Positions 1 through 64,000 of a stretch of DNA of 64,000 nucleotides are shown one piece after another; the first letter of the stretch is position 1, and each line of letters starts with the position of its first letter. The translations under genes were made by a program, and so were the position numbers. The DNA is taken from positions 248,193 through 312,192 of the forward strand of contig NZ_KB893671.1 of assembly GCF_000374165.1 (NCBI RefSeq). The letters are read 5' to 3'. The notes beneath the pieces are model-generated. The model saw only the letters and a list, made by a program, of their open reading frames with translations. It was not told the DNA's origin and did not search any database. The stretch comes from Parafrankia elaeagni (GTDB taxonomy: Bacteria > Actinomycetota > Actinomycetes > Frankiales > Frankiaceae).

Positions 1-1
1 C

Positions 2-91
2 GCCGTCGGGCTCGTCCAGTACCTGCTGTCGGTGCGGGCGGCGCTGACCGCCTCAGGCCGGCCCGATCATCTCCGCGACGATCTTCGCTGA
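2..91 (+). CDS. C-terminal end of an unidentified protein (partial)
   Basis: The plus strand is open from the window edge to a TGA at 89-91. It encodes about 29 residues (start AVGLVQYLLSVRAAL, end HLRDDLR) with a composition plausible for a protein C-terminus. It would run convergently into, and overlap by 39 bases, the 3' end of the desaturase gene on the other strand. Too little is visible to name a family. It could also be a chance open frame. Confidence 0.3.
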   Translation, partial: AVGLVQYLLSVRAALTASGRPDHLRDDLR

Positions 92-1624
92 CAGGGTGAC
101 CAGCGGCAGCCCGCCACCCGGATGCGCCGATCCACCCACCAGGAACAGCCCGGGCACCGGGGAACGGTTGCGGGGCCGCAGGAACGCCGAGCGTGGCCCG
201 TTGGACGACACGCCGTAGATCGCCCCGCCCGGGGCACCCGTCGCGCGGGCCAGGTCGGCGGGAGAGACGGCCCGGTACCAGCGCAGCCGCTCCCGGACAT
301 CAAGCCCACGCTCCGCCAGCAGGTCGAGGATCCGGCGTGCGTAGGCGTCGACGAGCCCCGGACGGTCCCAGTCCAGGCCGCTTCCACTGCCGCCGTGGCC
401 GTGGCCGTGGCCGTCGTCGCTGTCGCTGGTGCTGTCACCGCTCCGCGGGTGGGCGTGCGGGCTGGCGTTCACCAGCACGAACCAGGCCTCGTCGCCCGGT
501 GGGGCGGTCACGGGGTCGTCCGGCGCCGCGACATAGACCGTCGGGTCCCGGGGCAGCCTGCCGCCGAACACCGCGTCGAACTCGGCGTCGTAGTCGGCGG
601 GGAAGAGCACGGTGTGATGGGCCAGACCGGGCGTCCGCCCGCGGAGCGCCAGCAGCAGCACGAAACCGGACAGCGAGGGGGCGAGCCGCCGTAGCCGCCG
701 CCGGCTGGCCGGATGATCGACGAGCGGGCGGGCGCCCCGCCGGCCGGGGCGCTCGGCCGGCGCCCCCTCGTAGAGTCTCGCCGCGTCGACCCCGGAGACG
801 ACGATGTCGGCGGGCAACAGGACACCGTCGGCGAGGCGGACACCGTCAACTCGCCCGCCGGGCGTCCGGGTGATCTGGGCGACCGGGGTACCGGTGCGGA
901 TCACCGCGCCACGCTCGGCGGCTCGCCCGGCGATCGCCCGCCCCAGCAGGCGCAGCCCGCCCTGGACGTACCAGCCGCCGAACCGGCGCTCGGCATGCGG
1001 CACCGTGACCAGGACCGCCGGGGCCCGCCGCGGGTCGGAGCCGGTGTAGGTCGCGTACCGGTCCAGCATCATCCGCAGCCGGGGGTCGGTCAGGTGTCGG
1101 CGGCCGAGGCCGCGCAGGGTGGCGCCGGGGGCGACAGCCGCCAGTGCCCCCGGGCGCCGCACCGCCAGACCGGCCAGTGCCGGCAGCGAGACCGGGTTGT
1201 GCAGGAACGGTTGTTCGGACGCCGCCCAGGCACGGCGCGCGCGGCCGTCGAGGCGGCGCCACTGCTCGCCGGTGCCGGCCCCGAGCCGCGCGTCCAGCTC
1301 CGCCAGGAAGGCGGCTTCGTCGGAGTGGGCATCCAGGGTGGTGCCGTCCGCGAAGCGGTAACGGGCGATCGGGTCCAGGCGGCGCAGCGTGACAGCGGCC
1401 GCGAGCGGACCGCCGGTCGCGGCGAACAGGTCCTCGAAGACCTCGGGCATGGTCAGCAGGGATGGCCCGGTGTCGAACCCGTAGCCGTCGCGTTCGTACC
1501 AGCCGAGCTTCCCGCCGGCACTGTCGGTGGCCTCGCAGACGGTGACCCGGTGCCCGGCGGCGGCGAGCCGGGCCGCGGCCGCGAGCCCGCCGACACCCGC
1601 TCCGACCACCACGACCGCCGCCAT
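53..1624 (-). CDS. Phytoene desaturase-family FAD oxidoreductase (CrtI/CrtD-like)
   Basis: A 523-residue flavoprotein of the carotenoid desaturase/isomerase family. The N-terminus carries the dinucleotide-binding motif GAGVGGLAAA at about residues 7-16, followed by the acidic end of the second beta strand (VTVCEATDSAGGKLG). The C-terminus has the family signature LVGGSAHPGGGLPLV. The ATG at 1624 is chosen because it sits just before the Rossmann fold, with GGGAG upstream as a weak ribosome site. An insert near residue 390 contains alternating His-Gly and Ser-Asp residues, coded by a short GC-rich repeat, and is probably a flexible loop. It is the last gene of a minus-strand set with a glycosyltransferase and a CruF-type protein, which supports a carotenoid role. 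Whether it desaturates phytoene or a later intermediate cannot be told from sequence. Confidence 0.85.
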   Translation of the reverse strand: MAAVVVVGAGVGGLAAAARLAAAGHRVTVCEATDSAGGKLGWYERDGYGFDTGPSLLTMPEVFEDLFAATGGPLAAAVTLRRLDPIARYRFADGTTLDAHSDEAAFLAELDARLGAGTGEQWRRLDGRARRAWAASEQPFLHNPVSLPALAGLAVRRPGALAAVAPGATLRGLGRRHLTDPRLRMMLDRYATYTGSDPRRAPAVLVTVPHAERRFGGWYVQGGLRLLGRAIAGRAAERGAVIRTGTPVAQITRTPGGRVDGVRLADGVLLPADIVVSGVDAARLYEGAPAERPGRRGARPLVDHPASRRRLRRLAPSLSGFVLLLALRGRTPGLAHHTVLFPADYDAEFDAVFGGRLPRDPTVYVAAPDDPVTAPPGDEAWFVLVNASPHAHPRSGDSTSDSDDGHGHGHGGSGSGLDWDRPGLVDAYARRILDLLAERGLDVRERLRWYRAVSPADLARATGAPGGAIYGVSSNGPRSAFLRPRNRSPVPGLFLVGGSAHPGGGLPLVTLSAKIVAEMIGPA

Positions 1625-2937
1625 GCTCCCGACCCTACGCACGGCTGTTCCGGCGGCTCTCCCGGTTCCGGCTGTCCCGCCGGTTCCGGTTGCGCTGCTG
1701 GTGCCGGTTGCGCTGCCGCGGGCCGCAGCGGACGTCCCTTCCACCGCGCGGTGCCCCGCCCGCGCCGCCACCACGACAGCACCGTCAGGTGGCCCAGCAG
1801 GCAGACGGACAACGGATGGGCCACCGCGTCGGGCCAGCAGCGCCCGCCGGTGCGGCGGGCGGCGATGGCCCGGCTCACCAGACCGGCCAGACAGCCGACC
1901 AGCCCGGCCCGCGAACCCCTCGCGGCGGCGACGGCAGGACCCACGAAGATCCATCCCAGCAGTGCCAGCTGCCCCGCGCTCGCCGCCGGGCTGCCGCCCG
2001 CGGCCCACAGCGACTTGGCGTAGCCGTCCCGCAGCGCCGGCCAGCCGTCGTACATCCAGGTGACCGCCAGCTCGGTGCCGTCGGCCACCACCCCCCGACC
2101 ACCGGAGCGCTTCACCGCACGCAGCAGCGCCAGATCGTCCAGCACCGCGTCGCGGACGGCGGCGTGCCCGCCGGCCCGGGCGTAGGCCGCCGCGTCCACG
2201 CACAGGAACTGGCCGTTGGCCGCTGTCAGCGACGGGCGGGCGGAACGCTCCGCGGCCCGCAGCGGCAGCAGCGCCAGCCACGACCACTGCAGCAGCGGCT
2301 GGACGAGGCGCTCCGCCGCGGTGACGGCGACCTGCCGCGGATAGGGCGAGACGAGGTCCAGACCGGTGCTCCGCAGGAGGCCCGCCGCGCGGGCGAGCCC
2401 GTGCGGCGCGACTGTCACATCGGCGTCGACGAAGACCAGCACCGAGCCGGTGGCATGGCGGGCGGCCCGGGCGCAGGCGTGCGGCTTGCCCAGCCACCCC
2501 GCGCCTGGCTCAGGCCCGGTCAGCAGCCGCAGGCGGCTGTCCCGGGCGGCCAGCTCGCGTAGGACCGCACCCGTCCCGTCCGACGAGCGGTCGTCGTAGA
2601 CGAGGACCTCGAGATCCGGGACGTGCCGGGAGCCGAGAAGGGCCGTCACGCAGGTGCGGACCCGCGTCGCCTCGTCACGCACCGGCAGGATCACACTGAC
2701 CCGTTCCCGGACCGGGGCGGAGGGTCCCGGGGCCCGCAGCAGCAGGGCGTTCACCGCGGTGTGCGCGGCGACGGCCACCGCGCCGGCGACACCCGAGCGC
2801 ACCGCGACCCGCACCGCCACCCGCACCGCGACCCGCGTGGCCGGGCTCTCTGCCGCTGCCCGCCCCGTCCGTGGCCTCAACGAACCGCACCTCTCTCCCC
2901 GGCGGGGGCAGGACCTCGAATCCTCTCCCGCGATCAT
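1453..2937 (-). CDS. Family 2 glycosyltransferase, carotenoid cluster
   Basis: A membrane-associated GT-A glycosyltransferase. The catalytic domain begins with VSVILPVRDEA, has the nucleotide-sugar DxD-type motif in VLVFVDADVTV and an acceptor-side DDLAL motif, and is followed by C-terminal hydrophobic segments. Similar enzymes sit beside CruF-type and CrtI-type genes in other actinobacteria, so glycosylation of a carotenoid is the likely role (inference). The start is uncertain: ATG 2937 lies 14 bases after the cruF-like stop but lacks a clear Shine-Dalgarno; a TTG further in, preceded by GGGGAGAGAGG, is an alternative. The N-terminal RVAV repeats come from a short tandem repeat. The reading frame continues about 90 residues past the usual family end (WKGRPLRP) through a Pro/Gln-rich repeat and overlaps the desaturase start by 172 bases, which suggests loss of an ancestral stop codon. 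Confidence 0.75.
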   Translation of the reverse strand: MIAGEDSRSCPRRGERCGSLRPRTGRAAAESPATRVAVRVAVRVAVRSGVAGAVAVAAHTAVNALLLRAPGPSAPVRERVSVILPVRDEATRVRTCVTALLGSRHVPDLEVLVYDDRSSDGTGAVLRELAARDSRLRLLTGPEPGAGWLGKPHACARAARHATGSVLVFVDADVTVAPHGLARAAGLLRSTGLDLVSPYPRQVAVTAAERLVQPLLQWSWLALLPLRAAERSARPSLTAANGQFLCVDAAAYARAGGHAAVRDAVLDDLALLRAVKRSGGRGVVADGTELAVTWMYDGWPALRDGYAKSLWAAGGSPAASAGQLALLGWIFVGPAVAAARGSRAGLVGCLAGLVSRAIAARRTGGRCWPDAVAHPLSVCLLGHLTVLSWWRRGRGTARWKGRPLRPAAAQPAPAAQPEPAGQPEPGEPPEQPCVGSGAWRRSWWSERVSAGSRPRPGSPPPGTGSPSARPPTVPAGSSAGTNATATGSTPGHPC

Positions 2938-2951
2938 CCGGGGGGAGGGCG

Positions 2952-3863
2952 TCAGTTCCCAGAGCGTGCCAGGTTCCCCCGCCGGGCAGCGCCGCGGCGG
3001 TCCGGGAGGACGCCGAGACCGAGCAGCATCCCCATCGCCACACCGCCGGCGAGGGCGACACCCGGGCGGCCGAAGAAGGCCAGATTGGCCAGCACCGAGG
3101 ACAGGTAGGTCCAGACGAGCAGCACCATCAGCACCCGGCGGCCCGGATCCGCGGGAACGCCGGCACCGCCCGTGTGCCCGCCCCCGCGCCCGCGCGTACG
3201 GGCAGCCGGACCGCCCGGCCCCGCTGCCGACGCCGCGGCGTTGCTCTCCGGGAGCAGCGCGGCGAGGGCTCCGGTGACCACGATGCCCACTAGCAGCCAC
3301 CCCGCCGCGTTGCTCACCGGAATGCCGTTGAGGGCCGGGCCGCCGCCCGACTCCCACGACCAGTAGTCCTCCGCGACCATCTGGGGGTCGAGGAAGAGGT
3401 CCCAGGCGGTCAGCGTGGCGCCGCCCGCCAGCGCCGTCACCGCCCGCCGTGCTGTCGCCCGCCGTGCTGCTGCCGGACGTCCGGTGCGGTCGAGGCGGGC
3501 CGCGCAGCGGCGGCCGAGCATCAGCGCGGGCAGGCCCATCATCGTCCAGGCGAGGGGGACCACCACCGGCACGCCGGCCAGCTTCGGGCCCAGCGCGGTC
3601 CCGTACGAGTAGTCACCGAACGGCCAGCCGCTGTGGACTCCCACCGCTTCGGCGAGCAGCCCGATGCCGCCCGCCGCGCCCGCCGCGGCGGTGGCTCGGG
3701 CCGGGCCGTGGGTGACGGCCGTCGCGCTGACCGACGCGGTGAAGAAGGCCACGACCGAGAACACCGTGACGGCAGCCCGCTGGTCTCCGGACGTCAACGG
3801 GTAGCTGATCTGGAGCCCGATGGTCACCGCGGCCGCGACCCACGGCACCGCGCCGATCCGCAT
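2952..3863 (-). CDS. Carotenoid biosynthesis protein, DUF422/CruF family
   Basis: A polytopic membrane protein of about 303 residues in the family of CruF, a carotenoid 1',2'-hydratase. Visible family features are GLLAEAVGVHSGWPFGDYSY, the segment VPVVVPLAWTMMGLPAL and TAWDLFLDPQMVAEDYWSWE. At least six hydrophobic segments are seen. The ATG at 3863 begins MRIGAVPW just before the first helix. A TTG at 3983 that overlaps the acetyltransferase stop would add 40 Pro/Ser/Arg-rich residues; neither start has a strong ribosome site. Its tight spacing to the downstream glycosyltransferase indicates one operon. CruF-type hydration of acyclic carotenoid ends fits the neighbouring desaturase and glycosyltransferase. 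Confidence 0.85.
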   Translation of the reverse strand: MRIGAVPWVAAAVTIGLQISYPLTSGDQRAAVTVFSVVAFFTASVSATAVTHGPARATAAAGAAGGIGLLAEAVGVHSGWPFGDYSYGTALGPKLAGVPVVVPLAWTMMGLPALMLGRRCAARLDRTGRPAAARRATARRAVTALAGGATLTAWDLFLDPQMVAEDYWSWESGGGPALNGIPVSNAAGWLLVGIVVTGALAALLPESNAAASAAGPGGPAARTRGRGGGHTGGAGVPADPGRRVLMVLLVWTYLSSVLANLAFFGRPGVALAGGVAMGMLLGLGVLPDRRGAARRGNLARSGN

Positions 3864-3979
3864 CCATACGGAGAAAGGCCCGCGCCCGACGCGGACGAGG
3901 CCGAAACGGAAGGAGGCCGGGCCGGACGGGGCCGGGCCGGATGGGGCCGAGTGGGACGGGTCGGGAACGGGGGAGGAGG

Positions 3980-4594
3980 TCAAGGCACCTGGGCAGGCTG
4001 CTGCCCGGTCTCCGTGCTCCGGCACGGGTCGGACGGCGCAGGCCCGGGCAGCTCCTTGGCGAGCACCGCGTACTCGGTGAAGCTCCCGGGGAACCGGAAG
4101 TGCGACAGCAGCGGTACGAAGCCCTCGCTGGTGTACAGCCGGCGGGCGCGACTGCCGGGCAGCTCCAGCGCCGACAGCGCCGCCGTCCGCTGCGGGACGT
4201 CCCGCAGCAGCTCGCGCAGCAGCTCGCGGCCGATCCCACGGCCCTGGTAACCGGGCAGCACGTGCAGCTCGACCACTTCCATGCAGTCGGTGAGCCAGTG
4301 GACCGCGTCCTGGGGCGGCAGCGCGCCGGCGACGACGTCGTGCCACCACTGGCCCACCTTGCCGGGCAGGCCGTAGGTCATGCCGACGACCTCCTCCTCC
4401 ACCGTCACCGCGACCACGGCGTGCAGGTCGCGCCGGTCGAAGTGGCGCCGTGCGTGGATGGCGCGGTCCCGTGCCGCCCGCACCGGGTCGTCCTCGTGCA
4501 GGTCGAGGAACGCGGCTTTGTAGACGGCGATGACGTCATCCAGCCGGGCCCGCATCCGGGCCGGCGACCACCGCACGATCCGGACGTCGTTCAC
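3980..4594 (-). CDS. GNAT-family N-acetyltransferase
   Basis: A 204-residue acyl-CoA-dependent acetyltransferase. The acetyl-CoA-binding motif A is visible as LHVLPGYQGRGIGRELLRELL (R/Q-x-x-G-x-G/A type), followed by LYTSEGFVPLLSHFRFPG, the usual motif B region. The substrate is unknown. It lies immediately upstream of the CruF-like gene and may share its transcript, but nothing in the sequence ties it to carotenoids. The ATG at 4594 follows a CAGGAGGCGAG-like stretch on the minus strand, a good ribosome site. Confidence 0.85.
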   Translation of the reverse strand: MNDVRIVRWSPARMRARLDDVIAVYKAAFLDLHEDDPVRAARDRAIHARRHFDRRDLHAVVAVTVEEEVVGMTYGLPGKVGQWWHDVVAGALPPQDAVHWLTDCMEVVELHVLPGYQGRGIGRELLRELLRDVPQRTAALSALELPGSRARRLYTSEGFVPLLSHFRFPGSFTEYAVLAKELPGPAPSDPCRSTETGQQPAQVP

Positions 4595-4764
4595 GAGTTC
4601 TCGCCTCCTGTCGCACCCGGGCCATCCGACGATAACGCGCTGCGGACGCCTGCTGCCTGTTGGCTGGGACCGGTCTGGCGAACAGTGCTATTGCGGCCTG
4701 GCATCGGGCCTGGCACCGCCGCTGTCGGCCTGGCCACGAGGTGTGTACCCGGGTCTGGTGGGCG

Positions 4765-5550
4765 TCACCGGTGCTGGCCCCGGTGCTCCGCCGGGCATGG
4801 CCCGCAGGGATCCGCGCCGCGGACCGTCCCCCGTGAGCCGAGCACGGCGAAGCGGGCGAACAGCTCCTCGGCGTACCAGCCCGCGCGGGGGGTGCGCCGT
4901 ACCACTGCCGCATGAGCCTGCCCCTGGTAGGCGAACGCACGCAGGGCGGCTTCGTCCCGCCACACGCTGAAGGTGCCCTGGAAGCCGATCGGGGCCTCGC
5001 CGATGCCGGCGGCGAACAGCAGCCCGTCGGCGCGGTGCAGCTCCGTCGCCACCGGTGGGACGGCGCGCCAGAAGGCCACGGCCCGCCGCGCTGTCAGCCG
5101 CGCCCGGGTGACAACCACCACTGGCGCCTCGTTGTGGTCTGCGCGCTCCTTCGCCGACCGGTGGTATGTGTTCGCCGACCGGTGGTAGGTGCCGGCGCCG
5201 GACGTTCCGGTCGGCACGTCGAACGGTGCACGGCCCGCCCACAGCCCGCGCGAGGCCAGCGGGCGCAGGTCGACCTGCCAGCGTTCGTCGGCGAGGCGGG
5301 CCCAGGCCCGGAGCGCCGGCGAACGCTCGAAGTCCCGCGCCGCGGCGGGGGTGTCCCAGACCGCCAGCAGCGCCCACCGCGACAGGTCGGCGTCGAGGGG
5401 AGTGAAGCGCTGCCCGCTGCCCGTCCCGAGCAGCCTGCTGAAGGCGAGGCCGGACGTCCGGCGCAGCGCAGGGCGGTCCAGCGCCGTGCGGGCCGCGGCC
5501 TGCGCGGCCCGCCGCCGCGGGACATGCCAGAGGTCGAAGGTGACGAACAT
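4765..5550 (-). CDS. CrtA-like (spheroidene monooxygenase family) protein
   Basis: A 261-residue protein resembling the spheroidene monooxygenase (CrtA) family, which adds a keto group to acyclic carotenoids. Recognisable segments are MFVTFDLWHVPR, FSRLLGTGSGQRF, RWALLAVWDTP, FWRAVPPVATEL, GIGEAPIGFQGTFSVW and GWYAEELFARFAV. ATG 5550 has GGAG six bases upstream. The protein carries a small internal duplication (TYHRSA twice) coded by a 21-bp direct repeat near 5150-5190, placed between two conserved blocks. It is on the same strand as the other carotenoid genes, 170 bases upstream of the acetyltransferase. Family assignment is from recognised motifs; substrate is inferred. Confidence 0.75.
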   Translation of the reverse strand: MFVTFDLWHVPRRRAAQAAARTALDRPALRRTSGLAFSRLLGTGSGQRFTPLDADLSRWALLAVWDTPAAARDFERSPALRAWARLADERWQVDLRPLASRGLWAGRAPFDVPTGTSGAGTYHRSANTYHRSAKERADHNEAPVVVVTRARLTARRAVAFWRAVPPVATELHRADGLLFAAGIGEAPIGFQGTFSVWRDEAALRAFAYQGQAHAAVVRRTPRAGWYAEELFARFAVLGSRGTVRGADPCGPCPAEHRGQHR

Positions 5551-5652
5551 GGACGACTCCCACCCGGGCTGGCGCCGGTCTCCGGCGCTGCACCAGCGAT
5601 CCTGCCGCCTTCCGGCGGTGAGCCGGCGGCCTGACGGCGTGGCAGCTGGTGG

Positions 5653-5697
5653 TTGACGGTCTGTTGACCCACCGTGTATCTTCGAACATGCGTTCGA
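5653..5697 (+). promoter_or_regulatory. Promoter with overlapping LexA/SOS box
   Basis: TCGAAC-ATGC-GTTCGA at 5682-5697 is a perfect match to the TCGAAC-N4-GTTCGA operator bound by LexA in Gram-positive bacteria and mycobacteria. A sigma-A-like promoter, TTGACG at 5653-5658 and TATCTT at 5677-5682 with an 18-bp spacer, overlaps it and reads to the right. The site is 125 bases upstream of the HEPN gene and heads the cassette ending in DNA polymerase IV. The CrtA-like gene starts on the other strand at 5550, so some effect leftward cannot be excluded. Confidence 0.8.
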
Positions 5698-5699
5698 TG

Positions 5700-5780
5700 A
5701 AGGTCGGGCTCGGTGAGGGTCGGGCTCGGTGAAGGTCGGGCTTGTTGCGGGTCGAGTTCGTTGCAGGTCGGAGCCGGGTG
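5700..5780. repeat. Degenerate 15-16 bp tandem repeat in an mRNA leader
   Basis: About five imperfect copies of AGGTCGGGCTCGGTG follow one another just downstream of the SOS box, before the HEPN gene start. The first two copies are nearly identical and the later ones diverge. No coding or structural role is evident. Confidence 0.6.
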
Positions 5781-5821
5781 ATCCGGCTCCGGGGCAGGTC
5801 GGCACCGGAGAGGTGATCCCA

Positions 5822-6481
5822 GTGGGCGCGGTTCGGAAGAGCGTGGTCGGGGGGAACGTCGTCGAGAGGAACGCGGCGGTCGGCGGCCAGTACGAAGACC
5901 GGGGCATGTCCGGCCACGGCGCCGTTGCCGGTCGGCACGACAGGGCCGGTCAGTCGGGGCCGGCAGGTCCCGCGCAGGCTTCCCGGCCGAGCGCGCCCGC
6001 CACTCGTGGGCAGGTGCCGGACCGGCCCGCGGGCCGGACCATGCTTCCCGCCGCGGGGCTGCCACGGCGCTCGCGGGACGAGCTGCTGTCCTCGGCTCGG
6101 CGAGGGCTGGCCGAAGCTGCGCTCACCCGCCCGGCAGGTGAGCGCTACGCGCTGGCGCACCTCGCCGCGTTGCGTGTCGCAGCCGCTGTCCTTGCCGACC
6201 GTGCCCAGCCCCGCCCCGGTCACCGTGGTCGCCCGGCGAGCGCCTGGCAGCTGCTTGCGGTGGTGGCTCCGGAGCTGCAGGAGTGGGCGGCCTTCTTCGC
6301 CGCGGGTGCCGGCCGGCGGGCGGCTGCCGAGGCAGGGCTCCCCGTCGTGACAACCAGAGATGCCGATGATCTTGTCCGTGAGGTGGAGCTCTTTCTCGGG
6401 ATCGTCGAGGCGGCGCTCGGCGTCCCTTCCCAGCCCTCGCTGTCCCAGGCCGCCCCTACCGAGGTGTGGACGTGGCGCTGA
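5822..6481 (+). CDS. SAV_6107-family HEPN domain protein
   Basis: A 219-residue actinobacterial protein of the SAV_6107 HEPN family, of unknown biochemical role. The conserved part (about residues 75-200) contains ERYALAHLAALRVAAAVLADRA, SAWQLLAVVAPELQEWAAFFAAGA and DADDLVREVELFL, an all-helical arrangement. The N-terminal 70 residues are Gly/Arg-rich and poorly conserved. GTG 5822 is chosen because GGAGAGG lies seven bases upstream; ATG 5906 is possible. In other actinobacteria this family is found beside translesion DNA synthesis genes. Here it is under an SOS-type operator and upstream of polymerase IV, so a role in the DNA damage response is likely (inference). Confidence 0.7.
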   Translation: MGAVRKSVVGGNVVERNAAVGGQYEDRGMSGHGAVAGRHDRAGQSGPAGPAQASRPSAPATRGQVPDRPAGRTMLPAAGLPRRSRDELLSSARRGLAEAALTRPAGERYALAHLAALRVAAAVLADRAQPRPGHRGRPASAWQLLAVVAPELQEWAAFFAAGAGRRAAAEAGLPVVTTRDADDLVREVELFLGIVEAALGVPSQPSLSQAAPTEVWTWR

Positions 6482-6716
6482 GTGCTCTCCGGCGGATCGC
6501 GGCTCCTCCCGCGGAGCGGGGGGAAGAGGCGGCGAGCGGATTCTTCCCGCGCTGCCGGCGCTGGCACGGGTCCTGCCGTCAGGCGGTCTGCGCCGGGGTA
6601 CGACAGCCGGCGTCGGCGGTTCCTCCTCGCTGCTGCTGACGCTGTTGGCCGCACCGTCCCAGGCGGGTGTCTGGTGCGGTCCGGTGGGCGCGCGGTCGAG
6701 GGGCTTCGGAGGGTGA
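6480..6716 (+). pseudogene. Fragment resembling ImuA' (RecA-like mutasome protein)
   Basis: In the frame starting at 6480 the translation contains ILPALPALARVLPSGGLRRG, then GSSSLLLTLLAAPSQAG and WCGPVG, which resembles the N-terminal part of actinobacterial ImuA'/RecA-like proteins encoded beside SAV_6107-type genes. It ends at a TGA at 6714-6716 after about 78 residues, whereas the family is usually well over 200, and the rest is not found in any frame nearby. No start with a convincing ribosome site is seen. A truncated remnant is the best reading; the resemblance is from memory of the family. Confidence 0.45.
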
Positions 6717-6799
6717 CACAGCCCTTGCGCGTAACCAGGAAGGCGGTCACTATCAGTTACTTTCAAGGTTGAGGTGAGTGCTGAGAGTGGTGATGCCTG

Positions 6800-7000
6800 A
6801 TGGTCATCGCTGGTGCGGGCGTCGAGGAGCACGAAGGGCGGGCGGGTGCGCCGCCACAGTCGCCCAGGGTGCGGCAGGGCGCCAAGGGGCAGCAGAACCC
6901 CAGGGTGCGACAGCGCAACGCCTGGCTCAGGCGGATGGCCGGGCTCTCGGCCGGCAGCCTCGTCGCCGGTCTGATCATCGGCTTCCGGCTCCCGCGGTAG
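6800..7000 (+). CDS. Small hypothetical protein with one C-terminal hydrophobic segment
   Basis: A 66-residue open frame ending eight bases before the polymerase IV start. The C-terminus (WLRRMAGLSAGSLVAGLIIGF) could form a membrane helix; the N-terminal half is basic and Gln-rich and contains a duplicated PRVRQ motif. No family is recognised. It could be a real small gene in the SOS cassette or a chance frame in a decayed region where imuA'/imuB-type genes may once have been. Confidence 0.3.
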   Translation: MVIAGAGVEEHEGRAGAPPQSPRVRQGAKGQQNPRVRQRNAWLRRMAGLSAGSLVAGLIIGFRLPR

Positions 7001-7007
7001 GGACGTC

Positions 7008-8231
7008 GTGACAACGCGCCCGCCGCGGGCGGCGGGGAGCCACATCCTGCATGTCGACATGGACGCGTTCTTCGCCTCGGTCGCGGTCCGCGACACCCCC
7101 GAGCTCCGGGGGCGCCCGGTGATCGTCGGCGGGGGCACGCGGGGTGTGGTGCTGTCCGCGACCTATGAGGCCCGCGCCTTCGGGGTGCGCAGCGCCATGC
7201 CGATGGCACGGGCGCGCCGGATGTGTCCGACGGCCGTCGTCGTACCCGCGGATCACGGCCGGTACCGTGAGGCCTCCCGTGCGATCATGGGCGTCTTCCG
7301 GGACGTCACCCCGCTGGTGGCCCCGATCTCGCTGGACGAGGCCTTCCTCGACGTGAGCGGCGGGCGGCGGCTGTTCGGGGGGCCGGTGGAGATCGCGCGG
7401 GGAATCCGGGCCAGGATCGCCGCCGAGCAGGGTCTGACCTGCTCCGTCGGGGTGGCGCCGTCGATGTTCGTGGCGAAGATCGCGTCGGCCCGGTGCAAGC
7501 CCGACGGCCTGCTGGCCGTACCGCCCGAGGGGGTGCTCTCCTTCCTGCACCCGCTGCCGGTCGCGGCGCTGTGGGGGGTGGGGCCGCGCACCGAGGAGAC
7601 GCTGACCAGGCTCGGACTGCGCACCATCGGCGACATCGCACGGACACCCGCGGACACGCTGCAGCGGGCCCTCGGGAAGGGCTCGGCCGATCACATGATC
7701 GCGCTGGCGCACGGGCGGGACGGGCGCCGGGTCGATCCGGACGGCGCCGAGGTGTCTCTCGGTGCCGAGGAGACCTTTCCCGCCGACCTGGCTGACCCGG
7801 AGCGGCTCGACCGTGAGTTCCTGCGGCTCAGCGAGCGGGTCGGCGGCCGGCTGCGGGCCCGCGGCCAGGTAGCCCGCAACATCTCGATCAAGGTCCGCTA
7901 TGCGGACTTCACCACCGTGACCCGTGCCCGGACACTTCCCGAACCGACCGACGTCACCTGGATGATCTACCGGTCCGCCCGGGCGCTGTTCGCGGAGCTG
8001 CGGGGCGACGGCCGTCCGCTGATCCGCCTGGTCGGCGTGCGCGCGTCGCGGCTGGCCGCTGTCACGCTCGGTGGGCGCCAGCTGGCCTTCGGTGAACGGC
8101 CTGCCGGTTGGGCGGAGGTCGACCGGGCCACCGACGGGGCGCGCAGCCGGTTCGGGGCGGCGTCCGTCCGGCCCGCCTCCCTGCTGCCCGGCCGCGCCCG
8201 GCAACCGCCGCCACGGGCGGGTCCCGGATGA
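7008..8231 (+). CDS. dinB: DNA polymerase IV (Y-family translesion polymerase)
   Basis: A 407-residue Y-family polymerase that copies past damaged bases with low fidelity. Catalytic motifs are intact: HVDMDAFFASV near residue 15, the YEARAFGVRSAMP motif, and SLDEAFLDVSG carrying the DE pair. The helix-hairpin-helix region (ALWGVGPRTEETLTRLG) and the little-finger domain (ISIKVRYADFTTVTRARTL) follow. No obvious C-terminal beta-clamp motif was identified in the Arg/Pro-rich tail. GTG 7008 has AGGGAC upstream. It is the last gene of the rightward cassette headed by the SOS box, so damage induction is likely. Confidence 0.95.
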   Translation: MTTRPPRAAGSHILHVDMDAFFASVAVRDTPELRGRPVIVGGGTRGVVLSATYEARAFGVRSAMPMARARRMCPTAVVVPADHGRYREASRAIMGVFRDVTPLVAPISLDEAFLDVSGGRRLFGGPVEIARGIRARIAAEQGLTCSVGVAPSMFVAKIASARCKPDGLLAVPPEGVLSFLHPLPVAALWGVGPRTEETLTRLGLRTIGDIARTPADTLQRALGKGSADHMIALAHGRDGRRVDPDGAEVSLGAEETFPADLADPERLDREFLRLSERVGGRLRARGQVARNISIKVRYADFTTVTRARTLPEPTDVTWMIYRSARALFAELRGDGRPLIRLVGVRASRLAAVTLGGRQLAFGERPAGWAEVDRATDGARSRFGAASVRPASLLPGRARQPPPRAGPG

Positions 8232-8439
8232 TCACAGAAATCCATGATCGTAGGATGAGCGTGGCATGAACGACGGTGGCCCGGGCAAGAGCCCAGTACG
8301 CCGAATCGCTCTGGTCGGGGACGGTTCGGACCGGCTTGGACACAGCATGACCAGTTGCCTACCGCCTCGGCCCCGCACATGCCTATTCTTGGGTGTCAGG
8401 TTCCGTCCGGCGGGCCTGAAGGTCGTGGGAGGAGCGTCG

Positions 8440-8868
8440 ATGCCGCTCTCGGAGAACGAGCAGCGCCTACTGGAGCAGATCGAGCGCGCTCTCGTCGAGG
8501 ACGATCCGAAGTTCGCGAGTACGGTCCGATCGACCAATCCCCGGACCTACCTGCTCAGGCGGGTCCGGCGTAGCGGGGGGCTGTTTCTCCTCGGTCTCGT
8601 GGTCCTCGTAGTGGGCGTGGTCATCAACCAGGGGCCACTCACGGTGGCCCTCGGGATCCTGGGGTTCGTCACCATGCTCTTCGCCGCCCTGCGCGGCGCG
8701 GCGGACCTGCGGAGGATGAGTGGCCGCGGGCAGGAGTCGGGGCGTCGTCCACCCGGGGCGAGGGGCAGGTCGGGCTCTGGTGGGAAGACACGCCAGTCCC
8801 GGTCGTCGTCGTCGTTCATGGAGCGGGTCGAGGAGCGGTGGCGTCGCCGCTGGGAGGACAACTCCTGA
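8440..8868 (+). CDS. DUF3040 family membrane protein
   Basis: A 142-residue small membrane protein. It starts with the characteristic MPLSENEQRLLEQIERAL, has a conserved DDPKFAS segment, and then two adjacent hydrophobic helices (about residues 47-67 and 70-88). The tail is basic and Ser-rich. GGGAGGAGC precedes ATG 8440 at good spacing; the frame is open further upstream but family proteins begin at this Met. DUF3040 genes commonly lie beside polymerase IV and the dcw cluster in actinobacteria. Function is unknown. Confidence 0.9.
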   Translation: MPLSENEQRLLEQIERALVEDDPKFASTVRSTNPRTYLLRRVRRSGGLFLLGLVVLVVGVVINQGPLTVALGILGFVTMLFAALRGAADLRRMSGRGQESGRRPPGARGRSGSGGKTRQSRSSSSFMERVEERWRRRWEDNS

Positions 8869-8937
8869 GCTGAGCCCCCGGCGCTGGTCCGACGGACGGT
8901 GCGTCGGGGGTCCGAACCGTCGTGGGTCCGATCCACC

Positions 8938-8973
8938 GGCAGGGTTGCCCCCGGCGGCAGGGTTGCCCCCGGC
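8938..8973. repeat. Two-copy 18-bp tandem repeat
   Basis: GGCAGGGTTGCCCCCGGC occurs twice head to tail (8938-8955 and 8956-8973), directly before the convergent stop codon of the transglutaminase gene. Each copy has a short self-complementary core (GGCAnnnTTGCC), so it may form a small hairpin between the two convergent genes. Confidence 0.7.
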
Positions 8974-8976
8974 CGG

Positions 8977-11523
8977 TCACGGCGCCGGCTGGGACGGCCT
9001 TCCGGCGCCGGATTCTGCAGCGGTGCCGCTGGGGGCCAGGTCGTTCTTCGCGGTACCGGAGCGTCGGCGCCGCACCCAGTCGGCGACCTGGCGGATCTGG
9101 ATCCCCTCGATCCGCCGCAGCATGGAAGGCGGGGCGACGAGTGCCAGGGCCCGCTGGCTGCGCGGGGTCACCGACCACAGCACCCGGCGCACCAGGGTCA
9201 GATCGTCCAGCAGGGACGGATCCGGGATATAGGTGCCTGGCGGGGCGTAGCGGGCCTGCTCCTGTGCCGTCGCCAGTCGGATGAGCGCCTGGCTGGCCGC
9301 GTTGACCTCGGCGGATCCCTCCTCGGGACCGGCCTCGAGGTAGGTGATCAGCCGTTGCACTCCGGACCGCGGGGAATCGCTCCTGCGTAGCCGGATCCTC
9401 AGATCGGCGGCTACGTCGACCAGCTCCGCCCAGGCCGCGTCGACCTGGGCCACCGCCGCCGCGTTCATGATTGTTTCGGTGTCCTCCGTGCCCGGCCCGG
9501 TGAAGGCGGGGTTCGGGCGAGGGGCGCGAATGGTCCGACGCCGCCCGGCAGGGGACATCCGGCGCTGGCCGACGGGAGACATGCGGCGTCGCCGCAGGAT
9601 GAGCCGGGTCAGCGCCGGGATGCTGAACAGACCGAGCACGCCGAGCCCCAGCAGGACCCACACGAGCCAGGTCGGGATGGCCGTGTCCTTCTCGGCGTCC
9701 TCCGCCGCGGCCTCCGCCTCCAGGGCCGGATCCTGCCCGGCGGCGTCCGGCTCGGCGGGAACCGGCGTCACGACCGGGACCGGAACGACATCGGTCTCCA
9801 CGGTGGGTTCGCCCTCGGCCGAGGCGTCCGGACCGGCGGGCTCGTCGGCTGACGGTGCGTAGGCGGGGGCCGGAGTCGTGCCGTCCCCCCGCTTGGTCGG
9901 CTCGAACGGGATCCAGCCGAGGGTCGGGAACCAGACCTCGGGCCAGGCGTGGGCCTGCTTGTTCGTGATCAGCCAGGTGCCGTCGGTCTGCAGCACGCCG
10001 TGGGTGAAGCCGATCGCCACCCGGGACGGCAGCCCGAGCAGCCGCACCAGGACTGCCATCGCGGAGGCGAACTGCTCGCAGTACCCGCGCCGGCTGTTGA
10101 ACAGGAAGTCCGCGAGGGCACCTTCCCGCATGGTGGGCGCACCGCTCAGGTCATAGGTGAACGCCGGCCCGCGCAGGAAGTTCTGGATCTCGACGACCTT
10201 GTCGTAGTCCGAGTCGACGCCCTCGGTGATCTCGGCGAGCAGCCCGGGAAGCCGCGAGTCGAGGGACGCCGGCAGTGCGGTGACGACGTCCATCGAGGCG
10301 GGCCGGGGCCCGCGGGCCGCGCTGATCTGCTCGGGCGTCGGGGCGGGGATCTGCGCGTGGACGGTGTAGTCCTGGCCGGAGGTGGAGGTGCGGGTGGAGA
10401 AGATGGTGCCGGTCGGGCTGGCGAGCCGCCAGTCGCCCTCCAGTCCGGTGAACCTGGTGGGGATGCCCGGGACAGGCAGGTACCGCTCCGCCAACTCGCT
10501 GCTGACGGATACCTCGGTGACCGCGGGGATGGTCCGGATGTCCTCCTCGGGGCCGGGCAGGGTTCGGTCCACCCGGGCGTCCTTGGTCGCGTTGAGCGCC
10601 CGCAGGGTGAAACGCTGACCGTCGAAGTTCTCCAGCGCGGTGAGCCGCAGGTTCTGCGGGGTTTCGGTGGTCACCCGCAGCAGCGGCAGGTCGCGCTCGT
10701 CGTGGATCTGCTGGAACAGGGAGACGATCGGCTGGATGACACTCGCGGAGTTGCGCCCCGAGCCGGAACCGGACCCGCCGTTCGCGGAGATCACACCCTT
10801 GCCGTCCAACGACGGCAGCACCAGGGGGAGCAGGGACGCGATGACCAGGGACCCGGCGGCGATCTGGACGCCGAGTGCGGCGAGGCCGCTGCTGATGGCC
10901 CTGGCGTGGCGGTCGCCCACCGGACGGCCCCATCTGGTCACCATCCGCCGGCCGTCCAGGAGCATCAGCGCCACGAAACCGGCGGAGCCGAGGACGAACG
11001 GCAGCGTTCCCACACCCGCGGGGAGGACGGTGGCCGGGACCAGGAACACGGCGAGCAGCGGGATGCCGGCCAGGGCCGGCCGGTCCGCGACGACGACGAG
11101 CAGGTCGACGGCCATGGCGACGACGTAGGTGGCCACCAGTACCAGGACGACCAGCCCAGGGCGTTCCGGGACGGGTACCGCGAGCTCCCGCACCTCGTTC
11201 ATGGTCGGCTCGACGAGGTCGGCCAGCGCCGTCGCCGTGCCCGGTGTGGGGATCACACCGAGGATGGCGGTGTCCCGGGCGCCGACCGCCGTCACGGCCA
11301 CCGCCAGACCGATCAGGCTCGCGCTGAAGCCGGTGAGCGCCGGCAGGCGGAGGCTCCGGCCGATCAGGCGGCCCAGCACCGCGGTTCCGACCGCCACCAC
11401 TGTCGCGATCAGCACCGGCCGGAACCACCAGAGGATTCCCGCGAACAGCGGTGCCAGCGCCGTGCTGGCCAGCAGGCAGGCCAGCCCGCCGAGCACCGCC
11501 GCGACCGGGCGGGGGCTCAGCAT
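8977..11523 (-). CDS. Transglutaminase-like membrane protein (TgpA family)
   Basis: An 848-residue protein with an N-terminal block of several transmembrane helices (to about residue 240), a large extracytoplasmic region, a transglutaminase-core domain and a further helix (about 620-645) before a cytoplasmic tail. The papain-like catalytic Cys lies in RRGYCEQFASAMAVL (Cys about 482), with the His in QAHAWPEVWFPTLG and the acidic region in WIPFEPTKR. Proteins of this type are encoded with DUF58 and MoxR genes as here; the exact substrate is unknown. The gene overlaps the DUF58 stop by seven bases, indicating translational coupling. The catalytic triad appears complete. Confidence 0.9.
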   Translation of the reverse strand: MLSPRPVAAVLGGLACLLASTALAPLFAGILWWFRPVLIATVVAVGTAVLGRLIGRSLRLPALTGFSASLIGLAVAVTAVGARDTAILGVIPTPGTATALADLVEPTMNEVRELAVPVPERPGLVVLVLVATYVVAMAVDLLVVVADRPALAGIPLLAVFLVPATVLPAGVGTLPFVLGSAGFVALMLLDGRRMVTRWGRPVGDRHARAISSGLAALGVQIAAGSLVIASLLPLVLPSLDGKGVISANGGSGSGSGRNSASVIQPIVSLFQQIHDERDLPLLRVTTETPQNLRLTALENFDGQRFTLRALNATKDARVDRTLPGPEEDIRTIPAVTEVSVSSELAERYLPVPGIPTRFTGLEGDWRLASPTGTIFSTRTSTSGQDYTVHAQIPAPTPEQISAARGPRPASMDVVTALPASLDSRLPGLLAEITEGVDSDYDKVVEIQNFLRGPAFTYDLSGAPTMREGALADFLFNSRRGYCEQFASAMAVLVRLLGLPSRVAIGFTHGVLQTDGTWLITNKQAHAWPEVWFPTLGWIPFEPTKRGDGTTPAPAYAPSADEPAGPDASAEGEPTVETDVVPVPVVTPVPAEPDAAGQDPALEAEAAAEDAEKDTAIPTWLVWVLLGLGVLGLFSIPALTRLILRRRRMSPVGQRRMSPAGRRRTIRAPRPNPAFTGPGTEDTETIMNAAAVAQVDAAWAELVDVAADLRIRLRRSDSPRSGVQRLITYLEAGPEEGSAEVNAASQALIRLATAQEQARYAPPGTYIPDPSLLDDLTLVRRVLWSVTPRSQRALALVAPPSMLRRIEGIQIRQVADWVRRRRSGTAKNDLAPSGTAAESGAGRPSQPAP

Positions 11524-13145
11524 CCCCTGCCCGCGGGCGCGGTCGGGCCGCCGGTGACGGTCGCGGGTGCGGGTGGCTCGTGCGGCGAGCCGGGGCGGTA
11601 GAGCGGACCGGTCGGGGCAGGGTGTGACGGCGGGGTTCGCTTGCCGCGAGGGATCCCGGTGGTGGAACCGGCTGGCCCGGCCCGGCCCGACGCGTCTGCC
11701 GGAGCTGCTCCGGTGGCGGCCGTCGCCGCGGCCGGGCCGGAGTTGCCGTGCCTCGGGGGCTCCGGCCCGGCCGCGGCGGCGGCCGAGGGCACGCGGGGTG
11801 CCCGGCTCACGCGGCTTACGCCCGCGTCATCACTGCCGCGTGCGCCGGCACGTTGTGCGCCGGCACGTTGTGTGCCGGGGCTGCCGAGGTGGTGCTGTCC
11901 GTTGGCCGCGCCCGGTCGGAAGATCGCGGGCCAGGTGTCCGCGAGGCGGGTGGTGCGGTCGGCGACCAGGACCGTCCAGCCGTGCCTGGACAGCACGCTT
12001 CGGGACAGTTCGATGTCGGCGCTGACCGCGGGGGCGTCCGTACCGTCCCCGCGGGCGGTGTCGACCAGGACGGCGATGGCGGGCGCGTTCCGCGGCCGCG
12101 CGCCGGCGACGAGGGAGGCTGTCGCCTGGTCGGTGCGGCCGAGGACCGCGACGACCAGGCCGGAGTGCTCCGCGGACCGCAGCAGTGCCAGCGCCGGGTT
12201 CAGCGCCGTCACGGGAGCCGGCATGATCACCGCAAGCTGGTCGAGCAGCGCGCCGACGGCGTTGCCGGGCCCGGTCGCGGCGACTCGGGAGTCGGTGATC
12301 AGCCGGACGCCGTAGCCACTGCGCGCGAGGTTCACCGCGATGGAGCCGGCGGTGCTGACCGCCCGGGAGAACGGGTCGTCCGGGTGGTCGCTCTGGGGCC
12401 AGGCCCCGGCCCGGGTGTCGAGGAGCACGGCGGCGGCGCCGGTGAGCGGCCGCTCGTCGCGACGCACCATGAGCTCGCCGAGCCGAGCCGTGTTCTTCCA
12501 GTGCACCTTGCGCAGGTCGTCGCCGGAGTGGTAGGGCCTGGTACTGGACTCCTCGTCGCCGATCCTGACCGTGGCGCGGCGCACCTTGTTGTTCAGGGCT
12601 GACAGCCCTACGGGGGGCACCAGGGGCAGGCGTTCCAGCGCGGGCGCGACGGTGAGGTCGTCCTTGCTGCGGAAGCTGCGCTCCAGCTCGCACAGACCGA
12701 ACGGGTCGGTGAGCCGAATCGTCAGCGGGCCGACCTGGTAGCGGCCGCGGGTCTCGGCACGCATGGAGTACGACAGGTCGCGGGAGCCGCCCGGCTCGAT
12801 CCGGTCGACCACGAAGCGGGCCCGGTGGCCGAGGTGGGGGGTGACGTCCTCGACGCGCAGCACGGACGACCGCAGCCGGGAGACGTTGTCGAGCCTGATC
12901 CGCACCGAGACCGTGTCACCGGCGGTCACCCGACCGGGCTCCAGCCGGCGGGTACAGGCCAGCCGGTAGCGCGTCCGCGCGACAGCGGCGGCCGCCAGCA
13001 GAGGCAGCCCGGCGAGCAGGAGGGCCACCGCGATCAGGTCCTGTTCACCGATCACGACGGCAGCCACGACGCTGGCGCCGCCGGCGGCGAGGAACGCGCA
13101 GCCCCGCACTGTCAGCCCGCGCACCGCGGAGAGATAGTCGCGCAC
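11517..13145 (-). CDS. DUF58 domain protein
   Basis: A 542-residue membrane-anchored protein. Two hydrophobic helices (about residues 14-32 and 38-54) precede a beta-rich region and then the DUF58 signature STRPYHSGDDLRKVHWKNTA and RLGELMVRRDE at about residues 205-235, in a von Willebrand A-like fold. The C-terminal 140 residues are Ala/Pro/Gly-rich and probably disordered. It is the middle gene of a MoxR-DUF58-transglutaminase operon, starting six bases after the MoxR stop. In such operons MoxR ATPases act as chaperones for vWA-like partners; the local target is unknown. Confidence 0.9.
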   Translation of the reverse strand: MRDYLSAVRGLTVRGCAFLAAGGASVVAAVVIGEQDLIAVALLLAGLPLLAAAAVARTRYRLACTRRLEPGRVTAGDTVSVRIRLDNVSRLRSSVLRVEDVTPHLGHRARFVVDRIEPGGSRDLSYSMRAETRGRYQVGPLTIRLTDPFGLCELERSFRSKDDLTVAPALERLPLVPPVGLSALNNKVRRATVRIGDEESSTRPYHSGDDLRKVHWKNTARLGELMVRRDERPLTGAAAVLLDTRAGAWPQSDHPDDPFSRAVSTAGSIAVNLARSGYGVRLITDSRVAATGPGNAVGALLDQLAVIMPAPVTALNPALALLRSAEHSGLVVAVLGRTDQATASLVAGARPRNAPAIAVLVDTARGDGTDAPAVSADIELSRSVLSRHGWTVLVADRTTRLADTWPAIFRPGAANGQHHLGSPGTQRAGAQRAGARGSDDAGVSRVSRAPRVPSAAAAAGPEPPRHGNSGPAAATAATGAAPADASGRAGPAGSTTGIPRGKRTPPSHPAPTGPLYRPGSPHEPPAPATVTGGPTAPAGRGC

Positions 13146-13151
13146 GTGTTT

Positions 13152-14180
13152 CTAACGCCCGCGACGGGTCGGGCGTGCCGAGGCCGACCGGGCGACCGGC
13201 ACCCGCGCGATCAGATCTGACACGATCCGCGCGGCGATGTCGTTCGTCGGCTCGCCCGACAACGTGATCTCGGGATGGAGTAGCAGCCGGTGCGAGAGGA
13301 CGTCGCTGGCCAGCGCCTGGACGTCGTCCGGGAGCACGTAGCCGCGCCGGTCCATGGCGGCGTGGGCTCGAGCGGTGCGAATGAGGTGCAGCGCCGCCCG
13401 GGGCGAAGCGCCAAGTGTGATCTCCGGGTGTCTCCGGGTGGCACCGACCAGATCGACGATGTACTGCCGGACCTCGTCCGAGACGTGCACGGCGCGGACC
13501 ACCCGGGCCAGCTTCGCCACCTCGGCGGCGTTGGTCACGGGCACGACGCCGGTCAGCGGGTCGGAGCGCCCGTGGTTGTCGAGCATCGCCAGCTCGGCGG
13601 TGGGTGACGGGTAGCCCATCGAGACCCGGGCGATGAAGCGGTCGCGCTGCGCCTCCGGCAGGGCGCGGGTGCCGTCCATCTCGATCGGGTTCTGGGTGGC
13701 GATCACCATGAACGGCGCCTCGAGGCGGTAGGTGACGCCGTCCACCGTGACCTGGTGCTCCTCCATGCACTCCAGGAGCGCCGACTGGGCCTTCGGCTCC
13801 GCCCGGTTGATCTCGTCGCCGACGACGATGTTGGCGAACACCGGGCCGGGCCGGAACTCGAAGTCGCGGGTGCCCTGGTTGTAGACACTCACCCCGGTGA
13901 CATCGCTGGGCAGCAGGTCCGGCGTGAACTGGATCCGGCGGACCCGGGCGTCGATCGACCGGGCGAGCGCCTTGGCCAGCATCGTCTTGCCGACACCGGG
14001 CACGTCCTCGATCAGGAGGTGGCCTTCGGCGAACAGCACGACCAGAGCAGTGTGGATCACGTCCGACTTGCCGTCGATCACGGTCTCCGCCGAGCGCCGG
14101 ATGCGGTCGGCCACCTCGTAGAGATGGTCGATGTCGGCCGCGGGGGCATGCCAGTGCAGAACTCCCGGCTCCGTCGCCAC
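13152..14180 (-). CDS. MoxR-family AAA+ ATPase
   Basis: A 342-residue AAA+ ATPase. Walker A is EDVPGVGKTMLAKAL and Walker B is ANIVVGDEINRAEPKAQSALLE, with sensor 1 in FMVIATQNPIEMDGT and the LPEAQRDRF motif that carries the arginine finger. GTG 14180 is preferred because AGAGGAGG is correctly spaced upstream; an ATG at 14288 would add 36 charged residues without a ribosome site. It heads the three-gene leftward operon and is divergent from mraZ across a 507-base intergenic region. Confidence 0.93.
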   Translation of the reverse strand: MATEPGVLHWHAPAADIDHLYEVADRIRRSAETVIDGKSDVIHTALVVLFAEGHLLIEDVPGVGKTMLAKALARSIDARVRRIQFTPDLLPSDVTGVSVYNQGTRDFEFRPGPVFANIVVGDEINRAEPKAQSALLECMEEHQVTVDGVTYRLEAPFMVIATQNPIEMDGTRALPEAQRDRFIARVSMGYPSPTAELAMLDNHGRSDPLTGVVPVTNAAEVAKLARVVRAVHVSDEVRQYIVDLVGATRRHPEITLGASPRAALHLIRTARAHAAMDRRGYVLPDDVQALASDVLSHRLLLHPEITLSGEPTNDIAARIVSDLIARVPVARSASARPTRRGR

Positions 14181-14687
14181 GGTGTCGGCCTCCTCTGGAT
14201 CTCTCGTCCCGGTCGCCGCCCCGTTACGGGGATGTTGTCCCGTGGCGTCCCTGCTCGTCTCCCGGGGGTCCCGGAGCCGTCTGGACATGATCGCGACGCG
14301 CCGTGTTGCCCCTTCAGTGTGACATCCGTTCGGGGGCGGCCGGAGGGGCTGGCGCTCGATCGTCCTCGACAGCGGGACGGGCAGGTGAGGACTGATGCTC
14401 CCGGACGGTGCCAGGATGCGCATTCACGGCATTTGTCGGACGCGTTCTGTCGTCTATCAATCATCTTTCGGCCGCTTTATACCACCTTCGGATCGATGGC
14501 CAGGGCTGGAGCCGGTCCGGAGTGGGGCGGGTGGGGCGGAGCGGGGTGTCGTGGGGGTGTGAGGTGGGGGCGAGTGGAGTAGAGTGGCGCGCAGTGGGGG
14601 AAGGGAGCTTGCGGGTAGCCGTCGCCTGGTGAACCGGTCGTTGTCTGGCCGCCATGGCACGTCGTCGGGCCTGGCGGGGAGGTGCCG
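14181..14687. other. Divergent intergenic region between moxR and mraZ
   Basis: This 507-base stretch has no convincing gene. The right part is unusually G-rich on the plus strand and holds the MraZ boxes. Around 14450-14485 there is an AT-rich patch (ATCAATCATC, TTTATACC) that could hold a promoter for either direction, but I cannot assign -35 and -10 elements with confidence. Confidence 0.5.
14565..14599 (+). promoter_or_regulatory. MraZ-box array upstream of mraZ
   Basis: Four TGG-starting pentamers recur exactly every ten bases: TGGGG at 14565, TGGAG at 14575, TGGCG at 14585 and TGGGG at 14595. MraZ is known to bind direct repeats of TGGGN separated by five bases in front of its own gene, and this array is about 90 bases before the mraZ start. 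Two more TGGGG pentamers occur at 14523 and 14532 but out of this register. Autoregulation of the dcw cluster by MraZ is the natural inference. Confidence 0.7.
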
Positions 14688-15119
14688 GTGTTTCTCGGCA
14701 GCCACACGCCCCGACTGGATGACAAAGGGCGGCTGACTCTGCCGGCGAAGTTCCGGGAAGAGCTGGAGGGGGGGCTTGTGATCACGAAGGGGCAGGAGCG
14801 TTGTCTCTACGTGTTCCCCCTGGCGGAGTTCACCCGGATCAGTGAGTCCCTCCGTACCGCTCCGGTCACGGCAAAGGCGCTTCGTGACTACAGCCGCGTC
14901 TTCTTCTCCTCGGCGTCGGATGACGTTCCCGACCGGCAGGGGCGGATCACCATACCGCCGCCACTGCGTACCTATGCGGGTCTGGCTCGCGAATGTGTGG
15001 TGAACGGAGCCAACACCCGGGTCGAGATCTGGGATTCCGGGCGCTGGGAGACCTATCTGGCGGACCAGGAGGAGACCTTCGCCGAGCTGTCGGAGGAGGT
15101 TCTGCCCGGGGTCGTCTGA
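14688..15119 (+). CDS. mraZ: Transcriptional regulator MraZ
   Basis: A 143-residue protein with the two tandem SpoVT/AbrB-like half-domains of Mra[22 protein letters not shown] at the start and [21 protein letters not shown] at about residues 82-102. It forms a ring-shaped oligomer in homologues and controls the dcw cluster. GTG 14688 gives the usual family start ([10 protein letters not shown]) with GGGGAGG upstream; GTG 14682 would add two residues. It is the first gene of the plus-strand division cluster, with its probable operator at 14565-14599. Confidence 0.95.
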
Positions 15120-15359
15120 GTTTTCGCAGGCACCATGTGATCATCTGGTCGTCTGTCGAGGTCTCCCCCCGCTCCCACCGGACGCCACTTCCCCGGCGTC
15201 CGGCGGACCGAGCGGGGCGGGACCTGGGCGTACGACCTTGAACGGCCGTTCTGCGTCCCGATGGTCGCTCAGCGCGCCATTGGCGGCGCCCCCCGTCACT
15301 GGACCGGTGGCAGGTTCGGGGGGAAGTTCCAGATTCGACAAACGGCCGAGGGGTTGGCA

Positions 15360-16343
15360 GTGGACGTCACGCATACGCCGGTGCTCATCGAGCGGGTCGT
15401 CGACCTGTTCGCGCCGGCGCTGCGACGTCCGGGCGCGGTGGTGGTGGACGCGACCCTCGGGCTGGGTGGCCATTCCCTTGCCCTGCTGGAGGCTTTTCCA
15501 CACATCCGCCTGATCGGTCTCGACCGTGACACCCGAGCCCTGGAACACAGCCGGCTGCGCCTGGCCGGGCTCGGCGCGCGGGTCGACCTCGAGCACGCCG
15601 TCTACGACCGGCTGCCGGACGTACTGGAACAGCTCGGGGTGCCCGCGGTCGACGGGATTCTCTTCGACCTGGGCGTCTCCTCCATGCAGCTCGACCTGGA
15701 CGAGCGCGGCTTCGCCTACTCCCGTGACGCGCCCCTGGACATGCGGATGGACCAGGAACGCGGCCCCACCGCGGCCGACGTCCTCAACACCTACGACGTC
15801 AACGCGCTGACCCGCGTGCTGCGGGACTACGGGGAGGAACGCTTCGCGCGCCGGATCGCGCAGGCGGTGGTGACCCAGCGGCAGGCCGCACCGTTCACCA
15901 CCTCCGCGCGGTTAGTGGACCTGATCCGCGATGCCATCCCCGCGGCTGCCCGCCGCACCGGCGGCAACCCGGCGAAGCGCACCTTCCAGGCGCTGCGGAT
16001 CGAGGTGAACGCGGAGCTGGAGGTGCTCGGGCGTGCGGTGCCCGCGGCCTTCGACGCGCTCGCCGTGGCGGGCCGGATCGTCGTCCTGTCCTATCACTCG
16101 CTGGAGGACCGTCTGGTGAAGCGGGCGCTGGGCCCGCGGGCGGCCCCGTCCGTGCCGCCGGACATGCCGATAGTGCCCGACGACGCCCAGCCGACCCTGC
16201 GGTGGTTGACCCGCGGCGCCGAGGCGGCGTCCGAGCAGGAGATCGAACAGAACGCGCGCGCCGGATCCGTCCGGCTGCGCGCCGCGGAACGCACCGCGGC
16301 CGAGCCTGGCCGCACCCAGCATCCGACCGGAGGTGTCCGATGA
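15360..16343 (+). CDS. rsmH: 16S rRNA (cytosine(1402)-N4)-methyltransferase
   Basis: A 327-residue S-adenosylmethionine-dependent methyltransferase acting on C1402 of 16S rRNA. The SAM-binding region is [18 protein letters not shown], followed by [25 protein letters not shown] and the conserved PLDMRMD and [11 protein letters not shown] motifs. GTG 15360 yields the canonical start VDVTHTPVL with GAGGGG upstream. The gene follows mraZ by 240 bases and its stop overlaps the ftsL start (ATGA), so the two are translationally coupled. Confidence 0.95.
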
Positions 16344-18127
16344 CCGCTCCCGCGCAGCCACTGCCTCGCGGTCACGGCCGCCCGGCTCATCGGGTGGCCG
16401 GCTCGGGTGGCCACGGGACGGACCACGCCGCCACGCCGTTCCGTGGCGCCGAGTACGCGCACGACAGCACCGCGTATGACCATGCGGCGTACGAGGCGGC
16501 GTATGACAGCACCGCGTACCCCGACGGTGCATACCCCGAAGCCGGGTATGTCGACGCCGGGTATCCCGATGCTCCGTACCCCGATGCTCCGTACCCCAAT
16601 GCCGGCTATGACGGTGCCGGCTACGAGAGTGCTGCTTACGCCGGCGCCGGGTACGGGAGCGCCGGGTACGGCGATGCCGCGCAGGGCGACACGGCCCATC
16701 GCGGCGCCGGGTACGAGGGTGCCGTTCATGCCGGTTCCGCATACGGGGGCTCCGGGTATGCCGGCGTCGGGTTCGCCGGTGGCGCGGACGGCGCCGCATA
16801 TGGCGAGGTGGGATACGCCGGGAGCGGCGACGAAATGCCCGGCACCGCGAACACGGTCGGCGGGGCGGCGGAATACCCGCCCGCTGGTTCCGAGGTCGCT
16901 GTTCACGACATCGGTGCAAACGAGGATGCCCATTTCGGATACGCCGGTTCTGAAACGACGGATTGCGACGGTGCCGGCTTCGAGGCGAGCGGGTATGTCG
17001 ACGAGGTAACCGCCGGGTATGTCGGCACTGCTACGGCCGTGTATCAGGCCGGTGTTTCCCGTGCCACCGTGTCGGCCCGCGAGGTCAGTTCCGGCCAGGT
17101 CCACGAAGACGCGTTTGGGGGAACCCGCGCGCGGGTAACGGCGGGCGCCGCGGGTTCTCGGGCGACCGCCGCGGCGGCGCGTGGCTCCTCGTCCGGGCGA
17201 TCGGGAACAGCGACCCGAACGGACGCCACGCGGTCGCGCGCGGCCCGTTCCGCCGCGGCCCGTTCCACCACGGGTCGTTCCACCACGGGTCGTTCCAACC
17301 CGCCCCGTTCCGACGCTGCTCGTTCCGCCGCCCCGCGGACCGGCACGGGTCGGTCCGCGACCCCGGCCCGACAGACCACGGCCCGGTCGGGCACGGGTCG
17401 CGCGACGGTGCCGCGGCCTGGCGGCGGGCGGCTCTCCGCGGCGATGGCTGTCGGCGCGACCACGATGCCGCTGCTGGACTCGCCGCTGCGGGTGTCGCGG
17501 TCGACCGCGCCCCGTGGCCCGTTCGTGGCCCTGCTGCTGGTGCTGATGGGCGCCGGCCTGCTGGCGCTGCTCCTGCTGAACACCGCGCTGATGGAGAACG
17601 CCTTCCGCGCGAACCGGCTGGAGCGGGATGCCGTCACGCTCAGCACCCAGGAGAAGGAACTGTCGCTTCAGCTGGACGAGCAGGCCGACCCCGGTCAGCT
17701 CGCCGCCCGCGCCAGCCAGCTCGGGATGGTCTCCGGCGGGATGCCCGAGTACCTTCCGCCAGGTGCACCGCTGCCGCCGGGGGCGCGTGTTCTGACGCGG
17801 GAGGAAGGCGGCGGCATGCTGCTGGTGGTCGTCCCCCCGCCGGCGGCGCCTGCCAGCGCAGCGGCGCCCGAGGGCACGTCACCGCCCGGCGACGGGACGA
17901 CCCCCGAGGACGACCCGGCGGCCGAAGCCCAGACCCAGACCCAGACCCAGACCCAGACCCAGACCCAGGGTCAGCCTGTGCCGGATGGGCAGACCGCGGG
18001 CGACGGCCGGACCGCCGGCGGTCAGACGTCCGCCGGTGGCGAGGGCGTCACTGGCGGCGGAGCGACGGCGGGCGGTGGATCTCAGGACGGCGCCCGGACT
18101 GACGGAGAGGCGGTAGCTGGTCAGTGA
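16340..18127 (+). CDS. ftsL: FtsL-like septum protein with a giant Tyr/Gly-rich cytoplasmic extension
   Basis: A 595-residue protein in the ftsL position between rsmH and ftsI. The FtsL-like core is near residues 390-470: one transmembrane helix ([20 protein letters not shown]) followed by a short coiled coil ([22 protein letters not shown]) and the ARASQLGMV motif. Before it lie about 390 residues of low complexity: first tyrosine repeats of the type AxYxxAGY (about residues 35-165), then Ser/Arg/Thr repeats. After it comes a Pro-rich tail with a (Gln-Thr)6 run. Typical FtsL proteins are only about 100-200 residues. FtsL with FtsB and FtsQ activates septal peptidoglycan synthesis. The start overlaps rsmH and the end overlaps ftsI, both by four bases. 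Confidence 0.85.
17930..17965. repeat. Hexanucleotide repeat coding Gln-Thr
   Basis: Six perfect copies of CAGACC lie head to tail in the ftsL frame and encode a Gln-Thr run in the extracytoplasmic tail. Perfect hexamer repeats are prone to copy-number change without shifting the frame. Confidence 0.9.
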
Positions 18128-20790
18128 GCTCGACGGGCCGGGGGCCGGCGGCCGGCCGTGGACGTTCCCGACTGCGCCTGGTCACCGGCCCGCCCTCGGG
18201 ATCTCCGGACCCGCGGTCCGGTGGCGACGACCTGCTCGACCCGTCCGTCCGGAGGTTCTCCGGCCGCGACCCGGAACGTGGGCCCGAGCGGGCGGCACCC
18301 GGCCGGCGGCCCGCACCGCGCGGCTCCGGCGCTCCGCCGGCCCGCCGGGAACCGCCGCGCCGCCGGCCGGAGCCCGACGTCCATGATCCGGACACGGAGT
18401 ACTGGTACGCCGAGGACCATGAGGCCCGTCAGGCTGTCGTCGAGGAGTACGTCGACGACGCGCAGGGTGACCTCGAGGCACCCTTCAGCCGCCGATCCGG
18501 AACCGGGCCCACCGCGCGTGGACGGCGGGCCGGCGCGGGCCGGACCGGAGCAGGCTCGGCCAGGTCCGGCCGCACCGGTGCAGGTCAGCCCGGGTCCAGC
18601 CGGACCAGAGCCGGCCGGATGACGGAGGGGCGGGCCGGCGCGGACAGGGCGGACAGGGCCGCAGCGGGCCGTGGGGCGCGTACCACGGCGTCACGCGGTG
18701 GAACGTCACGCGATGCCGCCGCGAACTCCCGTAACGACATCTCCCGCGTGACTTCCCACGGTGCGGCGCCGCGGGCCGGCACCGCCCGGGCCGGTACTCC
18801 CCGCGCTGGCACGACCCGCGCTGGCACGACCCGCGGTGGTACGACCCGCGGTGGTACCGCCCGTGCCGGGGCGCAGCGTGGCGCGGCGGTGCCGCGGAAC
18901 CCGACCCGCGCAACCGCGAGCCGGACGGAACCGGTACGGGTCCATCCGGCCCGCCGGGCCCAGCCGTCGCGCGGGGGGCCGCCGCGGGCACGGGCCGGCG
19001 CGGCGCGGCGCGGTCTGGGCGGGGCGGCGGCGCGTACACCACGGCCGTTCGTCCTCGCGAGCCCCCGCCGCCGGGTGCGGGTCGCCGTCGTCCTGATGGT
19101 GGCCGTGCTGGTCGTGATCGCCGCTCGGCTCGCGCAGCTGCAGGGCTTCGCCTCCTCCACCTATGCCGAGCAGGCCGAGGAGCAGCTGCGACACAGGTCC
19201 GTGCTGCCGGCGGACCGAGGCATGATCATCGACCGGCGCGGCGGCCGCCTCGCGCATGACATCGAGCAGCGGGCGGTCTACGCCGACCCGCTGCTGATGA
19301 CTCCCAGCCAGATCGGCGATGCCGCGCGCCGGCTGGCCCCGGTACTCGGGAAGTCCGAGAACGAGCTGCGTTCGCGGATGACGGCCAACGCGAAGAAGCG
19401 CTTCGTCTACCTGGACCGGGGCCTGGATCGGTCGGTGGGCGAGGAGGTGACCGAGCTCGATCTGCACGGCATCGGGGTGCTGGAGGAGCGGGGCCGCTGG
19501 TACTCCCTGCGGGAGCTCGGCGCGAACTTCGTCGGCTTCACCAACTACGGGGACAAGGACGCGATCGTGGGCCGCGCCGGGCTGGAGCAGGCCTACGACA
19601 GCGTGCTGCGCGGCACGGACGGCCGGCGCCAGATCGAGGCCGACCCGTCCGGCCGGGAGATCCCCTCGGCGCAGAGCATGGAGAAGGAGCCGCTCGACGG
19701 CTCGACGCTGCGGCTGACCATCGACAACGACATCCAGTGGCAGGCCCAGAGAGAGCTCGCGGAGGCGGTCCGCACCTACGAGGCCGACGGCGGGACCATC
19801 GTGGTGATGAAGCCGAGGACCGGCGAGCTGCTGGCGATGGCCGACGCCCCGCAGTTCGACCCGAACAACATCACCGAACGGGACCTGGACGCGATCGGGA
19901 ACCGCTCCACCGGGCAGGCGTTCGAGCCCGGCAGCGTCAACAAGGTCATCACGATGGCCGCGGCGCTCGACCGGGGCCTGATCGACGCGATGACGCCGAT
20001 CACGGTGCCGCCGTCCATCGAGCGCGGCCGGTACACCATCACCGACTCGGAGCCGCACGGGACGGAGCACCTCACCGCGGCCGGCGTGCTCGCCCGCTCC
20101 AGCAACATCGGCACGGTGCTCATCGCGGAGAAGGTCGGGAACCAGCGCCTGGAGGAGATGATGCGGGCGTTCGGGCTCGGTGCGGTCACCGAGCTCGACT
20201 TCCCGGGCGAGACGGCGGGCGCGCTGACCTCGGCCTCGGAGTGGTCCGAGAGCCAGGCGGCGACCATCGCCTACGGCCAGGGGATGTCCGCCACCGCCCT
20301 GCAGATGGCCTCGGTGTACGCCACGGTGGCCAACGGCGGCATGCGTGTCGCCCCCCGCCTGGTGGACGCCGTCATCAGCCCGGACGGGGAGGAGCAGGAG
20401 ACGGCACACGAGCCCGAGCGGCGGGTGGTCTCGCCGGAGACGGCGGCCACACTGACCCGCATGCTCGAGGAGGTCGCGACCGAGGACGGCACCGCCCCGC
20501 TCGCCGAGGTCGCCGGGTACCGGGTGGCCGGCAAGACCGGCACCGCCACGCGGTACGACCCGGTCAGCGAGCGCTACGACGGGTACGTGTCGTCCTTCGT
20601 CGGCTTCGCGCCGGCGGACGACCCGCAGGTCGTGGTCGAGGTCGTCCTCGACAACCCGCGTACGCGCTACTACGGCGGGCAGGTCGCCGCGCCGGTCTTC
20701 GCCGAGGTGATGAAGTTCGCCCTCACCACCCTGGGCGTGCCGCCGCCGGGGACGCGGCCGGATTCACTGGTCCTCGACCTGGACCGCTGA
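18124..20790 (+). CDS. ftsI: Septal peptidoglycan transpeptidase FtsI (PBP2b/PbpB type)
   Basis: An 888-residue class B penicillin-binding protein, the septum-specific DD-transpeptidase. About 310 residues of Arg/Gly/Thr-rich cytoplasmic sequence precede one transmembrane helix (VRVAVVLMVAVLVVIAARLA). Then come the dimerisation domain (PADRGMIIDRRGGRLA) and the transpeptidase domain with all three active-site motifs: SVNK (Ser604, Lys607), SSN (659-661) and KTG (804-806). The GTG start overlaps the ftsL stop. Usual length is about 600-650 residues, so the N-terminal extension is unusually long; part of it is a 15-bp tandem repeat. Confidence 0.95.
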   Translation: MSSTGRGPAAGRGRSRLRLVTGPPSGSPDPRSGGDDLLDPSVRRFSGRDPERGPERAAPGRRPAPRGSGAPPARREPPRRRPEPDVHDPDTEYWYAEDHEARQAVVEEYVDDAQGDLEAPFSRRSGTGPTARGRRAGAGRTGAGSARSGRTGAGQPGSSRTRAGRMTEGRAGADRADRAAAGRGARTTASRGGTSRDAAANSRNDISRVTSHGAAPRAGTARAGTPRAGTTRAGTTRGGTTRGGTARAGAQRGAAVPRNPTRATASRTEPVRVHPARRAQPSRGGPPRARAGAARRGLGGAAARTPRPFVLASPRRRVRVAVVLMVAVLVVIAARLAQLQGFASSTYAEQAEEQLRHRSVLPADRGMIIDRRGGRLAHDIEQRAVYADPLLMTPSQIGDAARRLAPVLGKSENELRSRMTANAKKRFVYLDRGLDRSVGEEVTELDLHGIGVLEERGRWYSLRELGANFVGFTNYGDKDAIVGRAGLEQAYDSVLRGTDGRRQIEADPSGREIPSAQSMEKEPLDGSTLRLTIDNDIQWQAQRELAEAVRTYEADGGTIVVMKPRTGELLAMADAPQFDPNNITERDLDAIGNRSTGQAFEPGSVNKVITMAAALDRGLIDAMTPITVPPSIERGRYTITDSEPHGTEHLTAAGVLARSSNIGTVLIAEKVGNQRLEEMMRAFGLGAVTELDFPGETAGALTSASEWSESQAATIAYGQGMSATALQMASVYATVANGGMRVAPRLVDAVISPDGEEQETAHEPERRVVSPETAATLTRMLEEVATEDGTAPLAEVAGYRVAGKTGTATRYDPVSERYDGYVSSFVGFAPADDPQVVVEVVLDNPRTRYYGGQVAAPVFAEVMKFALTTLGVPPPGTRPDSLVLDLDR
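18790..18864. repeat. 15-bp in-frame tandem repeat in ftsI
   Basis: Five consecutive 15-bp units, the middle ones being GCTGGCACGACCCGC (18805-18819 and 18820-18834) and GGTGGTACGACCCGC, encode repeated A/G-G-T-T-R pentapeptides in the cytoplasmic arm of FtsI. Confidence 0.85.
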
Positions 20791-20913
20791 GTGCCCCGCG
20801 GGCCGCGAGGCGCACCGCCCGGTTCGGGGCAGGCTGTCCGGAGACGGCCGGATCGTCCCGGGGGACCAGCGGCGTCGGCGACGCCCGTGCGGATCCCCCG
20901 ACCTGCCTCCCAC

Positions 20914-20926
20914 TAAGGTCGTCTCC
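20914..20926 (+). promoter_or_regulatory. Putative promoter giving a leaderless murE transcript
   Basis: TAAGGT at 20914-20919 matches an actinobacterial -10 element (TAnnnT) and is followed by exactly seven bases and then the murE GTG. Transcription would begin at or next to the start codon. No Shine-Dalgarno is seen there, which fits a leaderless message. No clear -35 is visible. Confidence 0.4.
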
Positions 20927-22543
20927 GTGACCACCCCGGCACTACGTCCGGCAGCCCTCTCGCCGCGGTCGCTCAGCGAGCTGCCTGGTGTCCTGCGCCC
21001 CAGCCCAGTCGCTGTCGCGGCCGGCCTGCCCGGCCCGTCCAGCATCCCCCGCCCGCCCGGCCGGCTCGGCCAGGCCGCCCCGGCGGCCCCGGCGGGCCTG
21101 TCCGTCCTGCTCAGCGGCGTCACCCACGACTCCCGCGCGGTGCTGCCCGGTGACCTGTACGCGGCCCTGCCCGGCGCGCACGCGCACGGCGCGGACTTCG
21201 CCCAGGCCGCCGTCGCGGCCGGCGCCGTCGCCGTGCTGACCGACCCGGCGGGCGCGGCCCGGCTGGCGGGCCGCGGCCTCGGCGTGCCGGTGATCGCCAC
21301 CGACGACCCGCGCCGTGACCTGGCGCCGGTCGCCGCCTGGATCTACGGCCGGCCCTCGGACACCCTCACGCTCCTCGGGGTCACCGGCACGAACGGCAAG
21401 ACCACCACCGCCTTCCTGCTGGAGGCGGGCCTGCGCGCCGCCGGCCACACCACCGGCCTGCTCGGCACGGTGCAGACCCGCGTCGCCGGGGCGGCGGTTC
21501 CGGCGGTGCGCACCACCCCCGAGTCGCCGGACCTGCAGGCCCTGCTCGCGACGATGATCGAGCGCGGGGTGACCGCGGCGGCGATGGAGGTCTCCAGCCA
21601 CGCCCTGGCCCAGCACCGGGTCGACGCGCTGCGCTTCGCCGGCGCGGCGTTCACGAACCTCAGCCAGGACCATCTCGACTTCCATCCGACGATGGAGGAC
21701 TACTTCGCCGCGAAGGCGGCGCTGTTCGACTCCGACCGCAGCGCGGCCGCCGTGATCTGCGTCGACGACGAGTGGGGGCGCCGGCTGGCGGCCTCGCGCC
21801 CCGACGCGCGGACCTGTTCGGTCGCCGGCAACCAGGCCGACTGGTGGCCCGAGGACGTCGTCGCCGGCCCGGCCGGCACGGTGTTCCGGGCTCTCGGCCC
21901 GGACGGCGCGAAGGCGGACGTCTCACTGGCCCTGCCCGGCCGGTTCAACGCGGCGAACGCGCTGACCGCGCTGGCGCTGCTGAGCGCCACCGGGGTCCCG
22001 CTGGAAGCCGCCGCCGAGGGGATCTCGGCGCTGACCGGTGTCCCCGGCCGGATGGAGCGGGTGGACGGTGGCCAGCCGTTCCTCGCCCTCGTCGACTACG
22101 CGCACACCCCCGACGCGGTCGCCACCCTGCTGGCCGCGGTGCGGCCGCTGGTGACCGGGCGGGTCATCATCGTCCTCGGCTGCGGCGGGGACCGTGACCG
22201 CGCCAAGCGGCCGCTGATGGGCGCCGCCGCCGCCCGGCTCGCGGACCTGTCGGTCTTCACCAACGACAACCCGCGGTCCGAGGACCCAGCGCTGATCCTC
22301 GACCAGATCGTCGCCGGCGCCCGCGGCGTGCCCGCCGGTGCCGGCGGCGGGCCCGGTCGGTTCGTCGTGGAGCCCGACCGGGCGGCGGCGATCGCGCTGG
22401 CCGTCGCCGAGGCCGGGCCGGCCGACGCCGTCGTGGTCGCCGGCAAGGGCCACGAGAGCGGGCAGGACGTCGCCGGCGTGGTGACCCCGTTCGACGACCG
22501 CGAGGTGCTGGCCGCGGCGCTTCGGTCGGCGGCCGACCGATGA
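20927..22543 (+). CDS. murE: UDP-MurNAc-tripeptide synthetase (meso-DAP-adding)
   Basis: A 538-residue Mur ligase that adds the third residue of the peptidoglycan stem peptide in the cytoplasm. The ATP loop is GVTGTNGKTTTAFLLEAG (about residues 150-167), with TTPESPDLQ for substrate binding and MEVSSHAL. The DNPRSEDP motif in the C-terminal domain marks specificity for meso-diaminopimelate rather than lysine. The first 55 residues are a Pro/Ala-rich extension. It begins 136 bases after ftsI, and its end overlaps murF by four bases. Confidence 0.96.
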   Translation: MTTPALRPAALSPRSLSELPGVLRPSPVAVAAGLPGPSSIPRPPGRLGQAAPAAPAGLSVLLSGVTHDSRAVLPGDLYAALPGAHAHGADFAQAAVAAGAVAVLTDPAGAARLAGRGLGVPVIATDDPRRDLAPVAAWIYGRPSDTLTLLGVTGTNGKTTTAFLLEAGLRAAGHTTGLLGTVQTRVAGAAVPAVRTTPESPDLQALLATMIERGVTAAAMEVSSHALAQHRVDALRFAGAAFTNLSQDHLDFHPTMEDYFAAKAALFDSDRSAAAVICVDDEWGRRLAASRPDARTCSVAGNQADWWPEDVVAGPAGTVFRALGPDGAKADVSLALPGRFNAANALTALALLSATGVPLEAAAEGISALTGVPGRMERVDGGQPFLALVDYAHTPDAVATLLAAVRPLVTGRVIIVLGCGGDRDRAKRPLMGAAAARLADLSVFTNDNPRSEDPALILDQIVAGARGVPAGAGGGPGRFVVEPDRAAAIALAVAEAGPADAVVVAGKGHESGQDVAGVVTPFDDREVLAAALRSAADR

Positions 22544-23970
22544 TCGCGCTGAGCCTGGCGGACGTCGCCGCGGCGACCGGCGGCCGGCTCGCCGGCGGCG
22601 CGGACCCGGCGGCCCCGGTCACCCGCGTGGTGATCGACTCCCGCCACGTCGTGCCGGGCGCCCTGTTCGTCGCCCTGCTCGGTGAGCGGGTCGACGGGCA
22701 CGACTTCGCCGCCGCCGCGCGGGAAGCGGGCGCCGCGGCGGTGCTGGCCGGCCGGGAGACGGGCGTGCCCGCGGTCGTCGTCGCCGACCCGGCGGCGGCG
22801 CTGGCGGCGCTCGCGTCCCGGGTGCGTGACCTCGCGCCGGCCACCGTCATCGGCGTGACCGGCTCGGCGGGCAAGACGACCACCAAGGACCTGCTGGCCG
22901 ACCTGCTGGCCGGCCTCGGTCCGACGGTCGCGGCCGAGGGCTCGTTCAACAACGAGATCGGCCTGCCGCTGACCATGCTGCGCACCGAGGCCGACACCCG
23001 CTTCGTGGTGCTGGAGATGGGCGCCCGCGGCATCGGGCACATCGCCGCACTGTGCGCGCTGGCCCGTCCGCAGGTCGGGCTGGTGCTCAATGTCGGGTCG
23101 GCGCATGTCGGCGAGTACGCCGACGGCCGGCGTGGCATCGCGGTGGCGAAGGGGGAGCTGGCCGAGGCGGCCGGCACCCTGGTCGTGCTCAACGCGGACG
23201 ATCCGCTCGTCGCACCGATGGCGGCCCGCGCCCGCGCCGCGGTGGTCACGTTCGGGACCAGCGCCGGGGCGGACGTCCGCGCCGGGCGGACCGAGGTGGA
23301 CGGAACCGGGCGGGCCGCGTTCGACCTGCTCGCCGGTGGTGAGCGCCACCGCGTGCGGCTGGGCCTCGTCGGCGCGCACCAGGTCCCGAACGCGCTGGCC
23401 GCGGCGGCGGTGGCGATCGGCCTCGGCCTCGCGCCGGCGGACGCGGCGGCGGCCCTGGAACGGGCCCGCCCGCGCAGCCGGTGGCGGATGGAGGTGACGA
23501 CCACGCCGGACGGTGTGGTCGTGCTGAACGACGCCTACAACGCGAACCCGGAGTCGATGCGGGCGGCGCTGACCGCCCTCCTCGACATTCGCGGCGGGGG
23601 TCGCGCCTGGGCGGTGCTGGGCCCGATGGGGGAGCTGGGTGCCGCGGCGGACGAGGCGCACCGCTCCCTCGGGAGCCTCGTCGCCGAGCTCGGTGTGCCC
23701 CGGCTGGTCGCGGTCGGGCCCGGAGCACGGGGGGTGCACGATGCCGCTGCCGGAACGGCCGGCTGGCGGGGGGAGTCGGCCTGGGTGCCCGGTGTCGAGG
23801 AGGCGGTGGCCCATCTGGCCGGGCGGGTCCGCGGCGGTGATGTCGTTCTGGTGAAGGCGAGCCGGTCGTTCGGGCTCGAAAGGGTGGCCGCGGGTCTCGC
23901 CGCGGGTGGTGGTGCCGGCCGTGAGGGCCGGCGGGACGGCGTCCCGGGCGCCGCGATCGAGGGGACCTAG
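22540..23970 (+). CDS. murF: UDP-MurNAc-tripeptide:D-Ala-D-Ala ligase
   Basis: A 476-residue Mur ligase that adds D-Ala-D-Ala to the UDP-linked tripeptide. Key motifs are [19 protein letters not shown] (about 106-124), [36 protein letters not shown] and the family signature [11 protein letters not shown] at about residues 328-338. ATG 22540 overlaps the murE stop. The C-terminal 40 residues are Gly/Arg-rich. It is followed by mraY after about 60 bases. Confidence 0.96.
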
Positions 23971-24028
23971 TACACGTGGAACACGGTGGGACACTCCGGC
24001 GAACCTGGCACGCGCGGGTGACGCTCGG

Positions 24029-25096
24029 GTGAGAGGCGTTCTCTTCGCCGCACTGGTCGCGCTGGTCATCTCCCTGCTGGGCACTCCGTCGGTGATCCGT
24101 TTCTTCCGGCGGCAGGGCTACGGGCAGGAGATCCGCGAGGACGGCCCGTCGAGCCACCTGACCAAGCGCGGGACGCCCACGATGGGCGGCACCGTCATCA
24201 TCGTCGCCACGCTGGCCGGCTACTTCGTCTCGCACCTGGTGACCGGGATCGGGTTCACCGCCTCCGGGCTGCTGGTGCTGATGGTGATGACCGGCCTGGG
24301 CCTGGTGGGCTTCCTGGACGACTACATCAAGATCCGCAAACAGCGCAGCCTCGGGCTGACCGCGCGGACGAAGTTCGCCGGCCAGGCCGCCGTCGCGCTG
24401 GCCTTCGGCCTGCTGGCCGTGCGGTTCAAGAACGACGCGGGGCTGCTGCCCGGCTCGACGTTCATCTCGGTGGTGCGCGACACCGGGTTCTCGATCGGGC
24501 TGATCGGCTTCCCGCTGCTGGCCTGGATCATCATCGCCGCGACCTCGAACGCGGTGAACCTCACCGACGGCCTGGACGGGCTGGCGGCCGGGACCTCGGC
24601 GATGGTGTTCGGTGCCTACGTCGTGATCTCGTTCTGGCAGTTCGGCAACGTCTGCGAGGCCGGGGCCCTGACCCAGGGCTGCTACTACGTCCGCGACCCG
24701 CTCGACGTCGCGCTGGTCTCCGCGGCCGCGATGGGAGCCTGTTTCGGCTTCCTGTGGTGGAACGCCAGCCCGGCGAAGATCTTCATGGGTGACACCGGCT
24801 CCCTCGCGCTCGGCGGGGCCTTCGCCAGCATCGCCATCGTCAGCCGTACCGAGCTGCTGCTGTTCGTGCTCGGTGGCCTGTTCGTGATCGAGACCCTGTC
24901 GGTGATGATCCAGGTGGCGTTCTTCAAGGCGACCAGACGGCGGGTGTTCAACATGGCGCCCATCCACCATCACTTCGAACTCGCCGAATGGCCCGAGACG
25001 ACGGTGATCATCAGGTTCTGGATCGTCTCCGGCCTGGCCGTCGCGTTCGGGCTGGGCCTGTTCTACGCCGAGTATCTCTCCCACGGGGGCGGTTGA
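24029..25096 (+). CDS. mraY: Phospho-MurNAc-pentapeptide transferase
   Basis: A 355-residue integral membrane enzyme with about ten helices that links phospho-MurNAc-pentapeptide to undecaprenyl phosphate to form lipid I. Conserved motifs are [12 protein letters not shown] near the start, GFLDDYIK (catalytic Asp pair), [15 protein letters not shown] and the histidine motif [12 protein letters not shown] 24029 gives the usual length, though without an obvious ribosome site. The frame is open upstream but those residues are charged and unlike the family. Confidence 0.95.
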
Positions 25097-25098
25097 CG

Positions 25099-26643
25099 AT
25101 GATCACGTCCGAGGCCCGGCACGACCCGGCCGACTCGTCCGCGCTGTCCGGGACGGACGTCCTGGTGGTCGGGGTCGGGACGTCGGGCGCCGCGGCGGCG
25201 GACGCCCTGGCGGCCCGCGGCGCCCGCGTGCTCGTGGTCGACGCGGCCGACGGCCCCGCCCAGCGCGCCGCCGCCGAGCGGCTGCGGTCCAGCGGGATCG
25301 AGGTGCGCCTCGGCGGCCTCCCCGCCGAGGCCGGACCGGCCTCGCTGGTCGTGACCTCGCCGGGGGTGCCGCCCACCACGCCGCTGCTGCGGGCCGCCGG
25401 GGCCGCCGGCGTGCCGGTGTGGGGGGAGGTGGAGCTCGCCTGGCACTGGCGCGGGCTGTCCCGGTGGCTCGCGGTCACCGGCACCAACGGCAAGACCACC
25501 ACCACCGAGATGCTCGGTGCGATGCTCCTGTCCGGTGGCCGGCGCGCCACGACCGCCGGCAACATCGGCACGCCGATCGTGACGGCGGTCGGCGCCCGCC
25601 CGCCCTACGACGTGCTCGCCGTCGAGCTGTCCAGCTTCCAGCTCCACTACACGACGACGGTCGCGCCGCACGCCGCGGCGATCCTCAACGTCGCCCCCGA
25701 CCACCTCGACTGGCACGGCGGCGCCGAGGCCTACGCGCAGGCCAAGGCCCGGATCTGGGCGGCCCCGCAGACCGTGGCGGTCGGCAACGCCGACGACCCC
25801 GCCAGCCTGGCGCTGCTGGCGCGGGCACCCGGCCGGCAGGTGACCTTCGGCCTGGACCCCGACGGCGACCCCCGCCCCGATCTCACCGTCGTCGACGGCT
25901 ACCTCGTCGACCGGGCCTTCTCCGGCGGACGTCTCATCGCGGTCGCCGATCTCGGCGCGGCCGGCCACTCCCCGGGGCGCAACTCCGGGCCGCGGGCCGC
26001 GGGCGGCCCAGGCGGCACCAGCGGCTCGGCCGGGTCCGGTCCGGGCGGGCGGCGGGGGGCCGGGGCGCCCGGGTTCGGCGCCGGCCCGGCGCCGGCGGTC
26101 GGCGCCGACCTGGGCCCACACAACATCTCCAACGCGCTGGCCGCGGCCGCGCTGGCCCGCGCCGACGGGGTGGATCCCGCGGCCATCGGCGCCGCGCTGG
26201 CGATGTTCCGGCCCGGCGCCCACCGCAATGTCACGGTCGGCCGCCTCGCCGGCGTCCGCTACGTCGACGACAGCAAGGCCACCAACCCGCACGCGGCCGC
26301 GGCGTCGCTGTGCGCGTACCCCTCGGTGGTGTGGGTCGCCGGTGGCCTGAACAAGGGCCTGGAATTCGACGATCTGGTGGTCAGGGCCCGCAGCGGCCTG
26401 CGTGCGGTGGTGCTGATGGGCCGGTGCGCCGATGAGATCGCGGCCGCTCTCGCCCGACACGCCCCCGATGTCCCCGTAGAACGCGCCGGCAGCATGGACG
26501 ATGCGGTGGAGGCCGCCACCAAGCTCGCGGTACCGGGCGACACGGTGCTGCTCGCGCCGGCGGCTGCCTCGATGGACATGTTCCGTGACTACGCGGAGCG
26601 CGGTGACCTGTTCGCCGCGGCCGTGCGGGTGCGGGGAGGCTGA
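25099..26643 (+). CDS. murD: UDP-MurNAc-L-alanine:D-glutamate ligase
   Basis: A 514-residue Mur ligase adding D-Glu to UDP-MurNAc-L-Ala. The N-terminal Rossmann-like domain (VLVVGVGTSGAAAADAL) is followed by AVTGTNGKTTTTEML, the ELSSFQL motif, APDHLDWHGG and the C-terminal DDSKATNPHA. About 45 extra Gly/Ser/Ala/Arg residues interrupt the central domain near residue 295, between GHSPG and the GPHNISNALAAA motif; family members are usually 450-480 residues. ATG 25099 lies three bases after the mraY stop. Confidence 0.95.
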   Translation: MITSEARHDPADSSALSGTDVLVVGVGTSGAAAADALAARGARVLVVDAADGPAQRAAAERLRSSGIEVRLGGLPAEAGPASLVVTSPGVPPTTPLLRAAGAAGVPVWGEVELAWHWRGLSRWLAVTGTNGKTTTTEMLGAMLLSGGRRATTAGNIGTPIVTAVGARPPYDVLAVELSSFQLHYTTTVAPHAAAILNVAPDHLDWHGGAEAYAQAKARIWAAPQTVAVGNADDPASLALLARAPGRQVTFGLDPDGDPRPDLTVVDGYLVDRAFSGGRLIAVADLGAAGHSPGRNSGPRAAGGPGGTSGSAGSGPGGRRGAGAPGFGAGPAPAVGADLGPHNISNALAAAALARADGVDPAAIGAALAMFRPGAHRNVTVGRLAGVRYVDDSKATNPHAAAASLCAYPSVVWVAGGLNKGLEFDDLVVRARSGLRAVVLMGRCADEIAAALARHAPDVPVERAGSMDDAVEAATKLAVPGDTVLLAPAAASMDMFRDYAERGDLFAAAVRVRGG

Positions 26644-26700
26644 CCGGCAGGCGGGACCCGTCCCCACCGACGCGCCGGGGATGGGGAGCGGAGAGAGCGC

Positions 26701-28287
26701 ATGACCGGCGCGCGGACCACCGGACCACACAAGGTCCCCAGCGGAGCCACGGCGGGGGCCGCGGCGACCCCCGTCCCGTCGGCCGCCGCCGCGGGCGCCA
26801 CCCCCGCGCCGCCCGGCACCGGAGCGCGCGGCGCGGCGGCCGGCACCGGTGCGGCGAAACGCGCGGGCGCCAGCAGCCGGGCGACTGGCGCGGCTCGTGC
26901 GGCGGGTGCGGCGGGGAAGGACGAAGCCGACCGGTCCGGAGCCGGCCAGAGCAGTGCCGGCCAGAGCAGTGCCGGCCCGGACGGTGCCGGCCAGGCCTGG
27001 GCCAGCGATCCCCGGACCCCGATCCTCGACCGCCCGATGGCCTCCTACTACCTGCTGCTCTCCTCGGCCGGCCTGCTGCTGCTCCTCGGCCTGGTCATGG
27101 TGCTGTCGGCGTCCAGCGTGCGGTCGTTCCAGGACTTCGGCTCGTCCTACACGCTCTTCCTGCGCCAGGCGACCTGGGCGGCGATCGGTCTCCCGCTGTT
27201 GATGATCGCCAGCCGGCTGCCGGTGCGGGTCTTCCGGGCGGCGGCGTACCCGCTGCTCGGCATCACGCTGGTGCTGCTGCTGGCGGTGCTCGTCCCCGGC
27301 ATCGGGCACGTCGAGAACGGCGCCCGGCAGTGGATCCCGATCGGCCCGTACACGCTGCAGCCGAGCGAGTTCGCCAAGATCTCGCTGCTGCTGTGGTGCT
27401 CCGACGTGCTGGTCCGCAAGCGCCGGCTGCTGGTGGACTGGAAGCACCTGGTCATCCCGGTGGTGCCCGGCTTCCTGTTCGTCGACCTGCTGCTCATGCT
27501 CGAGCCCGACCTGGGCGGGGCCATCTGCGTGACGGTGGTGCCACTGGCGGTGCTGTGGGTGATCGGCACCCCGCTGCGGATCTACGCCAGCCTGCTCGGC
27601 GGCATGGTCCTCTGCGCCACCATCCTCGCGGTCAGCGCGTCCTACCGGCTGGAACGGCTGATGTCGTTCCGGGATCCGTTCGCCGACCCGGACAACACGG
27701 GGTTCCAGGCGGTCCAGGGCATCTACGCGCTGTCCTCGGGCGGCTGGTGGGGTGAGGGGCTGGGCGCCTCCAAGGAGAAGTGGCCCGACCTGCTGCCCGC
27801 CGTGCACACGGACTTCATCCTCGCGATCATCGGGGAGGAGCTGGGCCTGCTGGGCAGCCTGGTGACGGTGGGCCTGTTCGGGGTGCTGGGCTACGCTGGC
27901 CTGCGCATCGCGCACCGCACCGACGACCTGTTCATCCGGCTCGCCGCCGCGGGGGTGACCGCCTGGCTCGTCGCGCAGGCCGTGGTGAACATGGGTGCCG
28001 TCGTCGGCCTGCTGCCGATCACCGGGGTCACACTGCCGCTGGTGTCGTTCGGCGGCTCGGCGCTGCTGCCGACCATGGGCGCGCTCGGCATGCTGCTGGC
28101 CTTCGCACGCTGCGAGCCGGACGCCGCCAGCTATCTGGCCGCCCGCGCGGAGGCCCGCCGCGCCGGCCGGACGGGCCGCTGGCTGCGCCGCCGCCGGGCC
28201 GAACCCGCCGCGCGCGGCGCGACCGCCGCGACGGGCGAGGGGCCCGCGGCTGCCGGGGCCGGAGGCGCCGCGCTCGACGCCGGCTGA
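26701..28287 (+). CDS. ftsW: Septal peptidoglycan polymerase FtsW (SEDS family)
   Basis: A 528-residue SEDS glycosyltransferase that polymerises lipid II at the septum with FtsI. About 105 residues of Ala/Gly/Thr-rich cytoplasmic sequence come first, including a SAGQS repeat. Then come about ten membrane helices with the family motifs [20 protein letters not shown] and EPDLGGA, the long loop [26 protein letters not shown] with [17 protein letters not shown], and [20 protein letters not shown] just before ATG 26701 is a plausible ribosome site. It follows murD by 57 bases. Confidence 0.96.
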
Positions 28288-28366
28288 CGCCGGTCTCGGC
28301 ACGCCGCCGGTCTCGGCACGCCGCCGGTCTCAGCACGCCAACGGTCTCGGCGCGCCGACGCTCTCG
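28288..28366. repeat. 17-bp tandem repeat between ftsW and murG
   Basis: Four full units and part of a fifth of CGCCGGTCTCGGCACGC occupy the gap between the ftsW stop and murG. The first two are identical; later ones carry one to four changes. The period of 17 is not a multiple of three, unlike the in-frame repeats elsewhere in the window, which agrees with a non-coding position. Confidence 0.8.
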
Positions 28367-28415
28367 GGCGACCATGTTGCGTGTGGGCGGTGCCGATGTG
28401 GAATCGTCAGGGCCG

Positions 28416-29546
28416 ATGTTGCGAAGTGTGCTGCTCGCCGGCGGCGGAACTGCCGGCCACGTGGAACCAGCCCTCGCGGTGGCTGACGCGCTGCGCGCGG
28501 ACGAGCCCCGGATCCGGGTGACCCTGCTCGGTACCGAGACGGGCCTGGAGGCGAAGCTCGTCCCCGCCCGCGGGTACGAGCTGGCGACGGTGCCGAAGGT
28601 GCCGATGCCCAGGCGTCCGACCCCGGCCCTGCTGACGGTGCCGAACCGGCTGCTCGCCGCGGTGTCGGCGGCGCGCGCGGCGGCGCGGGACGTCCGCGCC
28701 GACGTCGTCGTCGGCTTCGGTGGCTATGTCTCGGTGCCCGCCTACCTGGCGGCCCGCCGGCTGCGGCTGCCGATCGTGGTGCACGAGGCGAACCCGCTGC
28801 CGGGGCTCGCGAACCGGCTCGGCGCGCGGCTCACGCCGTTCGTCGCCACCTCCTACCCGGCCACCCCGCTGCGGGGCGGCACGCTGACCGGCATCCCGCT
28901 GCGTGCGGAGATCCTCACCCTGGACCGTTCGGCGCCGGCGGCCCGCGCGGCGCGGGCCCGTTACGGCCTGGATCCGTACCGGGCGACGCTGCTGGTGTTC
29001 GGCGGCTCGCAGGGCGCCCGCTCGCTCAACACCGTGCTCACCGGGGCGGCACGGGAGCTGACCGCGGCCGGGGTCCAGGTCCTGCACGCGGCGGGGCCCA
29101 AGAACTACGACGAGGTGGTCGCCGCGCTGCCACCGGGCCTGCCGGCGCCGTACCGGGTGGTGCCCTACCTGGACCACATTCCGTCCGCCTACGCCGCCGC
29201 CGACATGAGTCTGTGCCGCTCCGGCGCGATGACCTGCGCCGAGCTCGCGGCGGTCGGGCTGCCGGCCGTGTACGTCCCGCTGCCACACGGCAACGGAGAG
29301 CAGCGCCGTAACGCGCTGCCGACGGTCGAGGCGGGCGGCGGCCTGCTGGTCGAGGACGCCGAGCTCAGCCCCGGGTGGCTGACCGCCAACCTGCTCCCGG
29401 TGCTCACCTCATCCGAGCGGCTGGCGAAGATGTCCGCCGCCTGCGCGGGCACCGGCCACCCGGACGCCGCCCGCGCGATCGTCGCCATGATCAGGCAGGC
29501 GGAGGCGGGCCGCCGGCACGCCGGACCGCGGCACGCGGCAGGCTGA
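28416..29546 (+). CDS. murG: UDP-GlcNAc:lipid I N-acetylglucosaminyltransferase
   Basis: A 376-residue GT-B glycosyltransferase that converts lipid I to lipid II on the inner membrane face. The first glycine loop is [20 protein letters not shown], followed by [14 protein letters not shown] and [14 protein letters not shown]. The C-terminal domain has [13 protein letters not shown] and the UDP-GlcNAc-binding [33 protein letters not shown] 28416 is placed directly before the first beta strand; ATG 28374 and GTG 28398 are alternatives. CAGGG upstream is a weak ribosome site. Confidence 0.95.
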
Positions 29547-29556
29547 GGGCCGCGGC

Positions 29557-31017
29557 GTGGTGGCGCGAGATCTCCCCGACGGCTGGCGGCGGGTACATCT
29601 CGTCGGCATCGGCGGGGTGGCCATGAGTGGCCTCGCCCGGCTGCTGGTCGCCCGGGGCGCGGTGGTGTCCGGCAGTGACGCGGTCGAGTCCCGCCAGTTG
29701 GCGACGTTGCGTGCGCTGGGGATCCCCATCACCGTCGGCCGCGATCCGGCCGCCGTCGACCCGGCCCGGTTCGACGGTGTGGAGCTGGTCGTCGTCGCAC
29801 CCGCGGTGCGTCTCGACGACCCCCAGCTCGCCGAGGCGCAGCGGCGCGAACTTCGGATCCTGACCCGGTCCGCGGCGCTGGCGGGGCTCATGCAGGGGCA
29901 CCGCGGGGTGGCGGTCGCCGGTTCCCACGGCAAGACGACGGTGGCGATGATGCTGACCGCCGCGCTGCAGGCCGGCGGGGAGGACCTCACCTTCGCGGTC
30001 GGCGGGGACCCGGGCGAGGCCGGTTCGCACACCCACGCGGGCAGCTCCGACCTGATGGTCGTGGAGGCCGAGGAGGAGGGCGCGGCCTTCTGGCAGCTCC
30101 AGCCACACGGCGCGGTGCTGACCGGGGTGGCCCCCGAACATCTCGACTACTACCGGACGGTGCCCGCCCTGCGGGCGTCGTTCGCGACCTTCCTGCACCG
30201 GATCGAACCCGCCGGGTTCCTGGTCGCCTGTGTGGACGACGAGGCCGGCTGGGCCCTCGCCACCGAGGCCGCCCGTGACGCCGCCGCGGCCCGCGCGCCC
30301 GGCGACGGGGCTGTGCAGCGGCCGTCCTGGCTGATCGGGTACGGCTTCGACCCGTCGGCGGACGTCCGGCTCTCCGCCGTGGAGATCTCGCCCACCCGGA
30401 CCAGCGCCCAGGTCGTGGCGCACGGCGTCCCGCTCGGCCGGATGGTGCTCAGGGTCCCCGGCCGCCACCATCTCCTCGACGGCGCGGCGGCGCTCGCGGC
30501 CGGGCTCGCGCTCGGCGCCCGGCCGGAGGGCCTGCTGACGGGCCTGGCCTCGTTCGCCGGGGTCCGGCGCCGGTTCGAGCCACTGGGGTCGGCCCGCGGG
30601 GTGCGGGTCGTCGACGACTACGCCAACCACCCCGACCGGGTCGCCGCGGCGATCGCCACCGCGCGGGCGCTGGCCGGCGGCGGCCGGGTCGTGGTCGCCT
30701 TCCAGCCGCACCTCTACAGTCGCACGGCGCTGCTCGCGGAGGACTTCGGCGCCGCGCTGCGGCCCGCCGACGTGGTGGTGGTGATGGACGTCTACGGCGG
30801 TGCCCAGCGGCCCGAGCCCGGCGCGGGCGGTGCCCGGGTCGCGTCGGCCGCCCGGGGCGGGGCGGCCGAGGTCGTCTACGAACCGTCGTGGTCCGCGGTT
30901 CCCGGCGTCCTGCTCGACCGGGCCGCCCCGGGCGACCTCGTCCTCACCCTCGGTGCGGGCGATGTGACGCAGATCGGCCCCGAGCTGCTGCGTCTGCTGG
31001 CGGGCCGCGCCGGCTAG
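29557..31017 (+). CDS. MurC-like Mur ligase with altered active-site motifs
   Basis: A 486-residue protein in the normal murC position after murG. It resembles actinobacterial MurC in its ends: WRRVHLVGIGGVAMSGLARLL, GVRRRFEPLG, FQPHLYSRTALLAEDFG and DLVLTLGAGDVTQIGPELL. The ATP loop GSHGKTT is intact. However, several residues conserved in MurC are changed: EADES is EAEEE (170-174), TN(I/V)ExDH is TGVAPEH (189-195), the HxxLNA asparagine is Asp (HHLLDG, Asp308) and DDYAHHP is DDYANHP (Asn357). It may be a weakened or repurposed ligase, since an intact second MurC lies nearby. Whether it still adds L-Ala to UDP-MurNAc cannot be decided from sequence. Confidence 0.85.
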   Translation: MVARDLPDGWRRVHLVGIGGVAMSGLARLLVARGAVVSGSDAVESRQLATLRALGIPITVGRDPAAVDPARFDGVELVVVAPAVRLDDPQLAEAQRRELRILTRSAALAGLMQGHRGVAVAGSHGKTTVAMMLTAALQAGGEDLTFAVGGDPGEAGSHTHAGSSDLMVVEAEEEGAAFWQLQPHGAVLTGVAPEHLDYYRTVPALRASFATFLHRIEPAGFLVACVDDEAGWALATEAARDAAAARAPGDGAVQRPSWLIGYGFDPSADVRLSAVEISPTRTSAQVVAHGVPLGRMVLRVPGRHHLLDGAAALAAGLALGARPEGLLTGLASFAGVRRRFEPLGSARGVRVVDDYANHPDRVAAAIATARALAGGGRVVVAFQPHLYSRTALLAEDFGAALRPADVVVVMDVYGGAQRPEPGAGGARVASAARGGAAEVVYEPSWSAVPGVLLDRAAPGDLVLTLGAGDVTQIGPELLRLLAGRAG

Positions 31018-31077
31018 CCGGTGCCGCTCGCCGCGTGGTGGTGGCCGATGCCGCCGGCGCAGCCGCGGCCACCCCGC

Positions 31078-31644
31078 TCAGGGGAGCCGGGTCAGGACGA
31101 CGACGGGGATCTCCCTGGTCGCCTGGTCCCGGTGGGTGCGCAGCCCCGGCATGCCCTCGACCAGCGCCGCGTAGAGACGCTCGCGTTCCGGTCCGGTGGC
31201 GGTGGCCGCCTCGGCGTCGAACCGGTCGGCCTCGAGCTCGACCGTGACCTTCGGCTGCGCCAGCAGGTTGCGGTACCACTGCGGGTGCTCCGCGGCCGCC
31301 ATGTTCGAGGCGTAGACGACGAGACGACGCCCGGCCTCCGGTTCGTCGACGGCTTCCGATCCGTCCTCGGCTTCCGATCCGCCCTCGACTGCCGGTTCGC
31401 CCACGCTCGTCGGTTCGCCCACGCTCGTCGGTTCGCCCACGCTCGCCGGTTCGTCCACGACATAGCCCAGCGGAGTGGTGTGCCCGCGGCCGGTGCGCTC
31501 GCCGACGGTGGTCAGCAGCAGGAGCCGTGAACCGGCCAGGGTCTTCTCCAGCTTCCCGCCGGTGGCCCGGTACTCGGTGATCACCGCCTGGTTGACCACC
31601 CGGAAGTCGAATCCGCGGCTCTGCGCGTCACGCGTCTCGGTCAT
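31078..31644 (-). CDS. Nitroreductase-family deazaflavin (F420)-dependent protein (DDN family)
   Basis: A 188-residue protein of the actinobacterial split beta-barrel family that includes the F420-dependent nitroreductase Ddn. Recognisable parts are RVVNQAVITEYRATGG, LLLLTTVGERTGRGHTTPLGYV, VVYASNMAAAEHPQWYRNLLAQP and the Pro/Val-rich end. ATG 31644 has AGGTGAGG eight bases upstream. Near residues 65-105 an acidic insert with VGEPTS repeats, coded by 18-bp tandem units, interrupts the barrel between two conserved strands. It is inverted relative to the dcw cluster and lies in the place where ftsQ is expected. Its substrate is unknown. Confidence 0.85.
   Translation of the reverse strand: MTETRDAQSRGFDFRVVNQAVITEYRATGGKLEKTLAGSRLLLLTTVGERTGRGHTTPLGYVVDEPASVGEPTSVGEPTSVGEPAVEGGSEAEDGSEAVDEPEAGRRLVVYASNMAAAEHPQWYRNLLAQPKVTVELEADRFDAEAATATGPERERLYAALVEGMPGLRTHRDQATREIPVVVLTRLP
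31394..31447. repeat. 18-bp in-frame tandem repeat in the nitroreductase-family gene
   Basis: Three consecutive copies of GGTTCGCCCACGCTCGTC (31394-31411, 31412-31429, 31430-31447, the last with one change) and a partial fourth encode the acidic VGEPTS hexapeptide repeat on the minus strand. Confidence 0.9.
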
Positions 31645-31757
31645 CGTCGGGTCCTCACCTTCGCCGTCGGGCTGCCGGGAGGGCTGGCACACGCCCGCTC
31701 ACCTGTGAACGTCACGCGGCGCAGTCAACCATTGACGCGGGGAGGCGCTCCGCAGGG

Positions 31758-33548
31758 TCAGGCCGGCAGGCCGGTCGCGTCCTGGGACTCTGTCCCGCTG
31801 CCTCCCGAATGGGCTGCTCCGGCGGGCCGCGCGAGCCGGTCGAGCAGGCCGGGACCCACCGTGGTGACCGTGCCCGCCCCGAGAGTGAGGAGCAGGACGC
31901 CGCCGGGCGCGTCACCCGCCGCGGCGTCCAGGTCCGCGAGCAGCCGGGCGGGCAGGTCCGGCCACGGCACGTAGCCGGTGTCCGCCGGCTCGCTGATCCT
32001 CGCCGTCAGGTCGGCCGCGTGCAGGCCGAGGTCGTCGGTCTCACGCGCCGCGTAGATGTCGGTCACGTAGACGCGGTCGGCGTCGCCGAAGGACGTCGCG
32101 AAGTCGTCCAGCAGCGCCGCCAGGCGGCTGAACGTGTGGGGCTGCGCCACCGCCCAGACCGGCCGCCCGGCCGCCCGGTCGCGGGCCGCCCGCAGGGTGG
32201 CGCGGATCTCCGTCGGGTGGTGGGCGTAGTCGTCGACGATCTCGACCGGGGTGCCGGCCGGCGTGACCGCCCGCCCGATGGTGTCGAACCGCCGCGCGGC
32301 ACCCGTGTACGTCGCCAGGGCCTCCAGCGCCCGGCCTGGCGGCACGCCGAGCTCCACGGCGGTGGCGAGGGCGGCGAGGGCGTTGAGGGCGACGTGCGGG
32401 CCGGGAAGCGCCAGCGACAGCTGCCCCACCGGGGCGCCGGCACGCAGCACGGTCGACACCGACCCCCCGCCCGGACGGGGGGTGTAGCCCGCCGCCCGCC
32501 AGGTCCGCCCGGCCTCGAAGCCGTAGTCCACCACCCGGGCTCGGCCCGCCGCGCCGCCCGCGCCGCCCTCAACGCCCTGGCCGGTACGCCGGCCGAGCCG
32601 GTCGAGCACGGCGACGACGCCCGGGTGGTCGCCGCAGACGACGAGCCGCCCGCCCGGGCGGACCCGGGCCGCGAAGTCGGTGAACACGGCCTGGACGGAG
32701 GCCTCGTCGGGGAAGAGGTCGGGATGCTCCCACTCGACGTTGGTGATGATGGCGAGCTCGGGGTCCAGACCGGCGAACGCACCGCCGTACTCGTCGGCCT
32801 CCAGGACGAACACGTCACTCGTCCCGGTGACGGCGCTGCCGCCCAGCTGGGCCACCTCGGCCCCGATCACGGCGGTGGGGTCCAACCCGCCGGCCCGCAG
32901 TACCAGAGTGAGCATGGCGGCTGTCGTGGTCTTGCCGTGCGAGCCGGCGACCGCGACCAGCCGGTAGGCGGCGGTCAGCTCCGGCAGCCAGTCGGCGCGG
33001 CGCCGCACGGGGATGCCCAGCGCGCGGGCGGCGACAACCTCGGGGTGGTCGTCACGCAGGGCGCTCGAGGCCACGACCACCTCGGCTCCGCTCAGCTCCG
33101 CGGCGAGCGCCGCCGGGCCGGCGGACGGGCCGACGCGCACCGGGACGCCCAGCGCCCGCAGCGCGGTGATCCGCGGCGAGTCCTCCTGGTCGCTGCCGGA
33201 GGCCAGACCGCCGCCGGCCAGGTGAATCCGGGCGAGTGGCGACAGGCCCGAGCCGCCGATACCGAGGAAGTGCACGCGCCTCCCGTGCCTGCCGGCACCG
33301 TGGGCAGCGGGGTCCGGGCTCGCATCAGGGCCCGGGCTCGCACCAGGGTCCGGGCTCGCACCAGGGTCCGGGCTCGCACCAGGGCCCGGGCCTGCGCCAG
33401 GACTCGTGCCCGGGCCGGAGCCCTGGCTGGGAACGGGGCTGGCGGCCGGCTCCGCGGAGCGGACCGCGGGGGGTTCGGTCGAGGGGCCGGCCGGGGCCGG
33501 CCGCGGGGTCGTCACGGCGGGCGGGTCCGCGGAGTTCTGACCGGTCAC
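31758..33548 (-). CDS. murC: UDP-N-acetylmuramate:L-alanine ligase, second and canonical-looking copy
   Basis: A Mur ligase of about 596 residues, inverted between the dcw murC-like gene and ftsZ. The ligase part begins with RRVHFLGIGGSGLSPLARIHL and keeps the full motif set: VAGSHGKTTTAAML, LEADEYGGAF, ITNVEWEHPDLF, GPHVALNALAALATA and DDYAHHPTEI. The segments AQPHTFSRLAALLDDF and YVTDIYAARE look more like the MurC type of Chloroflexi and Firmicutes than that of mycobacteria. The first 85 residues are Pro/Ala/Ser-rich with GASPDP repeats. The start is uncertain; GTG 33548 is the last in-frame start that keeps the whole open N-terminus without running into the ftsZ promoter region. It probably supplies MurC activity to the cell. 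Confidence 0.88.
   Translation of the reverse strand: MTGQNSADPPAVTTPRPAPAGPSTEPPAVRSAEPAASPVPSQGSGPGTSPGAGPGPGASPDPGASPDPGASPGPDASPDPAAHGAGRHGRRVHFLGIGGSGLSPLARIHLAGGGLASGSDQEDSPRITALRALGVPVRVGPSAGPAALAAELSGAEVVVASSALRDDHPEVVAARALGIPVRRRADWLPELTAAYRLVAVAGSHGKTTTAAMLTLVLRAGGLDPTAVIGAEVAQLGGSAVTGTSDVFVLEADEYGGAFAGLDPELAIITNVEWEHPDLFPDEASVQAVFTDFAARVRPGGRLVVCGDHPGVVAVLDRLGRRTGQGVEGGAGGAAGRARVVDYGFEAGRTWRAAGYTPRPGGGSVSTVLRAGAPVGQLSLALPGPHVALNALAALATAVELGVPPGRALEALATYTGAARRFDTIGRAVTPAGTPVEIVDDYAHHPTEIRATLRAARDRAAGRPVWAVAQPHTFSRLAALLDDFATSFGDADRVYVTDIYAARETDDLGLHAADLTARISEPADTGYVPWPDLPARLLADLDAAAGDAPGGVLLLTLGAGTVTTVGPGLLDRLARPAGAAHSGGSGTESQDATGLPA
33311..33400. repeat. 18-bp in-frame tandem repeat at the murC N-terminus
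   Basis: Five 18-bp units of the form GGTCCGGGCTCGCACCAG run head to tail, two of them identical (33347-33364 and 33365-33382). On the minus strand they encode repeated GASPDP/GASPGP hexapeptides in front of the ligase fold. Confidence 0.9.
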
Positions 33549-33660
33549 GCCACGCAGTACACACCACCCGGCCGGGCCTGTGCGAAGGCGCCCGGGCGAG
33601 CTGGGACCGGTGTGACGAAGGGGACGTGAATCCCAATGGTGTGACGCGCCGACAGCGTCC

Positions 33661-33738
33661 TTGACCACTGCCGAAGCCGTGCCTACTGTCCGATCCACAG
33701 TCGGAAGTTGACATAACTGTAACCGTCTAGCTGACGGT
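33661..33738 (+). promoter_or_regulatory. ftsZ promoter and leader region
   Basis: Two possible -35 elements are seen, TTGACC at 33661-33666 with TACTGT 17 bases later at 33684-33689, and TTGACA at 33708-33713 within a TTGACATAACTGTAAC stretch resembling leaders found before actinobacterial ftsZ genes. A perfect 6-bp inverted repeat, ACCGTC-TAGCT-GACGGT, follows at 33722-33738. The region is 115-190 bases before the ftsZ start. The 305 bases between murC and ftsZ contain no gene. Confidence 0.45.
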
Positions 33739-33853
33739 GAAGGTTGAGGCTGCTCGGCTGCTTCCCCGCTCCATCGGCCTCCAGAGGCCGCGGGCTCCGG
33801 AGCCGGGGAGCCCCCTGCCTGCCCACCCGACGCCGCTGGAGGACCGACACCGC

Positions 33854-35500
33854 ATGGCAGCCCCCCAGAACTATCTCGCGGTCATCAAGGTCGTCGGGAT
33901 AGGCGGAGGCGGCGTTAACGCCGTCAACCGGATGATCGAAGTCGGGCTCAAGGGTGTCGAGTTCATCGCCATCAACACTGACGCCCAGGCGCTGTTGATG
34001 AGCGATGCCGACGTCAAGCTCGACGTCGGCCGTGAACTCACCCGGGGCCTCGGCGCCGGCGCCGACCCCGAAGTGGGTCGGCAGGCCGCAGAGGACCACC
34101 GCGAGGAGATCGAGGAGGTCCTCAAGGGGGCCGACATGGTCTTCGTCACGGCTGGCGAGGGCGGTGGCACCGGTACCGGCGGCGCCCCCGTGGTCGCCAA
34201 CGTGGCGCGGTCGCTCGGCGCGCTGACGATCGGCGTCGTGACCCGTCCGTTCACCTTCGAAGGCCGCCGCCGCGCCACCCAGGCCGATACGGGTATCGAC
34301 ACTCTGCGCAACGAGGTCGACACCCTCATCGTTATCCCGAACGACCGCCTGCTCGCGATGACCGATCGCGACATCAGCGTCCTGGACGCCTTCCGCAGTG
34401 CCGACCAGGTACTGCTCTCCGGTGTCCAGGGCATCACCGACCTGATCACCACTCCCGGTCTGATCAACCTGGACTTCGCCGACGTCAAGACCGTCATGTC
34501 CCATGCGGGCAGCGCCCTCATGGGTATCGGGCGGGCCCGCGGCGACGACCGGGCGACCGTCGCCGCCGAGCAGGCCATTGCCTCACCCCTGCTCGAGGCC
34601 AGCATGGACGGCGCCCAGGGCGTCCTGCTGAACATCTCCGGCGGGTCCGACCTGGGCCTGTTCGAGATCAACGCCGCCGCGGAACTGGTCGCCGACGCGG
34701 CGCACCCCGAGGCGAACATCATCTTCGGTGCGGTGATCGACGACGCGCTCGGTGACGAGGTCCGGGTCACGGTGATCGCCGCCGGCTTCGACACCGTCCA
34801 GGACCGGCGTACCCGAACGCTGGCCAACCAACGGCGCCCACCAGGCCCCGGCGGTACGGGGCCGACGGGGCCGCCGCAGCCGGGTGCGCCTGACTCCGGC
34901 CCGGGCCAGGGTCCGGGTCAGGGCCCGGGTCAGTCGCCGCAGACCGCGGCGCCGAGCACCACCGTGCTACCGCCCATTCCGGGTATGCCCGTGGCTGCGC
35001 GGCCCGCGCCGGCTCACTCCACCTACCAGCCGCCGTCCGGCGGGTCCGCCGGCCACTACGTGCCGGAACCGCTGCCGGACGGTCGCCCCGCGGCCCCGGC
35101 CGGGGGTGGGGGCCAGCCGGGTGGCGCCGGCGACCAGCGGCCTGCCGGCGGGCCGCCGCGCCGGGAGTACCCCGGTCCGGGTGCCGACGCTGGGTTCGCC
35201 CGGCCGCCGGCCGCGGCCGGCGCTCCCGCGGGCCAGCCAGGCGTCGCCGCGCCGGCCACGGCGTCGGGCATGCCGCCCCGGCCCGGCTTCGCCCACGGTG
35301 CTCCGCCGAGCGGCGGCGGCCCGGCGGGTGTGGGCGGTGCCGGCATGGCCGGCGGGCAGGAGCCCGGGCCGGCCGCTGTCGCCGCGGCCCAGCGGGCCGA
35401 GGCGGCCCGGTCGGGCCCGCGCCCGAACTACCCGCCACGCCGCCCGGTGCGTCCTGTGGCCGACGATGACGAGCTGGACGTCCCGGACTTCCTGAAGTAG
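33854..35500 (+). CDS. ftsZ: Cell division GTPase FtsZ
   Basis: A 548-residue tubulin homologue that forms the cytokinetic ring. The N-terminal core starts with [21 protein letters not shown] and carries the tubulin signature [14 protein letters not shown] near residues 101-114; the T7 loop [11 protein letters not shown] and the polymerisation subdomain follow to about residue 315. The C-terminal tail [11 protein letters not shown] is the conserved peptide that binds SepF and FtsW in actinobacteria. The Pro/Gly linker between them is about 220 residues, far longer than usual (total lengths are commonly 380-480). ATG 33854 has GGAGGA about ten bases upstream. Confidence 0.97.
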
Positions 35501-35506
35501 CCGGCC

Positions 35507-36181
35507 GTGCCCGTTCTGGTGACCTCGCGTGGCGGTGGAACGAGCGGACCGCCGTACACAGGGCTGAACCTGGGCGACCACGTCGGTGACGAGCCGGCCG
35601 CCGTCGCCGAGAACCGGCGGCTGGTCGCGTCCCGCGTCGGTCGGCCGGTCCAGTTCATGCGGCAGGTGCACGGCGCGCAGGTCAGCCTCGTTCGCGAGGC
35701 TGGCCCGCCGCCGGAGGCCGACGCGATGGTGACGGACGTGGCCGGGGTGGCCCTCGCCGTCCTGGTGGCCGACTGCGTGCCGGTGATGTTCGAGTCGCCG
35801 GCCGCTGTCGGCGTGGCCCACGCCGGGCGCCAGGGGATGGCTTCGGGTGTCCTCGCAGCCACGCTGGCGGCCTTCGACGAGCTGGGCGTGGACCGTGGCG
35901 CCCTCAGGGTCACCCTCGGGCCCGCGATCTGCGCGCACTGCTACGAGGTGCCCGCGCTGATGCGTTCCGAGGTCGAGCGGATCGTTCCGGGCAGTGCGGC
36001 GGCGACTCGCGCCGGTACTCCCTCGCTTGATCTGCGGGCTGGTCTGCGTGGCCAGCTTGCGGCGGCCGGCGTCGGGGCGGTGACGGTCTCCGACCGGTGC
36101 AGCGCGGAGTCCGACGATCTTTTCTCGTACCGCCGGGACGGGCGGACCGGGCGTTTCGCCGGCCTCGCCTGGCTGGCCTGA
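35507..36181 (+). CDS. pgeF: Peptidoglycan editing factor PgeF (YfiH/laccase-domain)
   Basis: A 224-residue copper/zinc-type YfiH-family protein. Metal-binding residues lie in FMRQVHGAQV, VLVADCVPVMF and GVAHAGRQGM, with the late GPAICAHCYEVP motif. Homologues act as purine nucleoside phosphorylases/deaminases or correct misincorporated residues in peptidoglycan precursors; older annotations call it polyphenol oxidase. GTG 35507 is six bases after the ftsZ stop, which is the normal actinobacterial order. Confidence 0.92.
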   Translation: MPVLVTSRGGGTSGPPYTGLNLGDHVGDEPAAVAENRRLVASRVGRPVQFMRQVHGAQVSLVREAGPPPEADAMVTDVAGVALAVLVADCVPVMFESPAAVGVAHAGRQGMASGVLAATLAAFDELGVDRGALRVTLGPAICAHCYEVPALMRSEVERIVPGSAAATRAGTPSLDLRAGLRGQLAAAGVGAVTVSDRCSAESDDLFSYRRDGRTGRFAGLAWLA

Positions 36182-36199
36182 GTGCCCGGGTTGGCCTGA

Positions 36200-37135
36200 G
36201 TGTCCGGGCTGGATGCGCGCCGGGTGGAGGGGCTGCGCTCCCGCCTGACAGTCGTCCGGGACAGGCTCGTGACTGCCGCGCGGGCCGCCGGACGCGACCC
36301 GGACGCGCTGACGCTGATCGCGGTCAGCAAGACCCGGCCGTTCGAGGATGTGGTCGCGCTGTGCTCTCTTGGGGTTCGGCACTTCGCTGAGAACCGGGAG
36401 CAGGAGGCCGGTCCCAAGGCCGCGGCGGTCCACGCGGCCCTCGCCGGGGCCGGGGCCGGGGCCGGCGTGCCCGCGCCCGGCGACCGGATCCGCCATCCGG
36501 GCCTCCCCGGCGGCACGCCGGGGGCATGGTTTCCGTCACGTGCCGACGGTCCTGCCACCCTCGGGTCACCTGGCGTGCTCGATGTGCCGGTCTGGCATTA
36601 CGTCGGCCAGCTTCAGCGGAACAAGGCCCGAGCCGTGACTGGCTGGGCGCACTATGTGCAGTCCGTGGACAGAGCGCGACTGGTCGAGACCCTTTCCCGA
36701 GCGGCTACAGAGCGTGGCTGTATCACTGCTGTTTGTATTCAGGTCAATCTCGACCAGGAGGCGTCGCCCGGGGCGCGGCCTGGGCCCGGAGTGCGGAAAT
36801 CCCTTCCGGGTGGGGAGAACGCGCCTGTCGCGGGTGCCGGCGGGGCGGCGCGCGGCGGGGCGCTGCCGGCGGACGTGCCGGCGCTCGCCGAGCTCGTCGC
36901 CCGGGCGGAGGGGCTTGTTCTGGCCGGCGTGATGGCCGTGGCGCCGCGCGGGGCACCGTCCCGGCCCGCCTTTGCGCGGCTGCGTGAAGTATCCGAGCGG
37001 TTGCGTTCTGACTTTCCGGCGGCGACGATGGTGAGTGCTGGAATGTCCGGTGATCTTGAAGACGCGGTCGCGGAAGGCGCGACACACCTTCGGATCGGCA
37101 CCGCTTTGTTCGGTGAACGGCACGGTGTCCCTTAG
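36200..37135 (+). CDS. YggS/PLPBP family pyridoxal-phosphate homeostasis protein
   Basis: A 311-residue alanine-racemase-fold protein that binds pyridoxal 5'-phosphate without known catalysis. The PLP lysine is in [33 protein letters not shown] and [28 protein letters not shown] are family motifs. Two Gly/Ala/Pro-rich inserts (about residues 77-125 and 190-222) enlarge it well beyond the usual 220-260 residues. The start is a GTG at 36200 with no strong ribosome site. It lies between pgeF and sepF as in most actinobacteria. Confidence 0.92.
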
Positions 37136-37145
37136 AGTCGCGCCC
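37133..37145 (+). promoter_or_regulatory. Putative promoter giving a leaderless sepF transcript
   Basis: TAGAGT at 37133-37138 overlaps the last codons of the upstream gene and is followed by seven bases and then the sepF ATG. No Shine-Dalgarno is seen before that ATG. The arrangement fits a -10 element whose transcript begins at the start codon. Confidence 0.45.
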
Positions 37146-37703
37146 ATGGGGCTCGGTCGCAGGGCGATGGTCTACCTCGGGCTCGCCGAGGAGGACGAGG
37201 ACTACCTCGATGACGACTATGACGATGACGGGCACGACGCCGCCCGAGGTGCCGTCAGGGACGATCGACGGACCACGCTGGACCCGGTCCCGATAGACCG
37301 GTCGGTCCGCCGGCTCGACGTACGTGAGGAGCCAGTCGCCATGCCGCGACGTCCGCCGGTGGAGCATCTGCGACCGTCCGCACCCACGCCGATGCGCCGC
37401 GTCGCGCCCATCGAGGAGCCCCGGCCGTACCGGATCACGACGCTCCAGCCGCGCAGCTACAATGAGGCGCGTCAGATCGGTGAGGAGTTCCGTGACGGCA
37501 CGCCCGTTATCATGAACCTCACCGAGATGGACGACGTCGACGCCAAGCGGCTGGTCGACTTCGCCGCAGGGCTGATCTTCGGCCTCCGGGGCGACATCGA
37601 GAAGGTGACCAACAAGGTCTTCCTGCTCTCGCCGCACAACGTCGAGGTCACCGAGACGGACAAGCGACGCATCCGTGAGGGTGGGTTCTACAACCAGTCA
37701 TAG
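37146..37703 (+). CDS. sepF: Cell division protein SepF
   Basis: A 185-residue protein that tethers FtsZ filaments to the membrane. It has an N-terminal amphipathic stretch ([13 protein letters not shown]), an acidic Asp/Tyr-rich linker (about residues 15-35), and the C-terminal SepF core, [43 protein letters not shown] and [12 protein letters not shown]. Actinobacteria lack FtsA and ZipA, so SepF is the main FtsZ anchor. The ATG fits a leaderless transcript. Confidence 0.96.
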
Positions 37704-37768
37704 TCAGGGCGTGACCGTCCGGTAGGGTCGCCCAGAGGCTTCCCCTCGCTACCCCGGGAGAGAGCACC

Positions 37769-38053
37769 ATCAGCACACTAGGAACGCTGCTTTTTTGGGT
37801 GCTGACGGCCTACCTGCTGCTCCTGATCGCCCGGTGGATCATCGACCTGGTGCGAACACTCAACAGGTCCTTCCAGCCAAGCGGCCCCCTGGTCCTGTTC
37901 TTCGAGATCGTGTACACGGCGACTGACCCTCCGCTGCGCTTCATCCGGCGTTTCCTTCCGCCGTTGCGGGTAGGTAGCGTTGCTCTTGACCTCGGTTTCA
38001 TGCTGCTCGTCATAGTGATCTTCATACTGCAGGGCTATGCGCAGAGGCTGTGA
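37769..38053 (+). CDS. YggT family membrane protein, possible ATC start
   Basis: A YggT-family protein of 94 residues with two hydrophobic segments, LGTLLFWVLTAYLLLLIARW at the N-terminus and ALDLGFMLLVIVIFIL at the C-terminus, flanking RSFQPSGP and TATDPPLRFIRRFLPPL. The usual actinobacterial start (xSTLGTLLFW) would fall on ATC at 37769, with GGGAG eight bases upstream. The first standard start, GTG 37799, would delete half of the first helix and lacks a ribosome site. ATC is a rare but known initiation codon. A TAGGGT -10-like element at 37723-37728 lies upstream. Confidence 0.8.
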   Translation: MSTLGTLLFWVLTAYLLLLIARWIIDLVRTLNRSFQPSGPLVLFFEIVYTATDPPLRFIRRFLPPLRVGSVALDLGFMLLVIVIFILQGYAQRL

Positions 38054-38146
38054 CGAGGTCATGTGCACACCGCGAGAGCGGGCACGGCAGACTGCCCGCA
38101 GACCGCCCTCTCTTCGGGGAGCGGCGATGCCGCACGAGGAGGCGAC

Positions 38147-39172
38147 GTGGCGCTGACACCGCAGGACGTTCAGAACAAGGTCTTCAGCCCGACACGGTTC
38201 CGTACGGGCTACAACGAGGACGAGGTGGACACCTTCCTCGATGAGGTCGAAGCCGAGCTGACGCGTCTGCTGGATGAGAGCAGCGACCTGCGCAGGCAGC
38301 TCGACGAAGCCCGTCGCTCGGGTGGCGGTGGTCCCGGTGTCCCGGCGCATCTCCTCGAGGAGAACCAGCAGCTCCGACGCCAGCTGGAGGAGTCCCGGCG
38401 GCACCTGTCCCAGGCGCAGGCCCAGGCAGCGCAGGCCGTCCGTGAGCGCCCGCAGCCCGTGGGTCCGCCCGGCCCGCAGGCGGGCCCGCCTGCGGGCGGG
38501 CCGGGCGGTGCCCCGCCCGCCCCGGGTGGCCCCACCACCGTCATGCCGGCCCTCGTCGGCGGCGGCGGGCAGGGCCCGGCCCGGACGGGCCCCGGCGCCG
38601 CCGGCCAGAACGACGCCGACATCGAGCAGCGGGTCGCCCGCACGCTCGTCCTCGCGCAGCGCACCGCTGACGAGGCCCTGCGGGAGGCGCGGGCGGAGTC
38701 CGAGCGGGCCCGCCGTGAGGCGCGGGCGGACGCCGACCGCATCATCGGCGAGGCACGTGCCCATGTGGCCGAGCAGCTCGGTGGGCTGGAGGACGACAAG
38801 CGCCGGCTGGAAAGCCAGGTGGAGCAGCTGCGCGCCTTCGAGCGCGAGTACCGCACCCGGCTGCGCGCCTACCTGGAGATGCAGCTCCGCGACCTCGACG
38901 GCATGCCGACCCAGCCGGCCGTCGGCCCCGGCGGTCCGTCCCGTCCCGGCCTCAACCCGGGTGCGTCGAACCCGACGCCGGTTCCGGCGAACGTCGGTGG
39001 TCCGCAGAACACCGGCCCCGGCCAGCAGCCACCCCAGCACGTCGGGGCACAGGCCTTCCAGACCGCTCCGCCGATGGGCGCACCTGCCCTCGCCCGCGAG
39101 AGCAACGGCCACCATGGGCGTCCGGACCTCGACCCGAGCCGGCGGGACGCAGCCGGTATGCAGGAATTCTGA
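38147..39172 (+). CDS. wag31: Polar growth scaffold DivIVA/Wag31
   Basis: A 341-residue coiled-coil protein that marks cell poles and septa and directs peptidoglycan synthesis. The N-terminal DivIVA lipid-binding domain is LTPQDVQNKVFSPTRFRTGYNEDEVDTFLDEVE, followed by a coiled coil, a Pro/Gly-rich linker (about 105-155), a second long coiled coil (about 163-250, rich in ARAESERARREARADADRII) and a disordered tail. GTG 38147 has GAGGAGG five bases upstream. The gene is the last large one of the division cluster and ends at a terminator-like hairpin. Confidence 0.95.
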   Translation: MALTPQDVQNKVFSPTRFRTGYNEDEVDTFLDEVEAELTRLLDESSDLRRQLDEARRSGGGGPGVPAHLLEENQQLRRQLEESRRHLSQAQAQAAQAVRERPQPVGPPGPQAGPPAGGPGGAPPAPGGPTTVMPALVGGGGQGPARTGPGAAGQNDADIEQRVARTLVLAQRTADEALREARAESERARREARADADRIIGEARAHVAEQLGGLEDDKRRLESQVEQLRAFEREYRTRLRAYLEMQLRDLDGMPTQPAVGPGGPSRPGLNPGASNPTPVPANVGGPQNTGPGQQPPQHVGAQAFQTAPPMGAPALARESNGHHGRPDLDPSRRDAAGMQEF

Positions 39173-39186
39173 TCGTTGCTCCGCGT

Positions 39187-39232
39187 GCCTCCGACGTCCT
39201 GCCCCAGTACTCACGGGCCGGGCGTCGGAGGC
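39187..39232 (+). terminator. Hairpin terminator after wag31
   Basis: GCCTCCGACG at 39187-39196 pairs perfectly with CGTCGGAGGC at 39223-39232 around a 26-base loop and is followed by a T-rich stretch (GTTCTGTGGTCTTTT). It lies 14 bases after the wag31 stop. Confidence 0.6.
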
Positions 39233-39275
39233 GTTCTGTGGTCTTTTCGGTGGCTGAGCTGAGAGTCGGTGCGGC

Positions 39276-39455
39276 ATGGTCATGGTCAGCGGTGCTCTGA
39301 TAGCGGTCGCCGCGGTACTCGCGGTCGTCGGCCTGTTCGTCGCGACCACCTGGACCTACGCCTCGCTGGTGCTGCTCTGCCTCGCCGCAGCGCTGCTGCC
39401 GGTCGCCGCAGCCCGTCGGGCCGGCGCCGCAGGGCCCGGCGCCGGCGCCGGCTAG
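39276..39455 (+). CDS. Small two-helix membrane protein (59 residues)
   Basis: ATG 39276 opens a 59-residue frame, MVMVSGALIAVAAVLAVVG then LFVATTWTYASLVLLCLAAALLP, followed by a short basic, Gly/Ala tail and TAG. Two hydrophobic segments with a charged C-terminus are typical of a real small membrane protein. ATG 39282 is an alternative start. No family is recognised. It sits between the wag31 terminator and a hairpin shared with ileS. Confidence 0.5.
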   Translation: MVMVSGALIAVAAVLAVVGLFVATTWTYASLVLLCLAAALLPVAAARRAGAAGPGAGAG

Positions 39456-39460
39456 GCCAG

Positions 39461-39487
39461 CCCGGCCCGGTGGGAAGCCGGGCCGGG
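39461..39487. terminator. Likely bidirectional terminator between the small membrane gene and ileS
   Basis: CCCGGCCCGG (39461-39470) and CCGGGCCGGG (39478-39487) form a perfect 10-bp stem with a 7-base loop. It lies between two convergent genes, so it can serve both strands, although no T-run follows. Confidence 0.55.
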
Positions 39488-39523
39488 GCGCGGAGGGTTG
39501 TCGAGGGTGGGGGCCGTCTCGGG

Positions 39524-42500
39524 TCAGCCCACGGCGGCGGGGGTCGTCCGGGTGAGCGTGAAGGTCAGACCGAGCTCCGCGGAGGCGCCCTCGTAGCGCC
39601 CGCTACCGTCGGTGGTAGCGGGCATCGCGGCGGAGACCACGGCGTGGGTCTCCGCGGGCGTGGCCGCGCCCCCGGGTGCCTCCTCGAAGGTGGTGGCGAG
39701 GATCTCGTCGGCCACGGTGCCGCCATGCTCGCGCAGGGCGGCAGCGGTCTCCTCCCGGCTGGCCGACCAGCGCAGCGTGACCCGGTCGGTGATCTCCAGC
39801 CCGGCCGCACGGCGGGCGTCCTGAAGCACCCGCACCACGTCGCGGGCCAGGCCGGCGCGGGCGAGCTCGGGAGTGACCGTCAGGTCCAGAGCGACCGAGA
39901 GCCCTGACTCGCTGGTCACCGACCAGCCCTCCCGCGGCGTCTCGGTGATGATCAGCTCGTCGCCGCCGAGGTCGATGGCCTCGCCGTCCACCGTGACCGT
40001 CAGGCGGCCGTCCACCGGCGTGCCGGCGGCGGCGACGGCGGCGGCGACCGCCTTGGTGCGGCTGCCGAACCGCCGGCCGAGTGCGCGGAAGTTCGGCTTG
40101 ACACTGATGTCGACCAGGTCGGAGGTCGCCGCCTCGACGGCGACGACGTTCAGCTCCTCGGCGATCTGGGCGCGCAGCTCGTCCGGGAGGTCGGCGAACG
40201 CGGACGAGCCGACCACTGCGCGCGGCAGGGGCTGGCGGGTCCGCACCCCGCTGGCGGCCCGGGCCGAGCGGCCCAGCTCGACGACCCGGCGCACCAGGTC
40301 CATCCGGTCGGAAAGGCCCGGCTCGACCAGTTCCGGCGGCAGCACCGGCCACGGCGCGAGGTGGACGGAGTCCGGCGCTCCGGGCAGCACGCCGGCGAAC
40401 AGGCGGGACCACAGCCAGTCGGTCAGGAACGGGGTGAACGGCGACATCAGCCGGGTCAGCCCGTCGAGGCAGGTGTAGAGGGTGGCCAGCGCGTTCGGGT
40501 CGCCCGCCCAGAAACGGCGCCGGGACCGGCGGACGTACCAGTTGGACAGGTCGTCGACGAAGCGAGCGATGCGCCGGCCGGCCCGCAGCGAGTCGAAGCT
40601 CTCCAGAGCCAGATCCACCTCGGCGACGGTGTCGGCCAGCTCGGACAGCGCCCACCGGTCCAGCACGGGCCGACGCACCGGCTCCTCGGGGGCGGACCCG
40701 ACCACCGACACCGCCGCACCGGGCTCCAGCCCGTCCGTGGCGGCTCCGGCCGTCTCGGCCGCCCCTGGCGCCGCCGCGGTGGCACCGAAACCGGTGCCGG
40801 TCCCGTCCGCGGCCGTGGGGCGCCAGTTCGCCGCGCCGGCGTAGAGGCTGAAGAACGACGCGGTGTTCCAGTAGGTGAGGAGGATCTTGCGGACGATGTC
40901 CTCGATCGCCTCGTGCCCGACCCGCCGGTCCGACCAGGGCGAGCCCCCGGCCAGCATCAGCCACCGGACGGCGTCCGCGCCGTGCCGCTCGAACAGCTCG
41001 AACGGGTCGAGGACGTTGCCCACGTGCTTGCTCATCTTGCGGCCCTCGGCGTCCAGCAGCAGGCCCAGGCACAGGACCGTCTCGTAGGACGACCGGTCGA
41101 ACACGAGGGTGCCGATCGCCATCAGCGTGTAGAACCAGCCGCGGGTCTGGTCGATCGCCTCACAGATGTAGCGCGCCGGGTACTGGCGGGCGAACTCCTC
41201 GGCGTTGCGGTGCGGCGCGCCCCACTGCGCGAACGGCATGGCGCCGCTGTCGTACCAGACGTCGATCACCTCGGGGACCCGCCGGGCGAGGCCGCCGCAG
41301 GTCGGGCAGGGCAGCGTGACGTCGTCGACGAACGGGCGGTGCGGGTCGAGGCCGGAGTGGTCCGCCCCGGCGAGCTCCGAGAGTTCGGCGAGCGAACCCA
41401 CGCAGGTCACGTGGGACGGGTCCGCCTCACAGCGCCAGACCGGCAGCGGCGTGCCCCAGTACCGGCTGCGCGACAGCGCCCAGTCGACGTTGTTGCGCAG
41501 CCACTCCCCGTAGCGGCCGTCACGGATCCGCTCCGGGTGCCAGTCCGTCCGCGCGTTCTCGGCGATCAGCCGGTCCCGGACGGCCGTGGTGCGGATGTAC
41601 CAGGAGGGCAGCGGATAGTAGATCAGCGGGGTGTGGCAGCGCCAGCAGTGCGGGTAGCTGTGCGTGAACGTCGACGCCCGCCACATCAGGCCGCGGGTGG
41701 TGAGGTCGGCGGACAGCGGCGCGTCGGCGTCCTTGAAGAACAGCCCGCCGACCAGCGGCACGTCCGGCAGGAAGCGGCCGTCGCGGCCGACCGGGTTGAC
41801 CACTCCCAGGCCGTTGGCGCGGCAGACAGTGAGGTCCTCGGCGCCGAAGGCGGGCGACTGGTGGACGAGCCCGGTGCCGTCCGTCGTCGTCACGTACTCG
41901 GCGAGCACGACCGAGTGCAGGCGGGCCGGACCCGCGGGTCCCGCCGCGGACGGGCCGGCCCCCGCCGCTCCGGCCGCCCCGGTGCCGCCACCCAGGCCGG
42001 CGGCGACCTTCGCCGCGGACTCCTCGAACCGCGCCAGGGGGATCAGCTCGAACGGCCGGGCGTAGCGGGTGCCGGCGAGCTCGGTGCCGGTGAACCGGTC
42101 GAGGATCTCGGCGTCCTCGCCGACAGCGGCGGCCACCAGCGGCTCGGCGACGACCAGGAGCTCGCCGCCGGCGGCCCGGGCGAGCACGTAGGTGACCTCG
42201 GGGTGCACGGCCACGGCGGTGTTCGAGACCAGCGTCCACGGGGTAGTCGTCCACACCAGCAGGTGCGCGCCGCGTGCGGCGAGGTCCCGGGGGCCGTCCA
42301 GGACGGGGAAGCGCACGTACACCGACGGGTCGTCGGTGTCGCTGTAACCCTGGGAGACCTCGTGGTCGGACAGCGGCGTCTCGTCGCGCGGGCAGTAGGG
42401 AGTGACCCGGAAGTCCTCCACCAGCAGGCCCTTGTCGAAGATCTGCTTCAGCGACCACCAGACGCTCTCGATGTACTCGGTGTCCATCGTGCGGTAGGCG

Positions 42501-42967
42501 GTGTCGAGGTCGACCCAGTAGCCCATGCGCTCGGTCATGGCGGAGAAATCCGCGACGTGGCGCAGCACGGACTCACGGCACTTCGCGTTGAACGCGGCGA
42601 TGCCGTAGTCCTCGATGTCGCCCTTGCTGGTGAAGCCGAGTTCCTTCTCGACCGCCAGCTCGACCGGCAGGCCGTGGCAGTCCCAGCCGGCGCGGCGGGG
42701 GACGTGGTAGCCCTTCATCGTCCGGTAGCGCGGAAACAGGTCCTTGAACACCCGCGCCTCGACATGGTGGGCGCCCGGCCGGCCGTTCGCGGTCGGCGGG
42801 CCCTCGTAGAACATCCACAGCGGGCGGTCGGCGCTGGCCTGCAGCGACCGGTGGAAGACCTTGGAGTCCTTCCAGCGCTCCAGCGTCTCGCGCTCGAAGG
42901 CCGGCAGGTCGACCCGCGCGGGCAGCGGCCGGAACGCGGGCGGGGGTACGTCGGGGGTGGCGGTCAT
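39524..42967 (-). CDS. ileS: Isoleucyl-tRNA synthetase (eukaryote-like type 2)
   Basis: A 1147-residue class I aminoacyl-tRNA synthetase that charges tRNA-Ile. The HIGH-equivalent motif is ANGRPGAHH near residue 60, the editing domain contains WTTTPWTLVSNTA, and the second signature is KMSKH in GRKMSKHVGNVLDP; a zinc-type CPTC lies in TLPCPTCGG. The HIGH variant and the long C-terminal domain resemble the IleS2 type found in many actinobacteria, which in other bacteria is associated with mupirocin tolerance. Two Gly/Ala-rich inserts occur (near residues 325-345 and 710-765). Expression is probably controlled by the T-box leader upstream. Confidence 0.95.
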   Translation of the reverse strand: MTATPDVPPPAFRPLPARVDLPAFERETLERWKDSKVFHRSLQASADRPLWMFYEGPPTANGRPGAHHVEARVFKDLFPRYRTMKGYHVPRRAGWDCHGLPVELAVEKELGFTSKGDIEDYGIAAFNAKCRESVLRHVADFSAMTERMGYWVDLDTAYRTMDTEYIESVWWSLKQIFDKGLLVEDFRVTPYCPRDETPLSDHEVSQGYSDTDDPSVYVRFPVLDGPRDLAARGAHLLVWTTTPWTLVSNTAVAVHPEVTYVLARAAGGELLVVAEPLVAAAVGEDAEILDRFTGTELAGTRYARPFELIPLARFEESAAKVAAGLGGGTGAAGAAGAGPSAAGPAGPARLHSVVLAEYVTTTDGTGLVHQSPAFGAEDLTVCRANGLGVVNPVGRDGRFLPDVPLVGGLFFKDADAPLSADLTTRGLMWRASTFTHSYPHCWRCHTPLIYYPLPSWYIRTTAVRDRLIAENARTDWHPERIRDGRYGEWLRNNVDWALSRSRYWGTPLPVWRCEADPSHVTCVGSLAELSELAGADHSGLDPHRPFVDDVTLPCPTCGGLARRVPEVIDVWYDSGAMPFAQWGAPHRNAEEFARQYPARYICEAIDQTRGWFYTLMAIGTLVFDRSSYETVLCLGLLLDAEGRKMSKHVGNVLDPFELFERHGADAVRWLMLAGGSPWSDRRVGHEAIEDIVRKILLTYWNTASFFSLYAGAANWRPTAADGTGTGFGATAAAPGAAETAGAATDGLEPGAAVSVVGSAPEEPVRRPVLDRWALSELADTVAEVDLALESFDSLRAGRRIARFVDDLSNWYVRRSRRRFWAGDPNALATLYTCLDGLTRLMSPFTPFLTDWLWSRLFAGVLPGAPDSVHLAPWPVLPPELVEPGLSDRMDLVRRVVELGRSARAASGVRTRQPLPRAVVGSSAFADLPDELRAQIAEELNVVAVEAATSDLVDISVKPNFRALGRRFGSRTKAVAAAVAAAGTPVDGRLTVTVDGEAIDLGGDELIITETPREGWSVTSESGLSVALDLTVTPELARAGLARDVVRVLQDARRAAGLEITDRVTLRWSASREETAAALREHGGTVADEILATTFEEAPGGAATPAETHAVVSAAMPATTDGSGRYEGASAELGLTFTLTRTTPAAVG

Positions 42968-42974
42968 CGTGGCG

Positions 42975-43230
42975 GTCTCCGTCGGCGGGTGCGGCTCTCC
43001 GGCGGAGGGACGACGCCCCGCACCACCGCTGCGGCTCCGCGCCGGCGGCGATACTGGGGTACCGCGGTACCACCCTCCTTGCGCGCCCCGGACCAGGCTG
43101 CCCTCGCGGGCAGCCGGTGGAAGCGGCCACTCTTGTCCTGCCGCGGCGGCCGGATCTACTGGGGGCCCTCAGCGGGCCCCGTTCTCCCGGCGGCTCAGGG
43201 GTGATCTTCACGCCGCGCTGGCCACCGGGC
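42975..43230 (-). promoter_or_regulatory. T-box riboswitch leader of ileS
   Basis: On the minus strand, AAGGAGGGTGGTACCGCGGT at 43080-43061 contains the T-box core that pairs with the acceptor end of uncharged tRNA. About 125 bases upstream GTGAAGATCACC (43210-43199) presents ATC, an isoleucine codon, as the likely specifier. Downstream a 7-bp hairpin (43024-43018 with 42994-42988) precedes GGAG at 42980-42977, nine bases before the ileS ATG. There is no T-run, so control is probably at translation start, as known for actinobacterial ileS T-boxes. Exact ends are approximate. Confidence 0.85.
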
Positions 43231-43459
43231 TCGCACCGCCCCCGGCTCGCTGTGGCTGCGCACGCCGCTACTCGTCCCGTCAACGCCTTTCCGCGTCCCC
43301 AGCGTAGCCGACGGCGTTCCGGCAGCGCCCAGGCGCGCAGCGCCGGGGCCGGGCGCGGGCCGGGCGCGGGCCGGGCGCGGGATGGGCGCGGGATGGCGTG
43401 GGCTGGCAGCGGGTCCCGCGGTGGTCGGTCGGTGATATGACACCCGTAGAGTGGTGGTT

Positions 43460-44308
43460 GTGGTCGCCGAGCCGGGAACAGAGCGGGGTGCCCGGCGCGG
43501 GCGTGACGTGCCGGGCCATGCGCCGACCCGTGACGATGCCGGCCCGGGCCCGGCCGCGCCGGCCGTCCCCGGCGCCGCATCCGCCGCATCCCCCGTCCCT
43601 GCCCGGCGGGCGTCCGTCCCGCGGGTCGCCTCGCGCCGCACGGTTCTCATCGTCGCGCTGACCGCGGCCTGTCTCATCGTGCTGGACGTGCTGACCAAGC
43701 TGCTCGCGGTCGCCGAGCTTTCCGGCCGCAGGCCGGTGGAGATCATCCCCGGCTTCCTCGACCTGCGGCTCACCCGGAACTCCGGGGCCGCGTTCAGCCT
43801 CGCCGGCGGGGCCACGGTGATCCTGAGCCTGGTCGCACTGGTGGTCGTCGGGGTCGTCGTCGTCACGGCGCGCCGGCTGGCCTCGGTCGGGTGGGCGTTC
43901 GTCTTCGGCGCGATGGTCGGCGGCGCGGTCGGGAACCTGATCGACCGGGTCTTCCGGTCGCCGGGGCCCCTGCGCGGCCATGTGGTCGACTTCGTCCACA
44001 TCCACCACTGGCCGATCTTCAACCTGGCGGACTCGGCCATCGTCTGCGGTGGTGTGCTCGCTGTGATCCTCTCGCTGCGCGGCATCGGCCTGGACGGCAC
44101 GAGGCTGACCGCCGTTCCCACGGAGCCCACCGTGACGAATCCCACCGTGACGAATCCCACCGGCGCCGGAAGCGCTGCCGGTGCCGCTGGTGGTGACGCC
44201 GACAGCGATGCCGGCCCCGGCCCCGGCCCCGGCCCGAGCGCCGGTGCCGAGCAGGGGGAGCGCCCCGGCGCGTCGGGCGGGCGCCACGAGAGGCCGGGTG
44301 CCCGATGA
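43460..44308 (+). CDS. lspA: Lipoprotein signal peptidase (signal peptidase II)
   Basis: An aspartyl protease of the inner membrane that removes signal peptides from prolipoproteins. Four membrane helices are seen, with the two catalytic Asp motifs [13 protein letters not shown] and [14 protein letters not shown], and [13 protein letters not shown] in the first periplasmic loop. About 50 Ala/Pro/Arg-rich residues precede the first helix and a 70-residue Gly/Ala/Thr tail follows the last; usual length is 160-200. GTG 43460 lies seven bases after TAGAGT (43447-43452), a possible -10, giving a leaderless message; GTG 43451 and 43454 are alternatives. Confidence 0.92.
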
Positions 44309-45246
44309 CGACGGCCTACACGGACCGCCGCTCGCTGCCTGTTCCCGACGGCCTTGACGGCATCCGCCTGGACGCCGCCCTCGCCCGCATGTTCGGGCTC
44401 TCCCGGACGGCGGCCGCCGCGCTGGTCGACGACGGTCAGGTGAGCGTCGACGGGCAGGTCCGGGGGCGCTCCGACCGGGTCGCCGGCGGTGCCTGGCTGG
44501 AGGTCGACCTGCCGGCGCCGCCGCGGCCGGTGTCGGTGGAGGCCACCCCGGTCGAGGGCCTGGGCATCCTGCACGACGACGACGACATCGTGGTGGTCGA
44601 CAAGCCGGTGGGAGTCGCCGCCCATCCGGCACCGGGGTTCACCGGGCCGACAGTCATCGGCGCGCTCGCCGCGGCCGGCTTCCGGGTCTCCACCTCGGGC
44701 GCGGCCGAGCGTCAGGGCGTGGTGCACCGGCTCGACGTCGGCACCACCGGCGCGATGGTCGTCGCGAAGAGCGAGCGTGCCTACACGCTGCTCAAGCGGG
44801 CCTTCCGCGAGCGCGAGGTCGAGAAGGTGTACCGCGCGGTCGTCCAGGGGCACCCGGATCCGCTGCGCGGCACCGTCGACGCCCCCATCGACCGGCACCC
44901 ACGGCGCCCCGGTCTGTTCGCGGTCGTCGCGGACGGCAAGCCCAGCGTGACCCACTACGACACGGAGGAGGCGTTCCGCGCCGCCTCGCTGCTGTCCGTG
45001 CGCCTTGAGACCGGGCGCACCCACCAGATCCGGGTCCACATGTCCGCACTGCGCCATCCCTGCGTCGGGGACCTCGCCTACGGCGCCGACCCCACCCTGG
45101 CGGAGCGCCTGGGTCTGACCCGCCAGTGGCTGCATGCCGCCCGGCTCGCCTTCGAGCATCCGGCGGACGGGTCCTGGGTCGAGTTCGTCAGCCCCGACCC
45201 CGATGACCTGGCCGAGGCGCTGAAGCGGCTGAACGACCAGACATGA
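44305..45246 (+). CDS. RluA/RluD-family 23S rRNA pseudouridine synthase
   Basis: A 313-residue pseudouridine synthase. An N-terminal S4-like RNA-binding domain ([32 protein letters not shown]) is followed by the catalytic domain with the HRLDVGTTG motif carrying the essential Asp, and by [22 protein letters not shown]. By family it modifies 23S rRNA helix 69-type uridines or related sites. ATG 44305 overlaps the lspA stop, the usual actinobacterial lspA-rluD pairing. Confidence 0.93.
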
Positions 45247-46376
45247 CGGCGCCGCAGGCCGCCGACCCGCCCCGTCCGCCTCGGCGGTACGGGCCGGCCC
45301 GGTCGCGCTGGCCGCTACGTCTGCTCGACCGGGTGGACGACGCCGCGCTGCCGGTGGCGGGCCACATGCTGGCCCGGGGTGCGGATCTCGCGGCCGCCGC
45401 CCGGCGCCTGCCCGCGGTACGGGTGCGCCGGGTGGGGGAACCGCCCACCGACCGAACCGTCGTCGATGCCGGCCTGCCACCGGCCGGCGGACCGGCGGCC
45501 CCGCCGACCGTCGCCGTCCCGACCGTCGACGGCTCGGCTGCCCTGGCCGCCGGAGGCGCGGCTGCCTCGGCGGTCGACGGAGCGGCTGACCCGCAGGACT
45601 CCCGCACATCCCTCACCTCCACCGCCGCCAGCGTCGTGAGGGGCACCTTCCGGCTGCTCGTCCTCGCCCTGGTTGTCCTGATCATCGTCGGCGCTGTCAG
45701 CACGATGCTGCGCGGCCCCGATCCCGGCAACAGCAGCAGCGGGATCCCGGGCCCCGGGCCCGGCGGCGCACCTGCCGGTCCCGCCACACCGACCGCCACG
45801 GTGGGCCCGGTCGCGGGGGACGAGGCCGCGGAGTATGCCGCCGCTGCCCGGGCGGAGCTGGAGTCGCTGGTCGGCGCGGCCCCGCAGGCAGACCTCTACG
45901 CGGTGGTCAGCCTGGCCGGCTATCGGACGCCGGAGGAGCTGCACCGGCTGTTCGCGACCTTCCGGATCAGCGAGGTGTTCTTCCGCGTTCCGCCGGACGG
46001 TGCCGTGCTCTCCGCACCAGTCCGTGATCCCGTCGCGGATGTGGAGGCGGCCTTCGCCAGCGCGGGCGATGCCGCCGAGACCCTCGCCCGCGACGCCGGC
46101 GAGGGAGCCGGCACCGATGTGGGAGCCGGCACCGATGTGGGCGCCGCCCGGCCAGGGCAGGAGGATCAGCCGGGCGCGAGTCAGCAGGCGGCGAACGAGC
46201 AGGCGGCCGCGCTGCGGGCGCGGTGCGCGTGCCTGTTCGGAGTGGTCCTGCGGGCACCGGCGGCACGCCTGCTCGAGCTCGCCCGGGGCGGCCAGGTGAG
46301 GGTCGTGGATCCGGCTCCACCGGGCCTCGTACCGCCGGCGGTACGTTTCGTGCCGCTGGAGCCCGAGCGGCCCTGA
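45243..46376 (+). CDS. Hypothetical single-pass membrane protein
   Basis: A 377-residue protein that I do not assign to a family. The first 135 residues are Pro/Ala/Arg-rich, then one transmembrane helix ([21 protein letters not shown], about 139-159), a Pro/Gly linker, and a soluble extracytoplasmic domain (about 195-377) with [20 protein letters not shown] and [10 protein letters not shown]. An 18-bp repeat codes GAGTDV twice near residue 300. It overlaps rluD by four bases and is probably co-translated with it. Two Cys residues (RCAC, near residue 330) could pair if the domain is outside the cell. Confidence 0.75.
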
Positions 46377-46657
46377 CCAACCCCGAAGAACCCTTACCAG
46401 ACATGACCGGGCAGAGCCTGACCGCTCCGAGGTGCCTGTCCGTGCATGTCGGGGCAGGCACACCTGGGCCGGCCCGGCTGGGCCGCGCGGCGGTGGGCAC
46501 GGCGCCGGCCACGGGTGTTCCCGGCGTGTCCCGGGTGGCACCGGCCGGTCGTCCACCGGGGGGCGTCTTCCGCCCGCCACGGGGGACAGGGCAGGATTGC
46601 CCCAGGCGCCTCGGTCGGGCGCCCGGCGCGGTGTGGCTGACGAAGGAGGACTTTCGG

Positions 46658-47302
46658 GTGAGGTTGGCAAAGGGCACCCGGGAGGTCTTCGACGCGGAGA
46701 GCCTGCTGGAGGAGTACCTGGGGCCGCGCAGGCGCGGCCTGCGCTACGCCTACCCGTACTACGACGGGCTGGTCACCAATGGTGACCCCGATCTGCTGTG
46801 CACCAGCGATCTCCTTTCGCCCTGCCTGCTCGGCGTCAATGTGGACCTCGACCGGATGCACACCCTGACCGCGCTGATGCCGCTGCTGCAGCGCGCGCTC
46901 GACCGGCTTCCCCCGGGCATCGAGCTGATCGAGGCGGACGAGGTCACCCTCGACCTGGTCGCGGCCCTCTACGACCCGCTCGACGACCCGGACGTCGCGG
47001 ACCGCGACGTCAAGGGCTCGCTGATCGCGAAGGTGCTGCACCGCAAGCGGCCGGCGCTCGTCCCGCTGTTCGACTCGAAGGTGCGGATCTTCTACCAGCA
47101 CGAGGACTGTGTTCCGCCGTCACCGCGGGACGGGCGGTCCTGGCGCCAGTACATGGAGATGCTCGTCCGGGCCATGCAGCACGACCTGCGTGAGAACGCC
47201 GACGAGTTCCGCCGCCTCGCCGGGCTCGTCCCGGCCGGCGGCCCGCCGGTCACCCCGCTGCGGATCCTCGACATCGTGGTCTGGATGAGCAGCGCGGTCT
47301 GA
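46658..47302 (+). CDS. DUF6308 family protein
   Basis: A 214-residue soluble protein resembling the actinobacterial DUF6308 family, of unknown function. Conserved-looking segments are GLRYAYPYYDGLV, LTALMPLLQRALDRLP, VLHRKRPALVPLFDSKVRIFY and RILDIVVWM. GTG 46658 has AAGGAGG eight bases upstream; the frame is open for 145 codons further up but that part is low-complexity. Its neighbours do not suggest a function. Confidence 0.75.
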   Translation: MRLAKGTREVFDAESLLEEYLGPRRRGLRYAYPYYDGLVTNGDPDLLCTSDLLSPCLLGVNVDLDRMHTLTALMPLLQRALDRLPPGIELIEADEVTLDLVAALYDPLDDPDVADRDVKGSLIAKVLHRKRPALVPLFDSKVRIFYQHEDCVPPSPRDGRSWRQYMEMLVRAMQHDLRENADEFRRLAGLVPAGGPPVTPLRILDIVVWMSSAV

Positions 47303-47446
47303 CACCCACCGGCTCGTGCGCGGCGTCCGCCTGTCTTCGGAGCACCCGGTGATGCGCTGGCGGGTGTGCCCTGGTGTGGCTTCCGTTGTGGGTGTGACGT
47401 CGACGGCATCGGCCCACGGCCTCGGCTCGGCGTGGCGGCTGCGAGA

Positions 47447-48409
47447 ATGACAGCCGTGCTGAGCTACGCCGTGCGTGGCCTCACCCGGCGGCACGGTGCC
47501 GGGGAGTGCGCCGTCCTCGCCAACGACCGGATCGATCTCGATGTCCGTCCGGCCGAGGTCTTTGGCGTGCTCGGCCCCAACGGGGCCGGCAAGACCACCC
47601 TGGTCCGCCAGCTCATGGGCCTGATCCGGCCGGACGCCGGCTCCATCACGATGTTCGGGCATGACGTCGTCAGCCGTCCGGGTGTCGCTGCCCGGATGGC
47701 CGCCTACCTGGGCCAGGATGATCTCGCGCTGGCCGAGCTGCCGGTCGGCCTCGCGGTCGAGACCACCGCGCGGATGCGCGGCCTGTCCCGGGCCGGCGCG
47801 CGGCGTGAGCGCGCCGCGGTCATCGAGGAGTTCTCCCTGGGCGAGGTCGTGAACCGCCCGCTCGGGCGGCTCTCCGGCGGGCAGCGCAGGCTTGCCTGCG
47901 TGGCCACCACACTGGTCGGCGAACGCCCGGTGCTGGTGCTCGACGAGCCGACGACCGGCCTGGACCCGGTGGCCCGCCGCGCGGTGTGGGCGGCGCTGGA
48001 ACGCCGCCGTGCCTCGCACGGCACCACCGTCGTCCTGATCACCCACAACGTGCTGGAGGCGGAGACGGTGCTCGACCGCGTCGCCGTCCTGGAGGCGGGC
48101 CGGGTGATCGCCTGCGACTCGCCCGGCAGGCTCAAGGCGTCCGTCTCCGCCGACGTCCGGCTCGACCTCGTCTGGCGCCACGACCCGCCGGTGGACGACC
48201 CGACGGTGGCCCGACTGGCCGCGTCGGCGCGGGTCACCGGCCGCCGGTGGACGACCCGGCTGGCGCAGGCCGAGGCCCGTGACGCGCTGGGCCGCCTCAC
48301 CTCCGGGCCGGCGTTCGCCGCCCTGGACGATTTCAGCCTCGCGACTCCGTCGCTGGAGGACGTGTATCTCACTCTCGGCGGAACCTGCCGTGACCTGGAG
48401 CGGACATGA
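47447..48409 (+). CDS. ABC-2 type exporter, ATP-binding protein
   Basis: A 320-residue ABC ATPase. Walker A is GVLGPNGAGKTTLVRQLMG, the Q-loop region AYLGQDD, the signature LSGGQRRLA, Walker B RPVLVLDEPTTGLDP and the switch His in LITHN; a C-terminal extension (about 220-320) is typical of multidrug and ABC-2 exporters. It overlaps the permease gene by four bases, and the pair forms a complete half-transporter set. The start may be ATG 47447 or GTG 47456, the latter seven bases after GAGAAT. Substrate unknown. Confidence 0.92.
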   Translation: MTAVLSYAVRGLTRRHGAGECAVLANDRIDLDVRPAEVFGVLGPNGAGKTTLVRQLMGLIRPDAGSITMFGHDVVSRPGVAARMAAYLGQDDLALAELPVGLAVETTARMRGLSRAGARRERAAVIEEFSLGEVVNRPLGRLSGGQRRLACVATTLVGERPVLVLDEPTTGLDPVARRAVWAALERRRASHGTTVVLITHNVLEAETVLDRVAVLEAGRVIACDSPGRLKASVSADVRLDLVWRHDPPVDDPTVARLAASARVTGRRWTTRLAQAEARDALGRLTSGPAFAALDDFSLATPSLEDVYLTLGGTCRDLERT

Positions 48410-49305
48410 CCTTGGCGACGCCTCACCCCGCCACCGGAGCGGGCGCGGCCGCGCTGTCGCCCGCGCTCGCTCCCGGAGCGCCCGTCGTGCCGACTGACTC
48501 CCGCAAGACCGATCAGGATGGCGCCGTCCCGTCGGCCCTCACCGTCGCCCCGCTGCCACACGGCACGGCCTTCCTGGCCGCGCTGGCGGCCGTGTACCGG
48601 GGCCAGCTGGCCCGCGCCCGGGTGGCCCGGGTGCCGTTGCTGTTCGTCGCCGCCTTCCAGTCCCTCGGGATCATGATCCTGCTGCGGGGCATCGTGGACG
48701 TCGGCGACGACTCGGCGGCGGCCTCGGTCGTCGCCGGCTCCACGGTGCTCGTGGTGGCCTTCGTGGCGCTCAACCTGCTGGCGCAGCGGTTCGGGGCGCT
48801 GCGGGCCGCCGGTGCGCTCGACTACTACCTGACCCTGCCGATCCCCGGCGCGGCGGTGGTGCTCGGGACGGCGGCGTCGTACGCGACGTTCGCCGTACCC
48901 GGCACGATCGTGACCGTTCTGGTCGGCTCGGTCCTGTATGGCCTGCCGATGTCCGGTCTGTGGATGCTGGTTCCGGTCACCGCGCTGGCCGGTGCCAGCC
49001 TGGCCGGTATCGGGGCCGCGATCGGACTGCTCGCACCCAAACCCGAGCTCGCCACGGTCGCCGGTCAGCTGGGTATGAGCGTGGTGCTGTTCCTGGGGGT
49101 CATCCCGGCGAACCGGCTGCCCGGCATCGGGCGGCTGGCGCGCGACCTGCTGCCCAGCAGCTACGCGGTGGACGCGCTGGCGGAGGCGTTCGCCCCGTCG
49201 ATCGACTGGGCCGGCGTGGCGGTCGATCTGGCCGTCTGCGCCGCGGTGGCGGTGGTCGCGCTGCTGGTGGCCGCGCAGGCCCTGAGGCGCGTCGCCCGGT
49301 CCTGA
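48406..49305 (+). CDS. ABC-2 type exporter, membrane subunit
   Basis: A 299-residue permease with about six helices between residues 75 and 295, including VAGSTVLVVAFVALNLLAQRF and MLVPVTALAGASLAGIGAAIGLL. The motif ALDYYLTLPIP is typical of ABC-2 permeases of drug or polymer exporters. ATG 48406 overlaps the ATPase stop. The first 60 residues are a low-complexity cytoplasmic extension. Confidence 0.88.
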   Translation: MTLATPHPATGAGAAALSPALAPGAPVVPTDSRKTDQDGAVPSALTVAPLPHGTAFLAALAAVYRGQLARARVARVPLLFVAAFQSLGIMILLRGIVDVGDDSAAASVVAGSTVLVVAFVALNLLAQRFGALRAAGALDYYLTLPIPGAAVVLGTAASYATFAVPGTIVTVLVGSVLYGLPMSGLWMLVPVTALAGASLAGIGAAIGLLAPKPELATVAGQLGMSVVLFLGVIPANRLPGIGRLARDLLPSSYAVDALAEAFAPSIDWAGVAVDLAVCAAVAVVALLVAAQALRRVARS

Positions 49306-49505
49306 CCAGGCGGCTGCCGGTGTCCCGGTGCCTGGGCGGAACGCGGTGACAGGCCGGCGCGGACGGGTCGGCGAGGCCGCGGCAGGCGAGGGCACTGTGC
49401 CTGCGGGTACGGTCGACCCCTGGGTCTGATGTCAACGGGGGGTCGGGTCGCCCCGGAGATCCGGGCCGGTTGAACCGGTGTGGCTGGCGAGGAGACGGAC
49501 GGGTC

Positions 49506-50189
49506 GTGGCAGAGAGGCCGGGCGGCACCCGGGACGCCGGAGAGTGTTCCGGGCCGCAGGCGGACGGGCGCTCCGACCGCGGTCCTGTCCCAGACACGCC
49601 GGTGCCGCCGGGTGAGCGCGGCCTGCCTGCCGGCGAGCTGCCTGCCGGCCCGGCCGCCGCTGTCGGCACGCCTGCGCCACTCGAGTGGGAGCGCACCCGG
49701 GCCCGGCTGCTCGCCGGGCTGGCCTGCGCCCTCGCGATGGTCGTGGCCGGCCCGCTGCTGGGCCTGCTGTGGGCCGCCACCGCACCCCGCCTCGACGTCG
49801 CCGCGGCGCTCGCCGGCGCCATGTCGGTGTTCGGCGCGCAGAGCACGACCGACCTCTACTTCGCGCTGATCTGCGCGGTCGCCGGTGTGGTGGGCGGCCT
49901 TATCGCCGGCTGGCGGGCAGCCGGCGCGGGCTGGCCGGTCCCGGTCGGTCTCGCCGCCGGCGGGGTGGTGGGGTCGCTGCTGGCCGGGTGGACCGGCCAA
50001 CAGCGCCGCTCCGGCGAAGTGCTCGACTCGCTGCCGCCCAACGCCACGGCGCTGCTGCGCGACCTGGCCGAGTTCCACGTGCGGGCCACCGGGCTGTACC
50101 TCGTCCTGCCCGGGATGGCGGTGCTCGTGCTGGCGCTGTTCCTCTGGGCCGGCGGGACCACGCTCCGCTGGCCCTGGCGCCGCCGCTGA
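49506..50189 (+). CDS. Hypothetical four-helix membrane protein
   Basis: A protein of about 227 residues with a Pro/Gly-rich N-terminus (about 65 residues) and four hydrophobic helices: LLAGLACALAMVVAGPLLGLLWA, YFALICAVAGVVGGLIAGW, VGLAAGGVVGSLLAGW and YLVLPGMAVLVLALFLWAGG. The frame is open to 49470; GTG 49506 has GGAG about eleven bases upstream. I recognise no family. It ends 37 bases from the convergent regulator gene and marks the left border of the biosynthetic cluster. Confidence 0.7.
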   Translation: MAERPGGTRDAGECSGPQADGRSDRGPVPDTPVPPGERGLPAGELPAGPAAAVGTPAPLEWERTRARLLAGLACALAMVVAGPLLGLLWAATAPRLDVAAALAGAMSVFGAQSTTDLYFALICAVAGVVGGLIAGWRAAGAGWPVPVGLAAGGVVGSLLAGWTGQQRRSGEVLDSLPPNATALLRDLAEFHVRATGLYLVLPGMAVLVLALFLWAGGTTLRWPWRRR

Positions 50190-50226
50190 CCGCCCGCCCG
50201 CCCGCGGTATGACGGGCACGCTCAGC

Positions 50227-51276
50227 TCAGAGCCCGGCCGAAACCCTCGGCGCGGAGCCTTCCCATGAAGTTGGCGTCGATCTTACGGCGCCGTCTCGCG
50301 GGCCGTCCTCGGCGGGTGTCTTTCCGGTCATCCGTCGGAAACGCTGGCGGTACTCCCCGGGTGTGATTCCGAAACACTTGCGGAAAGCGATGTGGAAGCC
50401 GACCGCACTTTTGTAACCGACCTTCTGGGGTATCACGCCGAGCGGGACGTCGCTCTCCGCGAGTAGACGCGCGGACTCACGCATCCGGCGGAGGGTGAGA
50501 TGGCTGGATGGGCTCTCGCCGACGATCTCGCGGAAACTGGCCGCGAAGGCCGATCGGGACATGCCGACCTCCCTGGCCAGGGACTCGATCGTCCAGGGCT
50601 CGACGAATCGCGTGTACATGATCAGCAGAGCTTTGCTGATGGCCGGGTCCTTCAGTGCGGTGATCACCTCCGGACGATCCATCATGCCGCGCAGCAGGGG
50701 GTGGAGGGTGAGAATGAAGAAGACCTCGAAGATCCGCAGGGTGATCAGGCGCGGCCCGAGCCCGCCGTCCCGGTCCGTGACGAGCTGGTGGATGATGTCC
50801 CGCAGCAGTGGTTCCGCCTCCACGGCCTCCCGCTCGAGCGTGAGCATCCACGGCAATGCGTGGTAGAGAGATGACACGGTGTTGGTGTCGTAGTAAAGGC
50901 CCGCGCAGAGGATCCGTGTCAGCTCGCCCTCTCCGCCGAGCGCCAGCTGGCTCGAGATTCCCGGCGAGCGGTCGGCGAGCAGGGTCCGCAGCGGCACGCC
51001 CCGCCGATCAGGGTGGTCTGAGACCCGGTGCGACCGCCCGGTGGGGAATACCGCCAGATCCCCCTCCCGCAGGAGGACCGGCCGAGCCCCCTCGGTGCCG
51101 ATCCAGCACGAGCCCTCGATGACGTAGTGGAGTACGACGCAGTCCGATTCGGAATCGCCTTCGATCGACCAGGGAGAATTCAGGAGCCAATGGCTCTGGA
51201 ACACTCCGGTCAGACGAATCGGACGTAGAAGCTCACCCAGCAGATCATTGTCCTGGTCCGCTGCCTGTACGGGCAT
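50227..51276 (-). CDS. AraC-family transcriptional regulator (AraC_binding_2/cupin type)
   Basis: A 349-residue regulator. The N-terminal cupin-like domain (VVLHYVIEGSCWIGTEGARPVLLREGDLAVFPTG) senses a ligand; the C-terminal third has the two helix-turn-helix units, PWTIESLAREVGMSRSAFAASFREIVGESPSSHLTLRRMRESARLL and PLGVIPQKVGYKSAVGFHIAFRKCFGITPGEYRQRFR. ATG 51276 has GGGAG eight bases upstream; ATG 51351 is in frame but without a ribosome site. It is transcribed away from the PrnB-like gene cluster across a 718-base gap and is the obvious candidate for its pathway-specific control. Confidence 0.93.
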   Translation of the reverse strand: MPVQAADQDNDLLGELLRPIRLTGVFQSHWLLNSPWSIEGDSESDCVVLHYVIEGSCWIGTEGARPVLLREGDLAVFPTGRSHRVSDHPDRRGVPLRTLLADRSPGISSQLALGGEGELTRILCAGLYYDTNTVSSLYHALPWMLTLEREAVEAEPLLRDIIHQLVTDRDGGLGPRLITLRIFEVFFILTLHPLLRGMMDRPEVITALKDPAISKALLIMYTRFVEPWTIESLAREVGMSRSAFAASFREIVGESPSSHLTLRRMRESARLLAESDVPLGVIPQKVGYKSAVGFHIAFRKCFGITPGEYRQRFRRMTGKTPAEDGPRDGAVRSTPTSWEGSAPRVSAGL

Positions 51277-51994
51277 GTCCCCGCTCCCTCGGTACTGGCG
51301 GCTCGCTTTATTGGACGGTACCTGCGGAACACCTGGATTCGACCGGGTCATCCGCCGTACATCAGTTTCCCGAGCCTAACCTGTACACAACCGCCAGATT
51401 CAGGTCTGCGCTTGGTCGCGAAGGTGACAATATCACCCTGATCGGGAACCGTGTGGTCCTCGAGGACCCAGGCCCAGGTCAGGCCCCCGACCCCGGGCCC
51501 TCGAGCGGGTAGGACGGCGCCGTCGCGGTGACGAGTCTCACGGGCAATGGGGGATTTCTGTCCGGTTCGATCGACGTAACGTCCATTTCACCCGCGCCTG
51601 GCCGCGGCCAGTTCGGTGGTGTCCAGAACTGCTGTGGCCCCGGGTGGCGCGGCCCGTTCCGGGGCCGGATGGTCCAGGAAACTCCCGTTCTCGCAGCCGA
51701 TGTGGCACATCGTCGAGCCGACCTCCGGTCACGCACCCGCCGAACGAGTCCAACCGTCCAACCAGCCGCGATTCTCCTCCGCCGCAGGCCGGCCCATGTC
51801 GGGTGACCTGAGCGGCCAGATGTGGTATCAGGGTGCGCACGGTATCGGATGCCCGAGGACGTACGGGCATCGAGCCGCCCGGGCGCATGGACGTTTGTTA
51901 AGTAGCCCTGGTCGATTCCTTATTGCCTCCCCGGTTCGGGTGGAGAACCGTTGTCGTGGGCCGGTTCTCGACGGGTACGGGAAGGAGCCAGGTC
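51277..51994. other. Divergent intergenic region of the PrnB-like cluster
   Basis: This 718-base region is visibly richer in A and T than the rest of the window and holds no convincing gene. It contains a short inverted repeat at 51423-51437 and, nearer the first monooxygenase gene, a weak promoter candidate: TTGTTA at 51895-51900 with CTTATT about 18 bases later. The cluster's regulatory signals for both directions should lie here. Confidence 0.55.
51423..51437. promoter_or_regulatory. Inverted repeat, possible operator
   Basis: GGTGA-CAATA-TCACC is a perfect 5-bp inverted repeat with a 5-base spacer, about 150 bases upstream of the AraC-type regulator and 560 bases upstream of the monooxygenase gene. 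Its size suits a dimeric regulator, but no protein can be assigned. Confidence 0.3.
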
Positions 51995-53419
51995 GTGGTT
52001 GCAGCCGGGCGCGTTTCGGGCGGTCCGTCGTTTCGCGCCGCGAAGGTTCTCGTTGCGGGCGCGGGGATAGGCGGGCTCGCGGCAGCGCTGAGTCTGCAGG
52101 ACGCCGGTTTCGACGATGTCGTCGTGGTGGAAGCCGTACCTGAACTACGCCCGTTGGGCGCCGGGGTGAACCTGCTGCCCAACGCGGTACGTGAACTGGC
52201 CGCGCTCGGCCTTTATCACGAGGTCACGCGGCGGGCGGTGCGGACTTCGGAGATTCGATACCACAACCAGCACGGTGACCTGATCATGGCGGAACCGCGT
52301 GGTCGGGCCGACGGCTACGACTGGCCCCAACTGTCGATTCGACGAGGTGAGCTCCAGCAGGTGCTTCTCGACGCGGTCCGCACCCGGCTCGGTGAACGCG
52401 CACTCGTCAGTGACTGCCGCGTGACCGGGGTGTCCAGCCGGTCCGGGGCGGGTGTCGACGTCCTGCATGGTGGCCAGCCCATCAGGCTTACCGCCGATCT
52501 GCTGGTCGGCGCGGACGGAATCCACTCGGCCGTTCGGCGGTCGCTCCTCGGCGGTGACGGCGAACCGGTCTGGAATGGACAGGTCGTCTGGCGTGGCATG
52601 ACCTGGGCTCCGCCGCTGAACCCAGCCAACAGCATGATCATTATGGGTGACGGCGTCCGAAAAGCGGTGGTGTATGCGGTGACCCCTCCTCGCGGTGACG
52701 GCTACACGCTGCTCAACTGGGCGGTTTCCCGTCACTTCACCACCGCCGAGGTCGACCGCTCGGACTGGAACCGGCCAGTGCCGGCGGGGAGGTTCGCCCA
52801 CGAGTTCGTGGGGTGGCGTACCGGCGGGCACCTACTGACCGACCTGTTCCAGGCCGCGAGCGGATGTTTCGAGTACCCGATGATTGATCGCGATCCGCTG
52901 CCCACCTGGAGCCGCGGGCGGGCCACACTGCTCGGCGACGCCGCGCACGCGATGCATCCCATGGGCTCCAACGCGACGACCCAGGCTGTGATCGACGCAC
53001 GTGCTCTCGCCTACTTCGTGGCACTGGAGCCGGATGTCGAACGTGCCCTGACGGCCTACGAACGACATCGCCGCCCGGTGGCCACGCAGGTCCAGATCGC
53101 CAACCGGGCGATGGGCCCGGAGGCCGTTATCGACCTGGTTGCCTGCCGTGCACCGGAGGGATTCGCGGCCGTCGACGATGTGCTGCCCACCGCCGAACTG
53201 CACGCGATATGCAATGAATACGCCGAACTGGCTGCCTTCGACCGCGGCAGCGTCAACACCAGGTCTCCCTATGACACCCGCCGGGCCCGTCTCGTGGGCG
53301 CAGGCGAATGCTCTCCAAGTGGCGGGTCAGCCTCCCCGGCCCCGCCGCACCCCGACGATTCCCTGCCTGCCAGGCGGATCACCGCAGAACTGGTCACTGC
53401 AGCGAGAGAGGCAACATGA
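51995..53419 (+). CDS. FAD-dependent aromatic monooxygenase 1 (PhzS-like class A)
   Basis: A 474-residue class A flavoprotein monooxygenase, NAD(P)H-dependent, likely to hydroxylate an aromatic ring. FAD contacts are GAGIGGLAAALSLQDAGF near residues 21-38, the DG motif VGADGIHSAVRR and the GD motif LLGDAAHAMHPMGSNATTQAVIDA. GTG 51995 has AAGGAG seven bases upstream. It lacks the WxWxIP motif of flavin halogenases. It opens the putative operon and overlaps the next gene by four bases. A clear paralogue lies eight kilobases downstream. Confidence 0.92.
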   Translation: MVAAGRVSGGPSFRAAKVLVAGAGIGGLAAALSLQDAGFDDVVVVEAVPELRPLGAGVNLLPNAVRELAALGLYHEVTRRAVRTSEIRYHNQHGDLIMAEPRGRADGYDWPQLSIRRGELQQVLLDAVRTRLGERALVSDCRVTGVSSRSGAGVDVLHGGQPIRLTADLLVGADGIHSAVRRSLLGGDGEPVWNGQVVWRGMTWAPPLNPANSMIIMGDGVRKAVVYAVTPPRGDGYTLLNWAVSRHFTTAEVDRSDWNRPVPAGRFAHEFVGWRTGGHLLTDLFQAASGCFEYPMIDRDPLPTWSRGRATLLGDAAHAMHPMGSNATTQAVIDARALAYFVALEPDVERALTAYERHRRPVATQVQIANRAMGPEAVIDLVACRAPEGFAAVDDVLPTAELHAICNEYAELAAFDRGSVNTRSPYDTRRARLVGAGECSPSGGSASPAPPHPDDSLPARRITAELVTAAREAT

Positions 53420-54894
53420 CCCGTACCGGAAGCCAGTATCTTGATTCCCTGCGCGATGGCCGTCAGGTGTGGCTTGACGGCGAACTCGTCAGGGACGTCA
53501 CGAAGCATCCGGCCTTCCAGAACACGGCGCGCTCGATCGCCGAGCTCTACGATCTGACCCACGATCCGGGACTCGTCGACGTTCTGACCGTGCCCGGCGG
53601 CGACGGAAGCACCAGAGAACACCGGGCGTACCGGATTCCGGAGAACTACGAGGACCTGGTCGCCCGGCGCAAGGCGTACAAGGTCTGGGCCGAAGCGAGC
53701 TTCGGATACCTCGGGCGCTCGCCCGACTACATGGCCGGTGGCATCGCCGGGTTCCTGGCTGTCCCCGAGGTGTTCGCGGGCGAGTCCTTCGACGGCAGGC
53801 AGAACCTCGGTTCCTACCACCGCCGGATGGCCGGCGGCGACCTGTACCAGGCGTTCACCATCACGAACCCGCAGATCGACCGGACGAGGTCCGCCTCCGA
53901 GCAGGAGGAAGACGATCTCTACGTCCGGGCGGTGAAGGAGCTGGACGGCGGGATCGTGGTCCGTGGCGCCAAGATGATAGGTACCGCGGCGGTCTTCGGA
54001 AACGAGATCATCGTCGGCACCATCGAGCCGTTGCCCCCGCAGGACGTGGACTATGCGCTGTCGTTCTCGGTGCCAATCGACACGCCGGGGCTGAAGCTCG
54101 TCTCTCGTGCCTCGTACGAGGCCTCGGCGCGAAGCGTGTTCGACAATCCACTGTCCTCCCGGTTCGACGAGAACGACGCGTTACTGGTGTGCGACGACGT
54201 CTTCGTCCCCTGGGACCGGGTACTGGTGTACCGGGACACCCGTGCCGCGCTGCTGCAGTGGTGGGGCACGGCGGCCTACGCGAACTTCGTGCATCAGGCG
54301 GCGACACGGTTCTGGACGAAACTCGAGTTCCTGTCCGGGCTTGCCATCCTCATCGCGAAGGCGAACAACACCTATGAGCTGCCGCCGGTGCAGAACCAGA
54401 TCGGGAGGATCCTCGGCTGGCTGGCGGTCGCGAGGTCGATGGTTCTCGCCGCCGAGGCGGCCTGGGAACCCGTACCGGGGGGCAGCGGAGTGCGGATCAA
54501 CAATGAGATCGCATCCGCGCACCGGGCGATGGCCGGGGAGATCTACCCGAAGGTCATCCAGGAGGTCAAGCTCCTTGCCGGTGGCGGGCTTATCCAGCTC
54601 CCCGCGTCCGGCCTCGACCTGCGCCACCCCGAGATGGGTGGCCTGATCGCGAAGTACGTGCGCTCGCCGGGGCATCCCGCCGAGCGTCGGATCAAGCTCC
54701 TGAAGCTCGCGTGGGATGCGCTCGGTTCGGAGTTCGCCGGCCGGCACGAGCAGTACGAACGCTTTTACCACGGCGCGCCGCACATCTACTTTCCGATGAT
54801 TCTGCGCGACAGCCGACCGGAACTTCTGGAGCAGCTCGTCGAGAAGTGCATGCAGGGCTACGACCTTCCCGCCGCGCCCGCGACGACGAGCTAG
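53416..54894 (+). CDS. HpaB-type FADH2-dependent aromatic hydroxylase
   Basis: A 492-residue member of the 4-hydroxyphenylacetate 3-hydroxylase (large component) family, which uses reduced flavin from a separate reductase to hydroxylate phenols. Family features are the start TGSQYLDSLRDGRQVWLDGE, RSPDYMAGGIAGF, FTITNPQIDRTR, NPLSSRFDENDALLVCDDVFVPWDRV and the C-terminal KLLAGGGLIQLPAS. ATG 53416 overlaps the preceding stop. No flavin reductase (HpaC-like) is present in the window, so one must be supplied from elsewhere. It may act on a phenol or aniline intermediate of the pathway. Confidence 0.92.
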   Translation: MTRTGSQYLDSLRDGRQVWLDGELVRDVTKHPAFQNTARSIAELYDLTHDPGLVDVLTVPGGDGSTREHRAYRIPENYEDLVARRKAYKVWAEASFGYLGRSPDYMAGGIAGFLAVPEVFAGESFDGRQNLGSYHRRMAGGDLYQAFTITNPQIDRTRSASEQEEDDLYVRAVKELDGGIVVRGAKMIGTAAVFGNEIIVGTIEPLPPQDVDYALSFSVPIDTPGLKLVSRASYEASARSVFDNPLSSRFDENDALLVCDDVFVPWDRVLVYRDTRAALLQWWGTAAYANFVHQAATRFWTKLEFLSGLAILIAKANNTYELPPVQNQIGRILGWLAVARSMVLAAEAAWEPVPGGSGVRINNEIASAHRAMAGEIYPKVIQEVKLLAGGGLIQLPASGLDLRHPEMGGLIAKYVRSPGHPAERRIKLLKLAWDALGSEFAGRHEQYERFYHGAPHIYFPMILRDSRPELLEQLVEKCMQGYDLPAAPATTS

Positions 54895-54913
54895 CCGAAA
54901 CAGGTGACTTCTT

Positions 54914-56359
54914 TTGGGAAAATCTGCCCGTAGCGCCCTGACGCTGCTCGCCGGAACCCAGTTTCTTCTCATTCTGGACACGGCGATCATAAATGTCGCG
55001 GCGCCGTCGATCGGAGACGAGTTCGACGTCTCGGCGGCGACGCTGTCCTGGGTGGCCAACGCCTATCTGGTGACGTTCGGCGGTCTGTTGCTGCTGAGCG
55101 GTCGTCTGGCGGACCTGCTCGGGCGCAGACGGCTGTTCCTCACGGGTCTGGCCGTCCTGGTCGCCGCGTCGCTGACCGGCGCGGTGGCGCAGACGGCCGC
55201 CTGGCTGATCGCCGCCCGAGCGGTGCAGGGTGCTGGCGCGGCTCTGGCCGCGGCCGCGGCGTTCGCGCTGCTGCTCAGCCTGTTCCCGGACGGCCCAGAC
55301 CGTCATCGGGCGCTGGGCGTGTTCGCGGCAATGGCCGGGGCGGGCGGCGCCGCGGGAACCGTGCTCGGCGGCGTGCTCACAAGCTGGTTGACCTGGCGGT
55401 CCACCTTCGGGCTGAACGTGGTCGCCGGCCTCGTGCTCGTCGGGTCGGCACTTCGGGCGCTGGCGCCGGACATGCGTCCGCCGGCACGTCGCGGCTTCGA
55501 CCTCGGTGGCGCGCTGGCCGTCACCTCGGGGCTCGCGCTGCTCGCCTACAGCCTGGTGAACACGGGCGTGGCCGGCTGGACCTCGCCGCGGACCCTCCTA
55601 CCCGGCGCGACGGCGGTGGCGTTCCTGGCGATCTTCGTCTGGCTGGAGGGCAGAGCACGCGTTCCCCTGGTTCCGGCCGCGGTCGTGCGCAGGCCGGTCC
55701 TACGGCGGGCGAACCTTCTCTCGGCCCTCGGGCAGGTCGTGCTCTTTCCAATGTTCTTCCTCGTCAGTGTGTATCTGCAGGATGTTCTCGGTTACTCACC
55801 GGTCGCGGGCGGCGGCGCACTGCTCCCGTTGTGCGTCGTGGTCATTCTGGTGGCTTCCAACGCGGAGCGGCTGATCGGCGGCCTCGGGCTCCGTCCGGCG
55901 ATGATCGCGGGCTTCGTGCTCGTGGCCGTCGGCATGGCATGGCTGTCGCTGCTGTCTCCCGACGGCTCGTTCGTCGGGGATCTCTTCCTGCCCAGCCTGA
56001 TCCTCGGAGTCGGCCTGCCGCTGGTTGTCATCACCACGAACGTCGCGGCGACCGCGGACGCCGGCCCGGAGGAGATCGGCCTCGCCTCCGGACTGATCAA
56101 CACCAGCCAGCAGTTCGGCTCGGTGATCGGTCTCGCGGTGCTGAGCGGTATCGCCAGCGCGCGTGTCACCGCCGAGGGCGGTCCGGACGATCCCGCGGCG
56201 CTCACCAGTGGCTTCGCCCTCGCCTTCATCGTCGCCTCCGCCATCGCGCTGCTGTCCGCCCTCTACGCGGCGGTGCCACGGACGGCGAGGCCCCGACAGG
56301 AGCCGACCCGGGAAGGACCACCGGTGTCGATGGCTGCACCGGGAGACAGGAAGAGCTGA
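54914..56359 (+). CDS. MFS exporter, DHA2 (14-helix) drug:H+ antiporter family
   Basis: A 481-residue major facilitator with about 14 helices. It begins GTQFLLILDTAIINVAAPSIG (motif D1) and has motif A in GRLADLLGRRRLF and motif C-like GAGGAAGTVLGGVLT. This subfamily exports hydrophobic drugs. The start is probably TTG 54914 with AGGTGA eight bases upstream. Its position inside the cluster suggests that it exports the product and gives self-resistance. Confidence 0.9.
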   Translation: MGKSARSALTLLAGTQFLLILDTAIINVAAPSIGDEFDVSAATLSWVANAYLVTFGGLLLLSGRLADLLGRRRLFLTGLAVLVAASLTGAVAQTAAWLIAARAVQGAGAALAAAAAFALLLSLFPDGPDRHRALGVFAAMAGAGGAAGTVLGGVLTSWLTWRSTFGLNVVAGLVLVGSALRALAPDMRPPARRGFDLGGALAVTSGLALLAYSLVNTGVAGWTSPRTLLPGATAVAFLAIFVWLEGRARVPLVPAAVVRRPVLRRANLLSALGQVVLFPMFFLVSVYLQDVLGYSPVAGGGALLPLCVVVILVASNAERLIGGLGLRPAMIAGFVLVAVGMAWLSLLSPDGSFVGDLFLPSLILGVGLPLVVITTNVAATADAGPEEIGLASGLINTSQQFGSVIGLAVLSGIASARVTAEGGPDDPAALTSGFALAFIVASAIALLSALYAAVPRTARPRQEPTREGPPVSMAAPGDRKS

Positions 56360-56451
56360 GCCCCCTGAGGGCGCATGACCACACAACGGCCGGTGCGTCC
56401 GGGACCGCCGCCGGCCCACGACAGCACAGCGACGAAAGGGCGAGAAAAGGC

Positions 56452-57408
56452 ATGTCAGAGGACCGCACTTATCTGGTGATCGGAGCGCGTGGCTTCCAGG
56501 GAGCCGCTGTGGCCCGAGCCCTGCTCGCCGAGGGCCTCGATGCCCGCGGGTTCGCCCGGGGCTCCGGTGCACCGGTCGCCGGCATACCAGCGCTTCCGAC
56601 GGTTCTGGGTGACCTCGCCGAGCTCGACGACGTCCGCAAGGCCTTCGTCGGCGTCACGCACGTATCCGTGGTGCTGCCGCTGGTCTACGACGTGGAGCTG
56701 GTCCAGACCTATGCGCGCAATGTGGCCGCCGCCGCGCGTGAGGCGGGCGTGACCCGACTGGTCTACAACACCAACACCCCGTTGCCGAGGCAGGTCACCC
56801 CGTATGCGGCCTATGAGACCCGCCGCGCCGCCGAGGCCGTGCTGGCGGACGGTATTCTGCCGACGGTCGTGCTGCGCCCGCCGGTGTACCTGGACAACCT
56901 GTTCAGCCCGTGGAACGGGCCCGCGCTGATCAACGACGGGGTACTGGCCTATCCGCTGCCCGAGGGGCGCAGGGTCTCCTGGCTCTCGCACGCGGACCTT
57001 GCCACGGCCACCCTCGCGGCCCTGCACGGTGAGGGGCTCGAGGGAACGGTGCTGTCGTTGGGCGGCCCCGACACGGTGACGGGAGGAGAGCTGGCCCAGG
57101 CCTTCGCCGCCGCGCTCGGCAGGGACGTCGCCTACGTTCCGCTGGAGGCGGACGACTTCGAGGCGGGGCTGCGGACGGTGCTCGGCACGCCTGCCGCGGC
57201 AGGCGTGGCGGGAATCTACCGGTGGGTCGGCACCGGCGGTGACGCCGAGCTCTTCGTCGCGGACCACGACGAGGTCGAGCATGTCCTGGGCGTCCGCCTC
57301 ACCCCGATCAACGAGTGGGTCGCCGCCCAGCCCTGGAGCACATGGGCGGCTGTTCGCTCGAACGGCGCCGGGCCGCCGGATCCGGTCAGAGCCGACCATG
57401 GTGGTTGA
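56452..57408 (+). CDS. NmrA-like NAD(P)-binding oxidoreductase (atypical SDR)
   Basis: A 318-residue Rossmann-fold protein. The nucleotide-binding loop is YLVIGARGFQGAAVARALL (GxxGxxG), with GVTHVSVVLPLVYDVE, NTNTPLP and VLRPPVYLDNLFSPW typical of NmrA/HSCARG-type SDRs. These proteins include true reductases and redox sensors. A Tyr-x-x-x-Lys catalytic pair is not evident. ATG 56452 follows AAAGG-rich sequence and lies 92 bases after the transporter. The gene overlaps the ketosynthase start by 11 bases. Confidence 0.88.
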   Translation: MSEDRTYLVIGARGFQGAAVARALLAEGLDARGFARGSGAPVAGIPALPTVLGDLAELDDVRKAFVGVTHVSVVLPLVYDVELVQTYARNVAAAAREAGVTRLVYNTNTPLPRQVTPYAAYETRRAAEAVLADGILPTVVLRPPVYLDNLFSPWNGPALINDGVLAYPLPEGRRVSWLSHADLATATLAALHGEGLEGTVLSLGGPDTVTGGELAQAFAAALGRDVAYVPLEADDFEAGLRTVLGTPAAAGVAGIYRWVGTGGDAELFVADHDEVEHVLGVRLTPINEWVAAQPWSTWAAVRSNGAGPPDPVRADHGG

Positions 57409-58714
57409 GCGTCCCGAGGAGAGGCGGGAGGGCCTGGCCACCGTCGAAGGCTGGGGGAGCGCCGTCGCTGTTGTCGGCATGGGCTGTGAGCTGCCGTCCG
57501 CCCGTGGCCCGCAGGAGCTGTGGCGTCTGCTCGCGCAGGCGCGCGACGCGGTCGGCCCGGCCCGGGCCGGGACCGGTCTGCGGCAGGCCGGGCACATCGA
57601 CGACGCCGGCTGTTCCGACCTGACCCGCTTCGGTATCGATCCCGACGAGGCGGCCGGGATGGATCCGCAGCAGCACCTGCTGCTGCGAGTCGCGTACGAC
57701 GCCATCGCCGACGCCGTCCTCGACCCGGCCGGCATCGCCGGGAGCCCCACAGCCGTCTACGTCGGGCAGTCCGCTTCGGACTTCTGGGATCTCCGGTCCC
57801 GGTCCGCCGGCCTCGACCTGGGTGACTTCGTGGGCTCCCACCAGCGCGGACTTCTTTCCGGGCGGGTGAGTCACACGTTCGATCTCCGAGGGCCCTCCGT
57901 CACCGTGGACACGGCGCAGGCGTCCTCCCTGGTGGCGGTCCACCTGGCCTGTCGCAGCCTGCGCGCGGGGGACGCGGAGCTGGCCCTTGCCGGCGGCGTC
58001 AACCTGCTGTTGGGCCGGCAGACCGGTGTCATGCTCGGTCGCGGTGGGGTGCTCTCCTCCGACGGGCGGTGCAGGTTCGGCGACGCGTCCGCCGACGGCT
58101 TCGTGCGGGCCGAAGGGGCCGGCGTGGTGCTGCTCAAGCCGCTGGCCCGCGCGCTGTCGGACGGCGACCGGGTGCGCGCCGTCATCGCCGGCAGCGCAGT
58201 CACCAATGACGGCCGGGGCAAGGAGACGCTGCTGCACCCCTCGGAGAAGGGCCAGGCCGAAGCGATGCGTCGTGCCTACCTGGATGCCGGAATCGCGCCC
58301 GCCGAGGTCGACTATGTCGAGGCGCACGGCACCGGCACCCGGATCGACGTGGCGGAGCTGCGCGCGCTCACCGCCGTGCTGGGACAGGGGCGCCCGGCCG
58401 GCCGACCCTGCCTGGTCGGCTCGCTCAAGTCCAACATCGGCCACGCCGAGGCTGCGGGTGGCGTTGCCGGGCTCATCAAGACCGTGCTGTGCCTGGAGAA
58501 CGGCGCCGTTCCCGCCAGTCTCCACTTCACCGTCCCCCATCCGGCGGTCGACTGGGATCGCGTTCCCCTTGCCGTGCCGACCGTCCTGACCAGGCTGCCG
58601 AACCGGGGAACGCCCGTCGTCGCGGCGGTCAACGGCCAGAGTGTTTCCTCGACGAACGTTCACGTGGTCCTCACTGCGGCCCCGGAAGAGAGGGCGCCCT
58701 GCCGGCGACCGTAA
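57398..58714 (+). CDS. Stand-alone ketosynthase with Cys-to-Gln active site (KSQ-like)
   Basis: A 438-residue thiolase-fold protein most like the ketosynthase domains of type I polyketide synthases (AVVGMGCELPSARGPQELWRLL; KSNIGHAEAAGGVAGL). The nucleophile motif normally VDTACSS is VDTAQASS, so the active Cys is Gln174; His310 (EAHGTGT), Lys344 and His349 are present. Gln at this site is the hallmark of KSQ domains, which decarboxylate malonyl-ACP, and of chain-length factors, neither of which condenses acyl chains. No acyltransferase or carrier protein is encoded near it. It could decarboxylate a malonyl-type substrate or bind an intermediate; the role is open. Confidence 0.9.
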   Translation: MVVERPEERREGLATVEGWGSAVAVVGMGCELPSARGPQELWRLLAQARDAVGPARAGTGLRQAGHIDDAGCSDLTRFGIDPDEAAGMDPQQHLLLRVAYDAIADAVLDPAGIAGSPTAVYVGQSASDFWDLRSRSAGLDLGDFVGSHQRGLLSGRVSHTFDLRGPSVTVDTAQASSLVAVHLACRSLRAGDAELALAGGVNLLLGRQTGVMLGRGGVLSSDGRCRFGDASADGFVRAEGAGVVLLKPLARALSDGDRVRAVIAGSAVTNDGRGKETLLHPSEKGQAEAMRRAYLDAGIAPAEVDYVEAHGTGTRIDVAELRALTAVLGQGRPAGRPCLVGSLKSNIGHAEAAGGVAGLIKTVLCLENGAVPASLHFTVPHPAVDWDRVPLAVPTVLTRLPNRGTPVVAAVNGQSVSSTNVHVVLTAAPEERAPCRRP

Positions 58715-58800
58715 TCCGGGCGCCGGCGGGTGCGGGCCTTTCCCGCGCCACTCTTCTTGCTCGCCTCGCTGCTGTTCCCCTGAACATCCTGGAGGCAACA

Positions 58801-59925
58801 ATGTTCTTCCGTGGCTCCTTACTTCACGGAAACGACATACAGATCGAGCATGTATGCGCCATTGATCCGCTGGGTGCCGACGAGGTGTGTGGCAGGCTTC
58901 CCGAGATGAACCGGCGTGCCGACGTCGCGAGCCTGGTCGGATCGCTGCGCGGTCTTCTGCCTGACGCCCGCGGACTGGCGGACCTCGACATGGACGACTG
59001 CCTGGCGGCCATGCGGGACATCGGCATCTTCCTCGGATCGATCAGGCGGCACGGTCACGAACCGGTTGGGCTGGTCCCCGAGGTGGGCCCGCTTCTGGTC
59101 GAACTCGGCAACAGGACCGATCTCGTCCCCAGAGACATCGTGCATCATTACTGCACCTGGAACCCGCTCGGTGAGCGGCAGCGCATGTACACGGGAGACG
59201 CTCAGGAGAACCATCTGCAGAACGCCGTGCGCATCGTTTTTCCCCACCTGCGTGCGGCGCTGGAGATGTGCCACATTCTCCGTGACGTGGAGCCCGCGGA
59301 TCCGAAGTTCGCGGTGTTGGCGGATGCGCTCGACCGGGAGCTGCAGCCCATGGTCGAGGCGATCAAACTGGTCGGCGAACACGTGAGCCCACAGTTCTTC
59401 GCCCGCACACTGCGCCCCTATTTCGAGGATGTGGAGGTGGACGGGCGGAGATACCTGGGGCCAGCCGCGGCGCAGGTTCCGTTGTGGCTGGTCGACGAGG
59501 CGGTGTGGGCCTCCGACCGCGGGGAGCGGAACTACCTGGACTTCCTCGACCATTCGGTGCCCTACAGCCTGCCCCGATGGCGGGAGCTACACACGGCCTG
59601 GGTCGGCACCTCATCGCTGGTCACAGCTGTCATCGACGCCTACGGCGACGATCACGACGCCGCGGACCGGGCGGCGCCCACCCTGGTCTCCAGCGCCCGT
59701 GCGCTCGCCCGGGTGCTGCGCACCATGCTCGTCTTCCGGGGGCGCCACCTCACCATCGCGCGGCAGGCCTATCAGGAGGATCTGCGGCTCTACCCGGTCG
59801 GCAGCGGCGGCGCCAGCGTCGATCTGCTCCGCGAGATCATCACCCTTACCAGGCAGAACTCCCAGGTCACCAAGGGGATGAGCGGGCTGGACCTCCGTGC
59901 TCGGGCAGCCGGGGCGGCCACGTGA
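58801..59925 (+). CDS. PrnB-family heme enzyme (monodechloroaminopyrrolnitrin synthase-like)
   Basis: A 374-residue homologue of PrnB, which in pyrrolnitrin biosynthesis rearranges and decarboxylates 7-chlorotryptophan to an aminophenylpyrrole and belongs to the indoleamine/tryptophan dioxygenase superfamily. Similar blocks, recalled from PrnB, are AMRDIGIFLGSIRRHGHEP, LVELGNRTDLVPRD, RMYTGDAQENHL, VSPQFFARTLRPYFE and YLGPAAAQVPLWL. His316 in FRGRHLTIARQAY aligns with the heme-ligand His313, Tyr324 with Tyr321 and Ser335 with Ser332. ATG 58801 has GGAGG six bases upstream. No halogenase is nearby, so the substrate is probably unchlorinated tryptophan or a modified form. Confidence 0.88.
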   Translation: MFFRGSLLHGNDIQIEHVCAIDPLGADEVCGRLPEMNRRADVASLVGSLRGLLPDARGLADLDMDDCLAAMRDIGIFLGSIRRHGHEPVGLVPEVGPLLVELGNRTDLVPRDIVHHYCTWNPLGERQRMYTGDAQENHLQNAVRIVFPHLRAALEMCHILRDVEPADPKFAVLADALDRELQPMVEAIKLVGEHVSPQFFARTLRPYFEDVEVDGRRYLGPAAAQVPLWLVDEAVWASDRGERNYLDFLDHSVPYSLPRWRELHTAWVGTSSLVTAVIDAYGDDHDAADRAAPTLVSSARALARVLRTMLVFRGRHLTIARQAYQEDLRLYPVGSGGASVDLLREIITLTRQNSQVTKGMSGLDLRARAAGAAT

Positions 59926-61211
59926 GGATCGTCATCGCCGGGGCGGGGATAGCCGGGCTGTCGGCAGCTCTGAGCCTGCAGGCAGCCGGATTCTCCGACG
60001 TCACCGTGCTGGAGTCGGTGCCCCGGATCCGACCGCTCGGGGTCGGTCTGAACATCCTTCCCAACGCCGTGCGTGAGCTCGACGAGCTCGGTTTGCTGGG
60101 ACGGCTCGCCGAGGTCGCGGTGATGACCGGGAACCTTTCCTACTACAACCGTTTCGGCTCGCTGATCTGGAACGAGCCCAGAGGGCTCGCCGCCGGATAC
60201 CGCTGGCCCCAGCTGTCGGTTCCCAGAGGGCGGCTGCACAGCGTTCTGCTCGAAGCCGTCCGGGAGCGCCTCGGGCACGAGGCGGTTGTTCTGGACGCGA
60301 GGGTGACCGACTTCGAGAACACGCCGATCGGCGAGGTGGCGATCGGCGTGGAACACCGCGGCGCCACCGCCTCCCGCCGGCACGCGGAGCTGCTGATCGG
60401 CGCCGACGGCATCCACTCCGCGGTCCGGGCTGCGATGCACCCACGCGACGGCGGGCCGCGGTGGAACGGTTTCGTCGTCTGGCGGGGCACCGCGTGGGCG
60501 CTTCCCTTTCTCGACGGCCACACGATGATCATCGCTGGTGACCGTGGCCGCCGTGCCGTGGTCTATCCCATGTCCAGACCGCTGCAGCCTGCGGATCCCG
60601 TGCTGATGAACTGGGCTGTGGCCCGGCAGGCACGGGAGGGCGACGTGGTCGACCGGGCCGACTGGAACCGCCCGGTCGAGCCCGGGCGGTTCATCGAGGA
60701 CTTCGCCGACCTGGCGTACGACTGGCTCGACATCCCCCGGCTGGTCCTCTCGGCGGACCAGGCGCTGGAGTACCCCATGGTGGACCTCGACCCGCTGCCG
60801 GGCTGGACCAGCGGCCGGGTCGTCCTGCTCGGCGACGCCGCGCACGCCATGCACCCGATGGGATCCAACGGCGCCACCCAGTCCATCGTGGACGGCCGGG
60901 CGCTCGCCGGCGCGCTGGCGGGACATCCGGACCTGGACGAGGCACTCGCGGCCTATGACCGCCGGCGTCGGCCCGCCATGGCGGAACTGCAGGAGGCAGG
61001 CCGCCGAAGAGGACCGGAAAGGGTGATCGACCTGGCCGACGAGCGCGCCCCGAACGGCTTCGAGTCCGTCGAGGACGTGATTCCGGCCGACGAGCTCGAC
61101 GAGCTGGCGCGCTCCTACGCCCGGCAGGGCGGCTTCGACCCACACACCGTGAATACCCGTGCGTCCTACCTGACCGGCCCGGTCGCCGCGCAGCGAGGCG
61201 GTGGCGGGTGA
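59922..61211 (+). CDS. FAD-dependent aromatic monooxygenase 2 (PhzS-like class A)
   Basis: A 429-residue class A flavoprotein monooxygenase and close relative of the gene at 51995: GAGIAGLSAALSLQAAGFSDV, RIRPLGVGLNILPNAVRELDELGL, IGADGIHSAVRAAM and LLGDAAHAMHPMGSNGATQSIVDG all have counterparts there, as do the C-terminal NTRASY residues. The GTG start overlaps the PrnB-like stop, and its own stop overlaps the next gene. The pair probably arose by duplication and could perform two successive hydroxylations. No halogenase tryptophan motif is present. Confidence 0.92.
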   Translation: MRIVIAGAGIAGLSAALSLQAAGFSDVTVLESVPRIRPLGVGLNILPNAVRELDELGLLGRLAEVAVMTGNLSYYNRFGSLIWNEPRGLAAGYRWPQLSVPRGRLHSVLLEAVRERLGHEAVVLDARVTDFENTPIGEVAIGVEHRGATASRRHAELLIGADGIHSAVRAAMHPRDGGPRWNGFVVWRGTAWALPFLDGHTMIIAGDRGRRAVVYPMSRPLQPADPVLMNWAVARQAREGDVVDRADWNRPVEPGRFIEDFADLAYDWLDIPRLVLSADQALEYPMVDLDPLPGWTSGRVVLLGDAAHAMHPMGSNGATQSIVDGRALAGALAGHPDLDEALAAYDRRRRPAMAELQEAGRRRGPERVIDLADERAPNGFESVEDVIPADELDELARSYARQGGFDPHTVNTRASYLTGPVAAQRGGGG

Positions 61212-61858
61212 GGATCGACGTGTACTCCGACATCTCGTGCCCATGGTGCTATCTCGCCGTGCGCAACCTCCGTGCCGCGACCGCCCAGTACGGCGAGGAG
61301 CGGGTCGAGGTTCTTGCGCACCCCTGTCAGATCGACGGGGAGAATCCCGACCGGCCCGTCCCGGTCCTGGAGTTCCTCGGCCGCAAGTACGGGCCTGACC
61401 GGGCCCGCCGCATGAGCGAGGAGGTCACCGTTGCCGGCGCGGGGCTCGGCGTGCGGTTCGCGAACGAGAAGGCACTCGCGGTGAACACCGTCCACGCGCA
61501 CCGCCTCCTCTGGATGACCGGGCGCGAGTACGGATGGCGGGTACGCGCCGATGTCGAGGAGAACCTCTTCGCGGAGTGGTTCGTCCACGGCGGGAACGTC
61601 ACGGACGCCGAGGTGCTCGTGCGGTGCGCCGTCGCGGCGGGCGTGGCGCCCGCGCGCGCTGAGCGGCTCGTCGCCTCGGACGAGTACCTGGCCGCGGTAC
61701 GGGCCAGGATCGCCGAGACCCGCGTCGAGTGCGCCGCGGTCCCCGTGGTGGTGTTCGACCGGAGCACCCGGATCGAGCACTACCAGTCGTCCTCCCGTTA
61801 TCTCACCGCCCTGCTGGCTGCTGCTCCCACCGAGGTGTCCGGGAGTGAGAGATCGTGA
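61208..61858 (+). CDS. DsbA-family thioredoxin-fold protein (FrnE-like)
   Basis: A 216-residue thioredoxin-fold protein with a helical insert, close to the FrnE/2-hydroxychromene-2-carboxylate isomerase group. The active site SDISCPWCYLAVRN has a CPWC motif, and the cis-proline loop is in CAAVPVVVFD. FrnE was named from frenolicin biosynthesis, where its role is uncertain; related proteins are disulfide oxidoreductases or glutathione-dependent isomerases. No signal peptide is seen, so it is cytoplasmic. GTG 61208 overlaps the previous stop, and the end overlaps trpC, so it is clearly part of the operon. Confidence 0.9.
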   Translation: MRIDVYSDISCPWCYLAVRNLRAATAQYGEERVEVLAHPCQIDGENPDRPVPVLEFLGRKYGPDRARRMSEEVTVAGAGLGVRFANEKALAVNTVHAHRLLWMTGREYGWRVRADVEENLFAEWFVHGGNVTDAEVLVRCAVAAGVAPARAERLVASDEYLAAVRARIAETRVECAAVPVVVFDRSTRIEHYQSSSRYLTALLAAAPTEVSGSERS

Positions 61859-62688
61859 CGACACCCGTTGGTTCCCGTGGACGCCTCCTGGCGGAGATCC
61901 TGGCGTCTCAGCGCGCCGAGCTGCCCCGGCGGATGGCGCAGGTCGGCATCGCCAGCCTGCGGCGCCGGGTGGAGGACCGGGCGATGCGGCTGTCGGGCGC
62001 CCAGATCATCACGTCGCTGCGCGGGCCCGAGGGCGTGCGGGTGATCGCAGAGGTGAAGCGCAACAGCCCCGCGCGGGGCGCGCTGGCCCCGATCGCGGAT
62101 CCGGCCGCGCTGGCGGCGGCTTATGCCGCGGGCGGAGCCGCCGCGATCAGCGTTCTGACCGAGCCGCGGTTCTTCGGCGGGACGCTCGACGATCTCGCGG
62201 CTGTCCGGGAACGGGTCGGTGTCCCGGTGCTGCGCAAGGACTTCGTCGTGCATCCGTACCAGGTTGTGGAGGCCGCAGCGTATGGCGCGGATCTGGTGCT
62301 GCTTATCGTCGCTGCGCTTGAGCCGCGCGAGCTGGCGGGCCTGCTGGACGAGGCGGCCGGCTGCGGCCTGGCGGCGCTGGTCGAGGTGCACTCGGAGGCG
62401 GAGCTGGCCGTGGCGGTCGACGCCGGGGCACAGATCGTCGGCGTCAACGCCCGCGACCTGACCACGCTCGCCGTCGACCGCGACATCCTCTCGAGGCTGG
62501 CACACGCGATCCCGGGCGACGTGGTCTGCGTCGCGGAGTCCGGTGTGCGGGGGCCCGACGACGTCCGGGCCTATGCCGCGGCAGGCGCGGACGCAGTCCT
62601 GGTCGGTTCGTCGCTCGTCGTCCATGAGCAGCCCGCTGACGCGGTGGCCGCGCTGGTGGAGGCCGGCCGACGGGCGGTCCCGTGCTGA
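61855..62688 (+). CDS. trpC: Indole-3-glycerol phosphate synthase
   Basis: A 277-residue (beta-alpha)8 barrel that closes the indole ring in tryptophan synthesis. Family motifs are [15 protein letters not shown] (catalytic Lys), [27 protein letters not shown] (second catalytic Lys), GVNARDL and [12 protein letters not shown] with GSSLV for phosphate binding. EVKRNSP differs slightly from the usual EVKRRSP. It overlaps both neighbours. It may be a pathway-dedicated copy feeding the PrnB-like enzyme or the genome's only one; the window cannot tell. Confidence 0.95.
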
Positions 62689-63965
62689 CCGGGAATCCGA
62701 TGCGCGGCGACGTCGACTACCTCGATGTGGTCGTCGAGGCGCTGGGTGCCCCCGCGGACGTCCTGCCGGACCGGGCGGGGCACTTCGGCCGGTTCGGCGG
62801 CCAGTTCATGCCGGAGGCGCTGATGGCGACGCTCACGGAACTGACCCGGGCCTACCACGCCGCGCGCATGGATCCCGGATTCCTCGCCGACTTCGCCCGC
62901 CTCCTGACGGGGTACGCGGGCCGGCCGAGCCTGCTCACCGAGGCCACCCGCCTCGCGGCCGGCACCCGGGCGCGCATTCTGCTCAAGCGCGAGGATCTCA
63001 ACCACACCGGATCACACAAGATCAACAATGTGCTCGGTCAGGCGCTGCTGGCCCGTTCCACGGGCAAAAGCCGGCTGATCGCCGAGACGGGGGCCGGCCA
63101 GCACGGCGTGGCCACCGCCACCGCGGCGGCGTTGCTCGGGCTGGAGTGCGTCGTCTACATGGGCGCTGAGGACACCCGCCGCCAGGCGCTCAACGTGGCC
63201 AGGATGGCCGTCCTCGGGGCGACCGTGGTACCGGTCAACACCGGCAGCCGTACGCTCAAGGACGCGATCAACGAGGCGCTACGCGACTGGGTGACGAACG
63301 CCGGCACCACCCACTACCTGCTCGGCACGGCGGCGGGCGCACATCCGTTCCCAGCGATGGTCCGGGACTTCCACCGTGTCATCGGAGTGGAGACCCGGCG
63401 GCAGATGCGCCTCGCCTACGGCGCGCTTCCGGACGCGATCGTGGCCTGCGTCGGCGGAGGGTCCAACGCAATCGGCGCGTTCCATCCCTTTCTGCAGGAC
63501 GAGTCCGTGCGGCTGTATGGCATGGAGGCCGGCGGCGCGGGCGACGGCTCCCTCCGCCATGCCGCGTCCATCACCGGAGGCTCGGTGGGAGTGCTCCACG
63601 GAGCACGCACCTACCTGCTCCAGGACGAGTTCGGGCAGACCCGGGAGAGCCACTCCATCTCCGCGGGGCTGGACTACCCGGGTGTCGGGCCTGAACACGC
63701 GATGCTGCACGACCAGGGGCGGGTGCACTACGAACGGGTGACCGACGACGAGGCCATGGCGGCCTTCCGGCTGTTGAGCCGAACCGAGGGCATCATCCCG
63801 GCGATCGAGTCCGCGCACGCGGTGGCCGGCGCGTTGCGGCTGACGCCCCGGCTCGCCGCCGAGCTGGGCCGGGAGCCGCTGGTGGTCATCTGCCTGTCCG
63901 GCCGGGGAGACAAGGACATGGGCACCGCGGCCGCCTACTTCGGACTGCAGGGGAGCGACGGGTGA
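62682..63965 (+). CDS. trpB: Tryptophan synthase beta chain
   Basis: A 427-residue PLP enzyme joining indole and serine. [13 protein letters not shown] opens the fold, the PLP lysine is Lys113 in [14 protein letters not shown], the catalytic Glu is in [15 protein letters not shown], the phosphate loop is [11 protein letters not shown] and the cation/Asp region [14 protein letters not shown] follows. It is the canonical TrpB1 type by its [13 protein letters not shown] motif. GTG 62682 overlaps trpC by seven bases; ATG 62700 is possible. The stop overlaps the next gene. Confidence 0.96.
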
Positions 63966-64000
63966 CCGGGCACGACGGCGAGACGGACCAACGCACCGGC
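63962..64000 (+). CDS. Start of a gene, probably tryptophan synthase alpha chain (partial)
   Basis: GTG 63962 overlaps the trpB stop as GTGA and opens a frame of 13 residues ([13 protein letters not shown]) to the window end. trpA almost always follows trpB with this overlap in actinobacteria, so the call rests on position; the residues themselves are not diagnostic. Confidence 0.55.

Follow-up and report, generated by a model that had tools for sequence, protein, structure and literature searches.

What does a PrnB homologue do in a gene cluster that lacks the halogenases and the Rieske oxygenase of pyrrolnitrin synthesis? The question is raised by a locus of Parafrankia elaeagni (GCF_000374165.1, contig NZ_KB893671.1) which occupies positions 50227..64000 of the window, that is, of the whole stretch of 64,000 nucleotides under analysis, and continues beyond it on the same contig (419,833 bases). 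The reading that we prefer, with a probability of roughly 55%, is that this biosynthetic cluster makes an alkaloid derived from tryptophan and free of halogen: tryptophan would be converted to an unchlorinated aminophenylpyrrole-type core, oxidized by flavoenzymes and exported. The start of this pathway, with tryptophan and PrnB, is well supported; the product is what we infer. Searches of the literature on PrnB, aminophenylpyrrole, tryptophan hydroxylases and prn genes, which covered open-access papers and are weak evidence of absence, returned no description of the cluster.

Pfam scans of the window and its flank bear out the architecture proposed in the preliminary description, namely a divergent AraC-type regulator and at least ten codirectional genes, of which we count ten. 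The regulator (50227..51351, reverse strand) combines cupin and HTH domains (Cupin_6, 103.4 bits; HTH_18, 72 bits), and the genes downstream of it, all on the forward strand, include two class A FAD monooxygenases (FMO1 and FMO2) and genes for HpaB, NmrA, PrnB, FrnE-like, TrpC and TrpB proteins, each confirmed by Pfam. The many four-base overlaps are likewise real, being found at five of the ten junctions out to trpA (FMO1/HpaB, PrnB/FMO2, FMO2/DsbA, DsbA/TrpC and TrpB/TrpA); TrpC and TrpB overlap by seven bases, NmrA and the ketosynthase by 11 bases (with the ketosynthase ATG at 57398), and the remaining three junctions are gaps of 19, 92 and 86 bases. Starts were re-chosen for FMO1, HpaB, NmrA, the ketosynthase, PrnB and FMO2, the program-listed open reading frames having begun too far upstream; the GTG start of FMO1 was picked for the AAGGAG site preceding it.

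The protein at the centre of the question (58801..59925, forward strand, 374 aa) matches PF08933 with 136.9 bits, above the curated cut-off of 27, and P. fluorescens PrnB (PfPrnB; PDB 2v7i) with an E-value of 1.6e-67 in phmmer. The alignment shows that the proximal heme His, Tyr321 and Ser332 (PfPrnB numbering) are kept, as they are in 90, 91 and 89, respectively, of the 91 PrnB-family rows (87, 88 and 86 of 88 distinct ones). These observations support its membership in the PrnB family, with heme and substrate-binding residues retained. Against the preferred reading stand its identity of only ~40% to canonical PrnB, its ~137 bits on PF08933 compared with 362.7 and 358.8 bits for the canonical members, and the branch of 2.29 that separates the canonical pair in the PrnB tree. 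In favour of it, the pocket residue Val117 of PfPrnB is replaced by Tyr in 89 of the 91 rows (86 of the 88 distinct ones), Val being confined to the two canonical prn rows. According to the work of Li et al. (PMC11791213), the same Val-to-Tyr difference makes the pocket of FbPrnB smaller and alters the tryptophan pose, 7-chlorotryptophan is placed similarly in both enzymes, and PrnB accepts unchlorinated tryptophan.

Could the enzyme be a simple tryptophan monooxygenase instead, yielding hydroxytryptophan or a tricyclic hydroxypyrroloindole carboxylate that the flavoenzymes oxidize, with no phenylpyrrole formed? We regard this as unlikely but credible. IDO is reported to catalyse cyclic monooxygenation, which has also been considered for PrnB (PMC12921851), indole hydroxylation by a Paenibacillus PrnB homologue is an unproven suggestion (PMC13036774), and PrnB is described as inactive in vitro once purified, a missing cellular component being suspected (PMC11791213), so that the chemistry of the family is not fixed. 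By contrast, the bacterial tryptophan hydroxylases BifE and OhmK fall, as described, on the side of tryptophan 2,3-dioxygenase (TDO; PMC13285481, PMC6920865), whereas PF08933 is the sole Pfam match of the Parafrankia protein at E 0.001, with none to PF03301 (TDO), and the PrnB-type residues are those retained.

The substrate would be provided by an extra set of tryptophan genes at the cluster, comprising trpC, trpB, trpA, trpD and trpE- and trpG-like genes, with no trpF seen among them. The expectation that trpA lies to the right proved correct, and beyond it come trpD, a gene of the MocR type and the trpG- and trpE-like genes. On the forward strand, trpC (61855..62688; IGPS, 247.9 bits) scores 260.9 bits on NF001377 (cut-off 260), trpB (62682..63965; PALP, 141.5 bits) scores 578.5 bits on TIGR00263 (cut-off 392.45), and trpA, whose first bases are in the window (63962..64000) and whose end lies outside it (contig position 312999, position 807 in L005), scores 177.2 bits on TIGR00262 (cut-off 102.35). 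Past the window, in L005 coordinates, come trpD (804-2024, reverse; TIGR01245, 342.6 bits, cut-off 199.05), the MocR-type regulator (2012-3484, forward), the trpG-like gene (3498-4244, reverse; TIGR00566, 187.8 bits, cut-off 121.05, a model for the amidotransferase of either anthranilate or aminodeoxychorismate synthase) and the trpE-like gene (4067-5569, reverse), the last two with unrefined starts, and then, all on the reverse strand, genes for a RibD_C-type reductase (5839-6474), an alpha/beta hydrolase (6638-7378) and an MmgE/PrpD protein (7394-8833). The trpE-like gene has its best match in TIGR01820 (345.3 bits, cut-off 512.05), followed by PabB-clade2 (307.8 bits, cut-off 408.55), and passes no TrpE cut-off of NCBIfam. 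The dedicated tryptophan supply originally proposed is thus supported, as far as NCBIfam models can identify such genes, for trpC, trpB, trpA and trpD, and at the family level for trpE and trpG. We nevertheless retain tryptophan as the end product, since trpD beside these two genes still points to it. Separate matches to the tryptophan genes of the cluster occur elsewhere in the genome, including a second trpB on contig C64 with 72% DNA identity.

A related and quite improbable alternative places the branch point before tryptophan, so that the trp genes would supply an anthranilate or indole precursor and the PrnB-like enzyme would act on its derivative. Among the 13 loci resembling that of the window, some of which are incomplete stretches, TrpB and TrpA are found in one each, and TrpC, TrpG and TrpE in eight, seven and six, respectively; on these counts, the pathway could also branch off at a point other than tryptophan. 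In addition, the NCBIfam cut-offs do not separate the trpE of the window from PabB. However, trpB and trpA occur together in the window and in L015, with homologues of both in L084/L085, and the same early trp subset is present in some clusters for tryptophan-containing antibiotics. In the solved PrnB complexes, moreover, the ligand described is tryptophan (PMC11791213).

The preferred reading, a tryptophan-derived aminophenylpyrrole, assigns the later steps to flavin enzymes. FMO1 (51995..53419, forward; FAD_binding_3, 70.2 bits) and FMO2 (59922..61211, forward; FAD_binding_3, 79.7 bits) both match PDB 2rgj, the former as its best PDB match (E 3.7e-77 and 4.4e-87, respectively), which, together with 3c96, we take to be PhzS, the phenazine flavin monooxygenase. 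In 73 of 80 loci, the gene directly after PrnB encodes a flavoenzyme of the FMO2 type (a scripted tally of 72, plus L025), and PrnB and FMO distances are correlated (Mantel r 0.886; none of 2000 permutations as high) across 33 hand-picked rows. FMO1 is a paralogue of FMO2, forming a separate clade of the FMO tree that is confined to the window-like loci, 12 of 13 of which carry such a gene upstream. The HpaB homologue (53416..54894, forward; HpaB_N, 304.5 bits; second HpaB match, 176.9 bits), when aligned to 2yyg, departs from the Arg100-Tyr104-His142 site of the phenol hydroxylases in having Phe for the catalytic His142, as do all 63 rows compared, a change that we count in favour of the preferred reading; Arg is invariant (63/63), and Tyr is present in 53, with Cys in the other 10. 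In TtHpaB, His142 is reported to deprotonate the phenol (PMC10537072), whereas the related HadA is described as using another His as the base for phenols (PMC8342789). Given the different His of HadA and the retention of Tyr104 in 53 of the 63 rows, Phe in place of His142 does not prove that the HpaB substrate is non-phenolic.

The other proteins are consistent with tailoring and export. The MFS protein (54914..56359, forward; MFS_1, 157.7 bits), for which the TTG start is uncertain, reaches 198.6 bits on TIGR00711, under the cut-off of 230.2, so that an exporter stands while the narrower DHA2 label is reasonable but weak. The NmrA-like NAD(P)H reductase (56452..57408, forward; NmrA, 60.7 bits) resembles PDB 5f5l (E 2.6e-16) and triphenylmethane reductase 2vrc (E 4.6e-10), and the DsbA/FrnE-like protein with a CPWC motif (61208..61858, forward; DSBA, 83.3 bits) resembles FrnE (PDB 5cp1; E 4.7e-18). 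The free-standing ketosynthase (57398..58714, forward; ketoacyl-synt, 219.6 bits) deserves the KSQ-like label that it had been given: it reads DTAQASS where related rows read DTACSSS, with both catalytic His kept, which would be the signature of a decarboxylating KSQ. Gln replaces the active-site Cys in 18 of the 22 ketosynthase rows, Cys being present in the remaining four, HGTGT and N(I/V)GH are found in all 22, and the best single-domain PDB match (7uwr, PikA1 modules 1 and 2; 317 bits) has Gln as well. Its surroundings differ from a modular polyketide synthase loading module, which has AT and ACP partners. No AT is among the Pfam matches of the cluster, and a two-sequence ACP profile, which recovered an unseen ACP in L092 and none in L088, gave no match in the window or in 14 loci related to it; a regular-expression motif was dropped because it overlooked ACPs known from L010 and L079. 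The KSQ had no role in the scheme originally put forward.

Comparison of 80 PrnB-family loci, with gene presence counted by tblastn because the gene caller sometimes gave antisense shadows, shows that the genes are kept together in related loci; the scattering that would have refuted the original interpretation is thus not seen. Thirteen loci are window-like, carrying KSQ-like and NmrA genes as in Parafrankia, all with an AraC homologue, and 51 have a smaller AraC/NmrA/PrnB/FMO set. The same gene order is found in other families of actinobacteria, and in a genome of the same genus (G004) the left half, from AraC to KSQ, is conserved at 91-97% protein identity, followed by the first 96 PrnB residues at 94% before the contig ends; together, these observations indicate that the grouping is more than chance. 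The dN/dS values relative to G004 are 0.27 for FMO1, 0.11 for HpaB and 0.58 for NmrA, computable for three of six genes and without a genome-wide comparator. Of the 392 genomes in the genus of G385, which we assign to Streptomyces on the basis of three PrnB sequences that match those of named Streptomyces exactly, 41 have a homologue with at least 44% identity. Counting against the preferred reading, five loci (L021, L026, L028, L029 and L030) fall inside the window-like PrnB clade and are devoid of FMO, HpaB and KS. Thus, a recurrent biosynthetic cluster around a PrnB homologue is upheld, but its scope had been drawn too narrowly: what stays constant in the larger family is PrnB-FMO, usually with HpaB and MFS, while loci may lack trp genes or KSQ. 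In the Parafrankia cluster, extra tryptophan genes are grouped with a PrnB-family enzyme, three flavin hydroxylases, a reductase and an exporter, and much of this set is co-inherited.

In the pathway that we envisage, extra tryptophan would be made on demand, AraC would control the operon, and L-tryptophan, rather than 7-chlorotryptophan, would be rearranged by the heme enzyme to a core of the 3-(2-aminophenyl)pyrrole type, which might retain the carboxylate. FMO2 might carry out the first oxidation, the HpaB homologue could hydroxylate the arylamine or pyrrole ring, and FMO1 would oxidize the product further; NmrA may reduce a quinone or quinone-imine, the KSQ would be a putative recruited decarboxylase, and the MFS protein would export the product. 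A broader proposition, improbable as a whole, is that halogen-free PrnB-FMO clusters form a widespread and hitherto undescribed family in which the PhzS-like FMO is the missing functional partner of PrnB, driving or completing the rearrangement of which the purified enzyme is incapable by itself, that their products are oxidized phenylpyrrole (or lactamized pyrroloquinoline) redox pigments, and that the window-like KSQ is a recruited small-molecule decarboxylase. In any case, the flavoenzyme, being usually co-inherited, is a concrete candidate partner for PrnB, which resists reconstitution, and the smaller cassette, in which no core gene for a polyketide, a peptide or a terpene is seen, may escape rule-based mining.

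Such evasion recalls the mansouramycin-type isoquinolinequinones, likewise tryptophan-derived, with a quinone product and a pathway not annotated by antiSMASH (PMC12690601). A pathway of this type is very improbable here, and we set the link aside: the published route goes via a C7 carboxamide quinone, 'PrnB' and 'heme' are absent from the main text of that paper, and the Parafrankia genome (98.08% complete, 5.46% contamination) has no match to TDO (PF03301), which we infer the mansouramycin route to need. The absence of the prn halogenases and Rieske oxygenase from the original description also holds, with no PrnA-, PrnC- or PrnD-type matches among the Pfam hits of the cluster and no real tryptophan halogenase encoded elsewhere in the genome, where the strongest PF04820 match is partial and reaches 25.7 bits, compared with 542.7 bits for the true halogenase of L092. 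A decayed or incomplete pyrrolnitrin cluster, to which the PrnB homology might point, is barely credible in view of these absences, the intact frames, the dN/dS values given above and a different gene set that is conserved among loci.

Among known systems, BifE, OhmK and, as cited in the literature, Luz15 are likewise histidine-ligated heme enzymes acting on tryptophan in bacterial clusters, but BifE is described as a TDO subfamily, and the Parafrankia protein belongs to PF08933. FbPrnB of Flavobacteriales (PDB 9dfg) resembles the Parafrankia protein in having Tyr in place of Val117 and in keeping the loop Ser (numbering of PMC11791213), yet is more distant from it than PfPrnB (E 2.7e-44 versus 1.6e-67, phmmer). 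The enzyme of 2rgj/3c96 is the best solved relative of both FMO1 and FMO2, but no phenazine genes are among the Pfam hits of the Parafrankia cluster. The scytonemin cluster, which is not known to include PrnB, resembles that of Parafrankia in its tryptophan-derived product and in carrying trp genes of its own along with a gene for a DsbA-like protein. Finally, the pyrrolnitrin clusters prnABCD of Azotobacter (L012) and Burkholderia (L013) share the PrnB-family enzyme, with the heme His, Tyr and Ser kept, whereas the Parafrankia cluster, without their halogenases and Rieske oxygenase, has a PrnB homologue with Tyr at the Val117 position accompanied by FMOs, HpaB, KSQ, NmrA, DsbA and trp genes.

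The window covers positions 248193-312192 of contig C2 (G000). Between its position 50227 and its right end, Pfam confirmed an AraC-type gene and, divergent from it, ten genes that share one direction, in the order FMO1 (a PhzS-like flavin monooxygenase), HpaB homologue, MFS transporter, NmrA-like protein, KSQ-like ketosynthase (KS), PrnB-like protein, FMO2 (an FMO1 paralogue), DsbA/FrnE-like protein, trpC and trpB. Each gene named in the preliminary description, which had proposed an AraC-type regulator with codirectional biosynthetic genes, thus has Pfam support, and trpA, sought to the right of the window, is indeed present on the same contig. It is followed by trpD (minus strand), a gene for a MocR-type regulator, trpG-like and trpE-like genes (both minus strand), and genes for a RibD_C-type reductase, an alpha/beta hydrolase and an MmgE/PrpD protein. 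The genes further right, e.g. those for a Lon substrate-binding protein and NIF3, look like ordinary surroundings; left of the AraC gene there are a gene with DUF6308, a pair of ABC transporter genes and frames that match no Pfam model.

A scan of 84,980 species genomes yielded 144 relatives, the best 80 of which were compared by tblastn with the window's proteins, TrpD being outside the query set. Among these 80 loci, 13 are window-like, with both KS and NmrA; 51 carry AraC, NmrA and FMO without KS (HpaB and MFS also in 42 of the 51), and 16 fall outside both groups. The 51 small-set loci include the proteobacterial L082, L084 and L085, as well as L057, the PrnB of which falls among the window-like ones in the tree. 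The window-like loci, with moderate clade support (94/96), reside in Pseudonocardiales, Micromonosporaceae and Streptomycetaceae, and encode AraC (13), HpaB, MFS and DsbA (12 each) and FMO1 proper, upstream of HpaB (12; the exception is L027). TrpC and MocR were each matched in eight of the 13, TrpG in seven, TrpE in six, and TrpB and TrpA in one each, some stretches stopping before the trp genes. A berberine-bridge-type FAD oxidase (protein cluster c20), absent from the window, follows DsbA in L015, L017-L020, L023, L027 and L087 (Pfam check in L015 and L087). The small cassette of L067, the one locus inspected with Pfam in this respect, is flanked by glgE and a glycogen phosphorylase-like gene, whose protein clusters comprise 47 (c7) and 46 (c8) members. 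PF08933, for which the PrnB-like protein is the sole match in the source genome, was matched in 3 of 36 genomes of the window's family (source genome counted) and in 9/394 genomes in a wider sample of the class, which the source genome (7.59 Mb, 135 contigs, 98.08% complete, 5.46% contamination) shares with the presumed Streptomyces. In 392 genomes of the latter genus, 49 had a PrnB match at E 1e-20, 41 at >=44% identity and eight at 29-33%.

An FMO gene directly follows that of PrnB in 73 of the best 80 of 144 relatives (72 by script, plus L025, whose abutting genes the script overlooked). Five of the seven exceptions (L021, L026, L028, L029 and L030) form a single group on the window-like side of the tree (support 99/99), with PrnB 56-59% identical to the window's and facing a conserved convergent gene, a methyltransferase in both loci tested with Pfam, L021 and L029; L026 has a FUSC-type transporter upstream. 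The others are L090 and L061, a small-cassette locus with HpaB, MFS and PrnB, where no FMO match was found. FMO and PrnB distances are concordant (Mantel r 0.886, 0/2000 permutations as high) across 33 rows, the window and 32 hand-picked loci. For both proteins, window-like copies from Streptomycetaceae are closer to their window-like counterparts in other families than to small-cassette Streptomyces copies (PrnB, 0.41 versus 0.48; FMO, 0.36 versus 0.44). Shared descent of a linked pair explains this pattern, which is no proof of contact or joint action. The earlier picture of a cluster built around the PrnB homologue and dedicated trp genes holds in outline and is widened: PrnB-FMO with HpaB and export appears to be the unit kept together, with trp genes added in some branches.

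The trp genes in the cluster constitute an extra set, since separate matches lie on other contigs of the source genome. NCBIfam models are passed by trpC (barely, 260.9 against a cut-off of 260), trpB, trpA and trpD; trpG passes only the joint anthranilate/aminodeoxychorismate model, and the trpE-like product reaches none of the listed cut-offs (its best score is 345.3, where 512.05 is required), PabB models ranking next. The latter protein (L005:4067-5569, on the same contig right of the window) reads LLED at the motif that is LLES in feedback-sensitive enzymes; the other cluster copies are variable here as well. A class II DAHP synthase family gene (cluster c34; Pfam check in L016) adjoins trpE in L016, L019 and L025.

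Glutamine replaces the active-site cysteine in 18 of 22 KS rows; these 18 represent 15 distinct loci, as they include three records of one gene from the congeneric G004 and a G250 copy beside L025. Cysteine is kept in L010, L079, L088 and L092, all but L088 with an ACP by the small profile and the first two with an additional KAS III gene; no ACP was detected by this profile in the 15 window-side loci (the window and 14 others, among them L057, without KS). Among solved structures, the window KS has its best single-domain match in 7uwr (PikA1), likewise a Gln form; 7zma ranked first, its score being due to two domains. Because of the Gln form, the lack of ACP on the window side and the 7uwr match, the protein resembles a loading-type KSQ that lacks a PKS, with putative decarboxylation activity.

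FMO1 and FMO2 best match the PhzS structures 2rgj and 3c96. Across 63 distinct rows of the HpaB homologue, aligned to 2yyg, Arg100 is kept in 63 and Tyr104 in 53, and Phe replaces His142 in all 63; in TtHpaB, His142 deprotonates the phenol (PMC10537072). The substrate may tentatively be something other than a simple phenol, e.g. an arylamine or pyrrole, a soft reading because a different His serves as the base in the relative HadA (PMC8342789). What is demonstrated of the proposed mechanism is gene content, residues and co-inheritance only.

Several relatives have other neighbourhoods. In a Glycomyces locus, a true Trp halogenase (L092:8228-9895, 542.7 bits) directly precedes PrnB, which is followed by FMO, the Cys-type KS and ACP. 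In L084 and L085 (Aquabacterium), PrnB-FMO lies among genes for DsbA, NHL-repeat, DHQ-synthase-like, UbiA, TatD and phosphodiesterase proteins and trp homologues (Pfam in L084 only), a neighbourhood reminiscent of Ebo and scytonemin surroundings. The 747-aa protein at L113:7975-10218 (presumed Streptomyces G385; frame identical to L104:460-2703) matches PF08933 with 313.9 bits and belongs to a different PrnB-related subfamily; the same genome also holds a PrnB that falls in the small-cassette clade (L110). Genomes G457 and G512 each encode a distant homologue (29% identity) that contains a single in-frame TAG, and at L112:7429-10035 (G026) a PrnB homologue adjoins a cupin and a protein whose C-terminal domain is that of cucumopine synthase.

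Among solved structures, phmmer at E 0.1 matched the PrnB-like protein only to 2v7i (Pseudomonas fluorescens PrnB, PfPrnB; E 1.6e-67) and 9dfg (Flavobacteriales PrnB, FbPrnB; E 2.7e-44). Tyr321 is conserved in all 91 family rows (88 distinct), the heme His in 90 and Ser332 in 89. Only L091 and L112 show losses; the L091 row, without either the His or the Ser equivalent, may be broken or misaligned. A TDO-type hydroxylase (PMC13285481) is disfavoured because PF03301 matched neither this protein nor anything else in the source genome. No real halogenase was found in that genome, the best PF04820 match being partial (25.7 bits), and such weak matches also arise in control genomes, e.g. Escherichia coli. 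The position of PfPrnB Val117 is occupied by Tyr in 89 of the 91 rows, and Val occurs only in the canonical prn loci of Azotobacter (L012) and Burkholderia (L013). This change, together with a genome without a real halogenase, favours Trp itself as the probable substrate; the same Val-to-Tyr change is present in FbPrnB, where, according to Li et al. (PMC11791213), the pocket is smaller and unsubstituted Trp adopts another pose.
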